A stretch of DNA of 60,544 nt from Borreliella garinii (GTDB lineage: Bacteria > Spirochaetota > Spirochaetia > JABEVK01): the NCBI GenBank assembly GCA_020720765.1, contig DYOB01000006.1, positions 1 through 60,544 of the forward strand. The letters are read 5' to 3'. Each line of letters starts with the position of its first letter. Within the stretch, counting starts at the first letter, position 1. This document shows, one piece after another, positions 1 through 60,544 of this stretch. The notes under the pieces are model-generated. The model saw only the letters and a list, made by a program, of their open reading frames with translations. It was not told the origin of the DNA and ran no database searches. The position numbers were made by a program, and so were the translations under genes.

Positions 1-477
1 AAATTGCCAGGGCTAAATCCAATTATGCCAAATGAGTTTTACGGGACACTAGCAAGAGCAGAAACCTTCTTATATTGGGCAATTGTCGCCCCTGTGGAAA
101 TAGGAGCAGTTGTAAAGGCTGGAGTAAGTGCTAGAAATAACAATTCAAGTTTGGGACTTCCAAATGTTCGTCTAGACCGAAGCAGATTTCCTGAAACTGC
201 AAGACACTGGACAGACGCCCAACTATCTGGAAAACAATCAATCTTAACAATTAATCGACCAGCTGCTAGGCCAAATCGTTCATTATCACTTCAGGGGATT
301 GATAAAGCGCCTGGAATGCAATTAGACGAGTATCCACCAGCTATATTTTCTGAAGGTGGCAGAGGAGCAAGCGTTCGTGCAATACCATCTTCGGATAATA
401 TGGGATCAGGTGCTAGTATAGGGAATCAATTACGATCATTTCCAGATGGAACTAAAGTGTTACTTATTGTAGAATAA
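1..477 (+). CDS. C-terminal part of a polymorphic toxin with a NucA/NucB-type DNase domain (5' end outside window)
   Basis: The reading frame is open from base 1, so the gene starts upstream; the ORF-track TTG at base 4 is not a real start. The visible tail carries the pattern of NucA/NucB deoxyribonuclease domains: a DRSRFPETARHW-type entry, then LDEYPPA, EGGRGASVR, IPSSDN and GNQL. In known families this domain is a sporulation or competence DNase, or the C-terminal warhead of polymorphic toxins. Here the directly following gene resembles the NucA inhibitor ComJ/Nin, which favours a toxin or secreted nuclease with a cognate inhibitor. The DNA is AT-richer than the rest of the window, suggesting transfer. 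The delivery domains (Rhs, WXG or other) cannot be seen. Confidence 0.8.
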   Translation, partial: KLPGLNPIMPNEFYGTLARAETFLYWAIVAPVEIGAVVKAGVSARNNNSSLGLPNVRLDRSRFPETARHWTDAQLSGKQSILTINRPAARPNRSLSLQGIDKAPGMQLDEYPPAIFSEGGRGASVRAIPSSDNMGSGASIGNQLRSFPDGTKVLLIVE

Positions 478-486
478 GGAGTATTT

Positions 487-960
487 ATGATGGAATTCAA
501 TGTTGGTTTATTAGAAGTTTCATATAAACAGATTTCAATTTTTATATATGGTTTAGATAACCCATTTAATGATTGGAGTCAAATAAATATAAAGCAAGGA
601 TTTACATATAGGAGCGAATCTATTGGAATTATGACTCTAAATGATGATGGTCCAATTCATGTGAATGTAGATACTAGCTTGAACATTGTCCCTGAATCAG
701 TTAGAATCCTTGTTTTACCCTTTAAAATAATTGGGGAAAATGGTGTTGAAATTGCAACTTTAACAGAGAGCTCATGGATTGATATACCGGACGGCGAATA
801 CTCGCTAATAATTCAGTTAGGAAATGATAATATTACCGGAAACTGGTGTCGCTTTTCGCTCATAAATGCAAATCAGTTTGATTCAAGTCCAAGATACTTA
901 AAACATGATCCGGAAATAAGTGTTGCAGAAAAGTTTGATTTAAATGCAGGCCCTGCATAG
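487..960 (+). CDS. ComJ/Nin-like nuclease inhibitor (immunity protein)
   Basis: A 157-aa protein that starts 9 nt after the nuclease stop; AAGGAG lies 5 nt before ATGATG. Its layout follows the Bacillus ComJ (Nin) inhibitor of the DNA-entry nuclease NucA: YKQISIF near the start, then a W with a following QGF, an ALPF-like stretch (here VLPFKI) after the middle, an ENGVEI strand, and IPDGEYSL near residue 105. There is no signal peptide, as expected for a cytoplasmic immunity protein. The role, binding and neutralising the nuclease encoded just upstream, is inferred from this similarity and from gene order. The C-terminal 45 residues extend beyond what I can match. AT-rich like its partner. 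Confidence 0.68.
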   Translation: MMEFNVGLLEVSYKQISIFIYGLDNPFNDWSQINIKQGFTYRSESIGIMTLNDDGPIHVNVDTSLNIVPESVRILVLPFKIIGENGVEIATLTESSWIDIPDGEYSLIIQLGNDNITGNWCRFSLINANQFDSSPRYLKHDPEISVAEKFDLNAGPA

Positions 961-1077
961 ATCTAATAAATGTTATACTTTAAAATGTTTGGTATTTCCA
1001 TTCCAATTTTATATTTCAAATTTAACTTGTGTTCTCCCGTCCCTCAAACACCCAAGTTAACTTGCAACGCGGCTTGT

Positions 1078-1134
1078 GTCATCACCGGTGATAAAGTTCC
1101 TAGATTCACCGGTTTCCTGGTTCCGCTTTTGACA
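1078..1134. repeat. 57-bp direct repeat, copy 1
   Basis: Matches 1348-1404 over 57 bp with 3 mismatches, same orientation, 213 bp apart. It begins with GTC, then the perfect palindrome ATCACCGGTGAT, and ends in TTCCGCTTTTGACA. A second CACCGGT half lies inside. It looks like a dispersed intergenic repeat or the residue of a recombination site. Confidence 0.8.
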
Positions 1135-1326
1135 ACCGGTTTCAAAATTCCCGTGTGAGTGACTGGAACTTTGGCGCGGGGTTGTCCACAAAACCTGGGG
1201 ATGATTTTGGCCCCCTCCCGCCTTCTTTGAGATAAAACTAATAACTTTTATAGTGACTATCGGACTCCAACAAGGTGGAGATATTGGAGTTATTAGATAT
1301 ATTGGAACCTGTTTACTCCCCACAAC

Positions 1327-1557
1327 CTACTTCCAGGGATTGTGATTGTCATCACCGGTGATAAAGTTCCTATAATCACCGGTTTCCAGGTTCCGCTTTT
1401 GACATAAGAAGGGGCGGTCCTCTAAGCTGTTGTTACTCAGCAATACCAAAGCTGACTCATACACAGATTCCAATAACCCCATACCAAGCTCATGATGCAC
1501 CGCGAAACACGCCCCCAGCAGTTGATGGGAAAGCTCCTTCTCGACCACTATGTCCAT
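1327..1557 (-). pseudogene. Truncated GxxExxY-family protein
   Basis: The start is intact: AAAGGAGG sits 5 nt before ATG at 1557, and the first 41 residues (LLGACFAVHHELGMG then LLESVYESAL) match the N-terminus of GxxExxY proteins, a PDDEXK-nuclease-like family usually 120-135 aa long. After about base 1430 the homology stops and the frame runs into the 57-bp repeat. The catalytic half is missing, so the gene is presumably dead. The longer ORF start at 1728 is an upstream read-through. Confidence 0.7.
1348..1404. repeat. 57-bp direct repeat, copy 2
   Basis: Second copy of the repeat at 1078-1134. It lies directly behind the point where the GxxExxY homology breaks off (about base 1430), so the repeat marks the truncation junction. 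Confidence 0.8.
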
Positions 1558-1827
1558 TCTTTGCCTCCTTTTGTCTTGCTCCATCTCGGAGCGACGAGCT
1601 GTCAAGGCCGATAGAGCCTGAGGCGTGCCTTGACGGTAAGGAGTGAGAGATAAAATGAAAAAGTCGGAGGCGGAGAGAAAAGTAATCCAGCCAGGCATCA
1701 GTGCCGCGCCGCATGGCGCCAGTGACACGGCGTCAGCCGTCAGTGGTAAAAAGAATTTCAGCCACTGGTGATCTTCGACCGATCATGGGGCCCTTAGGGC
1801 ACCACCATCCCGCATCATCCCCCAACA
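1558..1827. other. Intergenic region without a recognisable gene
   Basis: The only ORFs are upstream extensions of the GxxExxY fragment. I see no RNA gene or repeat. It ends at the terminator of the outer-membrane gene. Confidence 0.5.
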
Positions 1828-1855
1828 ACAAAAAACCCGCGGCTTCCCGCGGGTT
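1828..1855 (-). terminator. Rho-independent terminator of the outer-membrane gene
   Basis: On the minus strand a 9-bp GC-rich stem (AACCCGCGG / CCGCGGGTT) with a 4-nt loop is followed by a short T-run. It lies 22 bp past the stop of 1877-2887. Confidence 0.88.
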
Positions 1856-1876
1856 ATAAGCATCAAACTGAACGAA

Positions 1877-2887
1877 TTACCTAATAGCGAAATAGACCTT
1901 TGTCTGGAAGACAAGAACAGCAACCGAAGCCGATGAAGTAGCCATCACAGGCATATAGTATCCAAGTTTGAACTCAAGGGGTACAAAAGCTTTCTTGAGG
2001 AAAATCGAGACGCCGGGCTTTAGTGTCAAAGTTGTCGAGGCTGAATTCGTTTGTTCCACTCCGTTTTTAATTACGTTAGGAGACATTTCGTAACTGACAG
2101 GGAGTCCTATTCCAAGGGAAGTGTCCGGTGATAAATCCAAATCTACGTGCGGCTCTGCTTCAAGTGTAAGCGAATAGCCGTAGTTATATTTAGTTTCAGA
2201 AATAGTGTTAGGGCTTCCTAATGCAGGAGCCCCAACATTGGCTTTTTTAATAGTTACTTCCGACAGGTAAATGTATTCCGCGTAGAGGTTGAAAAAAAAC
2301 ATTTCGCTGGGAACTACATCAAAATATATCCTTCCGCCGAAACCCAAGGCATGGTTCGCAGATGCGTTGGTATAGGGTTTACCTGAATTGAGGTTCTCAA
2401 ATTGTGTGTCGGCGTTTGGGCCAGGTGTTGGAATAAGAACACCAGGGGCTATTGCAAAGCGGATCATGTCCATGGCAACTGGAGCTTTTTTACCGATGAT
2501 TTGGAATTTAGCGCCGGCAAAAATATCGCTTGTGTCATTAATATTAATTGTCGAACTATTACCAGTAGTCAAACCCGAAAACTTTGACATATCATAATCA
2601 ACAGTCGACCAAAGGTTTATTCCAGGTGCCCACTGGACAGCTGCGGTGATCCAGTCGGTCAAGCCGAACTCGAGTGCAAAACCCAGGTTATAAAACTGTG
2701 CCTTATTTTGGTTGGCTTCATAGGCCGTGTATTTTCCGTCCTTATCATAAGCACCGTTGACCATGCCGTAGGTGTTGGCGATATTGATGCGGCCCACCAA
2801 GGCTGGCAGAACCTGTGCGTCGTCGGCAAAGACTGATGTAACGGAGCAGACCGCCACCAGAACCAATGAACCAAGAAATTTCTTCAT
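1877..2887 (-). CDS. Putative outer-membrane beta-barrel protein
   Basis: 336 aa with a clear signal peptide (MKKFLGSLVLVAVCSVTSVFA, cleavage about residue 22). The mature part alternates short polar and aromatic strands with Gly/Asn-rich turns, and ends in a strand closing with aromatic residues (KVYFAIR), as in outer-membrane barrels. No family can be named. It is a single-gene unit with ATAGGAGG 5 nt before ATG and a strong terminator behind. Repeated segments such as LTDWITAAVQW resemble spirochaete surface barrels. A porin or structural outer-membrane role is an inference; no catalytic motif is visible. Confidence 0.6.
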   Translation of the reverse strand: MKKFLGSLVLVAVCSVTSVFADDAQVLPALVGRINIANTYGMVNGAYDKDGKYTAYEANQNKAQFYNLGFALEFGLTDWITAAVQWAPGINLWSTVDYDMSKFSGLTTGNSSTININDTSDIFAGAKFQIIGKKAPVAMDMIRFAIAPGVLIPTPGPNADTQFENLNSGKPYTNASANHALGFGGRIYFDVVPSEMFFFNLYAEYIYLSEVTIKKANVGAPALGSPNTISETKYNYGYSLTLEAEPHVDLDLSPDTSLGIGLPVSYEMSPNVIKNGVEQTNSASTTLTLKPGVSIFLKKAFVPLEFKLGYYMPVMATSSASVAVLVFQTKVYFAIR

Positions 2888-3045
2888 AAGACCTCCTATG
2901 TCTCGAGAGATATAGTTAGTCTAAACCGGATTCATGGAAAAAAAACTCTTTTTTGTCTATAATTTCTCGAATTCCGAAGATTTAACACGAAAATAACAGT
3001 ATAAACTCAGTTAGATGAAATAATTCAGTGAATATTCAGCTAAAT

Positions 3046-3453
3046 TTACTTTACCCCGTTCTCGTTGAAGAAACCCTTGTACGCCATGTCGGCCCCCTGC
3101 ATGTGTTCCACGAGCCATTTGCGCAGGAATTCCAGTAAACCTATGGAAATCATCGTCGTCCCCGCCAGGAATTCATTGCGGAACGCCACGACTTGGTCGG
3201 TGAGGGTTTTATGCTGGTGTCTATGCTCGCTTTCCTTGGGGTACCCGTGCTGGTCGAAAAGGGATTCCTCGGTTTGAAAATGCTCTACGGTGTACTGGAT
3301 CAATTCATCCAGAATCTCAGCCATCACGCTGCGGCTTTTACCCTTGAGCATGGATTCATGCAAATTGTTCACGATTTCCACAAGTTTTTTATGCTGGTTA
3401 TCAAAGACCTCCACACCCACGCTGTATTCGGGTGACCATTCTATATAAGCCAT
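3046..3453 (-). CDS. Bacteriohemerythrin
   Basis: 135 aa, the usual length for a single-domain hemerythrin, a four-helix bundle that binds O2 at a di-iron centre in the cytoplasm. The iron ligands are present in order: His in DNQHKKL (about 21), HFQTEE (about 58-62), HRHQHK (about 77-81), and the closing HMQGAD (about 117-122). It begins with the family hallmark (I)EWSPEYSVGVEVFDNQH. Spirochaetes may use such proteins for oxygen sensing, storage or protection; which applies here cannot be read. It is monocistronic with a good Shine-Dalgarno site (AGGAGG) and its own promoter at 3471-3499. Confidence 0.93.
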   Translation of the reverse strand: MAYIEWSPEYSVGVEVFDNQHKKLVEIVNNLHESMLKGKSRSVMAEILDELIQYTVEHFQTEESLFDQHGYPKESEHRHQHKTLTDQVVAFRNEFLAGTTMISIGLLEFLRKWLVEHMQGADMAYKGFFNENGVK

Positions 3454-3470
3454 GATATTCCTCCTATAGA

Positions 3471-3499
3471 AGAATAATGTTCTAAACCTGAGACGTCAA
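3471..3499 (-). promoter_or_regulatory. Sigma-70-like promoter of the hemerythrin gene
   Basis: Minus strand TTGACG, 17-nt spacer, TATTCT. The predicted start is about 10 nt upstream of the Shine-Dalgarno site, so this transcript has a normal leader. Confidence 0.6.
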
Positions 3500-3563
3500 T
3501 ACTTTTTTCCGAGCCTGTTTCAAAACTCAACGAGGAAGGTTTTTCAGAAGTGAAAAAGGAAGC

Positions 3564-6041
3564 TCAACCAATTAAAGTATTCAGCCTTCTATATGCCCCG
3601 TTGATAAATTTCCACGACTGTGGAGTCAATTCACCCGCTTCCTTATCGTCGGCGAGTTGTTCCAGGGCGCTGAGGCTCTCGGTGAGGGCCGTCTGGAAGG
3701 TTTTCTGCACCTTGAACCAGTATTGTCCCCGGCCGTCCGACTGCAGGGCGAAAAACCCTAGCTCTCGGCTTTTGGTTCGCGGGGGGCAGGGGTGGATCAA
3801 GTTTTCCAGATGGACGGCGAGTTTTTCCAACCTTTTTGTCCCTGTGTAACTCTGACCCTGCGGCCACTCTTCCAGAATATCTGAAAAATCTATCATGCGC
3901 GAAAGCTCGAGAATCCTGTTCACCCTGACCCCTTCCATAATCAGCCTGTCTCGACTCTCGACACGGCCCTTCATGTTTTTCAAATCGGGTATGGCGGTCG
4001 GTGGAACGTTGGCTAAAACCCTCTGTATCTTCTCCCACGGCATCAGAAGAATCTTGTCCTTCCCGCCCAGGGTTTTCAGGGTAAAGACCTCGGGGCCGAT
4101 GCGCACCTGCCAGGGGTTGTCGTCGGCCTTGGGTTCATCGCCATGGGGTGTTTGCCTCGTGGCTTCGGTGAGGGCCTTGGCCAGTTTTGGGTCGATGCGC
4201 TCAAGCCATTCTTTTCTTATCGGGCTGACACTGCGAGCGTAGATTCTGCTTGTCCTGACAATTTCCCCGGCGACGATATATGGAGGGGATTCACGAAAGA
4301 GAACGGAACCCGGGTGGATCATGATCTTCTCCGCGGTCAAACTCCGGTAGATACCGCGGCCCGTAGCCGTGCACACAAATTGGATCAATCCCTTAGCGGC
4401 AGCGCAGAGGTAGTCCGAGACCGCCCCCCCCTTTCCAATGGGCACCCCCAGCCTGCTGACAATTTCTTCCAACTGGCCTTGAATATTCACAAGCTCGGCC
4501 ATGGTCCGCGGTTCAAGGTAATAGTGCTTGCAGAAGGTCTCCTTCTGGGGAGCTTGGAGGTAGGCCTTAAAGATTCTCAGGTAGGATACAAAGTCGCCGT
4601 TGTCGTCGCGGAAAAAGTGATGCGCACGGCGGGCTTCCATCTCTTCCCCTTGGGGCAGGAGGAAGGGGCTGTCCGTGCTTAAAAAGCTTGCGGCTATGGT
4701 GATTTCCTCGATGACTTCGGGGTAACGCAGGATAGCCTCGACGATCATCCTCGCGTGTCTGGGCAACAGGGGAAATTGGGCCATCATGCGCCCGGTCTCG
4801 GACAGGCTATGGTCGCCTTTCAGGGCGTCGAGTAAAAAAAGAACCTCAACAGCCCCCTGAATACCGGGTTTTCCAGGAGGGGAAAGAAAATCGAAACTTT
4901 CGAAGTCCCGAATTCCAATCTCAGCCATGCGCAGGACTACCTCGCTCAGGTCGGTCCTATAAATCTCCTCCCGAGTAAAAAGGCTCCTCTCGTTGAAATC
5001 TTTTTCACCGTAGAGCCTGTAGCAAACCCCCGGCTGCGTTCTTCCCGCACGGCCCGTTCTCTGGAGTGCCGACGACCTGCTGACCTTATCTTCCTGCAGG
5101 GACGAGGTAAAGGTCCGTGGGTTATAGTAGTTGATTTTGGCCAAGCCGCTGTCGATAACCGTCGTCACCCCGTCGATGGTCACGCTCGTCTCGGCGATAT
5201 TCGTAGAAAGGATGACCTTGGTCATCCCCGGGGGGGGATCGTCGAAGACCCTGTGCTGGTCTTCCTTCGAAAGTCTTCCGTAAAGTGGAAGAATATGGAG
5301 ACTCTGTTTCACCGTGCTGAAAGCCAGCGCCGAGGCGGTCTCCTTAATAAGTTTTTCCCCCGGCAAGAACACAAGGATGTCGCCCTCGCGTTCGCCGACT
5401 ACCTCGCTTACGAGCTTGACTATCTGGTCCCGCATAAGCTCCTCGGGAAGGGGCTGTCCGTCGGGTCCAGGACGCCAAAAGATATCGACGGGATAGGTAG
5501 GTGTGTCGATGCGCACGATGGGCGCCCCGTTGAAATACGCGCTGAATACCTCGCTGTTGATGGTTGCACTGGAAATGATGATACGGAATTCGGGCCTTCT
5601 GGAGCTGATCTCTTTTAAAAGCCCAAGGATAAAATCGATGTTCAGGCTTCTCTCGTGGGCTTCATCCACCATGATGACCGAGTAGGCGCTCAAAGACTGG
5701 TCGGCCTTGATCTCCTGGAGAAGTGTTCCGTCGGTAAGAATTTTTAAGCGGGTTTTAGCGTTGGTTTTATCGTCGAACCTCATCTTATAACCCACAAAAT
5801 CCCCGACGGGACTTTCGAGTTGCTTGGCTATGTAGTCGCAGACGCTCAGAGTCGCGATGCGGCGGGGCTGGGTTATTCCCACCATACCTTTTTCCGTGTA
5901 CCCGGCTTCGTGAAGGATAATGGGCAGCTGGGTAGTTTTTCCGCTTCCAGTCGGGCTCTCCACGACTATCACCCTGTTATTCTGGAGCTGGGCCAGAATC
6001 CGCTCTTTTTCCCTGTAGACCGGCAGATCCCTGGCGTTCAT
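3564..6041 (-). CDS. hrpA: DEAH-box ATP-dependent RNA helicase, HrpA type
   Basis: 825 aa. Superfamily 2 motifs occur in order: Walker A TGSGKTTQ (about 31-38), TQPRRIA, the DEAH box VDEAHERS, SATI, and motif VI QRTGRAGR. Next come the HA2 winged-helix region and the C-terminal OB-like domain. The GSGKTTQLP and TQPRRIA wording fits HrpA/DHX helicases rather than HrpB. It is about 500 residues shorter than the E. coli protein, lacking the long C-terminal part. HrpA enzymes unwind RNA and act on mRNA or ribosomes. The start overlaps the hisS stop by ATGA, so the two are probably translationally coupled, with transcription from the hisS promoter. Confidence 0.88.
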   Translation of the reverse strand: MNARDLPVYREKERILAQLQNNRVIVVESPTGSGKTTQLPIILHEAGYTEKGMVGITQPRRIATLSVCDYIAKQLESPVGDFVGYKMRFDDKTNAKTRLKILTDGTLLQEIKADQSLSAYSVIMVDEAHERSLNIDFILGLLKEISSRRPEFRIIISSATINSEVFSAYFNGAPIVRIDTPTYPVDIFWRPGPDGQPLPEELMRDQIVKLVSEVVGEREGDILVFLPGEKLIKETASALAFSTVKQSLHILPLYGRLSKEDQHRVFDDPPPGMTKVILSTNIAETSVTIDGVTTVIDSGLAKINYYNPRTFTSSLQEDKVSRSSALQRTGRAGRTQPGVCYRLYGEKDFNERSLFTREEIYRTDLSEVVLRMAEIGIRDFESFDFLSPPGKPGIQGAVEVLFLLDALKGDHSLSETGRMMAQFPLLPRHARMIVEAILRYPEVIEEITIAASFLSTDSPFLLPQGEEMEARRAHHFFRDDNGDFVSYLRIFKAYLQAPQKETFCKHYYLEPRTMAELVNIQGQLEEIVSRLGVPIGKGGAVSDYLCAAAKGLIQFVCTATGRGIYRSLTAEKIMIHPGSVLFRESPPYIVAGEIVRTSRIYARSVSPIRKEWLERIDPKLAKALTEATRQTPHGDEPKADDNPWQVRIGPEVFTLKTLGGKDKILLMPWEKIQRVLANVPPTAIPDLKNMKGRVESRDRLIMEGVRVNRILELSRMIDFSDILEEWPQGQSYTGTKRLEKLAVHLENLIHPCPPRTKSRELGFFALQSDGRGQYWFKVQKTFQTALTESLSALEQLADDKEAGELTPQSWKFINGAYRRLNTLIG

Positions 6042-7327
6042 AAGTACCTCTTTGCGGTTTTGACAAGGGCGGCCGCATCGGAACAGAGTGACTGTTCTCC
6101 GTCGGCCAGCCTTTTAACCAGCCATTGCCCCCCCTTGGGGATCACCGTAACGGGTATGTTTTTCTTTTCAGCGTAGGCGTACTGTACTGCAACTTTCTTG
6201 TTTTCGGTAAATAAGTCGGTTTTTACCCCGCCTTCACGGAGCACCGCGGCGGTTTTCCATGAAGCATCCTGCGGTTCGCTGTCCGACTGCATTACAAGAA
6301 CATCCGCTGTCCGGGAAGACCCCGCAAGAAGACCCAACTCTTCAAGTCCCGTGAGCAGGCGGTCGAGACCCACGCTCGAACCGACTCCCGGCAACCTTTC
6401 TTTCGAATAGAGCTGGGCTAAATTATCGTAACGTCCGCCGCTACACACACTTCCCAGGCTCGGCAGTTCTGTAAGAAAGGTCTCGTACACCACCCCCGTG
6501 TAATAATCAAGCCCGCGGGCTATCCCGAAATCCGGAGTCACCCGGTCCAGAACCCCGCAGGATTCAAGCCGTGAAACCACCTCTCGGAGCCTTTTGAGAA
6601 TTTCCTCAGAACCAGCCACCATGTTTTGAGCCCTTTCAAGAGCCTGCTTCCATGATACTGCCGGGGCAATAAATTCGAGAATGGTTGAAACCTGGTTTTC
6701 ATCCGTCAATTCCAAGAGAGAGGCCTTTAGAGCCTCAAGACCGATTTTATCGCGCTTGTCTACTGTTCTGAGTATTTCAGGGGCCTGGGACTCGAGTCCC
6801 AGGTTGGCAAGGAAGAGTTGAAGCAATCCCTTGTGGTTGAGACGGATGCTGACCTTGCCGGCCCCGAGAAGTTCCAAACTTTGGACCATCATCAGAAGAA
6901 TCTCCGCATCGGCATCCGGACTGTCGGCACCGACTATGTCGAAATCACACTGGAAAAATTCACGGTACCTGCCCTTCTGGGGGTTCTCACCGCGCCAGAC
7001 CTTGGCCATATGGTAACGCTTAAACGGAAAAGGTAATTCCTCGCGGTGCTGGGCGGAAAATCTGGCAAATGGCACAGTTAGGTCGTAGCGGAGGGCGACC
7101 TTTCTCTCTCCATTGTCGGTAAACCTGTAAATCTGCTTATCCGATTCCCCCCCTCCTTTTCCAAGGAGAATTTCCTCGTATTCGAGGGCCGGGGTGTCAA
7201 TGGGTTCAAACCCGAAGGCGCGGAAACTCGTCTCTAGAGCGGCCATTAGGTCGCGCCTGCGTATTTCCTGCGCCGGGAGTGCGTCTCGAAAACCCTTGAG
7301 GGTTTGTGGTGTGATCAAAGAACTCAT
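6038..7327 (-). CDS. hisS: Histidyl-tRNA synthetase
   Basis: 429 aa, full length. A class II synthetase charging tRNA-His in the cytoplasm. Motif 2 (KVALRYDLTVPFAR), GRYREFFQCDFDIVG and the histidine-A signature ARGLDYYTGVVYE are all present; the C-terminal anticodon-binding domain follows from about residue 340. It leads the hisS-hrpA unit. The start at 7327 has no Shine-Dalgarno site. Instead a promoter places its -10 box 6 nt before the ATG, so the mRNA is probably leaderless. It is divergent from mrp with only 63 bp between the start codons. Confidence 0.96.
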   Translation of the reverse strand: MSSLITPQTLKGFRDALPAQEIRRRDLMAALETSFRAFGFEPIDTPALEYEEILLGKGGGESDKQIYRFTDNGERKVALRYDLTVPFARFSAQHREELPFPFKRYHMAKVWRGENPQKGRYREFFQCDFDIVGADSPDADAEILLMMVQSLELLGAGKVSIRLNHKGLLQLFLANLGLESQAPEILRTVDKRDKIGLEALKASLLELTDENQVSTILEFIAPAVSWKQALERAQNMVAGSEEILKRLREVVSRLESCGVLDRVTPDFGIARGLDYYTGVVYETFLTELPSLGSVCSGGRYDNLAQLYSKERLPGVGSSVGLDRLLTGLEELGLLAGSSRTADVLVMQSDSEPQDASWKTAAVLREGGVKTDLFTENKKVAVQYAYAEKKNIPVTVIPKGGQWLVKRLADGEQSLCSDAAALVKTAKRYL

Positions 7328-7333
7328 GGTGTG

Positions 7334-7362
7334 AGTTTACTCGTTTTACCGAGGGTTCACAA
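7334..7362 (-). promoter_or_regulatory. Leaderless promoter of hisS
   Basis: Minus strand TTGTGA, 17-nt spacer, TAAACT, then 6 nt (CACACC) to the hisS ATG. Transcription would begin at the start codon. The -35 box overlaps the -35 box of the opposite mrp promoter. Confidence 0.6.
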
Positions 7363-7384
7363 GAACAGCTTCACTGATTATAAT
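7356..7384 (+). promoter_or_regulatory. Leaderless promoter of mrp
   Basis: TTCACA, 17-nt spacer, TATAAT (perfect -10), then 6 nt (CGTCCA) to the ATG at 7391. No Shine-Dalgarno site. Overlaps the hisS -35 element. Confidence 0.65.
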
Positions 7385-7390
7385 CGTCCA

Positions 7391-8251
7391 ATGCATGGAC
7401 CACAAGGAAATGAAAAAGAACTTCAGGATTTGCGTTTAGCCAAATTTATGGAACTTTGCTCCCTGAAAATCATCATTCTGGGAGGGAAAGGCGGAGTAGG
7501 TAAATCCACCGTCAGCGTTAACCTGGCAGCAGCCCTCGCAGGGCTTGGCTACCGGGTCGGACTTCTCGATGCCGACCTCCACGGCCCGAATACCGCCCGG
7601 ATGTTGGGTGTTGAAGGTTCCCGGCTAGAGCCCGGGTCCGAACAGGGTCTTATAACCCCCTACCAAGCCCGGCCTAGTTTGCGCGTTGCCTCGCTGGCAA
7701 TGACCAACGACGAAAGCACCCCCTTTATTTGGCGGGGGCCTTTAAAAATTGCTATTATCAGGCAGTTCCTAGCCGACGTCGAATGGGGCCCCCTCGATAT
7801 TCTTGTGGCGGATTCCCCCCCCGGCACGGGAGACGAACCTCTTACGCTCGCCCAGTCGATCACCGGAAAAAGGTTTGCGGTCGTCGTCACTACCGGCCAA
7901 GATGTGGCCCTCCAGGACGCAAGCCGCAGTTTAAACTTTGCTAAATCCCTTGAACTTCCTATTCTGGGTATAGTGGAGAATATGGCCGCCTACCTTGCCT
8001 CTGACGGAAGCGAGTTGCCGCTTTTCGGGGGACCAGGGGCAGGCCTTCTGGCCAAATCCTTCGGTGTGCCCATTCTCGCCCGCCTTCCCCTCGACCCCGA
8101 AGTTTCCAGATCCCCGGATATGCCATTTACCGAGAGGGATGGAATTCTTAAAACAACGTTTGCTCCGGTGGTCGACGCGGTCATTAAAGCACTAAAGGGC
8201 GGCGGAACCCCCATGTGGGAACCGAAGCCGGGCAGGCCGAATGCTCGTTAG
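7391..8251 (+). CDS. Mrp/NBP35-family P-loop ATPase lacking the CxxC motif
   Basis: 286 aa from ATG 7391, chosen because the promoter -10 ends 6 nt before it; the ORF-track start at 7304 lies inside hisS. The deviant Walker A GGKGGVGKST, DADLHGPNTARMLG, and DSPPGTGDEPL are those of the Mrp/ApbC family, cytoplasmic ATPases that carry or load Fe-S clusters. The usual CxxC, expected just after the ENM motif, is absent: here the text is ENMAAYLASDGSEL, and the only cysteine lies near the N-terminus. A normal bridging [4Fe-4S] site is therefore unlikely. It overlaps the start of pcnB by 11 nt, so the two form an operon. Confidence 0.88.
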   Translation: MHGPQGNEKELQDLRLAKFMELCSLKIIILGGKGGVGKSTVSVNLAAALAGLGYRVGLLDADLHGPNTARMLGVEGSRLEPGSEQGLITPYQARPSLRVASLAMTNDESTPFIWRGPLKIAIIRQFLADVEWGPLDILVADSPPGTGDEPLTLAQSITGKRFAVVVTTGQDVALQDASRSLNFAKSLELPILGIVENMAAYLASDGSELPLFGGPGAGLLAKSFGVPILARLPLDPEVSRSPDMPFTERDGILKTTFAPVVDAVIKALKGGGTPMWEPKPGRPNAR

Positions 8252-9428
8252 GTATAGTAAAGACGAAAAAGGCCGCGCCGTAAGATCCGCAGAAATCTAT
8301 ACGAAAGAAGAACACGGGATCAAACTTGAAGATATAGACCCGGATGCGATCTTTGTCTGCAGAAAACTTAAAGCCGCCGGCTACGAAGCCTATATAGTCG
8401 GGGGAGCCGTCCGGGACCTCCTTCTTGGAAAGAAGCCTAAAGATTTCGATATCGCCACTTCTGCCCAGCCCAGGTTTGTGAAAAAGGTTCTGCCGCGCTC
8501 CCGCATCATCGGAAAAAGGTTCCGCCTCGTCCACGCCGTTTTTCATTACAATAAAATTCTGGAGATCGCCACCTTTCGGTCCGATATCGCCGGGGACGCC
8601 AACGTCTTCGGGACCCTTGAAGAAGACGTACGCCGTCGTGATTTTACGTGCAATGCTCTTTTCTACGATCCTAAAGAGGAACAGGTTATCGACCATGTCG
8701 GCGGGGTCAAGGATATCCGCCAGAAAAAGTTGCGCAACGTCATTGACCTGGAGACGATATTCACAGACGACCCTGTGCGCATGATCCGTGCCGTAAAGTA
8801 TGCGGCGCTCTCCCGCTTCTCTTTGGGCTGGAGTCTAGGATGGAAGATCAAATCCCAGGCAAAACTTTTGGCCCAAATCAGCCCGAGCAGACTTACAGAG
8901 GAGTTTTATAAAATACTTTTTTCCGGGCAGAGTTACGATTTGATTGAGACCTTAAATAAAAACGGACTCCTGAAATTTTTTGTTCCAGCCCTCGATGAAG
9001 CACTGGGAAAGGTTAGGAGCGCTCTAAAAAGAGCCCTCCCAGTTCTCGACAGGGCTGCCAAACTCGGAGAGGACGAACAGGCCCTTCAGAGGCCTGAAGC
9101 GTTCTTTCTCCTTCTGGAACCCATTATGGAAAGTTTAAACATGGGCACGACGGCTTCCACTCAGAACTTTATGGAAAACATCCTTTGGATTAAAAACTTT
9201 TTTAAGCCCATCGTCCCTTCCAACCGTGAATGCGAAGAAAGCCTCAGGGCGCTGTATAAAAAGTGGGCTGTGCGGGCTCCTCGTCCGAAACTCCCACGAA
9301 CAGCACACCCTTCGGGTCCGGTACCTTCCGAGCTTGTCGATGTTGCAGATGGTTTAGTGAAGAAACGCAGAAGGCGCAGAAGACCCAGAAAGAAACCCGA
9401 GCAAGGTCCCAATCCTAACCAGGATTAA
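8241..9428 (+). CDS. pcnB: Poly(A) polymerase / tRNA nucleotidyltransferase family protein (PcnB type)
   Basis: 395 aa. The nucleotidyltransferase beta superfamily head is clear: VGGAVRDLLLGKKPKDFDIAT (GG plus DxD metal site, about 55-76), then GKRFRLVH and LEIATFRSD, and RRRDFTCNALFYD. The RFRLVHAVF wording and the very basic C-terminal tail (KKRRRRRRPRKK) favour PcnB, which adds poly(A) tails that mark RNA for decay; a CCA-adding enzyme is the alternative. It overlaps the 3' end of mrp and has GGCAGG 4 nt before the ATG. It converges on the TPR gene with a 28-bp gap and no clear hairpin. Confidence 0.85.
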   Translation: MLVRYSKDEKGRAVRSAEIYTKEEHGIKLEDIDPDAIFVCRKLKAAGYEAYIVGGAVRDLLLGKKPKDFDIATSAQPRFVKKVLPRSRIIGKRFRLVHAVFHYNKILEIATFRSDIAGDANVFGTLEEDVRRRDFTCNALFYDPKEEQVIDHVGGVKDIRQKKLRNVIDLETIFTDDPVRMIRAVKYAALSRFSLGWSLGWKIKSQAKLLAQISPSRLTEEFYKILFSGQSYDLIETLNKNGLLKFFVPALDEALGKVRSALKRALPVLDRAAKLGEDEQALQRPEAFFLLLEPIMESLNMGTTASTQNFMENILWIKNFFKPIVPSNRECEESLRALYKKWAVRAPRPKLPRTAHPSGPVPSELVDVADGLVKKRRRRRRPRKKPEQGPNPNQD

Positions 9429-9456
9429 GACCAGGCTCAAACCAGGAAGTTAAAAT

Positions 9457-10710
9457 CTATTTCATAAGGTTGATAACGGCTTCGGCATTTTCCTTGTAGT
9501 CTGCAGGATTTTCCTCTATGGCCTTTTGAAGAAGTGCGGTGGCCTCTTCATACTGTCTCAGGTAGAAGGCATTCAACCCTAAAGCATAAGGAATAAGACC
9601 TGGAGGTGGTGAAAGAGCAAGAGCTGCCTGGTAGTGGCCAAGCGCCTCGTCGTATTTGCTTTCAGAATAAGCGGTGAGACCCAGGTAGTAATGGGGTCGG
9701 AAGTCGGTAGGACGGATGGTGAGTCCCTGTTGGAAAAAAGTTTTAGCCCCTTCCCAGTCGCCGGCCCGGTAGCGTTCTATACCGCTTTCCATATAACTTG
9801 AAAATCCCTGAAGGGCGTTGACATGGTTCATCATGTCGGTAGTCACATCAGCCAATGACTTTGTACTCATAATGCGGTTTAATACCGACTGGGAGTTGTT
9901 TGCTAAGGTCTCCGAGGGTGAGATGCTCATAACGACGTTTGCCTGGAGCCTCACGTAGGTGGTATTCGCAGAATTGCTTAAAAAGTGAGCTGCTGCCCAG
10001 GAAAGATAATCTTGTTCCGGGGTGCTTCTTTCATCGGGGATACTGAAAAGAACCCTAAGGTCGGGTGCCCCCTTCCTCAGCTCATTTTTTGTGGCCTCCA
10101 GAAAAGTGAGATTTCCAGAATCATCTACGGTCTGGGTTTCAGGGTTCCATTTGAGATCCCAGAATAAGTACGCGTAACCGTTACGGACCCAAACCGGGGG
10201 ATTTGGAACAAAACTCCATAAAAACTGGATAAAACCCTGGAAAGAAAGTGAATTGAACCAATTGTCTCCATTCCCCCAAGCCACAAGCTCGTTACGGGAA
10301 CTGTCGCGCCAACTCAGGTACACGAAATCATTCCTCGTACCTGTCACCTTTCCATTAAGATATGAATCAAATGACTCTTTATCCGCAAACCAGCGGATCT
10401 TGAGTGGCTGGGTCAGCGAGCCCTTGTCGAACTGAAAGTAGACGTTGTATTTCTCGAAGAGTACTTCTGCCATCTTCAGGATTACCTTGGCGTGTTCTTC
10501 GCTGATCTCGCTCTCTACAACGTGGATGGGACCGGAAGCCTGGAAAAAATTCGAAGCAACTCCTGTAGCCACGGGGGTTGCGACGGGTGCATCCTGGGTG
10601 GCCATCGGGGTAGCCGGTTCGGCCGGTACCGTAGGTGTTGCTGTTTCCTGGGCTGAATTGAACCCAATGAATACCATGGCGATGAAAAATAAATTCACGA
10701 ATCTCTTCAT
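9457..10710 (-). CDS. Exported TPR protein with a degenerate peptidase-MA-like domain
   Basis: 417 aa. A signal peptide (FFIAMVFIGFNSAQ) is followed by an Ala/Pro/Thr-rich linker. Next comes a domain (about 75-300) shaped like the peptidase MA / gluzincin fold: KIRWFADKESF, VYLSW, then a long helix and VWVRNGYAYLFWD. The helix that should hold HExxH reads LSFQGFIQFLW, so zinc catalysis is not supported. The last 110 residues contain about three TPR units (YRAGDWEGAKTFFQQGL, PHYYLGLTAYSESKYDEAL, YLRQYEEATALLQKAI). It probably acts as a periplasmic scaffold or binding protein. It follows the P-loop/Asp23 gene, with AAGGAG before the ATG. Confidence 0.55.
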   Translation of the reverse strand: MKRFVNLFFIAMVFIGFNSAQETATPTVPAEPATPMATQDAPVATPVATGVASNFFQASGPIHVVESEISEEHAKVILKMAEVLFEKYNVYFQFDKGSLTQPLKIRWFADKESFDSYLNGKVTGTRNDFVYLSWRDSSRNELVAWGNGDNWFNSLSFQGFIQFLWSFVPNPPVWVRNGYAYLFWDLKWNPETQTVDDSGNLTFLEATKNELRKGAPDLRVLFSIPDERSTPEQDYLSWAAAHFLSNSANTTYVRLQANVVMSISPSETLANNSQSVLNRIMSTKSLADVTTDMMNHVNALQGFSSYMESGIERYRAGDWEGAKTFFQQGLTIRPTDFRPHYYLGLTAYSESKYDEALGHYQAALALSPPPGLIPYALGLNAFYLRQYEEATALLQKAIEENPADYKENAEAVINLMK

Positions 10711-10720
10711 TCTTTACTCC

Positions 10721-11581
10721 TTATTTGAGTTTACAAATTTGAATACAAATTTCGTCAAGCTGTATTCCTGTGTACCGTTCAATCATCTCAAAAATATATT
10801 TTTGAAGATTTTGAACTTCTCCACTTAATTGTAACCCGAAGTGGGCTCCCAGGAAAAGCTGAATTCGGTATTTTTTTTTATTTTTTTTAACAAAACAGCG
10901 CTCGACAGTGAAATTCGGGTTAAATTCATCGACACAATGGAGGATAAGCTGCCTTAGAGCTGTTTCACTAATTGTTAAACCGCCGTGGGCAAGGAAGGCC
11001 GGCCTCACTACGGACTTATAAAAAGACTTGGGTTTAAGGATGGAAAAAAAGCCCCTTTTAAGAATAACCTTAATACTGTCTAAAAAAAGGGAAGCGTAAT
11101 TCTTTTGAAGTTCGAGAGCTGGAACCGGGATAACATGCCTGCCTTTCATCCTGTCGTCCAAGGCCGTTTGAATTTCAGTCTCGGAAGCATAATCCTCGAT
11201 GCGGAGAATTCTTTCGGGGTAGGGGACATCGAGCCGCTTGGTCACGATTCGGATCATCTTTTCTGAGGTACCCAAAATAAGGAGTCTACGTATTTTTTCT
11301 TCAGATATTTTATGCCGCATCTCCGCTAAGTGTGCGGGGTCGTGAAATACCGCTGTTCTTACAGCATCGAGAAACAACCTTTCGTTTTTAGCACTTTTAC
11401 CCGCAATGATAGCATTCCCTTTAATGAGAAGGCCATCGTCGATGATATAAGAAATTTTAAATTTATCAGCAATGAGTTTCGCTCTGAAGCTCTTACCCGA
11501 ACCGCTTTTCCCGATTAAAGCAAAAACGGTAAGTCCACGGATTCGCCACAAGGCCCCCTGGAAGATGCTAGGTCTGGTCAT
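10721..11581 (-). CDS. P-loop NTPase fused to an Asp23-like domain
   Basis: 286 aa. The N-terminal half opens with a Walker A motif, ALIGKSGSGKSFRAKLIA (about 21-38), and looks like a small nucleotide-binding domain with IDDGLLIKG and LLILGTSEKM. From about residue 190 the pattern changes to that of Asp23/DUF322: GGLTISETALRQLI, VERCFV, a YRIQLFLG strand, then EVQNLQKYIFEMIERYTGIQLDEICIQI at the end. Asp23 proteins are small envelope-stress and membrane-associated factors in Firmicutes. I do not know a described protein with this fusion. It overlaps the pseudouridine synthase gene by 4 nt, so it belongs to the mla operon. Confidence 0.6.
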   Translation of the reverse strand: MTRPSIFQGALWRIRGLTVFALIGKSGSGKSFRAKLIADKFKISYIIDDGLLIKGNAIIAGKSAKNERLFLDAVRTAVFHDPAHLAEMRHKISEEKIRRLLILGTSEKMIRIVTKRLDVPYPERILRIEDYASETEIQTALDDRMKGRHVIPVPALELQKNYASLFLDSIKVILKRGFFSILKPKSFYKSVVRPAFLAHGGLTISETALRQLILHCVDEFNPNFTVERCFVKKNKKKYRIQLFLGAHFGLQLSGEVQNLQKYIFEMIERYTGIQLDEICIQICKLK

Positions 11582-12552
11582 TCTTGTTCCCGTTTGAGAA
11601 TTTCCTTTAGCCGATCAGGTGTCAGCCCGAGGGCCTCGTAAAGGGTTCTTACACTGGGTTGGGGCATTGGTGCAATAAGCGGGATAGGACCTAAAAGACT
11701 TCCCCCGTCCTCGTGGGGAAAAACTAGTTTGAAGGCGTGAAGGACAAATCCCCCGGATAGCTGGCCCCCTCCGTATCGGCTGTCGCCTGCGAGGGGGAAG
11801 CCTAGGGTCTGGGCGTGGACGCGAATCTGGTGGGTCCTGCCTGTTTCCAGGGTGCAGACGGCAAGTGTCATCCCCCTTTCGGACAATAAGGGTTTGAAAT
11901 GGGTCACCGCAGGGCGGCCTTGGGGATCGATCTTCACCATTCCGGTTTCCGGGTCCTTGGAGAGAGGTTCCCTGCAAGTCTGTTTTCTATCAAGTTTTCC
12001 CTTCAGCAGGGCCAAATATTGTTTCCCTATCTTTCCAGCCTTGAGCAGCGAGCTGAATATCCGCGCACCGTCCAGGCTCCGGGAGAAAACAACAAGTCCC
12101 GAAGTATTTTGATCGAGCCGATGCAAGGGGCCGGGCTGGAAACTCAGGCTGTTGGATGGGTAGGCGGATTTCACCATGATATCCAGACTCGAAGGACCGT
12201 GGACAAGAAGACCGCGTGGTTTGTTAAAAGCCATAATGCGGTCATTTTCCCACACAATAAGGTCCTTTAAACTTCCGCCATCCCATCGGCGTGGCTTTTT
12301 CTTCATAGTTCGCTTTCTTTCGGGGCCTACGTGTCCGCGTAAAAAGAGAGGCGAGTAGACCGAAAGTTCATCCCCGGCTTTTGGTCTCGATGTGGAAACC
12401 GTCTTCTTATGATTGATTCTTACATCTCCGGACCGGATGGCCTTCTGGATTTCTCCGAGGCTCAGGCTGGGAAGCAGTTTTCTGCATATGGCATCCAAAC
12501 GTTTTTCGTTGTCATCCTTGTGAACCGGAAGAACCTTGTATCGTTCAGTCAT
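11578..12552 (-). CDS. RluA-family pseudouridine synthase (RluC/RluD-like)
   Basis: 324 aa. An N-terminal S4 RNA-binding domain (RLDAICRKLLPSLSLGEIQ ... VRINHKK) precedes the catalytic domain. The active-site motif is HRLDQNTSGLVVFSR with the catalytic Asp of RLD; GRTHQIRVHAQTLGFPLAGD and RYGG follow, all standard for the RluA family, which isomerises uridine in 23S rRNA or tRNA. The exact target (RluC or RluD type) cannot be fixed from sequence. It sits between mlaD (4-nt overlap) and the P-loop/Asp23 gene. Confidence 0.88.
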   Translation of the reverse strand: MTERYKVLPVHKDDNEKRLDAICRKLLPSLSLGEIQKAIRSGDVRINHKKTVSTSRPKAGDELSVYSPLFLRGHVGPERKRTMKKKPRRWDGGSLKDLIVWENDRIMAFNKPRGLLVHGPSSLDIMVKSAYPSNSLSFQPGPLHRLDQNTSGLVVFSRSLDGARIFSSLLKAGKIGKQYLALLKGKLDRKQTCREPLSKDPETGMVKIDPQGRPAVTHFKPLLSERGMTLAVCTLETGRTHQIRVHAQTLGFPLAGDSRYGGGQLSGGFVLHAFKLVFPHEDGGSLLGPIPLIAPMPQPSVRTLYEALGLTPDRLKEILKREQE

Positions 12553-13424
12553 TCAGCCAACTGGTCGCGGATGTCTTTTGTGATCTGGTTAAGGTTACCG
12601 CTGATTTCCTTTAAGTCCGTGAGGATGGATTCGATGCTCCTGGCAGTTTGCGGGTTTCCCATAAGCGATACCACGGAATCCTGCCTATTGAGGGTCCTTC
12701 CCGCAGTTTCGATTTCCTTTGCCGCGCCGCCTACGGATTCAAGGGCGGCTAAACTTTTCTGCGCCTGATCGACAAGGGTGGTAATACTTGTATTGAGATT
12801 GTTGGAAATGCGGACGATCTCCCTCTCTAAAGTCACCGCCGTTCTATCCAAAGTTGCCGCTGTTTCACCAATGCGGGAAAGCCCCTGGGTCAATGTCTCG
12901 ATGTTTTGCACGGTCCGGGCTATGGATTCCTGGTTCTGTTCCACAAGATTTCCTAAAAGAATGGTGGTTCTGCTCACCTCTTTCAGCACATCCTCGCCGC
13001 TGGAAGCGATGGAAGCGAGGTCAAAACTCGGTTTTCCGGGAATAACCGATAGTTCCTGGTAGGAGGCTGCCAGGGGGTCTCCGGGAAAAACATCGATAAA
13101 CTGGTCACCGAGAAGTCCCCCTGTAACTATGCTGATCTGGTCCGAGGTTCTGATAATATTGCCAGGAAATAGCCTGATAAGCAAAAGCACTGTCCGCTGG
13201 GTTATAGGGTTGATCTTAACCTCGATGACACTCCCCACCTTGACACCCGATTTCCGTACTGGCGAACCTGTTACTATTGTTCCGATCGAGTCGAATTCGA
13301 GGTAATAACTTGTCCCGGTGTTGAAAAAATCGACACGGAAGATCATCGAGTAGAGAAGAGTGACTATGAAGACGCTTATCAAAACAAAAACAACGGTTTT
13401 AACTGTTTGTGTAGCCTTGCTCAC
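12549..13424 (-). CDS. mlaD: MlaD-type MCE-domain lipid transport protein
   Basis: About 291 aa from a GTG at 13424, chosen because GAGAGGA lies about 7 nt upstream and the protein then begins with the usual short head and one membrane helix (VVFVLISVFIVTLLYSM). The ATG at 13523 would add 33 non-membrane residues inside mlaF. The MCE domain follows (YYLEFDSIGTIVTGSPVRKSGVKVG, then GLLGDQFIDV), with a long helical tail (about 130-290) probably reaching into the periplasm. MlaD rings carry phospholipids between the inner and outer membranes. It works with MlaE and MlaF next door; no mlaB or mlaC is present. Confidence 0.85.
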   Translation of the reverse strand: MSKATQTVKTVVFVLISVFIVTLLYSMIFRVDFFNTGTSYYLEFDSIGTIVTGSPVRKSGVKVGSVIEVKINPITQRTVLLLIRLFPGNIIRTSDQISIVTGGLLGDQFIDVFPGDPLAASYQELSVIPGKPSFDLASIASSGEDVLKEVSRTTILLGNLVEQNQESIARTVQNIETLTQGLSRIGETAATLDRTAVTLEREIVRISNNLNTSITTLVDQAQKSLAALESVGGAAKEIETAGRTLNRQDSVVSLMGNPQTARSIESILTDLKEISGNLNQITKDIRDQLAE

Positions 13425-14157
13425 GGTGGATCCTCTCTCGGTTGGCGATAAAATTCTGATAAATCGGGGAGTTGGTCTTAAAGGCCTCGTCCCGGGTTTC
13501 CTTATACAATATTTTCCCCTCATCTAGAAGTGCTACATCCCCGCCTAAAAAGCGCACCAGTTCTATGTCATGGGTCACAACAAGTGTGGTTATATTCAGC
13601 TTTTCTTTGAGTTGGCGTATGAGTATCTCAACAATTGCGCTCGAAGTCGGGTCCAGTCCGGTGGTAGGCTCGTCGTAAAAAATATAACTCGGTTCGAGCA
13701 TGATCGTCCTTGCGAGGGCTACCTTCCGGCGCATTCCACCAGAAAGATCCTTGGGCATAAGGTGGAGGCTGTCCGCGATTCCCACAAGTTCGGCGTATTC
13801 CTGGACCTTTTTTTTAATCTGGGCCACCGGTGCTTTTTTATGATAAGCCACCGGAAACGCTATGTTTTCCGCAACACTCATACTGTCGAAAAGTGCGCCG
13901 TTTTGAAGAAGCATACCGATATGGGCTGTCATTTCCTTTCTCTGCGCCTTACCCGAGGACAGAAATTCCTTTCCATCGATGAAAATACGCCCGCTTACAG
14001 GATTGAGAAGACCGAGGACACACTTGAGGAGTACGGATTTCCCTATTCCGCTTTTTCCCAGGATCATGGTCGTCATTCCCTCTTTTATCTCAAGACTCAG
14101 GCCCTTGAGAACCTCTTTCGCCCCGAACTTGACCCAGAGGTCTTCTACGACAATCAT
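13399..14157 (-). CDS. mlaF: MlaF-type ABC transporter ATPase
   Basis: 252 aa. Walker A GKSGIGKSVLLK (about 33-44), Q-loop MLLQNGALFDSMSV, signature LSGGMRRKVALAR, Walker B FYDEPTTGLDP and the switch His in VVTHDIE are all intact. It powers retrograde or anterograde phospholipid transport with MlaE and MlaD. It overlaps mlaE by 4 nt and mlaD by 26 nt, which indicates tight translational coupling. Confidence 0.9.
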   Translation of the reverse strand: MIVVEDLWVKFGAKEVLKGLSLEIKEGMTTMILGKSGIGKSVLLKCVLGLLNPVSGRIFIDGKEFLSSGKAQRKEMTAHIGMLLQNGALFDSMSVAENIAFPVAYHKKAPVAQIKKKVQEYAELVGIADSLHLMPKDLSGGMRRKVALARTIMLEPSYIFYDEPTTGLDPTSSAIVEILIRQLKEKLNITTLVVTHDIELVRFLGGDVALLDEGKILYKETRDEAFKTNSPIYQNFIANRERIHREQGYTNS

Positions 14158-14930
14158 CCTGGTGATCCCATGGAGATCTGGGTGGAGGCCATCCCTATGG
14201 CAAGGTCGATCAGAAGTAAAGAAAAAATATTGATCACCATGCTTTTTGTGGTAATCCGTCCGAGTTCAGCGGCACCGTCGCACGAATAAAAACCCAAACC
14301 CACAGCATTCAACGAAACAACAAAACCTATGATAAGGGATCTTAAAAGCGAGTTGGTAAGAATATCCCCCCCGATGTAATTGAAGGCGTTGAGAAAAAAC
14401 TGCTGGAAGCTGATATCCCAGAACACGTCGGATAGAACCCAGCTGGAAAGTATCGCAATACCGAAACTAAACCCTGTGAGGATGGGTAGGGCTATCATGC
14501 TGGCTATTACTCTGGGAATGACAAGGAAGGAATAAGGCTCGACATCCATGATTTTCAGGGCCGAAAGCTGTTCACTCATCTGCATGGAGCCTATTTCCAC
14601 CGTGAAAGCAGTTCCAATACGGCTAGCGTAAAGAACTCCCGTCATCAGAACCGAAAATTCCCGTAAGACAGCATAAACAGTGATGGTCCCTATCCAGCGG
14701 TAACCCCCGAACTGTTCTCCATAAAATCCTCCAAGCCACATCACGAATATCCCCTGGACGACGCTGCCCCAAAAGACAGTAACCCAGCCGTCGTTGATGA
14801 TCTGGCGGAATTGAATCAGGATGAGCTTAAAAGGAAAAATCCCTTTGTAGAGCCAATAAAAAAAATCCTTGTAAGCGGAGAAAATGGTTTCGAGGGCGAG
14901 GTTCCATTCGCTTTTGACTTTTAGCAACAA
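14154..14930 (-). CDS. mlaE: MlaE-type ABC permease
   Basis: 258 aa, with five to six membrane segments and the DUF140 hallmarks: VLREFSVLMTGVLYASRIGTAFTVEIGSMQMSEQLSALKIM and the C-terminal SLNAVGLGFYSCDGAAELG. It forms the inner-membrane channel for phospholipids. The start is TTG at 14930 with GGAG 10 nt upstream. First gene of the mlaEFD operon, driven by the promoter at 14950-14978. Confidence 0.88.
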   Translation of the reverse strand: MLLKVKSEWNLALETIFSAYKDFFYWLYKGIFPFKLILIQFRQIINDGWVTVFWGSVVQGIFVMWLGGFYGEQFGGYRWIGTITVYAVLREFSVLMTGVLYASRIGTAFTVEIGSMQMSEQLSALKIMDVEPYSFLVIPRVIASMIALPILTGFSFGIAILSSWVLSDVFWDISFQQFFLNAFNYIGGDILTNSLLRSLIIGFVVSLNAVGLGFYSCDGAAELGRITTKSMVINIFSLLLIDLAIGMASTQISMGSPG

Positions 14931-14949
14931 AGGTTAAACTCCATGCCCT

Positions 14950-14978
14950 AGGATATTCTTTGATTGCCATACCGTCAA
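14950..14978 (-). promoter_or_regulatory. Promoter of the mlaEFD operon
   Basis: Minus strand TTGACG, 17-nt spacer, TATCCT. It predicts a leader of about 13 nt with GGAG before the TTG start. Confidence 0.6.
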
Positions 14979-15004
14979 TAAAGCCTTCCGCCGTTCTCCA
15001 TACC

Positions 15005-15033
15005 TTGACAAAACGCCTCTAAGGAAGGAAACT
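15005..15033 (+). promoter_or_regulatory. Possible near-leaderless promoter of the DUF212 gene
   Basis: A perfect -35 TTGACA, 17-nt spacer and a poor -10 (GAAACT) end 7 nt before the ATG at 15041. A purine-rich AAGGAAGGAA lies in the same stretch and could instead act as a ribosome site if transcription starts further upstream. Confidence 0.35.
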
Positions 15034-15040
15034 ATCATAA

Positions 15041-15520
15041 ATGTACCTCACTCTGACTCAGTCTTTTGCCGAATTCTTTTCTCAACCCGTCGTACTTTCG
15101 GGAATATCGGCATGGTTTATAGCCCAATTTATCAAGTCGCTTATATCCATTCTAAAGTATAACCAGAAGTTCGGCAAAGGTTTGCTGGTCACTATGTTAT
15201 GGTCCACAGGAGGCATGCCTTCCAGCCATACGGCTGTGGTTTCGGCTTTGACAACTGCTATTGGATTTACAGAGGGTGTCCTTAACCCCATTTTTACTGT
15301 TAGCCTCTTTTTCTCCTTTTTGGCTATTAGGGATTCTTTAGGCGTCAGACGTGCTGCGGGACTCCAGGCCAGGGTGCTGAATCAGATTATTTCAGATCTC
15401 AACCATAAACACGGATTGAACTACAAACAGGTGAAAGAAATTAACGGACATAAAGCGGCCGAGGTCATCGTCGGAATTCTTCTGGGGTTTTTCCTGGGAA
15501 CAGCTTTTTCTAACCTTTAA
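15041..15520 (+). CDS. Divergent PAP2 family protein (DUF212, YuiD-like)
   Basis: 159 aa with four or so membrane helices. GGMPSSHTAVVSALTTAIG is the phosphatase-like core of the divergent PAP2/DUF212 family, and DSLGVRRAAGLQARVLN plus GHKAAEVIVGILLG are its other conserved blocks. Members are predicted lipid-phosphate or pyrophosphate phosphatases, but no substrate is established for the family. It begins the plus-strand run that leads into the Rnf-like genes, 13 bp before the next start. Confidence 0.85.
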   Translation: MYLTLTQSFAEFFSQPVVLSGISAWFIAQFIKSLISILKYNQKFGKGLLVTMLWSTGGMPSSHTAVVSALTTAIGFTEGVLNPIFTVSLFFSFLAIRDSLGVRRAAGLQARVLNQIISDLNHKHGLNYKQVKEINGHKAAEVIVGILLGFFLGTAFSNL

Positions 15521-15533
15521 CAAGGAGTTTTTT

Positions 15534-16997
15534 TTGAGACCGTCCCCGTTTTCACGGCTCCTTGTCCTCTCTGGGCTTTTGTTCTTCTCTATGCAAGCCA
15601 ATTCTTGGGAAGGATATAAAACGATTTACCTACAAACCCAGGCCGACGAGGAAAAACTATTCCTTCTCCTTGAAGGAGGAAATTTTACAGGCGTGCTCAG
15701 TTACTCTTCGACCCTTGTCTCATTCCAAGATTTTTCCTCACTTGAAAAGATTTCCCTAAAAGATCTTCCCAAAAGGTTATACCCCACGGACCCCAGGTAC
15801 GACCCTTTTATGAAATCCCTCGACAAACTCTTTCTTTCGCCGCTTGGCGGCCGCTGGGTCTATATTCCTCAAGAAATCTGGGACAAAGGGTTTTCAAATG
15901 AGCTCAACAAGAGCGGAATCGGTTGGCTGGAACCCGGGACACCGTCTGGCTCTGTGAAAAATCAAGGAAACCCCATCCAGGCGCTTCTTTTTCTTCTTTT
16001 TTGCTTTCTTCTCAATAAAGATGTAAAAAGTGTTCTTTTTCCGATTGTGGCTATAACAAGTTTTCTAGGAGGAGTTGCCGTGTTTTTCATCGGGATTCTC
16101 GCAATCCCGGTAGCGGCAGCTGTTATTTTTTACTGGAAATGGCAGTTGGGTCATGACAGGGAATCATGGGAGAGGAGGGCATCGGGGGATGGCTCTATAG
16201 TACAAATTCAAAGTTTTTCACCATTTTTTCTGCTTGTTTTCTTGTTTCCCTATCTTGGAAAGGATATTCTATATTTTTTATCGGGCATTACTGCTGGATT
16301 TCTACATTATTTGACTACATGGATAGTCGTGAAAATCTATCACGGGTATTGGGACCATATCCTTAAAAACCTTGAACACAGAATTTTTATACCCCACTCA
16401 TTGAAAAAGAAGAAAAAATCCTTTCTTTCTTATGCGTTTCTCGCTTTACCTATCCTTACCCTTTTTCCTGCTGTTTTTATTTTCCAGGACAAATCGCAAA
16501 ACCTTACACCTCCTTGGCACCAGGAATTCCTTGAGGACCAGGGTGGTTTGTTGTCTTTCAGAGAGTTATTTAAGGAAGAACAAAGTGAAACCTTACCTGG
16601 CCCCGCCTCCTTTATCGCTCATTCGGCATTTCAGGAAGGCTTCGCTTACGGTGTGACCTTTACAGTTCCTGAAGAAAAACCCTGGACACTCCCTCGCTAC
16701 ACCCGGGTGAACAACCGTCTGGTGGAAGAAGTTATGACAGTGGTCGATTTCGGCCCACAATGGTACTCCAGGCTTAAAAACAGTTTGGGGCCTCAGAGTG
16801 CCGGCAGCCTCCTCCTCTCAAGCCATACACCGTACCGGTTAATTCCAGGAGAAAGCTCAGCTCTGCCCCCCGAGGAAGTACCCCTCCCCTTGGCGGGGAT
16901 CTTTGGGCTTTTTTTCCTAGGCTACTATCTTGATAAAACCAGAACTCTCAACGATAATTCCAATTCTTTCATTCATTCTAAAAGGCAGGCGGCATGA
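15534..16997 (+). CDS. Unknown membrane protein at the head of the Rnf-like cluster
   Basis: 487 aa from a TTG with AAGGAG 6 nt upstream. A signal sequence (LLVLSGLLFFSMQANS) leads an exported domain of about 110 residues. Then come four or more membrane helices (about 145-310), a Lys-rich loop (SLKKKKKSF), a second soluble domain (about 325-445), and a last helix (PLPLAGIFGLFFLGYYLD). It contains no cysteine pair, no SGAT flavin motif, and no family I recognise. It overlaps rnfC by 4 nt, so it is very probably a partner or assembly factor of the Rnf-like complex. That is inference from position only. Confidence 0.5.
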   Translation: MRPSPFSRLLVLSGLLFFSMQANSWEGYKTIYLQTQADEEKLFLLLEGGNFTGVLSYSSTLVSFQDFSSLEKISLKDLPKRLYPTDPRYDPFMKSLDKLFLSPLGGRWVYIPQEIWDKGFSNELNKSGIGWLEPGTPSGSVKNQGNPIQALLFLLFCFLLNKDVKSVLFPIVAITSFLGGVAVFFIGILAIPVAAAVIFYWKWQLGHDRESWERRASGDGSIVQIQSFSPFFLLVFLFPYLGKDILYFLSGITAGFLHYLTTWIVVKIYHGYWDHILKNLEHRIFIPHSLKKKKKSFLSYAFLALPILTLFPAVFIFQDKSQNLTPPWHQEFLEDQGGLLSFRELFKEEQSETLPGPASFIAHSAFQEGFAYGVTFTVPEEKPWTLPRYTRVNNRLVEEVMTVVDFGPQWYSRLKNSLGPQSAGSLLLSSHTPYRLIPGESSALPPEEVPLPLAGIFGLFFLGYYLDKTRTLNDNSNSFIHSKRQAA

Positions 16998-18250
16998 CAC
17001 ATATTCTAGGGAAAAATCGGCTGAAAGTTCGTTCGTTTATAGAAAATACTTTTTCGACAAAAATTCAGAATGCCACCTTACCCGGTATTGCCCTGGTCAC
17101 CCTTGGACTGGATGGAAGCGGTGAAGGAAAATGGTTTGTTCAATCGGGAAGCCTGGTAGAAGAGGAACAAGTGATTGGTGAAGGACCCTTTGGTCCTGTC
17201 CATGCACCCATACCCGGCAGGATAGCCCGGATAACAACCATGAAAACCCCTAAAGGAGCGGATACAGTTATCGCCGGGATCTCGCTTGAGGGTGAATTTA
17301 AACGCACAGGAAAAACCCACGCTGAAAGACGTTGGGAAGAAGAAAACCCCCAGAAGCTCTGGGAAGAAATTTACAAACTGGGTTATGTTTACACCCCCAG
17401 CTCTCTTGAAAAGCCGAGGTTCCTTCCCCCGTTAGGGTCCATAAAACAACTTATTATAAATTGCCTCCAGGCAGAACCCTATCAAAACGGGTATTTTCAT
17501 TTATCCCAGGAGTACCCTGATAAACTTTTCAGAGCCGTCCGTATGATCAAGAAATTTTATAGCCCTCAACGCATTGTTTTTGCAGTCCATAAACACCCGG
17601 AAAATTACACCCGGAAATTTCAGGCTAATTTCGGCACAGGAACAACAGAAACCCAATTTTTTAACATGGATTATCCAAGTGCACATAGTTCTTTTCTTTC
17701 AAAGGACGAATTTTCTACCCTTGTCATTGATCCAGAAAGTCTGCTCTACCTTGAAGAAGCAGTTCTTCTCCGCAGGCCTCAAATAGAAACTTTTATTACC
17801 ATTTCAGGGAGCGGAATAGGAACACCCGGCGTTTACAGAGCCAGGGTAGGGACTCCAGTGAGCCAATTATTAAAAGAAGCGAGTGCGGTTATTCCAAAAA
17901 ACGGCGTCGTAGTACTGGGCGGTCCTTTCCGAGGTGCACAGGTAGAGGGAGACTTCCCTGTTACGAGGTCCACGAGGGTTCTTCTCGTTTTAGCCCCCCA
18001 CGAAGTTCGCTCGGCCCCTGTTTCTGAATGTATTCGATGCGGTTCGTGTGTTGATTACTGTCCGGTAGGAATCAACCCTATCCGACTCAGTGAAGCTATC
18101 ACACGAAACAACCCTTCTGCAGAACTGGAAAGTGAACTTAACCGATGTATCGAATGCGGTATTTGTTCAGCTGTTTGTCCCTCCCGGATCCCTTTGCTGG
18201 CAAATTTTCAAACCGCAAGGATAACCGGACTTGTAAAAACTAAGGAGTAA
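16994..18250 (+). CDS. rnfC: RnfC-like iron-sulfur subunit
   Basis: 418 aa. The N-terminal barrel-sandwich part (SGSLVEEEQVIGEGPFGPVHAPIPGRI) and the C-terminal pair of [4Fe-4S] motifs (CIRCGSCVDYCPVG and CIECGICSAVCPS) are those of RnfC, the NADH/ferredoxin-facing subunit of the Rnf pump. The flavin/NADH loop is weak: the expected YPQGxE-type sequence reads YPSAHSSFL. It is therefore divergent. AGGCAGG precedes the ATG, and the gene overlaps the upstream membrane protein. Together with the next two genes it suggests a reduced electron-transfer complex. Confidence 0.82.
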   Translation: MTHILGKNRLKVRSFIENTFSTKIQNATLPGIALVTLGLDGSGEGKWFVQSGSLVEEEQVIGEGPFGPVHAPIPGRIARITTMKTPKGADTVIAGISLEGEFKRTGKTHAERRWEEENPQKLWEEIYKLGYVYTPSSLEKPRFLPPLGSIKQLIINCLQAEPYQNGYFHLSQEYPDKLFRAVRMIKKFYSPQRIVFAVHKHPENYTRKFQANFGTGTTETQFFNMDYPSAHSSFLSKDEFSTLVIDPESLLYLEEAVLLRRPQIETFITISGSGIGTPGVYRARVGTPVSQLLKEASAVIPKNGVVVLGGPFRGAQVEGDFPVTRSTRVLLVLAPHEVRSAPVSECIRCGSCVDYCPVGINPIRLSEAITRNNPSAELESELNRCIECGICSAVCPSRIPLLANFQTARITGLVKTKE

Positions 18251-18252
18251 AG

Positions 18253-19269
18253 ATGAGCTCGTTTTCGATGCCGCCACAGGCTTTTATTTTCCGAACTTCC
18301 AGATCAAGGATTTTAGAGATGCTCTTCGTCCTTACCACCGCTTTTATCTGGAGTTTCTATGATCAATCACGGGTTTATTACCATATAATACTTGCTGCTC
18401 TTCCTTCTCTCAGCGTTATGTTTCTCAAAAAGGCTAGGCAGTCAAGCATTGAAACTATGCTGAAAATCCTGCCTTTTGGCATGCTTTTTTCACTTCTGCT
18501 TCCGGGTGGATTGCCATGGGGAATTGCCGTAGTTTTTGCACTTTTACTAGGTCAGTTAAAATACTGGCGCCCTCGCCTCCCTGTTTTACCCATGATTCTC
18601 GGCCTTCTTATTCTTTCTTGGCCGGCTTTATTTGTAGGACAAATGTCCCCTATCGCCAATGCTTTTCGGGATGCCGATGGTACGACCATCCGGGACACTG
18701 TTCAAGCCTCAGGAGTTCGGGCAAGCCCGGAGGATAAAATCCTTACCGACCAGATTAATAATTTACTTGCCCAGGTAGGTGTCAACATACCAGTCGGATA
18801 TCCGGATATTTTTTTTGGCCGTATGGGTAGTACACTTGCAGATTTCAGCTGGCCATTACTGCTGTTTGGGTTTTTATTTTTACTGGGTCGGGGATATTTA
18901 AGCTGGCAAGCACCCGCTGGATTCCTGCTTTTATTTCTTCCAGGGGTGATTTTACTCGGTGGGTTTTCCATGGGTAAGGGCTTAGGAGAAGGAGACGCTC
19001 TTTTTTTCCTTCTCTCTGGAAGTTTTATGTTACCTCTCCTCTTCGGGCTTAGCGACTATTCGCTTCTACCTCTGGGGGGTTACCCGCGTTTCCTCTTCGG
19101 GCTTTCCGGAGGCTTGCTCGCTTCACTCGGCAGTGCGGTTTATCCCTTAGGCACTCCTTATGCTACCCTCATAATCATTTGGCTTTTACAAAGGGTTTAT
19201 GAAAGAACCCTGGTTTCAGAGGTTTATCATCAGGGCGATTCTATGCTACTCTTATGGAACGGAGTTTGA
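18253..19269 (+). CDS. rnfD: RnfD/NqrB-like membrane subunit
   Basis: 338 aa with about nine membrane helices. FFGRMGSTLADFSWPLLLFGFLFLLGRGYLSWQAP corresponds to the central RnfD segment, and the GLSGGLLASLGSAVYPLG end to its C-terminus. RnfD/NqrB subunits carry a covalent FMN on a Thr of an (S/T)GAT-type motif; I find no such motif here (the nearest is DGTTIRDT). It starts 2 nt after rnfC with a weak ribosome site (AAGGAG just ahead of the rnfC stop). Its role in ion or electron transfer is inferred. Confidence 0.72.
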   Translation: MSSFSMPPQAFIFRTSRSRILEMLFVLTTAFIWSFYDQSRVYYHIILAALPSLSVMFLKKARQSSIETMLKILPFGMLFSLLLPGGLPWGIAVVFALLLGQLKYWRPRLPVLPMILGLLILSWPALFVGQMSPIANAFRDADGTTIRDTVQASGVRASPEDKILTDQINNLLAQVGVNIPVGYPDIFFGRMGSTLADFSWPLLLFGFLFLLGRGYLSWQAPAGFLLLFLPGVILLGGFSMGKGLGEGDALFFLLSGSFMLPLLFGLSDYSLLPLGGYPRFLFGLSGGLLASLGSAVYPLGTPYATLIIIWLLQRVYERTLVSEVYHQGDSMLLLWNGV

Positions 19270-19270
19270 C

Positions 19271-19801
19271 ATGACAAGCCTTGTTACAATTCTTTTGTAT
19301 TCCCTAGGAGGAAATCTTCTTTTTGCACGGGGAATCGGACTCGAAAACCTTTCTGGGGAAAATACCTTTCCCTTTTTAAAAATTCTTCAAATCGGCATTT
19401 GGATGTTCCTCGTCTCTTTTATTCTCTCCATGACAGGGCTCTTCCTAGGATCAGAACTCGCATGGTTATTACCTTTAATCTTTCCTTTTCTATTGATAAT
19501 GCTTTGGCTTATCGCTTCCGCAATTTGGAAAGTTGAATCTAATTTCCAGAACTTTCTCGTTCATTCTGCCGCTCTTGGTACTGCCTACCTTGCATCTACC
19601 CAAAAAGAATGGACAGAGATGTTTTTGGTGAGTCTCGCAGCCTCTCTGGGATACCTTCTTGCACTTCTCATCATCCGGGAAATACTTCGGTTTGTTCCTG
19701 AAAACTTAAGCCCTGGAAGAAAGATGGCCTTCCTCCTTATGAGTCTTTCACTCGGTTCTATGGGATTTACCCTTTTTGGAATAGGGGCACCGGGATTCTG
19801 A
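19271..19801 (+). CDS. RnfA/RnfE-like membrane protein without cysteines
   Basis: 176 aa, six predicted helices. The ATG at 19271 is chosen because GGAG lies 6 nt before it; the ORF-track start at 19199 lies inside rnfD. Alignment to RnfA by eye is good: NLLFARGIGLENLS fits NNFVLVKFLGLCPFMGVS, HSAALG fits NCAVLG, and AASLGYLLALLIIREIL fits the AAVGFSLVM...IRERL block. In every place where RnfA/E has the cysteines for the in-membrane [2Fe-2S] cluster, this protein has none; it contains no cysteine at all. It therefore cannot bind that cluster. Only one such gene is present rather than an A/E pair. Confidence 0.68.
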   Translation: MTSLVTILLYSLGGNLLFARGIGLENLSGENTFPFLKILQIGIWMFLVSFILSMTGLFLGSELAWLLPLIFPFLLIMLWLIASAIWKVESNFQNFLVHSAALGTAYLASTQKEWTEMFLVSLAASLGYLLALLIIREILRFVPENLSPGRKMAFLLMSLSLGSMGFTLFGIGAPGF

Positions 19802-21636
19802 TGGCAAAGGTAGCGCTGATTCTTGGGGCAGTTTACCATCCTCCTTCCGCTTGGGACAATAACCAGTTGGAAACTTACTACGCCCAGAATTGCAAATCCT
19901 TGGTTTCGCTCTTTTACACGACTAAAGACTTGAATCTTACTCTTCATTTTTCAGGGTATTTTCTTGATTGGCTGAGTTTAAAACACCCCGAATATATCAA
20001 GGTTCTTTTTGATATGCAGAAAGACAGACGCCTTGAACTTCTAGGCGGTGCGTTTTCAGCACCTATTCTTCCCCTTATTCCGCACAACGATAGACTTGGG
20101 CAAATCGAAGCTCAGACTACATTGATGCGAAAAACAACCGGGAGAAAACCAAGAGGCTGCTGGATCGTCAGAGGTATTTGGGAAGAGAATCTTCCCTTTG
20201 TTCTTCGTTCATGCGGTATCGAATTTTCCTTTCTTCCGGAGGAATGTTTTAAACGAATAGGCGTCGATGATCCTTTGAGCGTTTTTCGCCCCTGCCTGAC
20301 AGAAAGCCAGGGTAAGGTTCTGACCATTTTTCCCTATTCATCCAACCTTTCCCAATCGGCATATCAAGGGAATACAGACAGTTTTTGGGAGCTTATCGAT
20401 CAACTTGAACGAAGTGAAAAAGAATTTCAAACAGTTAGTTTATTTCTTGACGGCAGCCACGTAGCCAATCTCACGGGTATTCAAAAGCTAATTACTGAAA
20501 TCAGGGATCATTTTGATGTAGTCGAAACCATTCTTCCTTCGGTCATTTTAAAAAAGGTTGCAGGAAGGCTCAAACATCACTTTTTTGCAACCTCGGGATA
20601 CCTTGAGATGAAGGCTTCAGGGGCAGAATTTGGAAAATCGGAGGAAGAACGTTCACGTTCCAACTATAAACAAATCCTTTCCGCCTCCCCGGGGTTTGAA
20701 CAGCTTTATGCAAAGATGATCCACGTGAATTTTCTCGCCTACCAGGTCCGAGGCGACAAATACCGAAAGAAGGCGGTTCTCGATGAGCTGTGGCTTGCTC
20801 AGGACCACCACCATTTTTTCTCGTGGAACGATGCCAACTATCTTTCGAATGAATTGCGCACATATAGCATGAAACAATTGATTACCGCCGAAAATCTCAG
20901 CAGAGAGAAGTCGACCTTTGCCCCGTTTATCTCTCAGCGCGACTTTGATCTCGACGGCCGGCCGGAGTTTGCCTATGCCGGAAACACCATGAACGTGGCA
21001 GTGAGCACTAAAGGCGCACAAATCTGGGATTGGGACATCCCCGACAAATTTCAAAACCTCTCCTGGGCTCCAACTTCCGAAAAGGAAGAGAATAGAAGAC
21101 ACAGTTTAGCTGATTATTATGGGCCGGGCCTAGAACTCGATCAGTTTCTGTCTGGTACCGAGAGCCATCACGATAGAATCTGGAATAAAGAATTCAAACT
21201 CGTCAGCCTGGATTCGGAGAAAAACCAACTCAGCCTTAGCTGGAAAGGGAGCCTTCAGGGTTATGGTCCTCCCCAGCATTGCCGTGTAGAAAAAGTGTTC
21301 CAGTTTTTGGAAAATGAACTTGTCGTGGATTACACCATAGAAAACCTCAGCCCTCTACAGTTAAGGGCAAGGTTTGGTCCGGAATGGCGTTTGAATATAC
21401 CGGCACTAGTGAGAGATGAAAGAAAATCCAATGTCCAGTCTTGGGAAATTGAAGTCATAAGAGGTAAACAAGGTCTCAACCTTACTTCTGAAAAACCGGG
21501 AGAGATCTTTTGTGGCAGACCCACGGGTGACTGGGGCCATTTTTATCGTCTCTTGCTCCTCTGGGATCTTGATCTCAGCCATGGAGAAAGTTTTAAAACT
21601 CAGATAAAAATGACCCGTCAAATTCCGAAAAAATAA
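19801..21636 (+). CDS. GH57-family protein, probably catalytically inactive
   Basis: 611 aa with the GH57 barrel (about 1-290) followed by DUF1925- and DUF1926-like regions. RLELLGGAFSAPIL matches GH57 motif 2, and the C-terminal half contains YYGPGLELDQF and VEKVFQF as in the 4-alpha-glucanotransferase/alpha-amylase branch. Motif 3 normally reads WLTERVW-like with the Glu nucleophile; here it is WIVRGIW, so Glu is replaced. Motif 4 reads FLDGSHV instead of DDGEK. The protein may bind glucans without cutting them. It starts on the last base of the RnfA/E-like stop (TGATG), so it shares that operon. Confidence 0.75.
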   Translation: MAKVALILGAVYHPPSAWDNNQLETYYAQNCKSLVSLFYTTKDLNLTLHFSGYFLDWLSLKHPEYIKVLFDMQKDRRLELLGGAFSAPILPLIPHNDRLGQIEAQTTLMRKTTGRKPRGCWIVRGIWEENLPFVLRSCGIEFSFLPEECFKRIGVDDPLSVFRPCLTESQGKVLTIFPYSSNLSQSAYQGNTDSFWELIDQLERSEKEFQTVSLFLDGSHVANLTGIQKLITEIRDHFDVVETILPSVILKKVAGRLKHHFFATSGYLEMKASGAEFGKSEEERSRSNYKQILSASPGFEQLYAKMIHVNFLAYQVRGDKYRKKAVLDELWLAQDHHHFFSWNDANYLSNELRTYSMKQLITAENLSREKSTFAPFISQRDFDLDGRPEFAYAGNTMNVAVSTKGAQIWDWDIPDKFQNLSWAPTSEKEENRRHSLADYYGPGLELDQFLSGTESHHDRIWNKEFKLVSLDSEKNQLSLSWKGSLQGYGPPQHCRVEKVFQFLENELVVDYTIENLSPLQLRARFGPEWRLNIPALVRDERKSNVQSWEIEVIRGKQGLNLTSEKPGEIFCGRPTGDWGHFYRLLLLWDLDLSHGESFKTQIKMTRQIPKK

Positions 21637-21649
21637 ATCCATCCACCGC

Positions 21650-22699
21650 CTAAGGATATCTCTGGCGAACCAGATTCAGAAAACTCCTCAGTTCGAGACC
21701 GGTCACCGCCTGGTTCGGAAAAAAATTCTTACCATCGGGGAGTTGCATAAGATTTCTTTCCACACTGATCATGGCCGCGTTGATGGAAATATCGCTAACT
21801 TCCAAGTCGCTGATGGGACTCCGGGAGCCGGGTCTTAAGGCGAACCTGTCTGAATATCGTGTTCTCATACCAGGATTATTTTCTTTTGAAACTATGACAT
21901 GAAGAAGCCATTGGGCAAAAAGAATCCTTGTGAGGGCTGTTTCTGAGTTCTCTTCCCTGAGAAAAACACCCATTTCACGAAGGCGCCTGAAAGTCGCAGT
22001 CCAAGTTCCACCCTGGGCTATTTCCCCCTGCCTCAGACCAGGGGTTTTATCTTCCACGATCATCACAAAACTTCTCAGGGTTAAAGGATTTTCTTCATAC
22101 AGGGCTTCTATCTGGGGTTTTTCCGGGATACTATCCCTAAGGACCCAGCTCTTCTCACGCATTTGGGCGACCGACGTCCGCCAGGCAGCAGGAAGTTTTT
22201 CGAGGGCCTGATCATAATACCCAATAGCCTGGGCGTGTCTCCCTAAAGAGGAAAATTTCATAGCGATTTCTAAATTTATCCTAGGTGAAGGGGCAGGAAG
22301 CGAGGGGGCGGATTGAAGGATTTCAAGCGACTTTTCAGGATCCTTTTCCAACCAGGACCTGACAATAAAGGTGAGTGGATTATCCGCGGCGACCCTAGAA
22401 AGAGCCTGTTGGGCCCGGGTGAGTTCGTTTTCATCTTTGAGAAGAAAGGATGTCTCGGCTAGGATAAAAAGCCATCGGGTTTCCATAGCCCTGCCGATCC
22501 CCTGGGCTGTAGAATAACCCCGTGCATCGTTACGAATTCTGGTAAGCACGGAATTATTAACGTTCCACCTTACGGCATCAAGGTTTTGCTCTGCCTCGAA
22601 AAGGTTTTTTTCCACATCTGCAGTGGAGACAACGACAGGAGTGGAAGTACACCCTGCAGCGAAAAATAAAGCGAGAAAAACCGTTCTAAGATTCTTCAT
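21650..22699 (-). CDS. Lipoprotein with helical repeats, function unknown
   Basis: 349 aa from ATG 22699, which has AAGGAGG 5 nt upstream and gives a lipobox (FLALFFAAGC). The ORF-track start at 22816 lies inside the upstream gene. The mature part is alpha-helical with TPR-like pairs (ALSRVAADNP, GRHAQAIGYYDQALEKLP) and ends with a helical bundle (VTGLELRSFLNLVRQRYP). It is probably anchored in the periplasm. Last gene of the operon that starts with the YbhN-type protein or with PerR. Confidence 0.55.
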   Translation of the reverse strand: MKNLRTVFLALFFAAGCTSTPVVVSTADVEKNLFEAEQNLDAVRWNVNNSVLTRIRNDARGYSTAQGIGRAMETRWLFILAETSFLLKDENELTRAQQALSRVAADNPLTFIVRSWLEKDPEKSLEILQSAPSLPAPSPRINLEIAMKFSSLGRHAQAIGYYDQALEKLPAAWRTSVAQMREKSWVLRDSIPEKPQIEALYEENPLTLRSFVMIVEDKTPGLRQGEIAQGGTWTATFRRLREMGVFLREENSETALTRILFAQWLLHVIVSKENNPGMRTRYSDRFALRPGSRSPISDLEVSDISINAAMISVERNLMQLPDGKNFFPNQAVTGLELRSFLNLVRQRYP

Positions 22700-22709
22700 A
22701 AATCCTCCT

Positions 22710-25340
22710 TCATTGTTGATACGTATAGATGTAAATCTGACCGTCGAGGCCAGCCGTGACGACTTCGGGCTTCCTGTCCCCGTTGAGATCAAGGAATGAC
22801 GGCCTTGAATGCCCACGCTGCGGGTACCCTGGAACCGGAAGTAAATTTTGATCTAACACCGTGAGACGGTCACTGCCGCCGTAAATAAATATTTCTTCCA
22901 GGGGACTGCCTTGAATATCTGATGAAGCAAGTCTGGAGTCTTTACCCAACCCGTCAATAGAAGTCTCTCTTAAGATTTCTCCTTCGGGGCTGATAAGGAG
23001 AACTTTTCCATTTTCTGAAAGCAGGACAAGAATCTCAAGTGATCCCTGGGTTTTTATCATCATAGGGGGGGCTTGATAAACTCCAGGAAAACTCTTGGGA
23101 AATCCTTCGGCCAATTTTCCATCAGAAGTAAAGGCGGAAAGGGTTCCATCTACCGTGAGAAAATACAAACGCAGGTCACCCAAGGCCCTCACCCACACAG
23201 GTTCCGAGGCTCCAAGTCCGTCAACGGGGATGGCCTCATCGTTGACAAGGTTTCCCTGGTCGTCTAGGACTGCAATCTCACCCATAAACGACCTTGGATA
23301 AAAAGCCCAACGCCTGTCCCTATATACTGGCGGGAATACCAAGGGGTCGCTGAAAACATAATCCCAGACTATGATTTCTCCGGACGGGTTGATGGAGGCT
23401 GGTTTAAATTCCTTCTCTAAAATGACCAGAAGATTTTCACCCCAAAGAACAGGAGGAACGTTTAGGGGTGAACCCAATTCCATCGGAAAACCCGGCGAAA
23501 GAACAGCTTTATCCGACCAACGGGAAACCCGTCCATCGTTACCGGCTCCCCAAAACCACTGGACTCCCCTCGAACCCACTTGAGGCACAAGGAAACGAAT
23601 TCTCTCAGCGGTATCGGTTTTTATACTTTCCTCTAGGATGGAATCAATAATAAGTCGGTTACCATCGGCGATGTAAGCCAGGACGGGAGACCCGCCGCCT
23701 TCAACAGGAAGAGCATAAACCTGAGAGGTTATTCGCCCTTGAGCCAGCTTGGGAAAACCCGGAAAATTACCCACGCTCCCGGTCCTTAGCCTTTGAGCGC
23801 TGAGTTTCAGGTCCACTTCATTGTTGCGGATATAAATGCCGAGAACACCACGCTGATAGAGCCGGAGCAGGCGGGAGGTGAGCGATTGGTCCCTTAAGAA
23901 AAAAGGCACTTGCTGGGTAAGGTCGTAATACACTAAAAGTTTGGGGTCAGTAGGAAGTTTATCCCATATTCTCCGAAGTTCTATATTCTTCTCAAAAGTT
24001 TTCCCTTCAACCTTTGCATTGATGACTTTTATTAGGTTGTCCGAATCTGTGCTAAGCAAGAGAAAGTCGCCTTCGACAAGATAATAAGGCAGGCTGAGTT
24101 TCATATCGAACATACCCAAAACAAGTTCAAGGAAACCCGGAAGGGCGAGGCGTTTTATTGGAATCTGGTCGACGAGGAATTCATCGGAAGGGCGAAGAAA
24201 CAAACTCTTTTCAAGGTACTCGAACGCCCGGTTAAAAGCCCCCCTGTCCTGGATTTTCAGAACCAGAGTTGGTTCGCTTGAAGTCGGGAGCATGAAAATA
24301 CCGACCTCGCCGCTCGTCCACTTGTAGAGCAATTCTTCCAAACCTGCTCCGATTAATGTCCTTGAGGTAGAGTCCGCTGAATCAAGGGTTGAAGACATTC
24401 CTGGGTCGGTGGAAGCCACAAGGAATAAAACGTCCTCGAACCTCGCTGCATTGATCAAGGTCCAGAGACTGACATTATCAGGAATTAAGCCGGACTGGGT
24501 GATCCGCCCTGCACTAAACCTAAGAATCTTGGCGCCGATATCCGTCTGCGCCTCAAGACGCGTCGAGGCTTCAAACACTAAATTTTCATTCGTGATATCC
24601 ACCGAAACGACCGACTCCTCCGGGAGCTGAAAGAGCTTGAGAATATCTTTCATACCTTCATTCTGTGAAGATGCCGAATTAATAAGGGCAGGTGTGTCAG
24701 CGAGAATTTTAATCGAACTCGAACTCCGGCGGAAAATTCCCATAGCCCTGGAATCCGGACCAGAATTCTCCTCGGGGTTTTGTCCCCTCGATAAGGTTTC
24801 AGTAAGGAGGCGCTCGTCGTCCGAAACCAGCGCAAGATTTTCATAAAGAGAGAGGAAGAGGGATGCGTCCCCGCTTTCGAACCTGAAATACTGAAAACCG
24901 TCCCTAGAAATTAAACTTAAACCCTCAAGTTTTATGGAGCCCCCCAACCACGGGATAAAATGTGTAAAAAGACTTCTCCACCCAAGGTCAAAATTAGCAA
25001 CAAAATGTTCGCCTTTCAGAATTAATACAAAAGGTACTTCAAGGAGACCCCGGATAATACCGTTCGAAGACGAACCGGAGCTTCTTAAATCCTTCAACAG
25101 AGCTCTTAATCCTCCCATCTGGCCCGCGGATAATACAAGATCTGCGGCTTCAAGATTAAGCCACTCGCTGTACAACGTTCCGAGGCTGGGTGACTGAAGA
25201 CGCAGAGTCGTTCTCGCCGGTAAAAAATCAGCGGCGTTTTTCTGGTTCACGGCCCACCTTACAACAAATCCGGTAAGTGCCAATGCAATCAGAATGAGAA
25301 GAACAAGAAAAAATCTCACCAAATACTTCAAAACCTTCAT
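22710..25340 (-). CDS. Large membrane-anchored protein with a C-terminal beta-propeller-like region
   Basis: 876 aa. One N-terminal helix (FFLVLLILIALALTGFVV) anchors a long extracytoplasmic protein. About 40-480 is a globular region with no family I recognise (repeated DxxLLLSTDSDN-type strands). From about 520 onward, repeated blades of the FG-GAP/PQQ kind appear, ending with SFLDLNGDRKPEVVTAGLDGQIYIYTYQQ, a calcium-loop VCBS-like motif. It may be a surface or periplasmic binding scaffold. It overlaps the ABC gene upstream by 4 nt and ends 10 bp before the lipoprotein. Confidence 0.5.
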   Translation of the reverse strand: MKVLKYLVRFFLVLLILIALALTGFVVRWAVNQKNAADFLPARTTLRLQSPSLGTLYSEWLNLEAADLVLSAGQMGGLRALLKDLRSSGSSSNGIIRGLLEVPFVLILKGEHFVANFDLGWRSLFTHFIPWLGGSIKLEGLSLISRDGFQYFRFESGDASLFLSLYENLALVSDDERLLTETLSRGQNPEENSGPDSRAMGIFRRSSSSIKILADTPALINSASSQNEGMKDILKLFQLPEESVVSVDITNENLVFEASTRLEAQTDIGAKILRFSAGRITQSGLIPDNVSLWTLINAARFEDVLFLVASTDPGMSSTLDSADSTSRTLIGAGLEELLYKWTSGEVGIFMLPTSSEPTLVLKIQDRGAFNRAFEYLEKSLFLRPSDEFLVDQIPIKRLALPGFLELVLGMFDMKLSLPYYLVEGDFLLLSTDSDNLIKVINAKVEGKTFEKNIELRRIWDKLPTDPKLLVYYDLTQQVPFFLRDQSLTSRLLRLYQRGVLGIYIRNNEVDLKLSAQRLRTGSVGNFPGFPKLAQGRITSQVYALPVEGGGSPVLAYIADGNRLIIDSILEESIKTDTAERIRFLVPQVGSRGVQWFWGAGNDGRVSRWSDKAVLSPGFPMELGSPLNVPPVLWGENLLVILEKEFKPASINPSGEIIVWDYVFSDPLVFPPVYRDRRWAFYPRSFMGEIAVLDDQGNLVNDEAIPVDGLGASEPVWVRALGDLRLYFLTVDGTLSAFTSDGKLAEGFPKSFPGVYQAPPMMIKTQGSLEILVLLSENGKVLLISPEGEILRETSIDGLGKDSRLASSDIQGSPLEEIFIYGGSDRLTVLDQNLLPVPGYPQRGHSRPSFLDLNGDRKPEVVTAGLDGQIYIYTYQQ

Positions 25341-26713
25341 CTCACCACCTCTACGCTAAGAATATCATTTTTTCCATTCCAAACAAGGGTTTTATTCACA
25401 AATTCTGGAACCTGGGAACCTTCATGCATGACCATCAGCACTGCGGTTCCTTCTAGGGTAAAATTCTGGCAGAAAACATGGATTTGTCCCAATAAATAGG
25501 GGTCTAAGGCCTGACCTGGTTCGTCTAGTATTAAAATATCCGGTCGCCTTACTAAAGCCCTGGCACAAAGCACCGCCATCTGCTGCCCCCTGCTCAGGGT
25601 ATAATAGTGCTTATCCCAAGCCTCTGACACACCAAAAGCCAGTGCGAGTTCACGTGCCGCTCCTTCACCTTGAACAAACTCACGTCTCAACCCATGAGTG
25701 TTCTCCCACCCTGAGAGAATAACCTCGCCCGAGGTTCCCTGAAAGTCATAGCTATAATCAAGAGCCATCTTCATGGTAATCCAACGTATCCGTTTTCTAA
25801 GCTCGTCGAGAGTAAGATCGGGGCCTCTTCTTTTTCCAAATATTTTCAGATCATTGGTAAAAGCCTGCGGCAATTCTCCTGTAATCAGCTGAAGCAGAGA
25901 AGTCTTACCGCAGCCATTTGGCCCCTTGAGATGCCAGATTTCACCCTTTTTTACCTTCCAGTTTAAATTCTTAAAAATAGTCTGTCCGTTAAATTCAAGG
26001 TGGCCTTCTATGATTTCCAAAACTGTCTTAGGTTCCAAACAGGATAACGCAGGGCTTGCCATAAGTTGTTTTTTTGTACTCTGACCAGGGAGGTTCCATA
26101 CCCCGGACCAAGGAAATATGATTTGGGTTCCAAGACGGGTAAAGACTATCAAGGTTCTATCCGGCGTTTTCCATTCAACCAGAAGCTGGGTCAATAATTC
26201 TTGTCCGCTCAAATCCAAACCATCGAGAGGGCTGTCAAGGATCAAGAGGTCGGACTCAACAGCCATGGCCCTTGCCATCCATGCCCTTCGTGTTTCCCCT
26301 GAAGACAATCTGGAAAGAGAACGATGGCCGAGTTCGGAAAGTCCCCATTTCCTATATTGCTCATCGGCCTTCCGGCAACCTTCGGTTTCGCGTTTGTACC
26401 ATTCTTCGAGGGTATCCCCCTGATCCTCGCCTTCCGTAAAATCACTGATATCGTGGCGCCACTTGGAGAAAACTTCTTCCGCCTGCGACTCCCATGTGAC
26501 GGAGGCTACAGTTCCAGAATCATAGCTGTAGTTGCCATTGATAACCTGAAGGTTTCCGATTAAGAATTGGGCGAGTGTCGACTTCCCGGTTCGGGCTTCC
26601 CCCCTCACAAGCCAGGCTTCACCCCGTAAAACCTGCCAAGTGATTCCCCGCAGTCTCGGCCCCATGTAATCACCTATATCAACTGTTTGCAAATCAAGAA
26701 GGAGGGGCTTCAC
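25337..26713 (-). CDS. Double-ATPase ABC protein (ModF/PhrA-like)
   Basis: 458 aa with two nucleotide-binding domains and no membrane part. The first has Walker A GEARTGKST, signature LSSGETRRA and LLILDSPLDGLD, in which the catalytic Glu is replaced by Ser. The second is complete: GPNGCGKTS, LSRGQQMAV, ILILDEPGQALDP and MHEGS in the switch position. This resembles ModF-type proteins named from molybdate loci, but there are no modABC genes here. Asymmetric hydrolysis by the second domain only is likely. Its neighbours are envelope proteins, so a link to lipid or envelope traffic is possible but unproven. Confidence 0.65.
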   Translation of the reverse strand: MKPLLLDLQTVDIGDYMGPRLRGITWQVLRGEAWLVRGEARTGKSTLAQFLIGNLQVINGNYSYDSGTVASVTWESQAEEVFSKWRHDISDFTEGEDQGDTLEEWYKRETEGCRKADEQYRKWGLSELGHRSLSRLSSGETRRAWMARAMAVESDLLILDSPLDGLDLSGQELLTQLLVEWKTPDRTLIVFTRLGTQIIFPWSGVWNLPGQSTKKQLMASPALSCLEPKTVLEIIEGHLEFNGQTIFKNLNWKVKKGEIWHLKGPNGCGKTSLLQLITGELPQAFTNDLKIFGKRRGPDLTLDELRKRIRWITMKMALDYSYDFQGTSGEVILSGWENTHGLRREFVQGEGAARELALAFGVSEAWDKHYYTLSRGQQMAVLCARALVRRPDILILDEPGQALDPYLLGQIHVFCQNFTLEGTAVLMVMHEGSQVPEFVNKTLVWNGKNDILSVEVVR

Positions 26714-27749
26714 TTGTGCTCTCCTCCCCTATCAAAAAGGCTCTCATTTTTTTTGTAAATAAAAGAAGAATAAGTCCCGTAGGAATATGGATATAAAAGG
26801 TCCCGATCCTCCAAAGTAGTACTCCGGCCCAGGCGCTAAAAAGATCACCGGAAAGTATTCCGAAGGCCAGGGAGTAAATACCCTCAATCCCGCCGGCAGC
26901 ACCAGGGGTAGGAAAATAAAATACAAGCAAGTTAAGAGCTGTATAGGCGCTGATGAGTGTCAGCAAATCGATTTCAACCCCGAGAAAAATAAAGGTTAAA
27001 TACAATGAAAAAGCCTGGATCATTGTATTGGCGAACCCTAGAAAAGTATCCACGAGCATGAGGGGTATATGATGGGACCAGGAATGGCTTATGCTGTCCT
27101 GAACAGCTCCAAGCCAAAGAGAAAGTTTTTCAGCCCATTTTTTTTGGGGAAGTACCCAGGTGCCGAGCCAGCGGATAAATGGAATAAAAAAACCAGGCCG
27201 CAACAAAACCACGATTATTCCAAGTGATAGAACTGAACTCAGGATAAGCCCGAATAAAAGAAGGTTGCTGCCTAGACCGCCGTTAGCCTGCATGGCTGTC
27301 ATCAGTCTCAGTGTGAATGGGAAACCCATATAGATTATTAGGAGGCTTAACCCCAGGTGTTGAACGTACCTGTTGATAAATATATTTGCAGCAAAGTCGC
27401 TACCTATTCCCCGGGATTTAAGATGAAGAATCTGAAAGGGCTGGCCCCCCGCGGCCATAGGGGTGATGGAAGAAAAAAAATAACCAAGAACACTATTTTG
27501 AAGTTGTGCGAAAGGTTCCAGTTTATATCCGTAAGTTTTTAGAATCCGGGAAAGTCGCAAGGATTCAATAAGGTACATTCCAATGAAGTAACCGAAAAAC
27601 CCCAGTCCGGCTAAGCCTATGGGAAACGAGTTGAAAAGTTTGGAAAGATCATTTCCCTGGAAAAAAAATCCTAGGAGAATATTGGCCCCGGCACCAATGG
27701 CGAGGGCTAATAAAACACGAATCAAGAGTTTTTTTAATCCAGGACTCAT
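26694..27749 (-). CDS. YbhN/UPF0104-type membrane protein (lysylphosphatidylglycerol synthase transmembrane family)
   Basis: 351 aa, about eight helices. Hallmarks are FPTPGAAGGIEGIYSLAFG near the end, SSITPMAAGGQPFQILHLKSRGI about residue 95, and VLLWRIGTFYIHIP. The family is the membrane half of MprF-like flippase/synthases; stand-alone members may flip or bind lipids. It overlaps the double-ATPase gene by 20 nt. No synthase domain is fused. Confidence 0.85.
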   Translation of the reverse strand: MSPGLKKLLIRVLLALAIGAGANILLGFFFQGNDLSKLFNSFPIGLAGLGFFGYFIGMYLIESLRLSRILKTYGYKLEPFAQLQNSVLGYFFSSITPMAAGGQPFQILHLKSRGIGSDFAANIFINRYVQHLGLSLLIIYMGFPFTLRLMTAMQANGGLGSNLLLFGLILSSVLSLGIIVVLLRPGFFIPFIRWLGTWVLPQKKWAEKLSLWLGAVQDSISHSWSHHIPLMLVDTFLGFANTMIQAFSLYLTFIFLGVEIDLLTLISAYTALNLLVFYFPTPGAAGGIEGIYSLAFGILSGDLFSAWAGVLLWRIGTFYIHIPTGLILLLFTKKMRAFLIGEESTSEAPPS

Positions 27750-27767
27750 AATGGAAAGGTTTGTATC

Positions 27768-28187
27768 TTAGTTATGACTGTGCAAACAGTGGGAACACAG
27801 GCCGCGGTAAAAAATCTGTGTCTCGTGAATTTCAAATCCATCGAGGTCCACGCAGGCTTGTGCATTTCCCATCGGCACGTCATAAATTTCACCGCAACCT
27901 TCACACTGAAAGTGGGCATGCGGGTAATCTATAAGGTCGAAGCGCGCTTCATCGCCATCCGACTTTATTTCCTGGACCAGTCGTTTTTCGAGGAATAGGT
28001 TAAGGGTATTATACACTGTCGCAAGGCTTAGGCTGGGAATATGATCGCGTAAATCTTCATAAATTTTAGCCACGGAAGGGTGGCTTTTTGTGCTTTTCAT
28101 ATAATCGAGGATTCTTACCCTCTGATAGGATGCCTTGATACCCTTTTCCCTCAGAAACGTGTCGAGCGACTGGTAAATTTGCGGCAT
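27768..28187 (-). CDS. perR: Fur-family regulator, PerR-like
   Basis: 139 aa from ATG 28187 (GGAGG 5 nt upstream); the ORF-track start at 28250 lies in the promoter. The winged-helix part (KASYQRVRILDYM ... SLATVYNTLNLFLE) is followed by HAHFQCEGCGEIYDV and a second CxxC (LCSHCLHSH), the structural zinc site. The spacing HxHFxCxxC and absence of a long His-rich tail fit PerR (peroxide sensing through Fe/Mn) at least as well as Fur. It may head the run toward the YbhN and ABC genes (18-bp gap). A weak PerR-box-like inverted repeat overlaps its promoter, suggesting autoregulation. Confidence 0.8.
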   Translation of the reverse strand: MPQIYQSLDTFLREKGIKASYQRVRILDYMKSTKSHPSVAKIYEDLRDHIPSLSLATVYNTLNLFLEKRLVQEIKSDGDEARFDLIDYPHAHFQCEGCGEIYDVPMGNAQACVDLDGFEIHETQIFYRGLCSHCLHSHN

Positions 28188-28202
28188 AGAACCTCCAATA
28201 CA

Positions 28203-28231
28203 ACTATATAATGGTTCCTTATTTATGTCAA
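28203..28231 (-). promoter_or_regulatory. Promoter of the PerR/Fur gene
   Basis: Minus strand TTGACA (perfect), 17-nt spacer, TATAGT. The predicted start leaves a leader of about 9-10 nt, just enough for the GGAGG site. The promoter abuts the end of dus. Confidence 0.7.
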
Positions 28232-28237
28232 TGTTAA
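28223..28237 (-). promoter_or_regulatory. Candidate PerR/Fur operator over the -35 box
   Basis: The 15-mer TTAACATTGACATAA matches the 7-1-7 PerR/Fur box (TTATAATnATTATAA) at 9 of 14 positions and covers the -35 element. Match is weak; autoregulation is only suggested. Confidence 0.3.
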
Positions 28238-29196
28238 AATATTTCCCCATATTTTAACAAATTTTTCTTTAGTTCTTCACTTGAATCCGACCCGAGAATC
28301 ATCTTTTTATTCTCCTGATACCCTGGATTTCCTTGAAGATAGGAATGAATGAATTTTTTCATTAAATGAAAGTTACGGCTTCCGGAATAAAAGTCCTCGA
28401 AAAGTTTTAAGTGCCTAAGTGCGACTAACACCCTTTCTTCTGGAAGGACGAAATTCTTATCAGAGTATTTACGGCTCCAGAACCAAGGATTGGCTAAAAC
28501 TGCGCGCCCAGCCATCAACCCGTCACAGCCCGATCTTGCCTGGAGTTCCTTTCCTGATTCTTTATCAGTTATATCCCCATTTCCAGTGATCAGGGTCGTT
28601 TTCTTCATGGAGTCCCGAAGCCTCACCGCAAGGCGGATCTGTTCCCAATCCGCCTGCCCGGAATAAACCTGTACTGCGGTCCTGGCGTGGAGGGTCAGCA
28701 TAGGGATGTCCATTTCAAGAAGAAACCCTATCCATTCTTCCGTTATCCAGTGGTCGTAACCTGCACGGGTTTTAACCGAAACGGGGGTTAGGCCGGCACC
28801 TTCCCGAGTGGCTAGAAGTATCTCTTTTGCGCGTGAAGGGGTTCTTATCAAACCGGACCCCGCACCCCGCGCCCTTATCCGTTTCGCCGGACAACCCATG
28901 TTGATATCGATGCCGTTGAATCCCCTGGAAGCAAGCTCACGAGCACCTTTTAAAAAAGCCTCTGGTTGGGTTCCATAGATCTGGGCAACCAAAGGAATTC
29001 CAGGAGTAAGCCCGTCAGCTTGCGCCCTTCTCTGGGCGGTAATATTTCGGTGAAAATTTATGTCTTCGGCGCGTACAAACTCCGTAAAAAAAACATCAGG
29101 AGGTCCAAGTTCAAAAACAAGTTTTCTGAAAACTGCATCCGTGAGTTCCTCCATGGGAGCAAGTATCCAAAAAGGCCGGGGAAGGGATTGCCACAC
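28234..29196 (-). CDS. dus: tRNA-dihydrouridine synthase
   Basis: 320 aa. An FMN enzyme reducing uridines in tRNA D-loops. It begins LAPMEELTDAVFR, then VAQIYGTQPEAF, the substrate-binding motif DINMGCPAKRIRARGAGSGL, SVKTRAGYD, TLHART and ITGNGDI. The active-site Cys sits in NMGCP; the family's following residues are slightly altered. The start is GTG at 29196, chosen because a -10 box lies 6 nt before it and no Shine-Dalgarno site is present. Divergent from pth. Confidence 0.92.
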   Translation of the reverse strand: MWQSLPRPFWILAPMEELTDAVFRKLVFELGPPDVFFTEFVRAEDINFHRNITAQRRAQADGLTPGIPLVAQIYGTQPEAFLKGARELASRGFNGIDINMGCPAKRIRARGAGSGLIRTPSRAKEILLATREGAGLTPVSVKTRAGYDHWITEEWIGFLLEMDIPMLTLHARTAVQVYSGQADWEQIRLAVRLRDSMKKTTLITGNGDITDKESGKELQARSGCDGLMAGRAVLANPWFWSRKYSDKNFVLPEERVLVALRHLKLFEDFYSGSRNFHLMKKFIHSYLQGNPGYQENKKMILGSDSSEELKKNLLKYGEIF

Positions 29197-29202
29197 TTGG
29201 TT

Positions 29203-29231
29203 ATGTTAAAGGTACTCAGCGATGTTGTAAA
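29203..29231 (-). promoter_or_regulatory. Leaderless promoter of dus
   Basis: Minus strand TTTACA, 17-nt spacer, TAACAT, then 6 nt (AACCAA) to the GTG start. Confidence 0.55.
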
Positions 29232-29250
29232 GCAGTACTCCCAAATCCAC

Positions 29251-29279
29251 TTGCTACCGGGGCGCCATCGGGATATTCT
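29251..29279 (+). promoter_or_regulatory. Leaderless promoter of pth (copy 1)
   Basis: TTGCTA, 17-nt spacer, TATTCT, then 6 nt (GTATAG) to the ATG at 29286. No Shine-Dalgarno site. Confidence 0.6.
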
Positions 29280-29285
29280 GTATAG

Positions 29286-29819
29286 ATGGAAACTTGGGCC
29301 TGGATCACATTGGGAAACCCCGGGGCGGAATACGAGGGTACGCGGCACAACCTCGGCAGGATTATCGGTGATCTTATCGCTGAAGAAAACGGTTGGGCTT
29401 GGAAAAATGATCAGAGGGGAAGATCTGCACAGGGAAATTTTTCCGTTAAGGGGGAAAAGGCGGCTTTAAGGATCTTTGCTCCCCATACTTTTATGAACCT
29501 CAGCGGTGAGGCCGCCGCAACCTGGCTAAAATTTTACCGTATCCCTCCTGAAAACACCGTTGTCTTCCACGACGAGCTCGAGCTTTCTGCTGGAAGTTGG
29601 AATTTTCGCATGGGCGGCGGTCTAGGCGGACACAATGGCCTTAGATCCTTGGAAAAGCATTTGGGGACCCGTGAGTTTTACAGGCTCCGCCTCGGTATAG
29701 GCCGGCACGATAAGGCCCCTCCCGCTTCGTGGGTCCTTCAGCCACTCCCCCAACCGGAAATACAAGCCTGGAATATCCAAACGTCGATTATTGTGAAAAC
29801 TATTGAGGAAAACCTATGA
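29286..29819 (+). CDS. pth: Peptidyl-tRNA hydrolase, paralogue 1
   Basis: 177 aa, slightly short of the usual 185-195. It hydrolyses peptidyl-tRNA released from stalled ribosomes. Key residues are all present: Asn of LGNPG (about 11), catalytic His of TRHN (about 21), FMNLSG, the Asp of HDELEL, and GGHNGLRS. It overlaps avtA by ATGA. A second copy lies at 41222-41782, in which the last motif is changed; this copy keeps the full active site and is the better candidate for the housekeeping enzyme. Confidence 0.92.
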   Translation: METWAWITLGNPGAEYEGTRHNLGRIIGDLIAEENGWAWKNDQRGRSAQGNFSVKGEKAALRIFAPHTFMNLSGEAAATWLKFYRIPPENTVVFHDELELSAGSWNFRMGGGLGGHNGLRSLEKHLGTREFYRLRLGIGRHDKAPPASWVLQPLPQPEIQAWNIQTSIIVKTIEENL

Positions 29820-31069
29820 AACTCAGTCTATTTGGAGAAAAATTTAACCAAAGAAGCGGTATTCTCGAACTCATGGACGACCTGGGCCAGGCTATGGCAG
29901 GAACAACCGATCAGCTTATGCTAGGCGGAGGGAATCCTTCCTTGATTCCGGCCATGCAGGAAGTTTGGGAAGACGAGCTGAAGAAACTGACTTCAGACGG
30001 CTCCAGGCTCTCGTCTGTTCTGGGATATTACGACACCCCCAGCGGAAGCATAAGGTGGCGCACCGCCCTGGCGGAGCTTTTAAGGAATGAATACGGAATG
30101 CCGGTAACCGAGGCTAACATTGCACTGACCAATGGAAGCCAGAACGCATTCTTCATCCTCTTCAACCTCTTCGCTGGCGCATATCCTGGGGGTTTAAAAC
30201 GCGTTCTTTTCCCCCTTGCCCCCGAATACATAGGGTACGCGGATCAAACCCTCGGACCGGATACTTTTTATTCCCACCCCGCCAAGATAGAATTGCTTGA
30301 ACCGCCCTACTTCAAGTACCGTGTCGATTTTGAAACTCTCAGCGTTCCAGAAGATTTGGGACTTGTTTGTGTGAGCCGTCCAACCAACCCCAGCGGTAAT
30401 GTACTCGACGATCTGGAAATACGTAAACTTCTTGAAATTGCCCGCGGGCGGGGTGTTCCTTTAATTATCGACAACGCATACGGGGTACCCTTTCCCAGAA
30501 TCCTTTTTGAGGAAATCACGCCTTTTTGGGAGCCCGGAATGGTTCTTGTTATGAGTCTCTCTAAACTCGGACTTCCGGGACTTCGAACAGGTATAGTCCT
30601 GGGTGATCCCGAAATCATCTCAGCCGTCTCAAGTGTTCATGCCATTATGAATCTTGCCGGGGGAAACCTTGGTCCAGCCCTCACTGAAAATATGATCAGG
30701 ACGCGAAGTGTGCTTGAACTGAGCAAGAACATCATTAAACCTTTTTATATGGACCTTCGCGACAAAGCTGTGGCGCTTCTAAGGCAGAATTTTGACAATA
30801 AAATTTCCTACAGGCTTCATAAGCCCGAGGGGGCTCTTTTCCTCTGGGTTTCATTTCCTGACCTGACTATTCCTACGAGGGAACTGTACATTAAACTCAA
30901 AAAACTCGGAGTCTTAGTAGTCCCGGGTGAATACTTCTTTTTCGGTCTCGACGCTCCCGACCCGGAAAGTCAAAAATGCTTGCGTCTGACATACAGCCAG
31001 GGGGAAGAAGTTTTCTCTAGAGCTGTCTGTATCATTGCGGAAACGGTGGAAAAGTACTCAGAGAAGTAA
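29816..31069 (+). CDS. avtA: Valine-pyruvate aminotransferase (AvtA-like)
   Basis: 417 aa. A fold-type I PLP enzyme that moves amino groups between alanine and 2-oxoisovalerate/valine. LGGGNPSLIPAM at the start, SRPTNPSGNVL, VPLIIDNAYGVPF (the Asp that holds the PLP ring N), SLSKLGLPGLRTG (Schiff-base Lys) and RLTYSQGEE near the end match AvtA closely. It is coupled to pth by a 4-nt overlap and converges on the MCP gene with a 31-bp gap. Confidence 0.86.
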   Translation: MKLSLFGEKFNQRSGILELMDDLGQAMAGTTDQLMLGGGNPSLIPAMQEVWEDELKKLTSDGSRLSSVLGYYDTPSGSIRWRTALAELLRNEYGMPVTEANIALTNGSQNAFFILFNLFAGAYPGGLKRVLFPLAPEYIGYADQTLGPDTFYSHPAKIELLEPPYFKYRVDFETLSVPEDLGLVCVSRPTNPSGNVLDDLEIRKLLEIARGRGVPLIIDNAYGVPFPRILFEEITPFWEPGMVLVMSLSKLGLPGLRTGIVLGDPEIISAVSSVHAIMNLAGGNLGPALTENMIRTRSVLELSKNIIKPFYMDLRDKAVALLRQNFDNKISYRLHKPEGALFLWVSFPDLTIPTRELYIKLKKLGVLVVPGEYFFFGLDAPDPESQKCLRLTYSQGEEVFSRAVCIIAETVEKYSEK

Positions 31070-31100
31070 TAGGAGAAAACACCTGGCCACCTCTTAACTT

Positions 31101-32714
31101 TTAATTTTTCAGACTTTCTCTTTTTATTTCTTGAATGGTTATCAAGAGAGAGCTTAATTCGTTGGTATTCACTTCGGACATCTTGTCTAATTTTTCGAGG
31201 GACTGGATCACCCCTTGAAATTCAGTAAGTAAGATCTTCAGTTCCTGCCCGAGGGTTCGGCTGATATTCGTATTTCTCGTATTCATCTGAACTATTGCTG
31301 TATCGCTTTTGGTAAGTGATTCACGCATTCGAAGGGAAGATAGCCCAACCTGGTCTGAATATTTTTTAACAGACTTCAGGTTTGTATCCATGGTCACGCT
31401 CTCATCCTTTAATTTTTCTGTCCAATCTGTGATCTGCTGAAAGAAGGAAGAAACTCCGCGAAAAGCATCCTGTATGGACATCAAGACCTCATTGATCTTT
31501 TCAACAGCCTTTGTGAGCTCCGTGTTGGTTTTCACATAACCCTGGATAACCTTATTCACCGATTGACTCTGCTCACTGGACTCAAGAGCTAAGCGGGCGA
31601 CCTCATCTGCCACCACTGCAAAGCCTTTTCCAGCCTCGCCAGCGTGCGCCGCCTCGATCGCGGCATTCATGGCGAGCAAACCTGTTTGAGAAGCGATAAC
31701 ACCGACAAGTTGGACGAAGTCTTTGAGGTCTTCACTGAGAGTTTCCACGTTGCGAAGTAAATCCTCAGAATCCGCTACCCTGCTTGTACCATCGGTGATT
31801 TTTGATTTTAGGGAATCAAGACTTGAACTCTTTTCCAGGACCAGTGTGTTGAATTCAGAAAGTGATCCAGTAAGACGCCTGATGGCGTCCAACTCGGAAC
31901 CGACAGCTTCCATTTGCCCAACCAAATCCATACTTAATTTATTTGAAGAGTCAGAAAGCTCCACCTGTACCTGCTGAATATCTCCCACTGATTTGTCTAT
32001 GCCAGAGCTCATTTCAGAAACTTCTGAAAGTTTTTTCGCAACCGAATCAACTATCCGTCTGACACCTCCGGTTAATTCCCTAGCCACGCGTCCAGTATCA
32101 AGGTTTTGAACCTTTGTATTGAGTAGTTCCTCGACATTCATAAAACTTTTCTCTATTTGCGCACCCTTTTTCCGTACATCAACGAGCTGCGCATCTGAAA
32201 TGGTCAGTTTCACAAAGGAGAGGGCTAAACCAATGAAAAACACAATCGTTTCGGTTACCTGGCTATTCAGGTCGAATTGTTGGGTGTTGGGCAGTTGGGC
32301 ATTAAAAAAAGGAATATAGAACGCCGTTAGAATTGAAAAACTCATCCCTGAAGTTAAAATAAGAGGTACTTTTTTTTCAGTTAAAAGTACGATTAAAAGG
32401 AAAACAACGATGGAATTCCTGGTAACAAGAGTGATGGAGCGGCCATTTTGAAGGATGGGTAAGACTGCAAGGGCCATCAGGGCTGTCCAGAAAAGAAAAA
32501 TAAGTATTGTTGAAGCAACTTCAAAATGTCCCTTTAGAGCGAGATAAATAACCGATGTTACCAGGACCACCCCACCTAGGGCGATTCCACCCAAAATAGG
32601 CACACGAATGACAAAAATAAAAAGTAAACCATAAATACTGGCCATGACCGCAAGAGTTATGGAAAATAGCAGAATCACTTTTCCTCTGAGAGGAAACTCT
32701 TTCCAATTTTTCAA
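31101..32714 (-). CDS. Methyl-accepting chemotaxis protein with six-helix membrane sensor
   Basis: 537 aa from TTG 32714. The first 180 residues are about six membrane helices without an outside sensor domain. A HAMP-like stretch is not clear. A long coiled coil follows, with the highly conserved tip [36 protein letters not shown]. It will sit in the chemosensory array and signal through CheA/CheW, sensing something in or near the membrane. No methylation-site consensus or CheR tail could be picked with confidence. A lone gene with a good -10 at 32755. Confidence 0.88.
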
Positions 32715-32754
32715 TTACCTTTTTCCTCGACTCTTTGGTCTGACATAAAATCAG

Positions 32755-32782
32755 ATTATACCCAACGCTCTGGTAATGCAAG
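32755..32782 (-). promoter_or_regulatory. Promoter of the chemoreceptor gene
   Basis: Minus strand TATAAT at 32760-32755 with a TTGCAT or CTTGCA 15-16 nt upstream. Leader of about 35-40 nt with GAGG/AAAGG before the TTG start. Confidence 0.45.
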
Positions 32783-32807
32783 CGATTTTATATATTCGGA
32801 CAATTTT

Positions 32808-34616
32808 CTAATTCTCATCCGTTTTTAGAACTGCCAGGAAGGCGCTCTGAGGCAACTCAACCGAACCGAACATCCTCATGCGCTTTTTACCTTCTTTTTG
32901 TTTCTCAAGAAGTTTCCTCTTGCGGGATATGTCCCCGCCGTAACACTTTGCGGTAACGTCTTTTCTGAAGGCCGGGATGGTTTCTCTGGCTATGATATTA
33001 TTTCCCACCGAACCTTGAATAGGGATTTTAAACTGGTGGCGCGGAATTTCCTCTTTTAACTTCTCACAGACAGAACGTGCTCGGGCGTAGGAATTACCCC
33101 TGAAAACAAGCTGGCTTAGTGCATCCACAGGTTCGGCGTTCACCATGATATCAAGTTTAACAAGGTCGGTTACCTGCCAACCTGCAAGGTCATAATCAAA
33201 ACTCGCGTAGCCTTTTGTTAAACTTTTCATCTTGTCATAAAAATCAAAAAGAACTTCCGCCAGAGGCATATCCCATTTCATTTCCACGCGTTTTTCATCG
33301 AGGTAGGTCATGTTGGTTTGTACACCTCTTTTATTTGTACAGAGCGTCATGATGCTCCCCACGTACTCGCTGGGTGTGATAATTGCGGCATGGATCATAG
33401 GTTCTTCTGCCGAGCTGAAACTCGTTGGATCTGGAAAATCGGCGGGTGATTCGATGGTGAACATTTCTCCCTTATTGGGATAAATTCTGTATTGAACAGA
33501 GGGTGAAGTAAGGATAATACTCATATCAAATTCCCGCTCCAACCTTTCCTGAACGACTTCCAAATGGAGTAACCCGAGGAACCCGCAACGGAAACCAAAC
33601 CCGAGAGCGGCAGAGCTGTCTTTCTCATACGTTAGACTTGCATCGTTGAGCTTGAGTTTCTCAAGACTTTTTTGAAGTTCTTCGTAGTCATTGGTGTCCA
33701 GCGGATAAATACTGGAGAAAACAACGGGTTTCACAGTGCGGAAACCGGGAAGTGGGCCGTCGCAAGGTCTGTCCCTGTGTGTCAGGGTGTCGCCTACTCT
33801 TACCTCGGCAATGTTCTTAATACCAGCAATAAAATACCCGACTTCGCCGGAACCCAGCTCCTTTGTCCGCAAAAGGCCGATCTGGAAATAACCTACTTCC
33901 TCCACTTGGTACTCACCGCCACCTGCCCACAACCTTATAGTGTCTCCCTCTTTTAAGTACCCCTCAAAAATCCGGATATGCACGATAACCCCTCGGAAGG
34001 AGTCGTAATGGCTGTCAAAAATATTCGCTTTCAGGGGCATATCGGACGCGCTTTTCGGCGAAGGAATAAACAGGGGTATTTTGTCCAAGAGCAATTCGAG
34101 ATTCAGTCCGGTTTTTGCACTGACCTCAACAGCATCGTCGGGATCGAGTCCAAGATCGTGTTCGATCTGGTGCTTGACCCTGGGCACATCGGCCCCCGGC
34201 AGGTCAATCTTATTGATGACAGGTATGATAGTGAGATCATGGTCGAGTGCCATATAAAAATTGGAAAGGGTCTGGGCCTGGATACCCTGTGTAGCATCTA
34301 TTACCAGAAGGGCACCCTCGCAACTGGAGATAGCCCTGCTGACCTCGTAGGCAAAGTCCGCATGCCCCGGAGTGTCTACGAGGTTTAACAGGTATTTTTC
34401 CCCGCTGCTCGTTGTGTGTGGAAGTGCGACGGCCTGGCTCTTGATGGTTATACCGCGCTCCTGTTCTATCTCAAGACTGTCCAGGAGTTGGTTATGAAAG
34501 TCTCGGTCGGCGACGATTTTCGCCCTTTGAATAAATCTGTCGGCAAGCGTACTCTTACCGTGGTCAATGTGGGCAATGATACAAAAATTTCGGATATTCC
34601 GGGGGTCCATAGGCAT
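32808..34616 (-). CDS. lepA: Elongation factor 4 (LepA)
   Basis: 602 aa, full length. A ribosomal GTPase. G1 is AHIDHGKSTLAD, G3 DTPGH, G4 NKID, and G5 SAKTG; the LepA-only C-terminal signature (ISRKRKLLEKQKEGKKRMR) is intact. Start ATG 34616 (a second ATG lies 6 nt later). There is no Shine-Dalgarno site, and a promoter ends 5 nt before the start. Confidence 0.96.
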   Translation of the reverse strand: MPMDPRNIRNFCIIAHIDHGKSTLADRFIQRAKIVADRDFHNQLLDSLEIEQERGITIKSQAVALPHTTSSGEKYLLNLVDTPGHADFAYEVSRAISSCEGALLVIDATQGIQAQTLSNFYMALDHDLTIIPVINKIDLPGADVPRVKHQIEHDLGLDPDDAVEVSAKTGLNLELLLDKIPLFIPSPKSASDMPLKANIFDSHYDSFRGVIVHIRIFEGYLKEGDTIRLWAGGGEYQVEEVGYFQIGLLRTKELGSGEVGYFIAGIKNIAEVRVGDTLTHRDRPCDGPLPGFRTVKPVVFSSIYPLDTNDYEELQKSLEKLKLNDASLTYEKDSSAALGFGFRCGFLGLLHLEVVQERLEREFDMSIILTSPSVQYRIYPNKGEMFTIESPADFPDPTSFSSAEEPMIHAAIITPSEYVGSIMTLCTNKRGVQTNMTYLDEKRVEMKWDMPLAEVLFDFYDKMKSLTKGYASFDYDLAGWQVTDLVKLDIMVNAEPVDALSQLVFRGNSYARARSVCEKLKEEIPRHQFKIPIQGSVGNNIIARETIPAFRKDVTAKCYGGDISRKRKLLEKQKEGKKRMRMFGSVELPQSAFLAVLKTDEN

Positions 34617-34621
34617 GCCCT

Positions 34622-34650
34622 ACATTACCCCCAAATCCCTTTGGTTGCAA
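34622..34650 (-). promoter_or_regulatory. Possible leaderless promoter of lepA
   Basis: Minus strand TTGCAA, 17-nt spacer, TAATGT, then 5 nt to the first ATG. The -10 box is weak (3 of 6). Confidence 0.4.
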
Positions 34651-34665
34651 GATGGTCCTAATTTC

Positions 34666-36411
34666 TTAGAACATAAGGAAGGGGTTCAGTTCCAAGCCGA
34701 ACTGCACGCTGGACTCGAGGTAGCCTCCCAACCTCCGTTTAAGAAAGAGCTGAACGAGAAGCGTTTCATGTTCAGGGTCCACCTGCCAGTTTAAAAGCGT
34801 TATCGGATCACCTTCTGAAAGATTGAGCTGGTCGGCGGCTGTACCTACGTAGGTTTTTAGAACCCTAAAGTTACGACCTCCGGGATCTCCAACGCTTTCG
34901 AGGTCCATTCCTAAAATATGCGAGGTAAGACTTATCGGACCATCGGATTCAAGCGCCTTTAGAAGTGGATTGCGTCCGCGTTTCTGAAGGACGATATAAC
35001 TTTCACTTTGCGTATCTCCCTTGCTCCAATTTATGGTTACAAGGGATCCAGTGTTTAACGAGGATAGAAGTCTATGGATATCCGCTGGCTGGATAACGGG
35101 AATGCCATTTAGCCTCTCAACCTTCGCTCCCAAGGGAATTCCCGATACCTCCGCAGGTCCTTCAGGGAAAAGGTAGTTGACTTTGATGCCATCCGGTCCA
35201 TCATAAACACCAAAACCCATCCAACTTCGTTCGACCTCCGCTCCGGAGTAGAGCCGGGGAAGAATAGGAACGATAAAGTCTATGTCCACAGCGAAATTCA
35301 GCCCCTGGAAATCCGGCGCCCCTGCGAAGACCAAGCCGATAACTTTTCCATCGGGGGTCACAAGCGGGCCACCGCTATTGCCTGGATTCACAGGTGCATC
35401 CACTTGGATAGCCGTACCCAGGGGAAGAAAAGGTCTTTGCAGGGCTGAGACTATCCCGGAAGTCACTGTTGACTCCAATCCGGCAGGAGAACCCAGCGCC
35501 AAAACCCTTTCCCCTTGAAGAACATCCGGGGAAGAGGTCAAAGAGAAAACAAAAGGGGCTTCCCTTTCTGTTTTTAAGAGTGCGACATCAAGGTTTTTAT
35601 CCCAACCGACGACTCTAGCAGGAATTCTTTCCCCCCTTCCATTGGCGGGCAAGATGCTCAAACGGGAAAATCCTTCGTACTCCGGATCCACCTCGCTTTC
35701 AATCACGTGGTAATTTGTGAGAAGATATCCGCGGCGGTCGATATAAAAAGCACTTCCTATAATGATGTCCGGAATCCCCATACCCCGTTCGACTTTGATT
35801 CCTTTATTGACGAAAACCATTACGGTTCCTTTAAGCCAATCCGGGGCACCGGTCGTTTCAGCCAACCAGGTCTTTTGCTCGTTCGTCAGGACGAGCCCGG
35901 GGTAGTTGGAAACTAATTCCTCAAGCCCAGCTTTATTTCTTTCCCGATAAAGGACGTCCCTCCAACCAAGGATCTCTTCTTGTGTAAAACCCGGAAGTTT
36001 CATCATTTGAAGTATCAAAGCACCGGCTGGTGCGCCCCATTCTTTTTCTAAGAAGTGGGCTAAAAGTTTCCTCTGAACCTCCTGGGTCCTGGGTACTGGA
36101 ATTTCAATGCCGGCCAGGCGTAGGCCGTCGGTCCAGTTCAAGGCTTCACCGAATCTGGCCCCATCCATTAAACCGCCAAAAGCCTTTTTCAACTCCTCAA
36201 CTGCTCGGGTACGTAAGGACAGTTCTTCTACGGAAAGTTCACCCGTGCGTAAAAGCCAGGCTATGGCATCGACAGGTTGTCCTGAATCCAAAGCTTTTTG
36301 CGCAAAGCCGAGTGCGTCTGTTCTTGTAGGTGGTACATAAGGTGGCCTCGGCCCTTGAAGCGTCTGGCATGAAACGATAAAGGCAATAAACGCAAATAGG
36401 AATTTCCTCAT
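34666..36411 (-). CDS. Trypsin-like (S1C, HtrA/Deg-type) serine protease lipoprotein
   Basis: 581 aa from ATG 36411 (GGGAG 6 nt upstream; it overlaps the previous stop as ATGA). A lipobox (FIAFIVSC) predicts membrane anchoring. After a helical N-terminal region (about 40-190) comes the protease domain with His in NYHVIES, Asp in DVALLKT and Ser in NPGNSGGPLV. A PDZ-like region (ILPRLYSGAEVERSWMG) follows, and a final domain of unknown type. It probably degrades or checks periplasmic proteins. It shares an operon with ftsH and a TPR protein, an unusual pairing of inside and outside proteases. Confidence 0.82.
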   Translation of the reverse strand: MRKFLFAFIAFIVSCQTLQGPRPPYVPPTRTDALGFAQKALDSGQPVDAIAWLLRTGELSVEELSLRTRAVEELKKAFGGLMDGARFGEALNWTDGLRLAGIEIPVPRTQEVQRKLLAHFLEKEWGAPAGALILQMMKLPGFTQEEILGWRDVLYRERNKAGLEELVSNYPGLVLTNEQKTWLAETTGAPDWLKGTVMVFVNKGIKVERGMGIPDIIIGSAFYIDRRGYLLTNYHVIESEVDPEYEGFSRLSILPANGRGERIPARVVGWDKNLDVALLKTEREAPFVFSLTSSPDVLQGERVLALGSPAGLESTVTSGIVSALQRPFLPLGTAIQVDAPVNPGNSGGPLVTPDGKVIGLVFAGAPDFQGLNFAVDIDFIVPILPRLYSGAEVERSWMGFGVYDGPDGIKVNYLFPEGPAEVSGIPLGAKVERLNGIPVIQPADIHRLLSSLNTGSLVTINWSKGDTQSESYIVLQKRGRNPLLKALESDGPISLTSHILGMDLESVGDPGGRNFRVLKTYVGTAADQLNLSEGDPITLLNWQVDPEHETLLVQLFLKRRLGGYLESSVQFGLELNPFLMF

Positions 36412-38108
36412 GGCCAACTCCCGAGGTTCGTAAAGGGAGGCGCGGGAAGTTGGGGCATGGAAAGGGGAAGACTCTCGTTATTCCAAATTTTTAATTGTGC
36501 GCCCAGAATTCCCGACCGGAAGTTAGAAAATAGCCGGGGATCATCCCGGTTTTTCCAGATAAAGAGCTCGGGTTGCAAATTCAACCAGACTAATTCCAAA
36601 CCCTCTGCGGAACTTGAAACCATACTCGAAACGCCATTCACAAATCTTTCCAAAATCGTCCACCTTCCCATTCTGCTCGGATCACGGAAAACCCTGTCGA
36701 GTTTACCATTTTTAAAAAGATAAACTTCATCACGGTATCCATTTCCCCGGCTATCTGCTTCCATCATGTAAACTTCACCGTTCTCCATTGACCAACGTCT
36801 CCTAAGGCGATTCTGGCTGTCAAACTCTTCCATCCTCACCGCTTTCACTAAGACGGTTTCCAATGGAGGTTTGATCTCGCGAAGGTCAGCCATGGGCCAG
36901 GCGAAGTTCCTCGCCGACGTTAAATTTTGTGCTATGGGGACCAATGTACCGTCAGGCACAAAACTAAAAACCTTTTTACGCTGTGTGGTTACAGGACCGG
37001 GGTTAATTGACAACTCTTCCACGCTGAAAACTTCCATCGCAGGGTAGCGTCTCCACGTCAAACGCGTCTCAACCACCCTCCGGCCTTGGTCGTTGTAAAG
37101 GGTTTCCTTCCATTCACGGGGAAGGGATTGCTCGAAAGAGAGCGAACTTTCGGGTTTTCCATCCTGGTCCTTATCTCCCTCAATTTTCTGAAGCATTCCC
37201 CGGTTAAAGGTCCAAAAAAAGTCCGGGTAGGAATTCTTGTCCCTGTCTTCTATAAAGATTCCTGTCATATTGGAGATCAGAGCATCCCATTCTGGCTGGA
37301 GAGGACGGGGAACCAGTCTCGAAAGCCCTACGAGGAGGGTAAAGTCGGTAGGTAGGCCGTGCGTTTTCCAGACCTCTAAAGCCCTGGGCCAATCCATAAG
37401 CCGAGCAGTCAGCATTCTTCCTGCCAGATCGGGATCCTGGGCCCGTGGACTCTTCTGAAGGCGGGTCAGCACCCAGGCTTGATCGAGGGGCTCTGCTGGT
37501 AGAAATGAAAGCACCCTGTTCCAGTTGCCCTTCACCCAGGAAGGGTCATTCATAGCTTCAAGTAGACGAGCTTCTGTTTCAGGGAAGGTGCGTGGGTATT
37601 GAAGAAGCGAAAAAACCAGACTTCTATCAGCTGGGAACCTTTCCCTGGCCTGGGAAAGAAGTCTGGAAGCCGCCTCACGCCTGCCGGTTAAAAGTAGTGC
37701 CTCGATACGCAGGCTTGCGAGAACGGCATGAAAAGCGGTCTCAGGGCGGGAGGCAAGGAGTAATTCGGCTTTCTCGGGTTGGGAATTTCTATTCCAATAT
37801 TGAGCTTGTAGTCGAAGTGCATCAACGGGCGAGGTTTCAAGAAAAACGTTGATCTCAAGCGCTTTTTCAGCCCAGTATGATGAACCGAGATTTTCCCTTT
37901 CCTTTTCCGCTATAAGAGCATAAACCAGGTAAGGATCTGAATACCTGGGTTCGTACTGAAGCGCCGTCTCGGCCATGCGGGTGGAAAAAACCAAGTCTCC
38001 AGATGAAAGCGCCGTTAACGCTTCCCTCGCCGCCTGTCGAGCCAGGGGCATTTGTGCCGCTAGCGTGTAACTGAGAAGAAAAAGTAGCGGAAGTACCATC
38101 CGCCGCAA
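36408..38108 (-). CDS. Exported helical-repeat protein, function unknown
   Basis: 566 aa. The TTG at 38108 has GGAGG 5 nt upstream; an in-frame ATG at 38099 is the alternative. A signal peptide (MVLPLLFLLSYTLAAQ) is followed by about 280 residues of TPR-like helices (ALTALSSGDLVFSTRMAETALQYEP) and then a beta-rich domain with EDRDKNSYPDFFW, KDQDGKPESS and repeated tyrosine/arginine turns. No family recognised. Coupled to ftsH upstream (stop and start 0-1 nt apart) and to the protease downstream. An adaptor role for protein quality control is only suggested by position. Confidence 0.5.
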   Translation of the reverse strand: MRRMVLPLLFLLSYTLAAQMPLARQAAREALTALSSGDLVFSTRMAETALQYEPRYSDPYLVYALIAEKERENLGSSYWAEKALEINVFLETSPVDALRLQAQYWNRNSQPEKAELLLASRPETAFHAVLASLRIEALLLTGRREAASRLLSQARERFPADRSLVFSLLQYPRTFPETEARLLEAMNDPSWVKGNWNRVLSFLPAEPLDQAWVLTRLQKSPRAQDPDLAGRMLTARLMDWPRALEVWKTHGLPTDFTLLVGLSRLVPRPLQPEWDALISNMTGIFIEDRDKNSYPDFFWTFNRGMLQKIEGDKDQDGKPESSLSFEQSLPREWKETLYNDQGRRVVETRLTWRRYPAMEVFSVEELSINPGPVTTQRKKVFSFVPDGTLVPIAQNLTSARNFAWPMADLREIKPPLETVLVKAVRMEEFDSQNRLRRRWSMENGEVYMMEADSRGNGYRDEVYLFKNGKLDRVFRDPSRMGRWTILERFVNGVSSMVSSSAEGLELVWLNLQPELFIWKNRDDPRLFSNFRSGILGAQLKIWNNESLPLSMPQLPAPPFTNLGSWP

Positions 38109-39986
38109 TTAAGCCTCCTCGTCCACCCGTTTGGGGAGACCCAGAAGTACCCGGATTTCATTATCATCCAAGGTCTCTTTCTGCACCAGTTCCTCTGCGA
38201 GTTTAACTAATTGATCTTTATGGTCTTTCAGAATCTGACGAGCCTTGTTGAGACTTCTATCCAGGATAACCCTGACTTCAAGGTCGATAAGGTTCGCAGT
38301 TCCTTCTGAATAATCCTTATGGGTCGCTATTTCCTTCCCGAGGAAAATGGGTTCACCCTCCGAGCCTAGGGTCTGCGGTCCAATTTTTTCACTCATTCCC
38401 CATTCCGTGACCATTTTCCTTGCAATACTCGTTGCGCTCTTGAGGTCGGAACTCACACCCGAACTAGTTTCGTTATAGATGAGCTCTTCCGCGGCAAAAC
38501 CACCGTAAGAAATCACAATTCGGGCTTCAAACCATCCCTTGCTGTAGGTATATCTGTCGCCCTGGGGCAGGGAACTCGCCATACCCAGAGCCCTTCCCCG
38601 GGGAATAACCGTCACTTTGTGGATGGGGTCGGCGTTATCCAGGTAGTAGTGCAGGAGAGTGTGCCCGGCTTCATGATAGGCCGTCATAAGTTTCTCTTTA
38701 GCCGGCATCACCAGACTATGCCGTGCAACCCCCATCAGGACTTTATCACGGGCCTCCTCGAAGTCACTCAGGTCAACGTGGGTCTTACCCTTGCGACCAG
38801 CGAAAAGTGCGGCTTCGTTGACCATATTTGCCAAGTCGGCACCGCTAAACCCGGGGGTTGCCCTTCCCATTCTTGCGAGATCGACATCCGGAGCCAAGCG
38901 TATTTTCCGTGAATGGATCTCCATGATTGCCTGCCGTTCCTTGACATCGGGAAGACTGACTTCCACTTGGCGGTCGAAGCGGCCCGGCCTGAGAAGGGCG
39001 GGGTCGAGAACATCCGGCCTGTTGGTTGCGGCTATAACGATGACACCGTCTTTTGTGTCGAAGCCGTCCATTTCCACGAGAAGCTGGTTGAGAGTTTGCT
39101 CCCGCTCGTCGTGGCCGCCGCCGTAACCCGCACCGCGTGTTCTACCTACAGCATCGATTTCGTCGATAAATAAAATACAGGGTGCGCTTTTCTTCCCCTG
39201 CTCGAATAAATCCCTGACACGGCTGGCGCCTACGCCCACAAACATTTCGACAAAGTCAGAACCGCTCATATGGAAAAAAGGCACCCCGGCTTCACCAGCG
39301 ACAGCCTTGGCTAGAAGCGTCTTTCCAGTACCAGGCATCCCGATAAGAAGAACCCCCTTAGGGATTTTAGCCCCGATGCTTGTGAACTTTTCAGGGTTCT
39401 TTAAGAATTCAACGACTTCCTGGAGTTCAAATTTGGGTTCAAGTTGACCGGCGACATCGGTGAAAAGCACCCTTTTCGCCTTATCCTCCATTTTTTTCGC
39501 CCGGCTCTTGCCAAAACCAAAAGCCTTTCCAGCCCCGCCCTGAACCTGGCGGAACATGATGAAAACGATAAAAATCAGGAAAATCAGAGGCGCTAATTCC
39601 AGCACGACATTCCAAAAAGAGGGAGGACGGCTACCACCGCGCACCTCGGTGTCGGACTCAGCAAGTTTCGCCATCAGGTTGTCATCAAAATACGGAATCT
39701 GTGTGGAAATCTTTTCTATCCCGTTTCCTGAAGTTCTGGCTTGGGCCCGAATTTCGCTATTATCTAGAATTTCCACAAGAAGGACGTCTCCTGAGGATAC
39801 CTTCTTAAGAAACTCCGAATAAGAAACCGGTTTCGAACCCGACTGGTCGGAGGAAAAAAACCAGAATACCAAGGTTATCATGGCTCCTAGAAAAAGAAAA
39901 AGTGCGAACCTGTTCCTTTTGAAATCAAACGGGGAGTTCCCATTATTCTTAGGATCTTTGTCGTCATTGTTCTGAAAATCGCTCAT
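38109..39986 (-). CDS. ftsH: ATP-dependent zinc metalloprotease FtsH
   Basis: 625 aa from ATG 39986 (GGGAG 5 nt upstream; ATGATG). Two membrane helices flank a small periplasmic domain (about 30-125). The AAA part has Walker [12 protein letters not shown], Walker [11 protein letters not shown], the [24 protein letters not shown], and the zinc site HEAGH. It degrades membrane and soluble substrates on the cytoplasmic face. It overlaps the 3' end of tilS by 23 nt, so it is co-expressed. Confidence 0.96.
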
Positions 39987-41244
39987 CATTCTCCCATTGC
40001 CACAAAGGCTTACCTTTCTGGCTAAAAGTCCAATCTCCACCGCCCGCAAGGCGGCCTAAAATTCCCCAAACGGTCTGTTTTTCCACTAGGTAAAAACAAC
40101 GTTTTCTAATAACCGGATCCGGAAAGAGTCGCTTTAATTCTGCCTCAAACGAGGGGTAACCTCGGGGTAAACTCCAAGACTCTCCTCCGAGACGTGAAAC
40201 AAGCCATAAAGCTTGTGGACCGCCATCAAGAAACTGCCATTTTATACAATTGTCACCAACTGGAACACAGGTATCCGGAGGTACTTCTAGAAAATACTCA
40301 AAATCCGAACTGATTACAACATCAGGTCCCCAGAACACCGAGGATTCCCTGAATTCCAACTTCCAAAGCGCTAATTTCAGAGGATGGGCAGGTTTGCCTT
40401 TGGGTAAATTCTTAAGGAGGTCCTCGAATGCACGCCGGCTCGGAAAGGGTTTCCCCGGTTGTGGCTGATAAACAGACAGCAGGGACTCTCCCTGAAATAT
40501 GGGTCCAAGATCCTCCCAATGCTGGATTTCCATACGAAAGATAGACCCCTTCCTCGTCCAGTGGAAATCCGGCATAACAGCAAGCCTAGCCGCGCTCAAA
40601 CGCATTGCCCCCCTCCACCCTGGAAAAAGTCCATCTAATTCCGGAATGAGCTTACTCCGCATAAGTGCTCGAAGGTTGTTGCCCTTGTTAGAACTATCCT
40701 CCCACCACGGTACAGTGTGGGTCTCAAGGTATTTTCGTAAGGTTTTTTTTTCCAAGCAAAGAAAAGGCCTATGAAAGAGTCCCCGAGTTTCAGGGATCCC
40801 TCGGAGACCTTGCCAGCTTCGCCCCCTGAAAAACCTCATAAGCAGGGTTTCGTCCTGGTCATCGCGGGTGTGCCCCAAAAGAATCGCCGACAAACCATTC
40901 CGGACTGCAGCTTGATTCCAAAGCGTATACCGCAGTTTTCTGGCTCTAGCCTCCCAGTTTTTCAGACCTGCTTCCAGGGGAGCCTCAAGTATCAGTCCCT
41001 GGATGGAGTATTTCCGCCAGAATTCTTGAAGTAGGGACTTTTCCCTAAGCATTTCTTCCCCTGGCCTATCGCCGTGGTCGGCGTAGAGGCAGATAATCCG
41101 TGAGGAGAACCCAAGTTTTATGGTTGCGAAGACCAAGGATGTCGAATCCAAGCCCCCGCTATGGGCAATACCTACCTGCGCTGATGTTTCCAGATTATTA
41201 AAAAACTTTGCAAGCGCCTTTTCAGGTTCTGGTATTGAGGACAT
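39964..41244 (-). CDS. tilS: tRNA(Ile)-lysidine synthase
   Basis: 426 aa from ATG 41244, just inside the pth copy 2 gene. PP-loop motif GIAHSGGLDSTS near residue 27, then LYADHGDRP, LLGHTRDDQDETLLMRFFRG and HRPFL: all TilS hallmarks. It makes lysidine at C34 of tRNA-Ile(CAU), using ATP and lysine. The ORF-track start at 41391 runs 49 residues back into pth without support. Within the spoVG-tRNA-rplY-pth-tilS-ftsH block. Confidence 0.9.
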   Translation of the reverse strand: MSSIPEPEKALAKFFNNLETSAQVGIAHSGGLDSTSLVFATIKLGFSSRIICLYADHGDRPGEEMLREKSLLQEFWRKYSIQGLILEAPLEAGLKNWEARARKLRYTLWNQAAVRNGLSAILLGHTRDDQDETLLMRFFRGRSWQGLRGIPETRGLFHRPFLCLEKKTLRKYLETHTVPWWEDSSNKGNNLRALMRSKLIPELDGLFPGWRGAMRLSAARLAVMPDFHWTRKGSIFRMEIQHWEDLGPIFQGESLLSVYQPQPGKPFPSRRAFEDLLKNLPKGKPAHPLKLALWKLEFRESSVFWGPDVVISSDFEYFLEVPPDTCVPVGDNCIKWQFLDGGPQALWLVSRLGGESWSLPRGYPSFEAELKRLFPDPVIRKRCFYLVEKQTVWGILGRLAGGGDWTFSQKGKPLWQWENDERFSEQ

Positions 41245-41782
41245 TAGCCAGGCCTTCCAGGCCTCTTTCTGGTAGTTGGAGGAGAGCCTTTGCGGCTTTT
41301 TCCCATGCTGGAAGCGAAGTCTTACCGTCTTCTTCGGAAAAATCGGATAAAACCCAATCGGGGACATCCATTCCAGGTCCTGGACGGCCAATTCCCACCC
41401 AAAGTCTTGGGTATCCTTCGGTACCGAGGGTTTCCTGGACGCTGATAAGACCCCGGTGCCCTCCGGTCGATCCGCGTTCTTTTATCCTCAGGGCGCCGCA
41501 AGGCAGATCCATTTGGTCGGCAATAACGAGAATTCTTTCTTCGGGGAAGGGATTGTGACGGAGATAACTTCTCAAACCCTCTCCGGACAGGTTCATATAG
41601 GTCAGGGGTTTCAATAAAACCATTCTCCCATGTTCGCTTTGTGTTTCAGTAGAAGAATAATTCTGAAAAAAGGGCTTTTTAAAAACGGCCCCGGTCAGGC
41701 CTGCTATTATGTCTACAACCTTGAAACCGACGTTGTGGCGGGTATTTCCATACTCATCCCCGGGATTCCCGAGTCCCGCCAC
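41222..41782 (-). CDS. pth: Peptidyl-tRNA hydrolase, paralogue 2, with altered active-site motif
   Basis: About 186 aa. The GTG at 41782 gives MAGLGNPGDEYG; the family usually has four more residues before GLGNPG, and an upstream CTG (41794) is possible, while a stop at 41798 closes the frame. LGNPG, TRHN, YMNLSG and the DxxD-like ADQMDL are present, but the conserved GGHNGL reads GGHRGL, replacing the Asn. Activity may be lowered or re-targeted. The gene follows rplY by 21 bp and overlaps tilS. The first copy at 29286 has the full set. Confidence 0.85.
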   Translation of the reverse strand: MAGLGNPGDEYGNTRHNVGFKVVDIIAGLTGAVFKKPFFQNYSSTETQSEHGRMVLLKPLTYMNLSGEGLRSYLRHNPFPEERILVIADQMDLPCGALRIKERGSTGGHRGLISVQETLGTEGYPRLWVGIGRPGPGMDVPDWVLSDFSEEDGKTSLPAWEKAAKALLQLPERGLEGLANVLNTRT

Positions 41783-41803
41783 AAGCCAGTCCAGAATTTA
41801 AAC

Positions 41804-42424
41804 CTAGGCTTTCTTTTCTTCAGTAGCAGTGTCTGCGACAACCGCGGTTTCAGCAGCCGCAGTGGACTCAACGTAGGCTGACTTAGCGTGCGTGACGTGG
41901 GCAAGACCCATATCGACAGAACCGTGAAGGGTAACGCCTGCAGGAACCTTAAGCTCCTTCAGGTGGAATGTCTGTCCGATAAGGAGTGACGAGACATCTG
42001 CTTCCAAGTACTCCGGAAGATCCTTGGGCAAACACTCGATATCCACAGTATGAACAAGCATCTCAAGAACACCGCCTTCTTTAGCTCCTACAGGAGTACC
42101 TATCAAGTGGATCGGCACGTGGGTTCTGATGGGTTTGTCCAGACTTACCTTTAAAAAATCCATGTGTTCGATCGAACCGCGAACGATATTCTCCTGAAAA
42201 TCCTTTACAAGTACCTGTTCGATCTTTCCGTTGATATCAATACTGATAAGTGTTGATTCGGAAATAACCTTAAAATTCTTGTTAAATTCCCTAGCTGAAA
42301 TGACTACATGCGTTGGCGAACCTTCCCCATAAATAACACAGGGAATATTTCCTTGACTGCGTACCTGCCTGGCGGCTGTCTTTCCAACTCTTTCACGCAC
42401 CTGTGCATGAATGACCTTTTCCAT
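41804..42424 (-). CDS. rplY: Ribosomal protein bL25 (Ctc form)
   Basis: 206 aa from ATG 42424 with AAGGAG 5 nt upstream. The ORF-track start at 42511 runs through the tRNA gene. The 5S-rRNA-binding domain (VRERVGKTAARQVRSQGNIPCVIYG) is followed by the long CTC-type C-terminal domain (VHTVDIECLPKDLPEYLEADVS) and an Ala/Thr-rich tail. Classical neighbour of pth and spoVG in spirochaetes. Confidence 0.93.
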   Translation of the reverse strand: MEKVIHAQVRERVGKTAARQVRSQGNIPCVIYGEGSPTHVVISAREFNKNFKVISESTLISIDINGKIEQVLVKDFQENIVRGSIEHMDFLKVSLDKPIRTHVPIHLIGTPVGAKEGGVLEMLVHTVDIECLPKDLPEYLEADVSSLLIGQTFHLKELKVPAGVTLHGSVDMGLAHVTHAKSAYVESTAAAETAVVADTATEEKKA

Positions 42425-42438
42425 AACTACTCCTTTTT

Positions 42439-42510
42439 CTGGGACGGAAGGATTCGAACCTTCGAATGCCGGTACCAAAAACCGGTGGCTTACCACTTGC
42501 CGACATCCCA
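42439..42510 (-). tRNA. tRNA-Gln (UUG)
   Basis: On the minus strand the 7-bp acceptor stem (TGGGATG / CGTCCCA, one G-T), a D-arm (GGTAAGCC region), an anticodon stem CCGGT/ACCGG with loop TTTTGGT (anticodon UUG), and a T-arm with GTTCGAATC are all present. The discriminator base is G and CCA is not encoded. It lies between spoVG and rplY and is probably cut out of that transcript. Confidence 0.96.
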
Positions 42511-42516
42511 AATTAT

Positions 42517-42804
42517 TTACTCGTCTAAATCCTCACCTGAAGTTTCACCTTCGGGAGCTTCGTTGTACTGCTTTAGGATGGAGTCCTGAAGCTTTTGACG
42601 AAAAGCGGGGTTAATTGGGTGAGCCACGTCTTTATATTCCCCAGTCTTTGTCCTTCTGCTCGGCATGGCAATAAAAAACCCATGATCACCTTCGATAACT
42701 TTGACATTATGAACGACAAAAGAGCCGTCAAAAGTCACAGTTACGTAAGCCTTTAGCTTCCCTTCACCTGCCACTTTCCGCACACGGATATCGGAAATTT
42801 CCAT
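42517..42804 (-). CDS. spoVG: SpoVG-family regulator
   Basis: 95 aa. Near-complete family match: [57 protein letters not shown]. SpoVG proteins bind nucleic acid and regulate gene expression; spirochaetes keep one. AGAGGAGG lies 5 nt before the ATG. It heads the block spoVG-tRNA-rplY-pth-tilS-ftsH, driven by the promoter at 42888-42916. Confidence 0.97.
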
Positions 42805-42887
42805 GATGCCTCCTCTTCCTACGCTATTTTACAGCGTTCCTTTTGAAAAATCCATAGAAGATTCCGATAATAGTGCCTGTGGGAGCT

Positions 42888-42916
42888 AATCTTAATCAAT
42901 CTTTTTTTCGTGTCAA
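42888..42916 (-). promoter_or_regulatory. Promoter of spoVG
   Basis: Minus strand TTGACA (perfect), 17-nt spacer, AAGATT (or 16 nt and TAAGAT). Back to back with the plus-strand promoter 26 bp away. Confidence 0.5.
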
Positions 42917-42941
42917 GCCCCGAAAAACCCTTGACAGAGTG

Positions 42942-42970
42942 TTGACAACAGGTTAGGCCAGATTTAGATT
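42942..42970 (+). promoter_or_regulatory. Promoter of the acidic-protein gene
   Basis: TTGACA (perfect), 17-nt spacer, TAGATT. A further TTGACA lies 11 bp upstream (42931). The transcript has a normal leader with AAAGGAGG. Confidence 0.6.
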
Positions 42971-42994
42971 AGGCGAAAAGGCAAAGGAGGAACT

Positions 42995-43216
42995 ATGGAA
43001 GAGCTTGAAATTTTACGCGACGGATACCTGCTCATGAGCGACGAGGATGAGGACTTTGACGACTACGACTCCGACATCGACGAGGAGGACGAGGACTTCG
43101 ACGACGAAGACTGGGACGAGGACGATGATTTCGAGGATGACGAAGACTTCGAGGATGATGAGGATTTCGACGACGATGATGACGACGACCTCGACGAGGA
43201 CGACGACTTCAACTAG
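42995..43216 (+). CDS. Small, extremely acidic protein
   Basis: 73 aa. After a short ordinary head (MEELEILRDGYLLMS) the protein is almost only Asp and Glu with spaced Phe (DEDFDD, DDFEDDEDFEDDEDF). No family matches; the composition cannot distinguish them. A strong AAAGGAGG ribosome site 5 nt before the ATG, its own promoter, and no overlap with another coding frame support a real gene. It may bind cations, basic proteins or ribosome parts: pure inference. It lies between spoVG and the ribosome-assembly genes. Confidence 0.75.
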   Translation: MEELEILRDGYLLMSDEDEDFDDYDSDIDEEDEDFDDEDWDEDDDFEDDEDFEDDEDFDDDDDDDLDEDDDFN

Positions 43217-43227
43217 GGAACGCTTTA

Positions 43228-43590
43228 TTAATCCGGGGAACTGAAAAGGATTTCAGCATCATGAAACAAACGGTCCAGGTCGTAAAAGTCCCGGGCCGTT
43301 TTTGTGAAAAGGTGAATAACTGTGTCCCCAAGGTCTAATAAGGCCCATTCTGCATCCGAGGCTGGACGATTGTTCAGCCTTTTTTTATCCGCTTCATTCG
43401 TTAATTCTTCCATTTCTGCGACCAAACCCTGAAGTTGGCGCTGGGACTGGGCTGTTCCTAGAACAAGGTAGTCCGCCCAGCTGCAGATATCAGTAACCTT
43501 TAAAACACGCACATTTTGTGCTTTTTCTTCTGTCAGAAGCTGGCCCGCGGCCAAAACAAAGCTCCTGAGATTATCTGACGTATCGGCCAT
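43228..43590 (-). CDS. rsfS: Ribosomal silencing factor RsfS
   Basis: 120 aa from ATG 43590 (the ORF-track TTG is one codon upstream). It binds uL14 and blocks subunit joining. Signatures: DICSWADYLVLGTAQSQRQLQ, DAEWALLDLGDTVIHLF, and YDLDRLFHDAE. GGGAG lies about 10 nt upstream. Last gene of the rplU-to-rsfS operon, overlapping the LytR-type gene by 20 nt. Confidence 0.94.
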   Translation of the reverse strand: MADTSDNLRSFVLAAGQLLTEEKAQNVRVLKVTDICSWADYLVLGTAQSQRQLQGLVAEMEELTNEADKKRLNNRPASDAEWALLDLGDTVIHLFTKTARDFYDLDRLFHDAEILFSSPD

Positions 43591-44749
43591 CAAAGTCTGC
43601 TCCCAAAATTAAAGTGATATCCGGTCCGCCTTCTCGCAAAGTCGTCTCGTCTGAAAGGATATTCCCGCAGCGGATAGCCTGGGCCACACGCTGGGCGGCG
43701 GCCAGATTTCCCCGCCTATCTAAAACTACTGTTTTTCCGTACTCCGAACTCTCAGCATTCCCAACCTGGCCGACAGTGATGCCCATGCTTGAATAAACAG
43801 TAGCTGCCCGGCTGGCAAGTCCGATTTCTGCAGTTCCGTTCAAAATCTCAAGCTGAAGGTTCATAGCAGAAGCATTAAGCCCCTCCTCGTCTCCGATGGC
43901 CTTCAGAGCCTGCTGAACACCTTCCCGCAACAGGTTGCCGTTGTAATGGGGGAAAAGTATATCCCGGCCGTCTACATCCCTAACGCTGCCCAAAACTCTC
44001 TGGAAGATCATCCCTTCGGTATCTGCCTTTCCTAGAAATTCAATCCACTTTCCCAAGCCGGTTTTTTCATAGCCCGGTGCGAAAAATTTCTGGAAAAACC
44101 CCAAGGCTTCACCCTTTGAAAGCCAGGAAGACTGATCACTGATTTGGCGGAGAAATGCCTGGAAAAAACGTTGGTAACGCACGCTCTTGTCCGACCCAGT
44201 TTCAGTGGAATCCTCCCAGTAGAGATAATCCTTGATTTTCGGGCCCTCCAAAGGAACCGAACCTGCGGGCAGCAGAACGATCTCCTCATCCGCAACCGAT
44301 TCCATAGGATCTGATAGGAAAAGGTCCACTCCTCCCACAAGGTCTACCACCTTTTCAAGGTTCTGTATTTCAATGGGAAAGGAAAAATCCATTTTTTGAC
44401 CAAGCAAGACTTGAATCTGTTCCTTGTAAACTGAAGGATCACCCACTTGGAAAAGATCGGTAAGCAGAGCCATTTTCCCTAAGGAGGAAATCAAAGCCCC
44501 TGTTTCAAAAGGCAGGTCGAAAACCACCATCCTCCCCGTGACGGTATGAAAGAACATGGCTTCAGAAACAAGAGGCTTTCCCTGATCATGGACGACAAAA
44601 AGCATCCCGACGCTCTCCTGATTTTCCATGGCCTCTTCCAAAACATCCACGCGGGCGGAAAAACCTATAAATACAAGCAGGCCTATACCCAGGGAAGCTA
44701 TCACGGCCAGGAGAATATTGTTCGGAGAGAATACTTTTGACCAGTTCAT
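43571..44749 (-). CDS. LytR/CpsA/Psr-like protein with LytR_C domain
   Basis: 392 aa. One N-terminal membrane helix (NILLAVIASLGIGLLVFIGF) leads a divergent LCP-type domain (VDLVGGVDLFL, SVRYQRFFQAFLRQI, GNLLREGVQQAL), then a LytR_C domain (LQLEILNGTAEIGLASRAA ... ITLILGADF). LCP proteins transfer glycopolymers to the wall in Gram-positives; the role in spirochaetes is unclear. The usual LCP phosphate-binding Arg/Asp pattern is not evident. Overlaps nadD by ATGA. Confidence 0.75.
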   Translation of the reverse strand: MNWSKVFSPNNILLAVIASLGIGLLVFIGFSARVDVLEEAMENQESVGMLFVVHDQGKPLVSEAMFFHTVTGRMVVFDLPFETGALISSLGKMALLTDLFQVGDPSVYKEQIQVLLGQKMDFSFPIEIQNLEKVVDLVGGVDLFLSDPMESVADEEIVLLPAGSVPLEGPKIKDYLYWEDSTETGSDKSVRYQRFFQAFLRQISDQSSWLSKGEALGFFQKFFAPGYEKTGLGKWIEFLGKADTEGMIFQRVLGSVRDVDGRDILFPHYNGNLLREGVQQALKAIGDEEGLNASAMNLQLEILNGTAEIGLASRAATVYSSMGITVGQVGNAESSEYGKTVVLDRRGNLAAAQRVAQAIRCGNILSDETTLREGGPDITLILGADFDGRYVR

Positions 44750-45321
44750 TTGTGCTTATACAACCCTTGACTTTCAATGTAGTGGAACACCGCCTCAGGC
44801 ACAAGGTGACGCCAGGGAAGAGATTGGCGCACACGCGCACGTATTTCGGTCGAGCTGATGGGGAGGATTTTGTTATCAACGTAGCCGTGAGCGTAGGGGT
44901 ACTGCAGACGTTGGGCAGATTCACGGTGCGCTACGATCAGTTCGCAGAGTTCTAGGAGTTTATCGCTGTTTTTCCATGTCGAAAAGGTCCTGAAAAGGTC
45001 ATCCCCAATGATCAAACCAGGTTTCCCCGTCACACCACCCTTTTTAAGAACGCTTTCGACTGTGTCAATAGAGTAACTCATCCCGCCCCGCTGAAGTTCA
45101 CAGTCATCCGGTTCGGCTATCGAGGAGGAAGAGCAGGCGGCCAGGACCATTTCCCAGCGCTGGTTGGGTGTAACCTCGCCGTCCACGTTTTTATGGGAAG
45201 GCTGGAAGCTCGGTACAATCAACACCCTTTCATAACCAAACTGGCTTGCTACCTCTTCAGCCAGGAAAAGATGCCCAATGTGTGGAGGGTTGAAAGTTCC
45301 GCCCAGAATCACAGTCTTCAA
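44746..45321 (-). CDS. nadD: Nicotinate-nucleotide adenylyltransferase
   Basis: 191 aa. Makes deamido-NAD from nicotinate mononucleotide and ATP. GGTFNPPHIGHL is the T/HxGH nucleotidyl-transferase signature, PSHKN follows, and ISSTEIRARVRQ is the second ATP motif. Starts with TTG overlapping the obg stop (TTGA), so it is translated after Obg. Confidence 0.94.
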   Translation of the reverse strand: MKTVILGGTFNPPHIGHLFLAEEVASQFGYERVLIVPSFQPSHKNVDGEVTPNQRWEMVLAACSSSSIAEPDDCELQRGGMSYSIDTVESVLKKGGVTGKPGLIIGDDLFRTFSTWKNSDKLLELCELIVAHRESAQRLQYPYAHGYVDNKILPISSTEIRARVRQSLPWRHLVPEAVFHYIESQGLYKHK

Positions 45322-46301
45322 GGCAAAAGCCTCAGGAAAGCCTGGGAAACAGCGTCCCAGGTCGAACGGTCGAAGTTTGATAGCCCCAGGACTGTCTCAT
45401 CGGGAAGGTGCTTGCGCAATTCCTCAAGCGCAGTTCCCTCGGGATCCATATCTGTCTTGGTCCCAATCACTAGCCGGGGCTTGTCGGCGAGTCCCGGTGA
45501 AAAGGCTTTGAGCTCTTCCATCAGAAGCCCGAAGGCGTCCAGCTTTTTTTCGTCGCTGAGGTCGATACAGAAGGCGAGTCCCCGTGTACGGCTGATGTGT
45601 TTGAGAAATCTCAGACCCAAACCGGCCCCATCGTGGGCCCCCTCGATGATTCCGGGGATGTCAGCAACCACAATGTCGCAGTCTTTATAATTGATAACCC
45701 CTAGGTGGGGGATTTTAGTTGTAAAAGGATACGGTGCTATCTGTGGCCTTGCATTCGTGAAAAGGGTTAAAAGCGTCGATTTTCCCGCGTTTGGAAAGCC
45801 AACCAGACCGATATCAGCTATAAGTTGAAGTTCGAGTCGCAGGATTCTTTCCTGGCCTTCTTCGCCCGGCTGGGAAAACCTCGGTGCCTGGTTGCGGGAT
45901 GTCCTGAAATGCCAGTTCCCCTTGCCGCCGCGCCCGCCTTTTAGGAATACCCAGACTTCTTCCTTATCTTCTGAGAAGTCTCTCAGGATTTCTTCGGTCT
46001 CCGCGTCCTTTACCAAAGTTCCCGGCGGTATTTCGATAATTGTATCTTCGCCGCCACGACCTGCTTTTCGGGCACCGTGCCCGTTGCCGCCGTTTTGGCC
46101 CCGGAAAGTATGCTTTAATCGTACGTGGGAAAGGGTTTTTACGTTAGTTTTAACATGGAAGACGACAGCTCCGCCGACACCGCCGTCACCGCCGTCAGGA
46201 CCGCCCATGGGAATAAATTTCTCACGGCGAAAAGAGACACCACCGCTGCCGCCCGCTCCCGACGACACATGAATACGGGTCTCATCGACAAATCCGTCCA
46301 A
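45318..46301 (-). CDS. obg: GTPase Obg (CgtA)
   Basis: 327 aa. The glycine-rich Obg domain (GAGGSGGVSFRREKFIPMGGPDGGDGG) precedes the G domain: G1 GFPNAGKSTLL, switch PFTTKIPHLG, G3 DIPGII, and G4 GTKTDMD. It acts in large ribosomal subunit assembly. The optional C-terminal OCT domain is absent. The start is TTG at 46301, 6 nt past rpmA, with no visible Shine-Dalgarno site; coupling from rpmA is likely. Confidence 0.95.
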   Translation of the reverse strand: MDGFVDETRIHVSSGAGGSGGVSFRREKFIPMGGPDGGDGGVGGAVVFHVKTNVKTLSHVRLKHTFRGQNGGNGHGARKAGRGGEDTIIEIPPGTLVKDAETEEILRDFSEDKEEVWVFLKGGRGGKGNWHFRTSRNQAPRFSQPGEEGQERILRLELQLIADIGLVGFPNAGKSTLLTLFTNARPQIAPYPFTTKIPHLGVINYKDCDIVVADIPGIIEGAHDGAGLGLRFLKHISRTRGLAFCIDLSDEKKLDAFGLLMEELKAFSPGLADKPRLVIGTKTDMDPEGTALEELRKHLPDETVLGLSNFDRSTWDAVSQAFLRLLP

Positions 46302-46307
46302 GGGGTT

Positions 46308-46562
46308 TTATTCTGCGTCTTGAATGCTGACGGTTTTCTTGCCTCTGCGGCTTCCAAAAGTCACAAGACCGGCCATTGTGGCGAAAAGTGTGTGATCGGT
46401 ACCCAGTCCAACATTTTGACCGGGATGAAACACAGTGCCCCTCTGACGCACAAGAATTTCACCAGCCTTTACAAGCTGACCACCAAACCTCTTGATACCA
46501 AGACGTTTGGATACAGAATCTCGTCCGTTTTTACTACTTCCCGCGCCTTTTTTATGTGCCAT
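46308..46562 (-). CDS. rpmA: Ribosomal protein bL27
   Basis: 84 aa. [16 protein letters not shown] and [16 protein letters not shown] are canonical. There is no N-terminal extension of the kind cut by Prp in Firmicutes, although prp lies directly upstream. The stop of prp is 3 nt from this start. Confidence 0.97.
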
Positions 46563-46565
46563 ACT

Positions 46566-46901
46566 TCACCTCTTCTCCTGCTCAGAACCGTTTTCACGGC
46601 ATTTGAGCGATTTCGGGAACTCACGTTCCAGATCTTTTAAACCCAACACCAGCATGGAAGTCAAACCTTCCATCCACTCATCCGCAACTTCAGGGAATTC
46701 AACCCTTAAGGTCCCAGGCACTGGAGATTCCCAGAGCACTTGAGAACCGTATCTCACCGAACACGCCCTAACCGCCGAACGCAGAAGCGAAGTGGCGGAA
46801 GCGCAGACTATGTCTTTTCCGGGTCGGTCCCAACCGGCGTGGCCTACAGCCTCTACCCGGACTAAATGCCCCTCGTTCCTGACTAGCAGGACCTGGATCA
46901 C
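46566..46901 (-). CDS. prp: Ribosomal-processing cysteine protease Prp
   Basis: 111 aa. The catalytic pattern GHAGW...GKDIVCASATSLL (His in GHA, Cys in IVCA) is intact, and SMLVLGLKDLEREFP is the closing helix. In Firmicutes Prp removes the L27 N-terminal extension. Overlaps rplU by 4 nt, the usual rplU-prp-rpmA order. Confidence 0.9.
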   Translation of the reverse strand: MIQVLLVRNEGHLVRVEAVGHAGWDRPGKDIVCASATSLLRSAVRACSVRYGSQVLWESPVPGTLRVEFPEVADEWMEGLTSMLVLGLKDLEREFPKSLKCRENGSEQEKR

Positions 46902-47215
46902 TTGACCCCGACGAGATCCTCGACCTTGATGACCGTGTAATTTTGGCGGTGACCCTGCTTACGCTGGTAAGATTTTCTCCTCTTATATTTCAAAACCAAA
47001 ATCTTCGGTCCGCGTATATTTTTCTCGATGACAGCAGTAACCTTGGCTCCCGCGATGTAGGGCTTGCCTAACTTCACGTTTCCCTCGTCTGAAACCATCA
47101 AAACAGAATTAAATTCTAGAGCGTCGCCGGGCTCCTGCCCAAAATAATCGACTTCGAGAAGCCCGCCCTTTTCTGCGCGGTACTGCTTCCCCTTAATTTC
47201 TACCAAAGCGTACAT
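46898..47215 (-). CDS. rplU: Ribosomal protein bL21
   Basis: 105 aa from ATG 47215; the ORF-track start at 47272 lies in the promoter. MYALVEIKGKQYRAEKG, YKRRKSYQRKQGHRQNYTVIKVEDI-like end. Head of the operon rplU-prp-rpmA-obg-nadD-LCP-rsfS, with a leader of about 28 nt. Confidence 0.96.
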   Translation of the reverse strand: MYALVEIKGKQYRAEKGGLLEVDYFGQEPGDALEFNSVLMVSDEGNVKLGKPYIAGAKVTAVIEKNIRGPKILVLKYKRRKSYQRKQGHRQNYTVIKVEDLVGVK

Positions 47216-47243
47216 GTCCTGTCCCCTTATCAATCGGTCAAAC

Positions 47244-47272
47244 ATCCTAGCGTAAAGGATAAAACGCGTCAA
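47244..47272 (-). promoter_or_regulatory. Promoter of the rplU operon
   Basis: Minus strand TTGACG, 17-nt spacer, TAGGAT. The leader is long enough for a ribosome site. Confidence 0.6.
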
Positions 47273-47315
47273 GGCCTTCCGGACACCGTGTTTTTATTGT
47301 TATAAATTATCTTAG

Positions 47316-47809
47316 GAGCCTGTCGCACTTGAGATTTTGACACAGGACAGGGAGCTGGGATGCTCAGGGCGCCCGGAAACCCAGGACTCTTTTTATGATT
47401 CCAAACACAGGTTCCACAGTAGTCTTGCGTTTCTTATACAACTCCTTGGCCCTGTCCGTCTCCATTGCTTCTTTCATTTCTACGACCCACTTCTTGTGGT
47501 GTTTTTTCGGCGGTTTGAGCTGGGTGTGGGAGTGTGGACGAAAGTCAAATTTCCTTGGTTGCCTTACCGACTCGGATGCGACTGAAACAAGAACTTCCAT
47601 CTCTTGGTTCAAATGCTCGTCTTTTCCTTCTTCTTTTGAATCGGCGTCCTTGGCTTTCTTCAGCAATTCAATGACTTTCTCTGAAAGTTCCTTCTCCAAT
47701 TCCACAGCCCGGTCGATGCGAATGCTTTTGTATCGTGTCGCCATGGGTAACAAAGTATCACACAGTTCAACCTCATGTAAATTCCTGCGGTCTCAAGCGC
47801 AACAGGCTC
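47316..47809. mobile_element. Internally deleted IS1182-like element, copy 1
   Basis: 494 bp between inverted ends GAGCCTGTCGCACTTGAGA (left) and its near-complement TCTCAAGCGCAACAGGCTC (right), flanked by TTAG on both sides, a 4-bp target duplication. Inside is one minus-strand frame that joins parts of an IS1182-type transposase. It cannot transpose alone, but the matching ends would be recognised by a full copy elsewhere. Confidence 0.8.
47364..47753 (-). pseudogene. Remnant transposase in copy 1
   Basis: 129-aa frame: a head MLPMATRYKS, a coiled part (ELEKELSEKVIELLKKAKDADSKEE) typical of the middle of IS1182 transposases, and the C-terminal KKRKTTVEPVFGIIK block. The DDE catalytic middle is missing and the end is cut after GFRAP. 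The frame stayed open across the deletion. Confidence 0.7.
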
Positions 47810-49165
47810 TTAGTACATTGTGAGTTTTTTATCAAACCCCGGGCGAACGGTTTTCCACTTTCCGCCGTGAAACCTCAAGGAGAGCAGCAGGCTGCGAAGG
47901 AGAAAATCCGACCCCATTCCGATCCATACACCCGCCAGGCCCATCCCCATGGGTATGCCGAGAAACCAGGAAAGCGGGAGCCGAAGTAGAAACCGTGCCG
48001 CAAACATGGTTGTCATTGTGTAGCGTGTATCACCCGCCCCCCTGAGGGCGGGAGCAAGGACCATGGTTGCTCCGAGCCAGACCATGGTGAGGGCGTATAC
48101 CCTCATGGGTGGAAGGCTGAGCGCAATGACCACCGGATCCGATGTAAAAATCCCCACTAAGGGCTCGGGTAAGAACCAGTAGGCTAAACTGAGAAAAAGC
48201 AGGACAGCCATACTATAAGCGGTCGCTTTCCACCCAAGCCTCTGTGCCCTTTCAGGTTCCCCTGCCCCAAGTGACTGGCCGACAAGCACGATGGCGGCCA
48301 TTCCGAAGCCGAAGGCTGGTGTAAACGAAAGACTTGCTAGTCGCATAACAATTTGAAAACTCGCTGCGGCCAAACCTCCCTGGGGGTTCACAGCCCACGC
48401 AATAATCAGATTTTGACTCACCGCCATTGCACCCTGCTCCAAAATAGCCGGAAATCCAATGTCGAGGATTGTTTTTAAATGATGCCGGCTGACAACAGGT
48501 CCTCTTTGAAAAGGACTCCAGGGTTTCTTCCATATCCATACGACCTGGACCAAGGTTCCGAGAATAAAACTGATCCCCGTCGCGTAGGCCGCCCCGGCTA
48601 CACCCATGGCGGGGATGGGTCCAAAACCGAATATCAGGATTGGATCTAAAATAATATTTATCACATTTATTATGCCGGTGATGACGGTCGGTGCTATCGA
48701 AGCTCCGCTGGCCCTATGGGTCGCATCAAGGGCTGAACGGAAAAAGACTATGGGTAAAAAAAGCATGAAAACCGAAAAATAGCTGTCCGCGTCCTGGTAC
48801 AACTCGGCCGGTAAACTGAGAACGGAAAAAATACCCGACCGACCGAGCAGAATATAGGGGAAAAGCAGAAAGGCCGCCGAGCTGATGGCGGCTAAACCTG
48901 TCCTGCTGAAAAGGGCGGCATCAGGAAAGTCCTTTCCTCCCACCCTGCGGGCTACACACGCAGTAAGTCCTGTTGAAAATCCGTCTGCAAGGGTCATCAC
49001 AGCCCAAATAAGGGTGCTCATTGTCCCAACGGCACCTATGGCTTCTGATCCTAGGGCTCCTACGTAGATCATATCGACGGTCTGCATAACAGTGATTGAG
49101 ATATTGTTGATGATGGCAGGTACGGCCAGTTTCAGTATGAGGGATCGGTCGGAGTTGAAGGCCAT
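47810..49165 (-). CDS. MATE-family efflux protein
   Basis: 451 aa, twelve membrane helices. VPAIINNISITVMQTVDMIYVGALGSEAIGAV and the central GAMAVSQN...GLAAASFQIVMRLASLSFTPAFGFG segment are MATE features. It exports cationic drugs or metabolites with Na+ or H+. Its stop codon TAA is formed by the target-site TTAG of the IS remnant, so the insertion sits exactly at the gene end; the original C-terminus may differ. Divergent from the TrmB-like gene with 24 bp between starts. Confidence 0.9.
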   Translation of the reverse strand: MAFNSDRSLILKLAVPAIINNISITVMQTVDMIYVGALGSEAIGAVGTMSTLIWAVMTLADGFSTGLTACVARRVGGKDFPDAALFSRTGLAAISSAAFLLFPYILLGRSGIFSVLSLPAELYQDADSYFSVFMLFLPIVFFRSALDATHRASGASIAPTVITGIINVINIILDPILIFGFGPIPAMGVAGAAYATGISFILGTLVQVVWIWKKPWSPFQRGPVVSRHHLKTILDIGFPAILEQGAMAVSQNLIIAWAVNPQGGLAAASFQIVMRLASLSFTPAFGFGMAAIVLVGQSLGAGEPERAQRLGWKATAYSMAVLLFLSLAYWFLPEPLVGIFTSDPVVIALSLPPMRVYALTMVWLGATMVLAPALRGAGDTRYTMTTMFAARFLLRLPLSWFLGIPMGMGLAGVWIGMGSDFLLRSLLLSLRFHGGKWKTVRPGFDKKLTMY

Positions 49166-49183
49166 GGGATCATGGTATACTGT
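49155..49183 (+). promoter_or_regulatory. Possible leaderless promoter of the TrmB-like gene
   Basis: TTGAAG, 17-nt spacer, TACTGT, then 6 nt to the ATG at 49190; a better -10 sequence TATACT lies 2 bp further up. It overlaps the MATE start region. Confidence 0.35.
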
Positions 49184-49200
49184 TGAAACATGTTCGGCAA
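49172..49200 (-). promoter_or_regulatory. Possible leaderless promoter of the MATE gene
   Basis: Minus strand TTGCCG, 17-nt spacer, TACCAT, then 6 nt (GATCCC) to the ATG at 49165. The opposite promoter shares the GTATAC palindrome. Confidence 0.35.
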
Positions 49201-49858
49201 TTCCCGGCGTGTAGAATCAACTCAAACCGAGCCTCATCCAAGGCTCGCTGAAATCGTAATCAGACATAGGGGTTCTCTTTGGCTGAAACCCGTCGCCGCT
49301 TTTTCTCTCAAGGTCTGGGACAATCTTGTACTCTGGAGAAACCCTGAAAGGCCTCTTATCCTCGATCTATGTTGCGGCCGGGGAGAAAGCAGTCATGCAC
49401 TAAAAACTCTTTTTCCTGAATGCCAGATTCTGGGGATCGATAAAAGCAGCGAAAGACTGAAAGACCGAGAAATTATCACTCCCGATCTAGCTCTTGTCCG
49501 TGGAGATCTCAGCGATCTCATTCCAATGATGTTTATTAATAGCTGGAAGGCGGAAAAAATTTACATGCTTTATCCCAACCCCTGGCCGAAACTCGCCCAG
49601 GCTCTGAGGCGCTGGCACCTTCACCCGATATTTCCCAAACTCGTGGCCCTTGGACCAATAGAAATGCGTACGAACTGGAAGGTTTACGCTATCGAATGGA
49701 TGAAAGCCATGGAAATCTTAGACTGTTCCACATCCATGGGAGAATCAGACAAAGCATTTGAGCCTACCACAAATTTCGAGAAGAAGTACCTCGCCAGCGT
49801 ACAAATTATTTATGTTGTTAATGGACGTAATAAGCTTTCAAAGGTGGAAAGCCATTGA
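49190..49858 (+). CDS. TrmB-like tRNA (guanine-N7) methyltransferase family protein
   Basis: 222 aa. Class I SAM-binding motif LDLCCGRGESSHAL (about 62-75), GIDKSSERL, then the TrmB-type YPNPWPKLAQALRRWHLHP, with TNWKVYAIEW and TNFEKKYLA later. This is close to TrmB, which makes m7G46 in tRNA, but KxxH/KRR residues of the canonical DPWPKxRHxKRR are changed. Converges on the decarboxylase gene, with which its 3' end overlaps by 41 bp. Confidence 0.75.
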   Translation: MFGNSRRVESTQTEPHPRLAEIVIRHRGSLWLKPVAAFSLKVWDNLVLWRNPERPLILDLCCGRGESSHALKTLFPECQILGIDKSSERLKDREIITPDLALVRGDLSDLIPMMFINSWKAEKIYMLYPNPWPKLAQALRRWHLHPIFPKLVALGPIEMRTNWKVYAIEWMKAMEILDCSTSMGESDKAFEPTTNFEKKYLASVQIIYVVNGRNKLSKVESH

Positions 49859-50999
49859 ATTCGACCGAGCTATAACTGGTAGTGTAGGCGCCGGTGGAAA
49901 ACCAGTAGAGCCTGTCACCTGTCTTTATGTCTAAGGGAAGGCTGTATTTAAAGTCCTCGTAGAGAACGTCCATGGAGTCGCAAGTGGGACCGGCGATAAT
50001 GACTTCTTCTTCCTTGTCAAAGGGAACAGGGCGCTCAAGAGTCCTTTCGGTAAAGAGCGGGTATTTAATGGCCTCGCCGAGGGTCTCCATCATCCCGCCG
50101 AATTTTCCGATATCCGTAAAGACCCACCTGTTCAGGGCGTTTCTGTCCTTCCTGCTGATATTGACGACCTCGCTCACAAGAACGCCTAAGTCTCCCACGA
50201 GGGAGCGTCCGGGTTCGAGGATGATTTGAGGCAAATCATCTCCGAAGTCTTCCTTCATGAACCTTATGATTTCTCTAGCATAAGTTTGAATATTGTGTGT
50301 CTTGGAAAGGTAGTGGGCCGGCATACCGCCGCCAATGTTGATCATGGAAAGTTTGATGCCGTCTTCTTCGAGCATTCGGTAATAAATGGTGCTCGCTTTT
50401 GCAACAGCGGCGTCCCAGGCACCAATGTCCCTTTGCTGGCTGCCGACATGAAACGACACACCAACAGGACGCAAACCAAGATTTCTAGCCATAATGAGAA
50501 GGTCCATCGCCATATCAGAGTGGCAACCGAATTTCCGGCTCAAGGGCCAGTCGGCTGTCAGATCGCCTTCAGTGATAAGCCTGACGTAAACATCGGATCC
50601 CGGTGCAAATTCCGCTATATTTTTAAGATCCGATTCGCTGTCGCTTGCATAAAGCCTGACGCCTTTTTCATAAAAATACTGGATGTCTCTGCGTTTTTTA
50701 ATAGTGTTTCCATAGCTCAGCCTTTCGGGGGTACAACCCAGCTCAAGGACCCGGTCGAGTTCGTAGACCGAGGCTACGTCGAAGTTCGACCCCAGTTCGA
50801 TAAGTCGAGCTAGAATTTCCTTAGCAGGGTTAGCTTTAATCGCATAATAAACCTTTGCACCGGGGAAATTGGTTACGAGGTCGTTGTATTCATAATCGAG
50901 GTTTTTAAGGTCAAAAACCACAAAGGGTGTTTCCATCTTATCCGCAACCGTTTTTAAGCGGTTCCAGTCCACTTCATCCATATATTTTTCAAATGTCAT
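49818..50999 (-). CDS. Ornithine/lysine decarboxylase (fold-type III PLP enzyme)
   Basis: 393 aa. PLP-binding Lys in VYYAIKANPAKE (about 54), HVGSQQ (stacking His), GGGMPAHY, EPGRSLVGDLG and the second-subunit Cys of GPTCDSMDVLY are all present, placing it in the eukaryote-like ODC branch. It makes putrescine (or cadaverine) in the cytoplasm. Specificity between ornithine and lysine is not settled. No Shine-Dalgarno site; a -10-like box ends 6 nt before the ATG. The 3' end overlaps trmB-like coding DNA. Confidence 0.88.
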   Translation of the reverse strand: MTFEKYMDEVDWNRLKTVADKMETPFVVFDLKNLDYEYNDLVTNFPGAKVYYAIKANPAKEILARLIELGSNFDVASVYELDRVLELGCTPERLSYGNTIKKRRDIQYFYEKGVRLYASDSESDLKNIAEFAPGSDVYVRLITEGDLTADWPLSRKFGCHSDMAMDLLIMARNLGLRPVGVSFHVGSQQRDIGAWDAAVAKASTIYYRMLEEDGIKLSMINIGGGMPAHYLSKTHNIQTYAREIIRFMKEDFGDDLPQIILEPGRSLVGDLGVLVSEVVNISRKDRNALNRWVFTDIGKFGGMMETLGEAIKYPLFTERTLERPVPFDKEEEVIIAGPTCDSMDVLYEDFKYSLPLDIKTGDRLYWFSTGAYTTSYSSVEFNGFPPLKAYYVH

Positions 51000-51005
51000 A
51001 CGCGT

Positions 51006-51034
51006 AAAATGAAGGACAATCGAGGCTTTGTCAA
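51006..51034 (-). promoter_or_regulatory. Leaderless promoter of the decarboxylase gene
   Basis: Minus strand TTGACA (perfect), 17-nt spacer, CATTTT (weak), then 6 nt (ACGCGT) to the ATG. The -35 overlaps the stop of the RDD gene. Confidence 0.45.
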
Positions 51035-51891
51035 GAATCCAGCACTTTTTTTGATTCGACGGTTGTTCTTGAAATTCCGTCGTAGAGGGTTTGAAAAGAA
51101 GTGTTTAAAAGACCGAAACCGCTTAAACCCATGATCCCGGAGAGTGCGAATCCAAGGAGTATTACTAAAACGTTCATCTGCCAGACACCTATCGCGGCTA
51201 CAATCCAGCCGGAACACTTGAGGGAGTACCTGAAAATATATACAAGTACATTCCCCGTTTCGCTCGAATCACCCACTTTGTGGCTGATTCTCAAGCCTAG
51301 AATCAGTTTACCCAGGCTGAAACCCAAGAACATCTCCAAACTGAAATACAGGAGCGGAACAAGAAAAACCCAAAAAGAAACACGGGAAACAAGCGAAACT
51401 AGGATAGAAACCCATTCGCTACTCTGGACTTCTGATAAAAGTGTGGACAAACTTCCCACTGCACGGTTGATTTTAGCGAGTTCGGCCGGGTTGATTTCCG
51501 AAAGCCTCGGGTCGTTGGAGAGAACTTCCATCCCACGGTTCATCAATTTCGACAAAGCTGCACCGGGATCGCCAGCTGTTTCAAGAGTGGAAAAGAAATC
51601 TGTTGGAATCTGTCCCCGGGCACCGTTCCCGAAGCTCTCTTCCATAATTTTTTTGATGACAGCCTCTTCCTGGGGATTGAGGTTGATGTCTTCGAAGGAC
51701 CCCGATAATTCTTCCCAGCGGGAAAGCTGGGACTGGAAGCCGGGGATACCCTGAAAAACCTCAAGCATTTTCTGGGGTTGGAATTGAACCGAAATACTTA
51801 CGGTCAGGGCGACCACCGATAAAATCGTAATCAGTGTATTATCGATAAACCAAGCGGCGAAACGTTTTCCTATCGGGTGTTTTTTTTCCAT
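51031..51891 (-). CDS. RDD-family membrane protein
   Basis: 286 aa. The start KRFAAWFIDNTLIT carries the R-D pair that names the family (R then D), with helices near 17-35, 165-190, 235-265. SLGKLILGLRI is the second RDD block. A 110-residue extracytoplasmic insert (about 45-155) is unusual. The family is of uncertain transport role. Start has no Shine-Dalgarno site. Confidence 0.8.
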   Translation of the reverse strand: MEKKHPIGKRFAAWFIDNTLITILSVVALTVSISVQFQPQKMLEVFQGIPGFQSQLSRWEELSGSFEDINLNPQEEAVIKKIMEESFGNGARGQIPTDFFSTLETAGDPGAALSKLMNRGMEVLSNDPRLSEINPAELAKINRAVGSLSTLLSEVQSSEWVSILVSLVSRVSFWVFLVPLLYFSLEMFLGFSLGKLILGLRISHKVGDSSETGNVLVYIFRYSLKCSGWIVAAIGVWQMNVLVILLGFALSGIMGLSGFGLLNTSFQTLYDGISRTTVESKKVLDS

Positions 51892-51897
51892 AACCTT

Positions 51898-51926
51898 AGT
51901 ATAATCAACCGGGGTAAAAATGGAAA
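51898..51926 (-). promoter_or_regulatory. Leaderless promoter of the RDD gene
   Basis: Minus strand TTTCCA, 17-nt spacer, TATACT, then 6 nt (AAGGTT) to the ATG. The AAGG is too close to the ATG (2 nt) to serve as a ribosome site. Confidence 0.5.
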
Positions 51927-52765
51927 TTCTTTTTTCTGATTATTTAAACGCAAAATCCGCTCTGGACACGAGAAGTCTCCATCAAAGCACTTGGGCCCGA
52001 TTCCTTTCTATGTTGGGAGCAATCAAACCGCTCACCATTTTAGATATCGGTTCGGGTTCCTGCGTGATGATGGAAAGGCTTTTCAGGCAGAACGCTTTTC
52101 TAAAAAGCCCCGAGGCTGTCTACTACTGGGCACTCGACCACGACCCGGAACTCCACCGCATTGCTTCACGCCGCCTTGAGAACCTGGTGCGTGAGTTCCC
52201 GACAACGGCAAGTCAAATTATCCTCCACCCGCTTATACAGGACTGGTCGTCCTTTTCAGCCCATCCGCCTGCGAAACCCATATTTAACTCGATTTCTGCA
52301 CACGCTTTCCTCGACCTTGTCAATGCCCCATACGAAATGGGAATCATGACGAAATACCTTGTCCCCGGGGGTATCCTTTACGCAAGCCTGAACTTCGACG
52401 GTATCACCCAGTGGTTCCCGACACGGCCCGAGGATGTCGAATTGATGAAGGCCTACCATGCGGATATGGAAATCCAGCTTCCTGATGGCCGAAAGAGATC
52501 GGGTTCTAAGACGGGCTTGAGTTTAATGGACTCGGCGGACGGATTGGGACTAAAAATCCTCAGCGCAGGTCCTTCCGACTGGGTCATCCTCCCTGGAAAT
52601 TACGCCCCTGGAGAAAAAACACTGATTCTATGGCTTCTCCAGACCATCGAAGGAGTATTAGGTTCCCGCATGTCGGAGTGGATCGGGGTCCGCAGGGCGC
52701 AGGCTGAAGCCGGGACCCTGGGGATGAGGATTAGCAACTGGGACATGCTCTTTCAGAAAAGATGA
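51920..52765 (+). CDS. Class I SAM-dependent methyltransferase
   Basis: 281 aa. Motif I ILDIGSGSCVMMERLF (about 41-56), then WALDHDPELHRIA (acidic end of strand 2), and NSISAHAFLDLV with LVPGGILYASLNFDG. The substrate is unknown. Overlaps the acyltransferase gene by 4 nt, so a lipid or polar headgroup target is plausible. TATAAT at 51900-51905 is a candidate -10. Confidence 0.75.
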   Translation: MEILFSDYLNAKSALDTRSLHQSTWARFLSMLGAIKPLTILDIGSGSCVMMERLFRQNAFLKSPEAVYYWALDHDPELHRIASRRLENLVREFPTTASQIILHPLIQDWSSFSAHPPAKPIFNSISAHAFLDLVNAPYEMGIMTKYLVPGGILYASLNFDGITQWFPTRPEDVELMKAYHADMEIQLPDGRKRSGSKTGLSLMDSADGLGLKILSAGPSDWVILPGNYAPGEKTLILWLLQTIEGVLGSRMSEWIGVRRAQAEAGTLGMRISNWDMLFQKR

Positions 52766-53649
52766 ACACCTTTTTTCTTATGTTCCGAGATACCCTCTCG
52801 GATATGCTCGGTTCCGCAGGCGCTAAAAAAGGCTTCCTCAGGGCCCTATTTCTACCCATTGCGTGTGTTCCAGCCTTGATTTTTACCCTGAGGATGCGGC
52901 GCTTCAACAGGAATATCCAACTTGGAGGAACGGGATTCGCCGCCCGGAAAATGCTTCCTTTATTTTATAGGGGACTCAGTGTTATCGGGACGCCACCTGC
53001 ACCGAATTCAGGGGGGCTGGTAGTCTGCAACCACCCGGGGATCGGAGACAGCCTTGCCCTCCTCGCCGTTTTACCCGAGGGTAGATTCAGGATGGTCGCA
53101 AGGGAAAGAGATTTCTTCCGCGCCATGCCCGAAGTCTGGAAAAGGCTGATCATCGTCCCCGAAGATCCATCTCAGCGGCACCGCACGGTCGGTGAAATTC
53201 TGAATGCCATCCTTAAAGGGGATATCGTTGTTCTTTATCCTGCAGGAGTTATAGAACCCGATCCCGTTTTCAGGGATTGGGGGTGGCTTGACCGGGAAGA
53301 GCCGCTTTTGAAAGAGTGGAGCCCCATAATCTCGCTGATCGTGAGGTTGCTCAAACGGTCACCCAACCCGCCCCCGGTTTATCCCGTCCTTGCAAAAAAT
53401 GTCATCTCGCAAAAAGCCCTGTTTTCATGGTGGGCTTCGCGCGGAAAAACCCGCAAGGATCAAGAGGAAAAGGCCGTGGGGTACCAGATTCTTAGAAACC
53501 TAGCACGCGATCAGAATGTTGAGTTAATTTTTGGAGAGCCGCTTTCCGTCCTCGAACTGAACGCCGATCAACCTGGCATCGAGGGGATGGTCAAGTACAT
53601 TCAAGAAAAAGTCACAGTCCTGAATTTAAACTCTCTGGTCAACCCTTAA
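52762..53649 (+). CDS. PlsC-like acyltransferase
   Basis: 295 aa. HX4D motif CNHPGIGDSLAL (about 90-101) and the second block VVLYPAGVIEPDP match lysophospholipid/glycerol acyltransferases. It is more distant than standard PlsC (EGTRS replaced by YPAGVIE). It likely moves an acyl chain onto a glycerolipid or related acceptor at the membrane. Coupled to the methyltransferase by ATGA. Converges on the lipoprotein gene with a 3-bp gap. Confidence 0.78.
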   Translation: MNTFFLMFRDTLSDMLGSAGAKKGFLRALFLPIACVPALIFTLRMRRFNRNIQLGGTGFAARKMLPLFYRGLSVIGTPPAPNSGGLVVCNHPGIGDSLALLAVLPEGRFRMVARERDFFRAMPEVWKRLIIVPEDPSQRHRTVGEILNAILKGDIVVLYPAGVIEPDPVFRDWGWLDREEPLLKEWSPIISLIVRLLKRSPNPPPVYPVLAKNVISQKALFSWWASRGKTRKDQEEKAVGYQILRNLARDQNVELIFGEPLSVLELNADQPGIEGMVKYIQEKVTVLNLNSLVNP

Positions 53650-53652
53650 TGA

Positions 53653-54051
53653 TCAGTCTAAATACACTGTCAGGGTATCGGAAACCAAACCCGTACCCGA
53701 ACCCAGGTATTCGAAAACCCTTACAAAATAGGTACCTTCACCGGCAAAGGCTTCAAGTTTGACTTCAGGCTTTTCACGCGGAGAACGGAAAACAGCTATG
53801 TCTCCGCTTCTTGTGGGGAATACGGGAGCCTCGTTAAGGCTCCAAACCGTCATAAAACCCATGGGAAATTGACCATGGGGGATAAATTTCAACAGGGACC
53901 GTTCAAAGCTTAGGTCAATCGACCTTTGCGGCGCGATTGGAACAGAAACCTTTATTTCCTCTACAGGCGGACCTTGCGAAACCGTGGGGGCTGGTGTCGA
54001 GCAGGACACGGCCCAAATGACTACTAAGACGGCTACAACAAGGGTTTTCAT
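53653..54051 (-). CDS. Small lipoprotein, function unknown
   Basis: 132 aa with a lipobox (VIWAVSC, Cys about 17), then a Pro-rich linker and a beta-rich domain (EGTYFVRVFEYLGSGTGLVSDTLTVYL) that could be an Ig-like fold. No family recognised. A GATAAT -10 box lies 6 nt before the ATG, with no convincing -35 and no Shine-Dalgarno site. Confidence 0.55.
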   Translation of the reverse strand: MKTLVVAVLVVIWAVSCSTPAPTVSQGPPVEEIKVSVPIAPQRSIDLSFERSLLKFIPHGQFPMGFMTVWSLNEAPVFPTRSGDIAVFRSPREKPEVKLEAFAGEGTYFVRVFEYLGSGTGLVSDTLTVYLD

Positions 54052-54057
54052 AGTCTG

Positions 54058-54063
54058 ATTATC
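54058..54063 (-). promoter_or_regulatory. Possible -10 box of the small lipoprotein gene
   Basis: GATAAT, 6 nt (CAGACT) before the ATG, fitting the leaderless geometry of neighbouring genes; the -35 hexamer is not recognisable. Confidence 0.35.
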
Positions 54064-54098
54064 GGATGATCACCGCTGATTCTTGCACCCTTTTTTCA

Positions 54099-54127
54099 TT
54101 GACCTAAGGCGTGTTCCTTAGTAAAGT
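54099..54127 (+). promoter_or_regulatory. Leaderless promoter of lysA
   Basis: TTGACC, 17-nt spacer, TAAAGT, then 6 nt (ACTGGC) to the ATG at 54134. No Shine-Dalgarno site. Confidence 0.6.
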
Positions 54128-54133
54128 ACTGGC

Positions 54134-55405
54134 ATGAATACAAAATCGTTGCCTTTTACACGGGAACAGCTAGAAGTTATCGCCCGCGAGGTTCCTACCC
54201 CGTTCCATATCTATCACGAACCCATGATCCGTGCCAATGCACGTGCGATGAAGGAAGCTTTTTCCTGGGTGCCGGGCGGTTTTCAGAATTACTTTGCAGT
54301 AAAAGCCCTACCCAACCCCCATGTCATGCAGATAGTTAAAGAGGAAGGTATGGGAATGGACTGCTCCAGCAAAGCGGAGCTACTTTTATCTGAAGCCGTC
54401 GGAGTCACCGGCACCAACATTATGTTCACCAGCAACGATACACCCGCATCCGAATACCAGAAGGCTTCTGAATTGGGGGCTATAATCAACCTGGATGACT
54501 TCAGCCACTTGAATTATCTGGAAACCAGCTTGGGAAAACTCCCCGATCTCCTATGCTTCCGCTACAACCCCGGCCCGCTAAAAGAAGGGAATGTTATTAT
54601 TGGCAAGCCGGAAGAAGCAAAATACGGCCTGACCCGCGCTCAAATTTTAGAAGTCTACCCTTTGGCAAAAGCCAAGGGTGTTAAAACTTTTGGTCTCCAC
54701 ACCATGGTCGCTTCTAACGAAATCAATACGGAATATTTTATTGAAACAGCCGCAATGCTTTTTGAGCTTGCTGTTGAAATCAAAACCAAAACCGGGGTTC
54801 AAGTCAATTTTATCAACCTAGGAGGAGGAATCGGCATACCCTACAGGCCTGAACACACTGAGGTTGATGTTGTCAAAATGAGCCAGGGAGTCAGAGAAGC
54901 CTATAACCGTCTTATGGTACCCGCAGGTCTTGGCGACTGCCGTGTGGTGACGGAGAACGGCCGCTTTATAACCGGTCCCTACGGCTGGCTTGTATCGAGG
55001 GCTCTCCATAAAAAAAATACATACAAGCAATACATAGGCCTTGACTCCAGCATGGCAAACCTTATGCGCCCCGGTATGTACGGAGCCTACCACCATATCT
55101 CGGTCCCGGGCCGTGAAGACGGACCTCGCAAAGTCTACGATGTGACCGGTTCCCTTTGCGAGAATAACGACAAGTTTGCTATAGACAGGGAAATTCCCGA
55201 CGCCCAGATCGGCGACCTTGTTGTGATACACGACACAGGTGCGCACGGCCACAGTATGGGTTTCAACTATAACGGCAAACTCCGAAGCGCCGAGGTGCTC
55301 TGGCAAGGAGACGGCAAATGGAAGGTCATTCGACGCGCTGAAACGTACTCCGACTACTTCGCAACACTTGACTATCCCGGGTTAGATTCGCCTATGATGG
55401 CTTAA
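54134..55405 (+). CDS. lysA: Diaminopimelate decarboxylase-like PLP enzyme
   Basis: 423 aa. Fold-type III: PLP Lys in NYFAVKALPNP (about 56), INLGGGIGIPYRP, VTENGRFITGPYGWL (Arg for substrate carboxyl), GSLCENNDKFA (second-subunit Cys). The final step of lysine synthesis, decarboxylating meso-diaminopimelate, is the likely reaction. It is longer than many members and lacks a standard SxxxR block I could place, so another D-amino-acid-like substrate is possible. Its own promoter; an IS remnant lies 64 bp downstream. Confidence 0.82.
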   Translation: MNTKSLPFTREQLEVIAREVPTPFHIYHEPMIRANARAMKEAFSWVPGGFQNYFAVKALPNPHVMQIVKEEGMGMDCSSKAELLLSEAVGVTGTNIMFTSNDTPASEYQKASELGAIINLDDFSHLNYLETSLGKLPDLLCFRYNPGPLKEGNVIIGKPEEAKYGLTRAQILEVYPLAKAKGVKTFGLHTMVASNEINTEYFIETAAMLFELAVEIKTKTGVQVNFINLGGGIGIPYRPEHTEVDVVKMSQGVREAYNRLMVPAGLGDCRVVTENGRFITGPYGWLVSRALHKKNTYKQYIGLDSSMANLMRPGMYGAYHHISVPGREDGPRKVYDVTGSLCENNDKFAIDREIPDAQIGDLVVIHDTGAHGHSMGFNYNGKLRSAEVLWQGDGKWKVIRRAETYSDYFATLDYPGLDSPMMA

Positions 55406-55469
55406 ACCATGGCTGGCATCCCAGAAGAAACGCTTGTCCGTTTTCTTATCTCCTTTTTTATCTTGCTAG

Positions 55470-55859
55470 GAGCCTGTTGCGCTTAAGATTTTGACACGGG
55501 CTAAGATCGCCACAATGCACAAGGCGCCCGGAAACCCAGGACTCCTTTTATGATTCCAAACACAGGTTCCACAGTAGTCTTGCGTTTCTTATACAACTCC
55601 TTGGCCCTGTCCGTCTCCATTGCTTCTTTCATTTCTACGACCCACTTCTTGTGGTGTTTCTTGGGAGGTTTTTCCTGCGTCAATAAAAGCGGTAGAAAGT
55701 CATATTTCCTTTTTAGTCTTACCGACTCGGTTGGATTTAAACTCTCCAAGGGCACAAGCTGGGCCGCCTCAACGGTTTTGTATCGTGTCGCCATGGGTAA
55801 CAAAGTATCACACAGTTCAACCTCATGAAAATTTCTGCGGTCTCAAGCGCAACAGGCTC
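55470..55859. mobile_element. Internally deleted IS1182-like element, copy 2
   Basis: 390 bp with the same inverted ends (GAGCCTGTTGCGCTTAAGA at left) flanked by CTAG (left) and TTAG (right). Compared with copy 1 it lacks a different internal part. It lies 64 bp after lysA and 28 bp before the next gene. Confidence 0.8.
55501..55803 (-). pseudogene. Remnant transposase in copy 2
   Basis: 100-aa frame with the shared head MLPMATRYK, a different middle (TESVRLKRKYDFL), and the same C-terminal block (KKRKTTVEPVFGIIK). The open frame across a second, independent deletion is notable. Confidence 0.7.
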
Positions 55860-55887
55860 TTAGCATAACTTTTTTGTATGGTGAACG

Positions 55888-56478
55888 TCACTGCAGGATT
55901 CGGTGGTGGAAAAATTCCAAAGTCCAAAGGCTAACTAAGACAAGCAGATTTTGATAATTTTGCCAATGAGGATCAGTATATTCAGGATTGTCCATCAGCC
56001 GACTGAAGTCGGGCAGCTTCAAAGAAAACCCGATTTCCAAAGGCAGAGTGGTGTACGACTGGTTTCTATCATCGTAAAATGTACTGCGGAGAAAGAGAAC
56101 ATGACCCGGGCTTCTTTCAGAAGATCTAAGACCAGAATAAGGTGAATTCACCCAAAAAACTAAGTACTTATAACCAAAACTGACTGGGCCGGTGTCATAA
56201 CCAGCCCATAGCCCGAAAGACCCAGTCCAGTCAGAGAAATTAAATATAGGCAAGAAAGTTGTTTCGATTCCCGCTTCAAACCCATGGTAGGAAATATTGG
56301 TGCCGATGCGAAAACCGAACCCTTCTGCACCGATGGCGCCGCCCATATATAGTTCCACTTGAACCCGTCCTGGATCGTAAGGGTTGGGAAAGTAGCCGTT
56401 TTCTGACTGGGCGGAGAGTCCCTGCGTTATGAAGGCCATCAAGATAAACACCATGGTTTTCTTTTGAGATTGTTTCAA
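55888..56478 (-). CDS. Exported beta-rich protein, possible outer-membrane barrel
   Basis: 196 aa. Signal peptide TMVFILMAFITQGLSAQ, then amphipathic strands with aromatic and glycine turns (VELYMGGAIGAEGFGFRIGTNISYHGFEAGIE). No close family. Ends with WTLEFFHHRILQ, not the standard aromatic closing residue. TTAGGAGGATC precedes the ATG. Accessory gene beside the IS remnant. Confidence 0.5.
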   Translation of the reverse strand: MKQSQKKTMVFILMAFITQGLSAQSENGYFPNPYDPGRVQVELYMGGAIGAEGFGFRIGTNISYHGFEAGIETTFLPIFNFSDWTGSFGLWAGYDTGPVSFGYKYLVFWVNSPYSGLRSSERSPGHVLFLRSTFYDDRNQSYTTLPLEIGFSLKLPDFSRLMDNPEYTDPHWQNYQNLLVLVSLWTLEFFHHRILQ

Positions 56479-56560
56479 TTCAGATCCTCCTAAGATTCAC
56501 GGATAAGGATACATTCGAAATTGATTTTTGGCAATGTGACTTTGGTTATAGTGTGCGCAT

Positions 56561-56809
56561 TTAAGGTGTCGCAAATCCTTTAATCGTGAAATATTGTTCA
56601 TGACCCAGGTTGAACAGTCCATACAATCCGCTGTTAGGGCTTTGAGTCCCAAAGCCAAATTCAAAAAAGAACGGAAGGCGGTCTTCGATGTAGCTGGATG
56701 GTGATGTAAAGTTTGCAATTTGTAAAAAGCTGGTATGAACACCTCCAAGCAAGAGCAAGTTGTTTTTCAAGCCGAGCACATGGAGCCCGGCGGCAAGGTC
56801 CGGTAACAA
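56561..56809 (-). pseudogene. Possible C-terminal remnant of an exported protein
   Basis: 82 codons without a supported start. Aromatic, strand-like composition (RLPFFFEFGFGTQSPNSG) resembles the barrel-type gene next door. May be a degenerate duplicate; weak evidence. Confidence 0.3.
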
Positions 56810-56945
56810 ATGCGTTGTTTTCTTCTATCCGCCCGAGCTTGCCGAGAAAGTAAAAACACTACAGCAAGGCTCCGTCTACATCGTGACTTTTACGTATCAG
56901 AATTATGACGAGTTCCAGAAGGGTACCGCCACCGCTATCGAATAA
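56760..56945 (+). pseudogene. Possible C-terminal remnant of an OB-fold-like protein
   Basis: The frame reads VVFFYPPELAEKVKTLQQG, then a VTFTYQNY strand, and ends ATAIE, a pattern like the end of tRNA_anti-like OB-folds. The start is not supported and the N-terminal part is missing. Confidence 0.3.
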
Positions 56946-57001
56946 CTCAAGAGTTCAGAGGAAGAAAGTCCTAGCTTTCATACTCTTCCTTACATTCTTA
57001 C

Positions 57002-57030
57002 TTGACGAAAGTTGACTTTTGCGCTATCCT
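57002..57030 (+). promoter_or_regulatory. Promoter of the AbrB-PIN module
   Basis: TTGACG, 17-nt spacer, TATCCT. The leader of about 11 nt contains AAGAGGAGG. Confidence 0.6.
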
Positions 57031-57047
57031 TGAAAGAGGAGGCGCCG

Positions 57048-57293
57048 ATGCTCTGCAAAATGACAAGCAAGAACCAATTGACCTTGCCTAAAGACGTGCT
57101 CACTTATTGCAAGGACCAAGTATATTTTGACGCGCGGTGGGAAGCCGGCCACATTGTGCTGGAGCCGGTGGCAGTCACCCCTCTTGAGTCTCCCGAATTG
57201 GCGGCCATCCGCAATAAGGTGGGCGATTTAGGCCTCGATGAAACCGATATCGGCTCCATAGTAGCCGAAGCGCGCCTTGCTTACCGTCCTTGA
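57048..57293 (+). CDS. AbrB/SpoVT-type antitoxin
   Basis: 81 aa from ATG 57048 (GAGGAGG upstream); the ORF-track start at 57012 lies in the promoter. MTSKNQLTLPKDVL is the swapped-hairpin DNA-binding signature of MazE/AbrB proteins. The C-terminal part (ELAAIRNKVGDLGLDETDIGSIVAEARLAYR) would wrap the toxin. It overlaps the PIN gene by 17 nt and probably represses its own promoter. Confidence 0.85.
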   Translation: MLCKMTSKNQLTLPKDVLTYCKDQVYFDARWEAGHIVLEPVAVTPLESPELAAIRNKVGDLGLDETDIGSIVAEARLAYRP

Positions 57294-57681
57294 CACCAAT
57301 GTGGTCGTCTCGGCCCTGCTGTTTCGCGGAAGAGCCTCGCTGATCCATAAAGCCATTATCGAAGGGCGGCTGGTGCCGCTCGTCACCCCGCCCATTTTAG
57401 AAGAATACATCCGGGTTTTGAGTTACCCCAAGTTCGGATTGACCAAGAGTGACATCCACTACCTGGCTCAAAAAGAAATCGGCCGTTGGTTTCACCGTTT
57501 AACAGAGGAAATACCCACGGGTTCCTGGATACCCGAAGACCCCAGCGATGACATGTTCATCAACGCGGCGCGGGTACGGCCTGGTACTTGCCTTGTTACC
57601 GGCGATGCTCACATCTTGGGAGCCCGCGACCGGTTACCGGTTCAGGTGCTGTCGGTGGCGGAGGTGCTGGGGAAGGTCTGA
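57277..57681 (+). CDS. PIN-domain toxin (COG1569-like)
   Basis: 134 aa from TTG 57277 (overlapping the antitoxin). TVLDTNVVVSALLFRG holds the first Asp; EEYIRVL the acidic residue; PEDPSDDMFINAA and VTGDAHIL the rest of the metal site. PIN toxins are ribonucleases that cut tRNA or mRNA when free of antitoxin. Convergent with the next PIN gene (4-bp gap). Confidence 0.87.
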   Translation: MLTVLDTNVVVSALLFRGRASLIHKAIIEGRLVPLVTPPILEEYIRVLSYPKFGLTKSDIHYLAQKEIGRWFHRLTEEIPTGSWIPEDPSDDMFINAARVRPGTCLVTGDAHILGARDRLPVQVLSVAEVLGKV

Positions 57682-57685
57682 TTGT

Positions 57686-58084
57686 TCAAACTCCTGGAAC
57701 CAGCTTCAACCCCCAGGGTAAGAACTCGGAAAAGTCCTGTAGATTGTTGGTTGCCAGGGTTGCGTTGGACAGGATAGCCGCGGCGGCGATCATCGCGTCG
57801 ACTCTTAACCGGCGCTGCCTTCCGGTGGCGTTGAAAAGCCTGGCAGCTTCTGCGGCATGGTTGGCGTCCATGGGTAGAATCCTTTCCTTGAGGAGCGAAC
57901 GTATCACTCCGATGCCCTCTTGATTGACCGGGCCGCAAAGGAACTCGTACCAACAAACGGCGGAAGTGCAGAGGTCTTGACCTTTGATGGTCCATTTGAG
58001 GACCTCTTCTGTCTCTTTTGATCCAGGCACCAAAGCTAAAACAAGGTAGTTGGTATCGAGAAGGATCACCCTCCGCTTCTCCAT
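57686..58084 (-). CDS. vapC: VapC-type PIN toxin
   Basis: 132 aa. LLDTNYLVLALVPG (Asp), WYEFLCGP (Glu), RVDAMIAAAAI (Asp), and TNNLQDF (final acid) form the usual VapC site. It overlaps the antitoxin by 19 nt. Second complete module in this 1.3-kb stretch. Confidence 0.88.
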   Translation of the reverse strand: MEKRRVILLDTNYLVLALVPGSKETEEVLKWTIKGQDLCTSAVCWYEFLCGPVNQEGIGVIRSLLKERILPMDANHAAEAARLFNATGRQRRLRVDAMIAAAAILSNATLATNNLQDFSEFLPWGLKLVPGV

Positions 58085-58335
58085 TCGGCGCGGGCTTCTT
58101 CTACTTCAGCAAGGTAAGCGGTGGCCTTTTCCCAAGCCAAACCGCCGGAAGCATGGTAATCCCGGAGCCGTTGGATTCTGGATTCGGTATCTTGTTTCGC
58201 CTCGGCTTCGGCGCGTTCGAGGGCGCGGCGCACGACTTCAGCCTGGGAAACCTGCCAAAGCTCCGACAGATGCTTTAACCGCAAGATGGTGATCTCGTCG
58301 AGTGAGAAACTGGTCCTGTGTTCCATTATTGCCAT
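58066..58335 (-). CDS. Ribbon-helix-helix-like antitoxin
   Basis: 89 aa from ATG 58335, chosen because the promoter -10 ends 6 nt before it (an ATG 9 nt later is the alternative). RTSFSLDEITILRLKHLSELWQVSQAEVVRRALERAE is a ribbon-helix-helix pattern; the rest is a charged helix that would bind VapC. Probably autorepressor. Confidence 0.82.
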   Translation of the reverse strand: MAIMEHRTSFSLDEITILRLKHLSELWQVSQAEVVRRALERAEAEAKQDTESRIQRLRDYHASGGLAWEKATAYLAEVEEARAEWRSGG

Positions 58336-58341
58336 ACCACC

Positions 58342-58370
58342 ATGATATGACATAACTAATGAGAAGTCAA
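58342..58370 (-). promoter_or_regulatory. Leaderless promoter of the antitoxin-vapC module
   Basis: Minus strand TTGACT, 17-nt spacer, TATCAT, then 6 nt (GGTGGT) to the ATG at 58335. Confidence 0.6.
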
Positions 58371-58490
58371 GGAGCGGAGGATAATTTGTGCCCCTTTCCA
58401 TTGCAGTTTTCAGCTACACAGTGTGACTACTGTTTAGTGCTAAACCATATTGAATTCAGAGGTGGTTCGATGTCGATACAAGCGGTTCAG

Positions 58491-58556
58491 AACATTATCA
58501 AAGTGCGGCCGGGTACTCCCGGCCACCTCATTGCCGGCGATGCACACATTATGGCA
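58491..58556 (+). pseudogene. Remnant of a PIN toxin
   Basis: The text KVRPGTPGHLIAGDAHIM parallels the last metal-site block of the PIN toxin at 57277 (VRPGTCLVTGDAHIL). No start and no first half. A leftover of a further PIN gene. Confidence 0.6.
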
Positions 58557-58571
58557 GTTAAGGTGTGCTGG

Positions 58572-59057
58572 TTAAGAAATGGGTTGCAGAATAGTCTGGA
58601 TAATAGGTTTTCGGCGGTGGTTGGATTTTTTGGAAGCCTCGTTATATCTAGAAACAATAAAGTTTAGAGTTTCATAAACATCAACAAGGTATTTTATAGA
58701 AAGCAATTTAAATTGCTCTTGGTTGGTGGTGTCTCTAAACTGTTGGATATACTTATAGGCCTTTTCTGCAGTTTCTATGCTGTCAACAAAACTGGTATGA
58801 GCACTTAGGCCGTAATTGGAGGCTTCAGAAGCGTTCCACTTCGCTAGAAGTGTATCAAATAGATTATTGAGAGAAGCGATCCTGCTTTTTAAGTCAAGAT
58901 ACTCAGCTTTAGTAGAATTAAAATACTCAGGTGAATCGTCCTCAAAAGAAATTATAGTTATACTTTGTTTTATCAACAGAAGGCTGCCCACATACATGTT
59001 AGAAGCGTGCTTAAACGACGACTTGGTTTTGAATTCTTGAGTCATGGTAAATTCCAT
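58572..59057 (-). CDS. Hypothetical helical protein
   Basis: 161 aa from ATG 59057 (AGGAG 7 nt upstream). Mostly alpha-helical (EYLDLKSRIASLNNLFDTLLAKW ...). No cysteines of note, no signal peptide, no family recognised. AT-richer than core genes, accessory neighbourhood. Confidence 0.55.
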   Translation of the reverse strand: MEFTMTQEFKTKSSFKHASNMYVGSLLLIKQSITIISFEDDSPEYFNSTKAEYLDLKSRIASLNNLFDTLLAKWNASEASNYGLSAHTSFVDSIETAEKAYKYIQQFRDTTNQEQFKLLSIKYLVDVYETLNFIVSRYNEASKKSNHRRKPIIQTILQPIS

Positions 59058-59143
59058 TTTAAACTCCTAAATAAACAATAGTGTTGAGAGAGTAGAAAAG
59101 ACATCAGGAAGAGCCCTGAAGACCAGGAGCTGGAAAAGCATTC

Positions 59144-59647
59144 CTATTCAGTTACCCTGCTTGGAATGGTCCCTTGGTACTCAACTCCGTCTAGTGAAAA
59201 GGACTCTACCAGAAAGAGGTGGATCTGCGGCCCGTAGGGAATCTGGTGGTAATAATAAATGCCGGTAATATCCAAGAGTTTTGGCGCTAAATAGTATTTT
59301 CCCGCCATTTGCAGTGCCAAACGTTTGGACCCCGGTTCGGATGGCTGAAACCAAAAGGTGAAGCTCGATTGCATCATCAAAAGAGACCTATTAAAACCGT
59401 AGGTTCCGCTCTGACGAAACCACGGGTGGCACTCAAAAAAGGCAATCTCCCTGCCGTTAAACCCAAATTCAACGTAGGTAACATTTTCGAATGTGACTCT
59501 TTGTCCATGAAACCGATCCGTATCCACAAGCAAATCGACGAGTACATCGTCGATCAGTTTATTTCTACCTTGGATAACAATGGGTTCTTCCTGCGAATAG
59601 CCCGCGAACAAAAAAGCAACCAAAAAAACAGATATCATAGTTTTCAT
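59144..59647 (-). CDS. Exported hypothetical protein
   Basis: 167 aa from ATG 59647 (GGGGGAG 4-5 nt upstream; the ORF-track start at 59707 is unsupported). A signal peptide (MISVFLVAFLFAGYSQ), then a beta-rich domain with RFHGQRVTFENVTYVEFGFNGREIAFFECHP, the layout of a small OB-like fold. Unknown function. Confidence 0.55.
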   Translation of the reverse strand: MKTMISVFLVAFLFAGYSQEEPIVIQGRNKLIDDVLVDLLVDTDRFHGQRVTFENVTYVEFGFNGREIAFFECHPWFRQSGTYGFNRSLLMMQSSFTFWFQPSEPGSKRLALQMAGKYYLAPKLLDITGIYYYHQIPYGPQIHLFLVESFSLDGVEYQGTIPSRVTE

Positions 59648-59711
59648 CAACTCCCCCTCCCACCATTCTACAGGGGGAGTGTGACGATTTATGGCACACC
59701 AGCGCACGAAA

Positions 59712-60473
59712 TCAAATAGTTTTTTTCTTCAGCCACTGATTGTGTTCAGCAATCCATTTTTCAGAAGATTTTCCTAACTGTCCTGACTGATGTGGATGCG
59801 TCAAAGGAATCCAGTCGTAGAAACGTCCGCGAATGGTAATCTTGATCGGATCACCATAATTGGGTATCTCCGCCAGTTTAGAATATTTTGAATCTGAAAG
59901 AGCTTTGATAAACTCTTTAAGAGGTGCGTCGCCGAGGGTCACAATCACCCTTGCCTTCGATAGCTCCAATTCATCCGCGATCTCTTTGACTCTCTCTGAG
60001 TTGGCGAGTTTTGAGGGTTCGGGCTCCAATGTCACTTCGGGTAAATCGTATTCTTTTTGCCGGGGTAAATAAGCGCGTTCTATTGCCTTAATTTGATGTT
60101 CATTTAATCTGGCATAGGGAAGCAAGTCCGATAGCCAAACGTCAGACCGCCCCAAACCCAGAGGTTTCAGGTAGCCCTCGTCAAGCTGTTGACCCGACGG
60201 TCCATTGAAATTTGCTGGTACTAGTTTTCCAAGGCCTGCAGGTACTTTGATTTTTCCAATGATTTCTAGCGCCTGGGCAATGTTTCCCCTCCAAAAAATC
60301 TCCGGCTCGCTGGCGACAGCCAAGGCTTTCACCAACTCTTTTCCATCGGCTCCTATCCACCTTGCGTGCACCGCGCTGGCGTAGACACCGAGAACAAAGA
60401 CATCCTTGGGGGAACGGTCTTTCTGTTCCACCTTTTTTACCTCTTCCCCAAAGGGGAACCTTCCTTGACTCAT
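59712..60473 (-). CDS. Uracil-DNA glycosylase superfamily-like protein
   Basis: 253 aa. VLGVYASAVHARWI near residue 27, PANFNGPSGQQLDE, and WIPLTHPHQSG near the end recall the motif A to motif B layout of UDG-like folds (GxxPS and HPS/HP). The catalytic Asp/Asn of classical UDGs is not identified, so a non-canonical or hypothetical member is possible. AAAAGGAG precedes the ATG. An IS edge lies 20 bp upstream. Confidence 0.6.
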   Translation of the reverse strand: MSQGRFPFGEEVKKVEQKDRSPKDVFVLGVYASAVHARWIGADGKELVKALAVASEPEIFWRGNIAQALEIIGKIKVPAGLGKLVPANFNGPSGQQLDEGYLKPLGLGRSDVWLSDLLPYARLNEHQIKAIERAYLPRQKEYDLPEVTLEPEPSKLANSERVKEIADELELSKARVIVTLGDAPLKEFIKALSDSKYSKLAEIPNYGDPIKITIRGRFYDWIPLTHPHQSGQLGKSSEKWIAEHNQWLKKKTI

Positions 60474-60494
60474 ATAAACTCCTTTTTCTGTTAG

Positions 60495-60544
60495 GAGCCT
60501 GTTGCGCTTGAGATTTTGACACAGGACCGGGGAGCCGGGATGCA
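60495..60544. mobile_element. Left end of a third IS1182-like element (continues past the window)
   Basis: GAGCCTGTTGCGCTTGAGA preceded by TTAG at 60491-60494, then TTTTGACACAGGAC as in copies 1 and 2. The rest lies outside; whether it is a full element cannot be told. Confidence 0.85.

Follow-up and report, generated by a model that had tools for sequence, protein, structure and literature searches.

A spirochaete Rnf-like gene cluster without the known electron path: a possible redox-responsive membrane complex that keeps two [4Fe-4S] motifs

Can a cluster that encodes recognisable Rnf subunits, but no RnfB, no RnfG, and an RnfA/E-like protein devoid of cysteine, specify an electron-driven ion pump, and if it does not, what could it do? 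The question is raised by a locus within a stretch of 60,544 nucleotides (the window), contig C360 in the 3.4-Mb draft genome (G000) of a member of a small spirochaete order. Positions 15041 to 21636 of the plus strand carry tightly packed genes in the order DUF212, M', RnfC', RnfD', RnfA', and GH57-like (Table 1). The open reading frames lie where the first-pass annotation of this DNA had placed them. The window cluster contains no rnfG, rnfB, or rnfE, and no gene lies between RnfD' and RnfA'. Genes for mla-type lipid transport are divergently oriented upstream of the cluster, both in the window and in G001.

Table 1. Features of the Rnf-like cluster in the window
Feature	Position	Strand	Basis
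DUF212 (divergent PAP2) membrane protein, opening the conserved operon	15041..15520	+	PF02681, 134 bits; position common to most related clusters
M' membrane protein, 487 aa, TTG start, soluble N-terminal and C-terminal domains	15534..16997	+	homologues upstream of rnfC; AlphaFold2
RnfC', 418 aa, RnfC fold, FMN/NADH motif gone, both [4Fe-4S] motifs present	16994..18250	+	profiles and alignment
First [4Fe-4S] motif CIRCGSCVDYCP of RnfC' (C346, C349, C352, C356)	18029..18064	+	alignment
Second [4Fe-4S] motif CIECGICSAVCP of RnfC' (C385, C388, C391, C395)	18146..18181	+	alignment
RnfD', 338 aa, membrane protein of the NqrB/RnfD family, no covalent-flavin Thr motif	18253..19269	+	PF03116, 61.4 bits
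RnfA', 176 aa, RnfA orthologue, zero Cys	19271..19801	+	hhalign of family profile against canonical RnfA
GH57-like protein, 611 aa	19801..21636	+	PF03065, 78.6 bits

RnfC' scored 182.6 bits against the NCBIfam rnfC profile, under the cut-off of 246, and aligned with solved RnfC chains (8ahx_C, E 3.3e-33). Its two CxxCxxCxxxCP motifs are intact, and the protein is the recognisable RnfC with both [4Fe-4S] motifs that had been annotated. The FMN/NADH motif (GxGGAxFP, ECEPY) is absent. Alignment with the canonical RnfC of the same genome places YTPSSLEKPRFL where that protein has GMGGATFPAHIKL, and CLQAEPY where it has GAECEPY. The conserved columns common to intact RnfC and the degenerate C' proteins include all eight Fe-S cysteines; the residues of the FMN/NADH site are lost. 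RnfD' clears the PF03116 cut-off of 27.7 bits. It was described earlier as having no flavin-attachment motif, and our alignment agrees: the Thr that carries covalent FMN is absent, and MSPIANA occupies the aligned region. Among the riboflavin ligands of RnfD', the Asn is gone; the Asp of the ATD motif is present (SDYS).

The RnfA' sequence contains no cysteine, as the first-pass annotation had read it. Alone, it scored 21.3 bits against PF02508, below the cut-off of 23.8, and matched only in its C-terminal part. A family profile built from its relatives aligned with canonical RnfA over the full length (hhalign P 98.6, E 8.7e-16, 173 columns) and gave no match to RnfE (P 0.3). The annotated alignment with RnfA over its length is confirmed with the family profile. 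These profile comparisons identify RnfA' as an RnfA orthologue and not an RnfE orthologue. The two AE1 cysteine positions of RnfA, which hold the [2Fe-2S] cluster, align with E25 and S99 of RnfA'. An AlphaFold2 model of RnfA' has six long helices with a pLDDT of 70, and NqrD chains ranked 6, 9, and 20 in the fold search, all with E > 1. The confidence of this model was too low for it to serve as proof of the fold, and the profile-profile comparison was used instead.

The missing subunits were sought elsewhere in the genome. A complete rnfBCDGEA operon is located on contig C353, which accounts for rnfG and rnfB, and an nqrBCDEF-type cluster is located on contig C106. A complete Rnf unlinked to the window cluster had been named as an outcome that would overturn the first reading; it exists, and the observation nevertheless stands, with the window cluster as a second, divergent copy. 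Contig C346 encodes a 452-residue protein that combines an Rnf-Nqr match (31.6 bits) with, C-terminal to it, a CheR methyltransferase domain (83.9 bits; both Pfam). The N terminus of this fusion matches canonical RnfE (profile P 98.6, E 1.3e-15), and it has no cysteines at the AE1 places. The RnfE'-CheR fusion is present end to end in five of the seven genomes of the family (G000, G001, G003, G005, and G006). It was not seen in the drafts G002 and G004 or in the other sampled spirochaetes. Beside the fusion in G000 lies a gene with a homologue (27% identity, E 2e-42) in G004, which there adjoins the GH57 of the C'D'A' cluster. The first-pass annotation was correct that RnfG, RnfB, and a second A/E subunit are missing from the cluster. 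As judged from these profile matches, the second A/E subunit is not lost from the genome, but is relocated and fused to a CheR methyltransferase in the window family. Because A' and E' are separate RnfA and RnfE orthologues, an A'/E' pair could still form. A search of the open-access literature returned no Rnf-CheR fusion and no description of a degenerate Rnf.

M' was proposed earlier to take the place of the missing subunits. It matches no Pfam, NCBIfam, or PHROGs family, and no relatives were found in a plasmid collection. The AlphaFold2 model has confident domains at residues 28–126 and 325–440, and a PDB fold search with it gave no significant match; CutA-like hits had E > 1. Homologues of M' are located directly upstream of rnfC in intact rnfCDGEAB-GH57 operons and in degenerate operons alike. 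The replacement proposal fails on this point, and the distribution shows M' to be an old accessory gene rather than a substitute. At the other end of the cluster, the GH57-like protein lacks the catalytic nucleophile Glu, which lies in the motif WLTERVW of 1k1w; the corresponding stretch is WIVRGIW here.

The cluster was then placed among its relatives. When 148 genomes of the class were searched with RnfD' and the GH57-like protein, the two genes proved to be near neighbours in many families. GTDB genomes were also scanned with GH57 as the anchor, and the best 80 named spirochaete loci, plus the class-sample loci, were annotated with purpose-built profiles. Among the sampled loci, the ancestral spirochaete operon reads DUF212-M-rnfC-D-G-E-A-B-GH57. 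The reduced forms are clusters with no B and a weak G, with neither B nor G, with C-D-A (the window family), and with C-D only. Comparison of cluster order across spirochaetes, which the first-pass annotation had suggested, found the same order in the remaining family genomes and, with E' and A', across Treponema; this recurrence argues that the cluster is not a chance assembly.

We compared 74 non-redundant clusters, 25 with RnfB and 49 without; all are GH57-linked, most come from metagenome-assembled genomes, and the motif calls derive from alignments of divergent membrane proteins. The RnfC FMN motif is present in 23/25 clusters with RnfB compared to 2/49 without. Both RnfA cysteines are found in 23/25 versus 5/43, both RnfE cysteines in 23/25 versus 8/36, and RnfG in 24/25 versus 5/49. 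The two RnfC [4Fe-4S] motifs are present in every cluster of both groups (25/25 and 49/49). Four intermediates without RnfB have the A/E cysteines (L088, L092, L097, and L105), and one locus (L117) keeps a short RnfB and has lost them. Ten pairs of degenerate clusters gave dN/dS values of 0.02–0.33 for M', C', D', E', A', and GH57; these genes are under purifying selection and are not debris. On the RnfC tree, which has long branches, the intact/degenerate label requires two changes compared to 21.8 in shuffles, and 54% of the bootstrap trees need only one. A single origin and repeated origins of the degenerate form are both compatible with these trees, and the long branches make the root of the pattern unsure.

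The same arrangement occurs in G079, a single 1,139,633-bp contig that we take to be Treponema pallidum from its size and from the position and codon 260 of its RnfD' gene. Its operon reads DUF212-C'-D'-small membrane protein-E'-A'-GH57 and shares the losses of the window cluster: C' has both Cys motifs and no FMN motif, and D' has no flavin Thr motif. It differs from the window family in that E' is unfused and within the cluster, and a small one-helix protein occupies the RnfG place. This small protein was considered as a degenerate RnfG (G'), and with no profile support (P 4.9) homology is not claimed. M' was not detected in T. pallidum, and a PF02508 profile search of the G079 genome gave no match. 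The A' and E' proteins of T. pallidum have cysteines at places other than AE1, on which another cluster site may be built. The RnfD' gene of G079 occupies minus-strand positions 173,895–174,914 and has GTA (Val) as codon 260. The gene tp0151 carries a reported Val260Ile variant near position 174,174 (PMC7162541). Position and codon 260 fit the identification of the G079 gene as tp0151. In the literature tp0151 is named rnfD and assigned to an Rnf complex that generates an ion gradient by oxidising flavodoxin (PMC11371664). The T. pallidum system is termed 'noncanonical' (PMC7512555) and 'non-canonical RNF-type', and is regarded as an ion pump that oxidises flavodoxin (PMC7512555, PMC11371664). 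That proposal rests on tp0151 and its neighbours, which are of the type without an electron path.

The window cluster resembles the RnfABCDGE complex in its RnfC, RnfD, and RnfA orthologues, the RnfE orthologue encoded elsewhere, the RnfC [4Fe-4S] motifs, and the C-D-..-A gene order. It differs in lacking RnfB, RnfG, the AE1 cysteines, the FMN/NADH motif of C', and the covalent-flavin Thr of D', and its E' is encoded on a different contig as a fusion with CheR. In the Rnf complex of Acetobacterium woodii, ferredoxin-dependent NAD+ reduction was abolished when the AE1 cysteines, the flavin-bearing Thr of RnfG, or the riboflavin ligands of RnfD were removed (PMC11889175). In the window cluster RnfB, the AE1 ligands, and an RnfG carrying FMN are all missing, as are the flavin Thr of RnfD' and the FMN/NADH motif of C', so the known electron path is impossible here. 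The complex is very probably not an electron-driven Na+ or H+ pump. A precedent is NqrA of Na+-NQR, which has the RnfC fold and serves a structural role although its cofactor sites are gone (PMC4014512). NqrA, however, lost the [4Fe-4S] clusters, whereas C' retains the motifs, and the remaining Nqr subunits retain redox sites that A' and D' do not. Retention of both motifs in all 49 clusters without RnfB, when NqrA has dispensed with its clusters, argues that they have a use. The flavinylated NQR/RNF-like clusters described in 2021 also make partial use of NQR/RNF parts (eLife, PMC8238504). Those are NqrB/RnfD-NqrF fusions with flavinylated proteins, mainly from Actinobacteria and CPR, whereas the window cluster has lost its flavin sites and has no NqrF domain. 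Judged by residues, the two [4Fe-4S] sites of C' are all of the redox chain that remains for certain in the window family. The first-pass annotation had offered a pump with a changed electron path or a non-redox use of the fold; the residues exclude the known U-shaped path, and 'non-redox' is too strong for proteins that keep their [4Fe-4S] motifs. The reading we favour, tentatively and short of calling it probable, is that C'-D'-A', together with the E' encoded elsewhere, would form a divergent Rnf-derived membrane complex that is redox-responsive, has lost its electron path, and has kept the scaffold and the two [4Fe-4S] clusters.

The universal [4Fe-4S] motifs would also suit a residual electron relay, in which RnfC' takes electrons from ferredoxin or flavodoxin and hands them to some partner (M', a soluble enzyme, or a non-covalent flavin in D'), either without ion pumping or along a changed path. 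The four intermediates that retain A/E cysteines are in keeping with it, as are the riboflavin-site residues retained in some clusters without RnfB. A relay is nonetheless rather unlikely: the window genus has lost the FMN site, the covalent-flavin site, the [2Fe-2S] site, and the riboflavin Asn, and the cluster encodes no acceptor enzyme. The neighbouring genes would suit a role in transport or the envelope, with D' and A'/E' as a channel, transporter, or assembly scaffold working with the DUF212 and GH57-like proteins, and the Fe-S domain serving only to anchor C'. The linkage to DUF212 (phosphatase-like) and GH57-like genes is constant, the mla-type genes lie upstream in the window and G001, and A and D retain structural motifs where their redox sites are gone. 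The same neighbours, however, flank intact redox Rnf operons, so the linkage predates the loss of the redox sites, and the retention of all eight C' cysteines suggests more than glue. We consider this role doubtful.

The complete rnfBCDGEA operon in the same genome, and the further PF02508 matches in most genomes with a degenerate cluster, allow a hybrid pump in which the canonical Rnf would lend RnfB and RnfG to C'D'A'(E'). Such a pump is improbable: without an AE1 site in A'/E' or a covalent-flavin site in D', there would be nothing for the lent B and G to pass electrons to, and G079 has the cluster without any PF02508 match in its genome. RnfC' might instead stand in for NqrA in the nqrBCDEF cluster, given that NqrA is itself an RnfC without cofactor sites (PMC4014512) and that no NqrA above cut-off was found in G000, though NqrB-F-like genes are present. 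This substitution is very improbable. C' is always accompanied by its own D', most sampled spirochaetes lack NqrA whatever the state of C, and T. pallidum has C' with no match to the A/E family (PF02508). Subunits and sites have been lost step by step in related clusters, which could be taken for the decay of a functionless pseudogene remnant. That view is barely tenable: the frames are open throughout, gene order is preserved across many genera, and the dN/dS values, far below 1, refute it in the main.

Within the favoured reading of a redox-responsive complex, a switch or sensor is the function we put first, though it is somewhat less likely than not. C', D', A', and E' remain recognisable as Rnf orthologues and are under selection. 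At the cytoplasmic face, the RnfC' clusters would gain an electron from a soluble carrier or lose one to it, or be damaged by oxidants. Such a change would alter the seating of RnfC' on D'/A'/E', and an inward or outward motion of the A'/E' pair, now without its [2Fe-2S] cluster, would pass the signal on. The output in the window family would be the methyltransferase domain on E', and E'-CheR is a predicted partner of C'D'A'. A speculative and rather doubtful extension is that an Rnf pump was converted in spirochaetes to a signalling complex for redox sensing, in which C' senses, A'/E' moves, and the methyltransferase reports; T. pallidum would then have only a sensor and no Rnf pump. Several observations run counter to a sensor. 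The fusion is confined to the window family, with a stand-alone E' in the Treponema cluster, and the [4Fe-4S] clusters may have no more than a structural role. Neither a chemoreceptor nor a methylation target is linked, and a sensor leaves the GH57-like, DUF212, and M' neighbours unexplained. The degenerate clusters represent a widespread, selected form of Rnf that has shed nearly all redox sites but retains the scaffold and two [4Fe-4S] clusters, and the RnfE'-CheR fusion is a concrete handle on its possible new function.

In the Treponema pallidum cluster that carries an Rnf annotation, the FMN site and the covalent-flavin site are missing, as are the AE1 cysteines (the RnfA/RnfE ligands of the [2Fe-2S] cluster), and there were zero matches to PF02508, the RnfA/RnfE family, across the T. 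pallidum genome. This is one of the clusters in which a small one-helix protein occupies the former rnfG position; profile comparison did not support RnfG homology of this protein. Clusters L117 (and L071) and L122 are exceptions to the general pattern of RnfB loss accompanying A/E cysteine loss, as they retain a shortened RnfB despite having lost the cysteines.

The AE1 cysteines are absent from the RnfE-like domain of the CheR fusion, which is kept in five of the seven genomes of the window's family. The nqr-like cluster of the window's genome has no adjoining nqrA, and nothing scored over the Pfam cut-off for NqrA in that genome or in most spirochaetes sampled.

Locations of the features
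Feature	Location	Strand
T. pallidum Rnf-annotated cluster (tp0151 with adjoining genes)	L072 (G079:C1:164000-180000)	
140-175-aa protein, one N-terminal membrane helix	Between D' and E'; L107, L119, L138, L072, L078, and others	
RnfE-like membrane domain fused to CheR methyltransferase domain	G000:C346, L009:3342-4706	minus
nqrB-C-D-E-F-like cluster	L008 (G000:C106), 5963-10123	
GH57-like protein, catalytic Glu replaced	Window 19801-21636	
mlaD/mlaF/mlaE-type lipid transport genes	Window 12549-14930	divergent

Many other spirochaete copies of the GH57-like protein retain the catalytic Glu; others are without it, and some of these adjoin intact Rnf. The mla-type genes lie immediately upstream of the window's cluster, an arrangement repeated in a second genome of the family (G001, L018).
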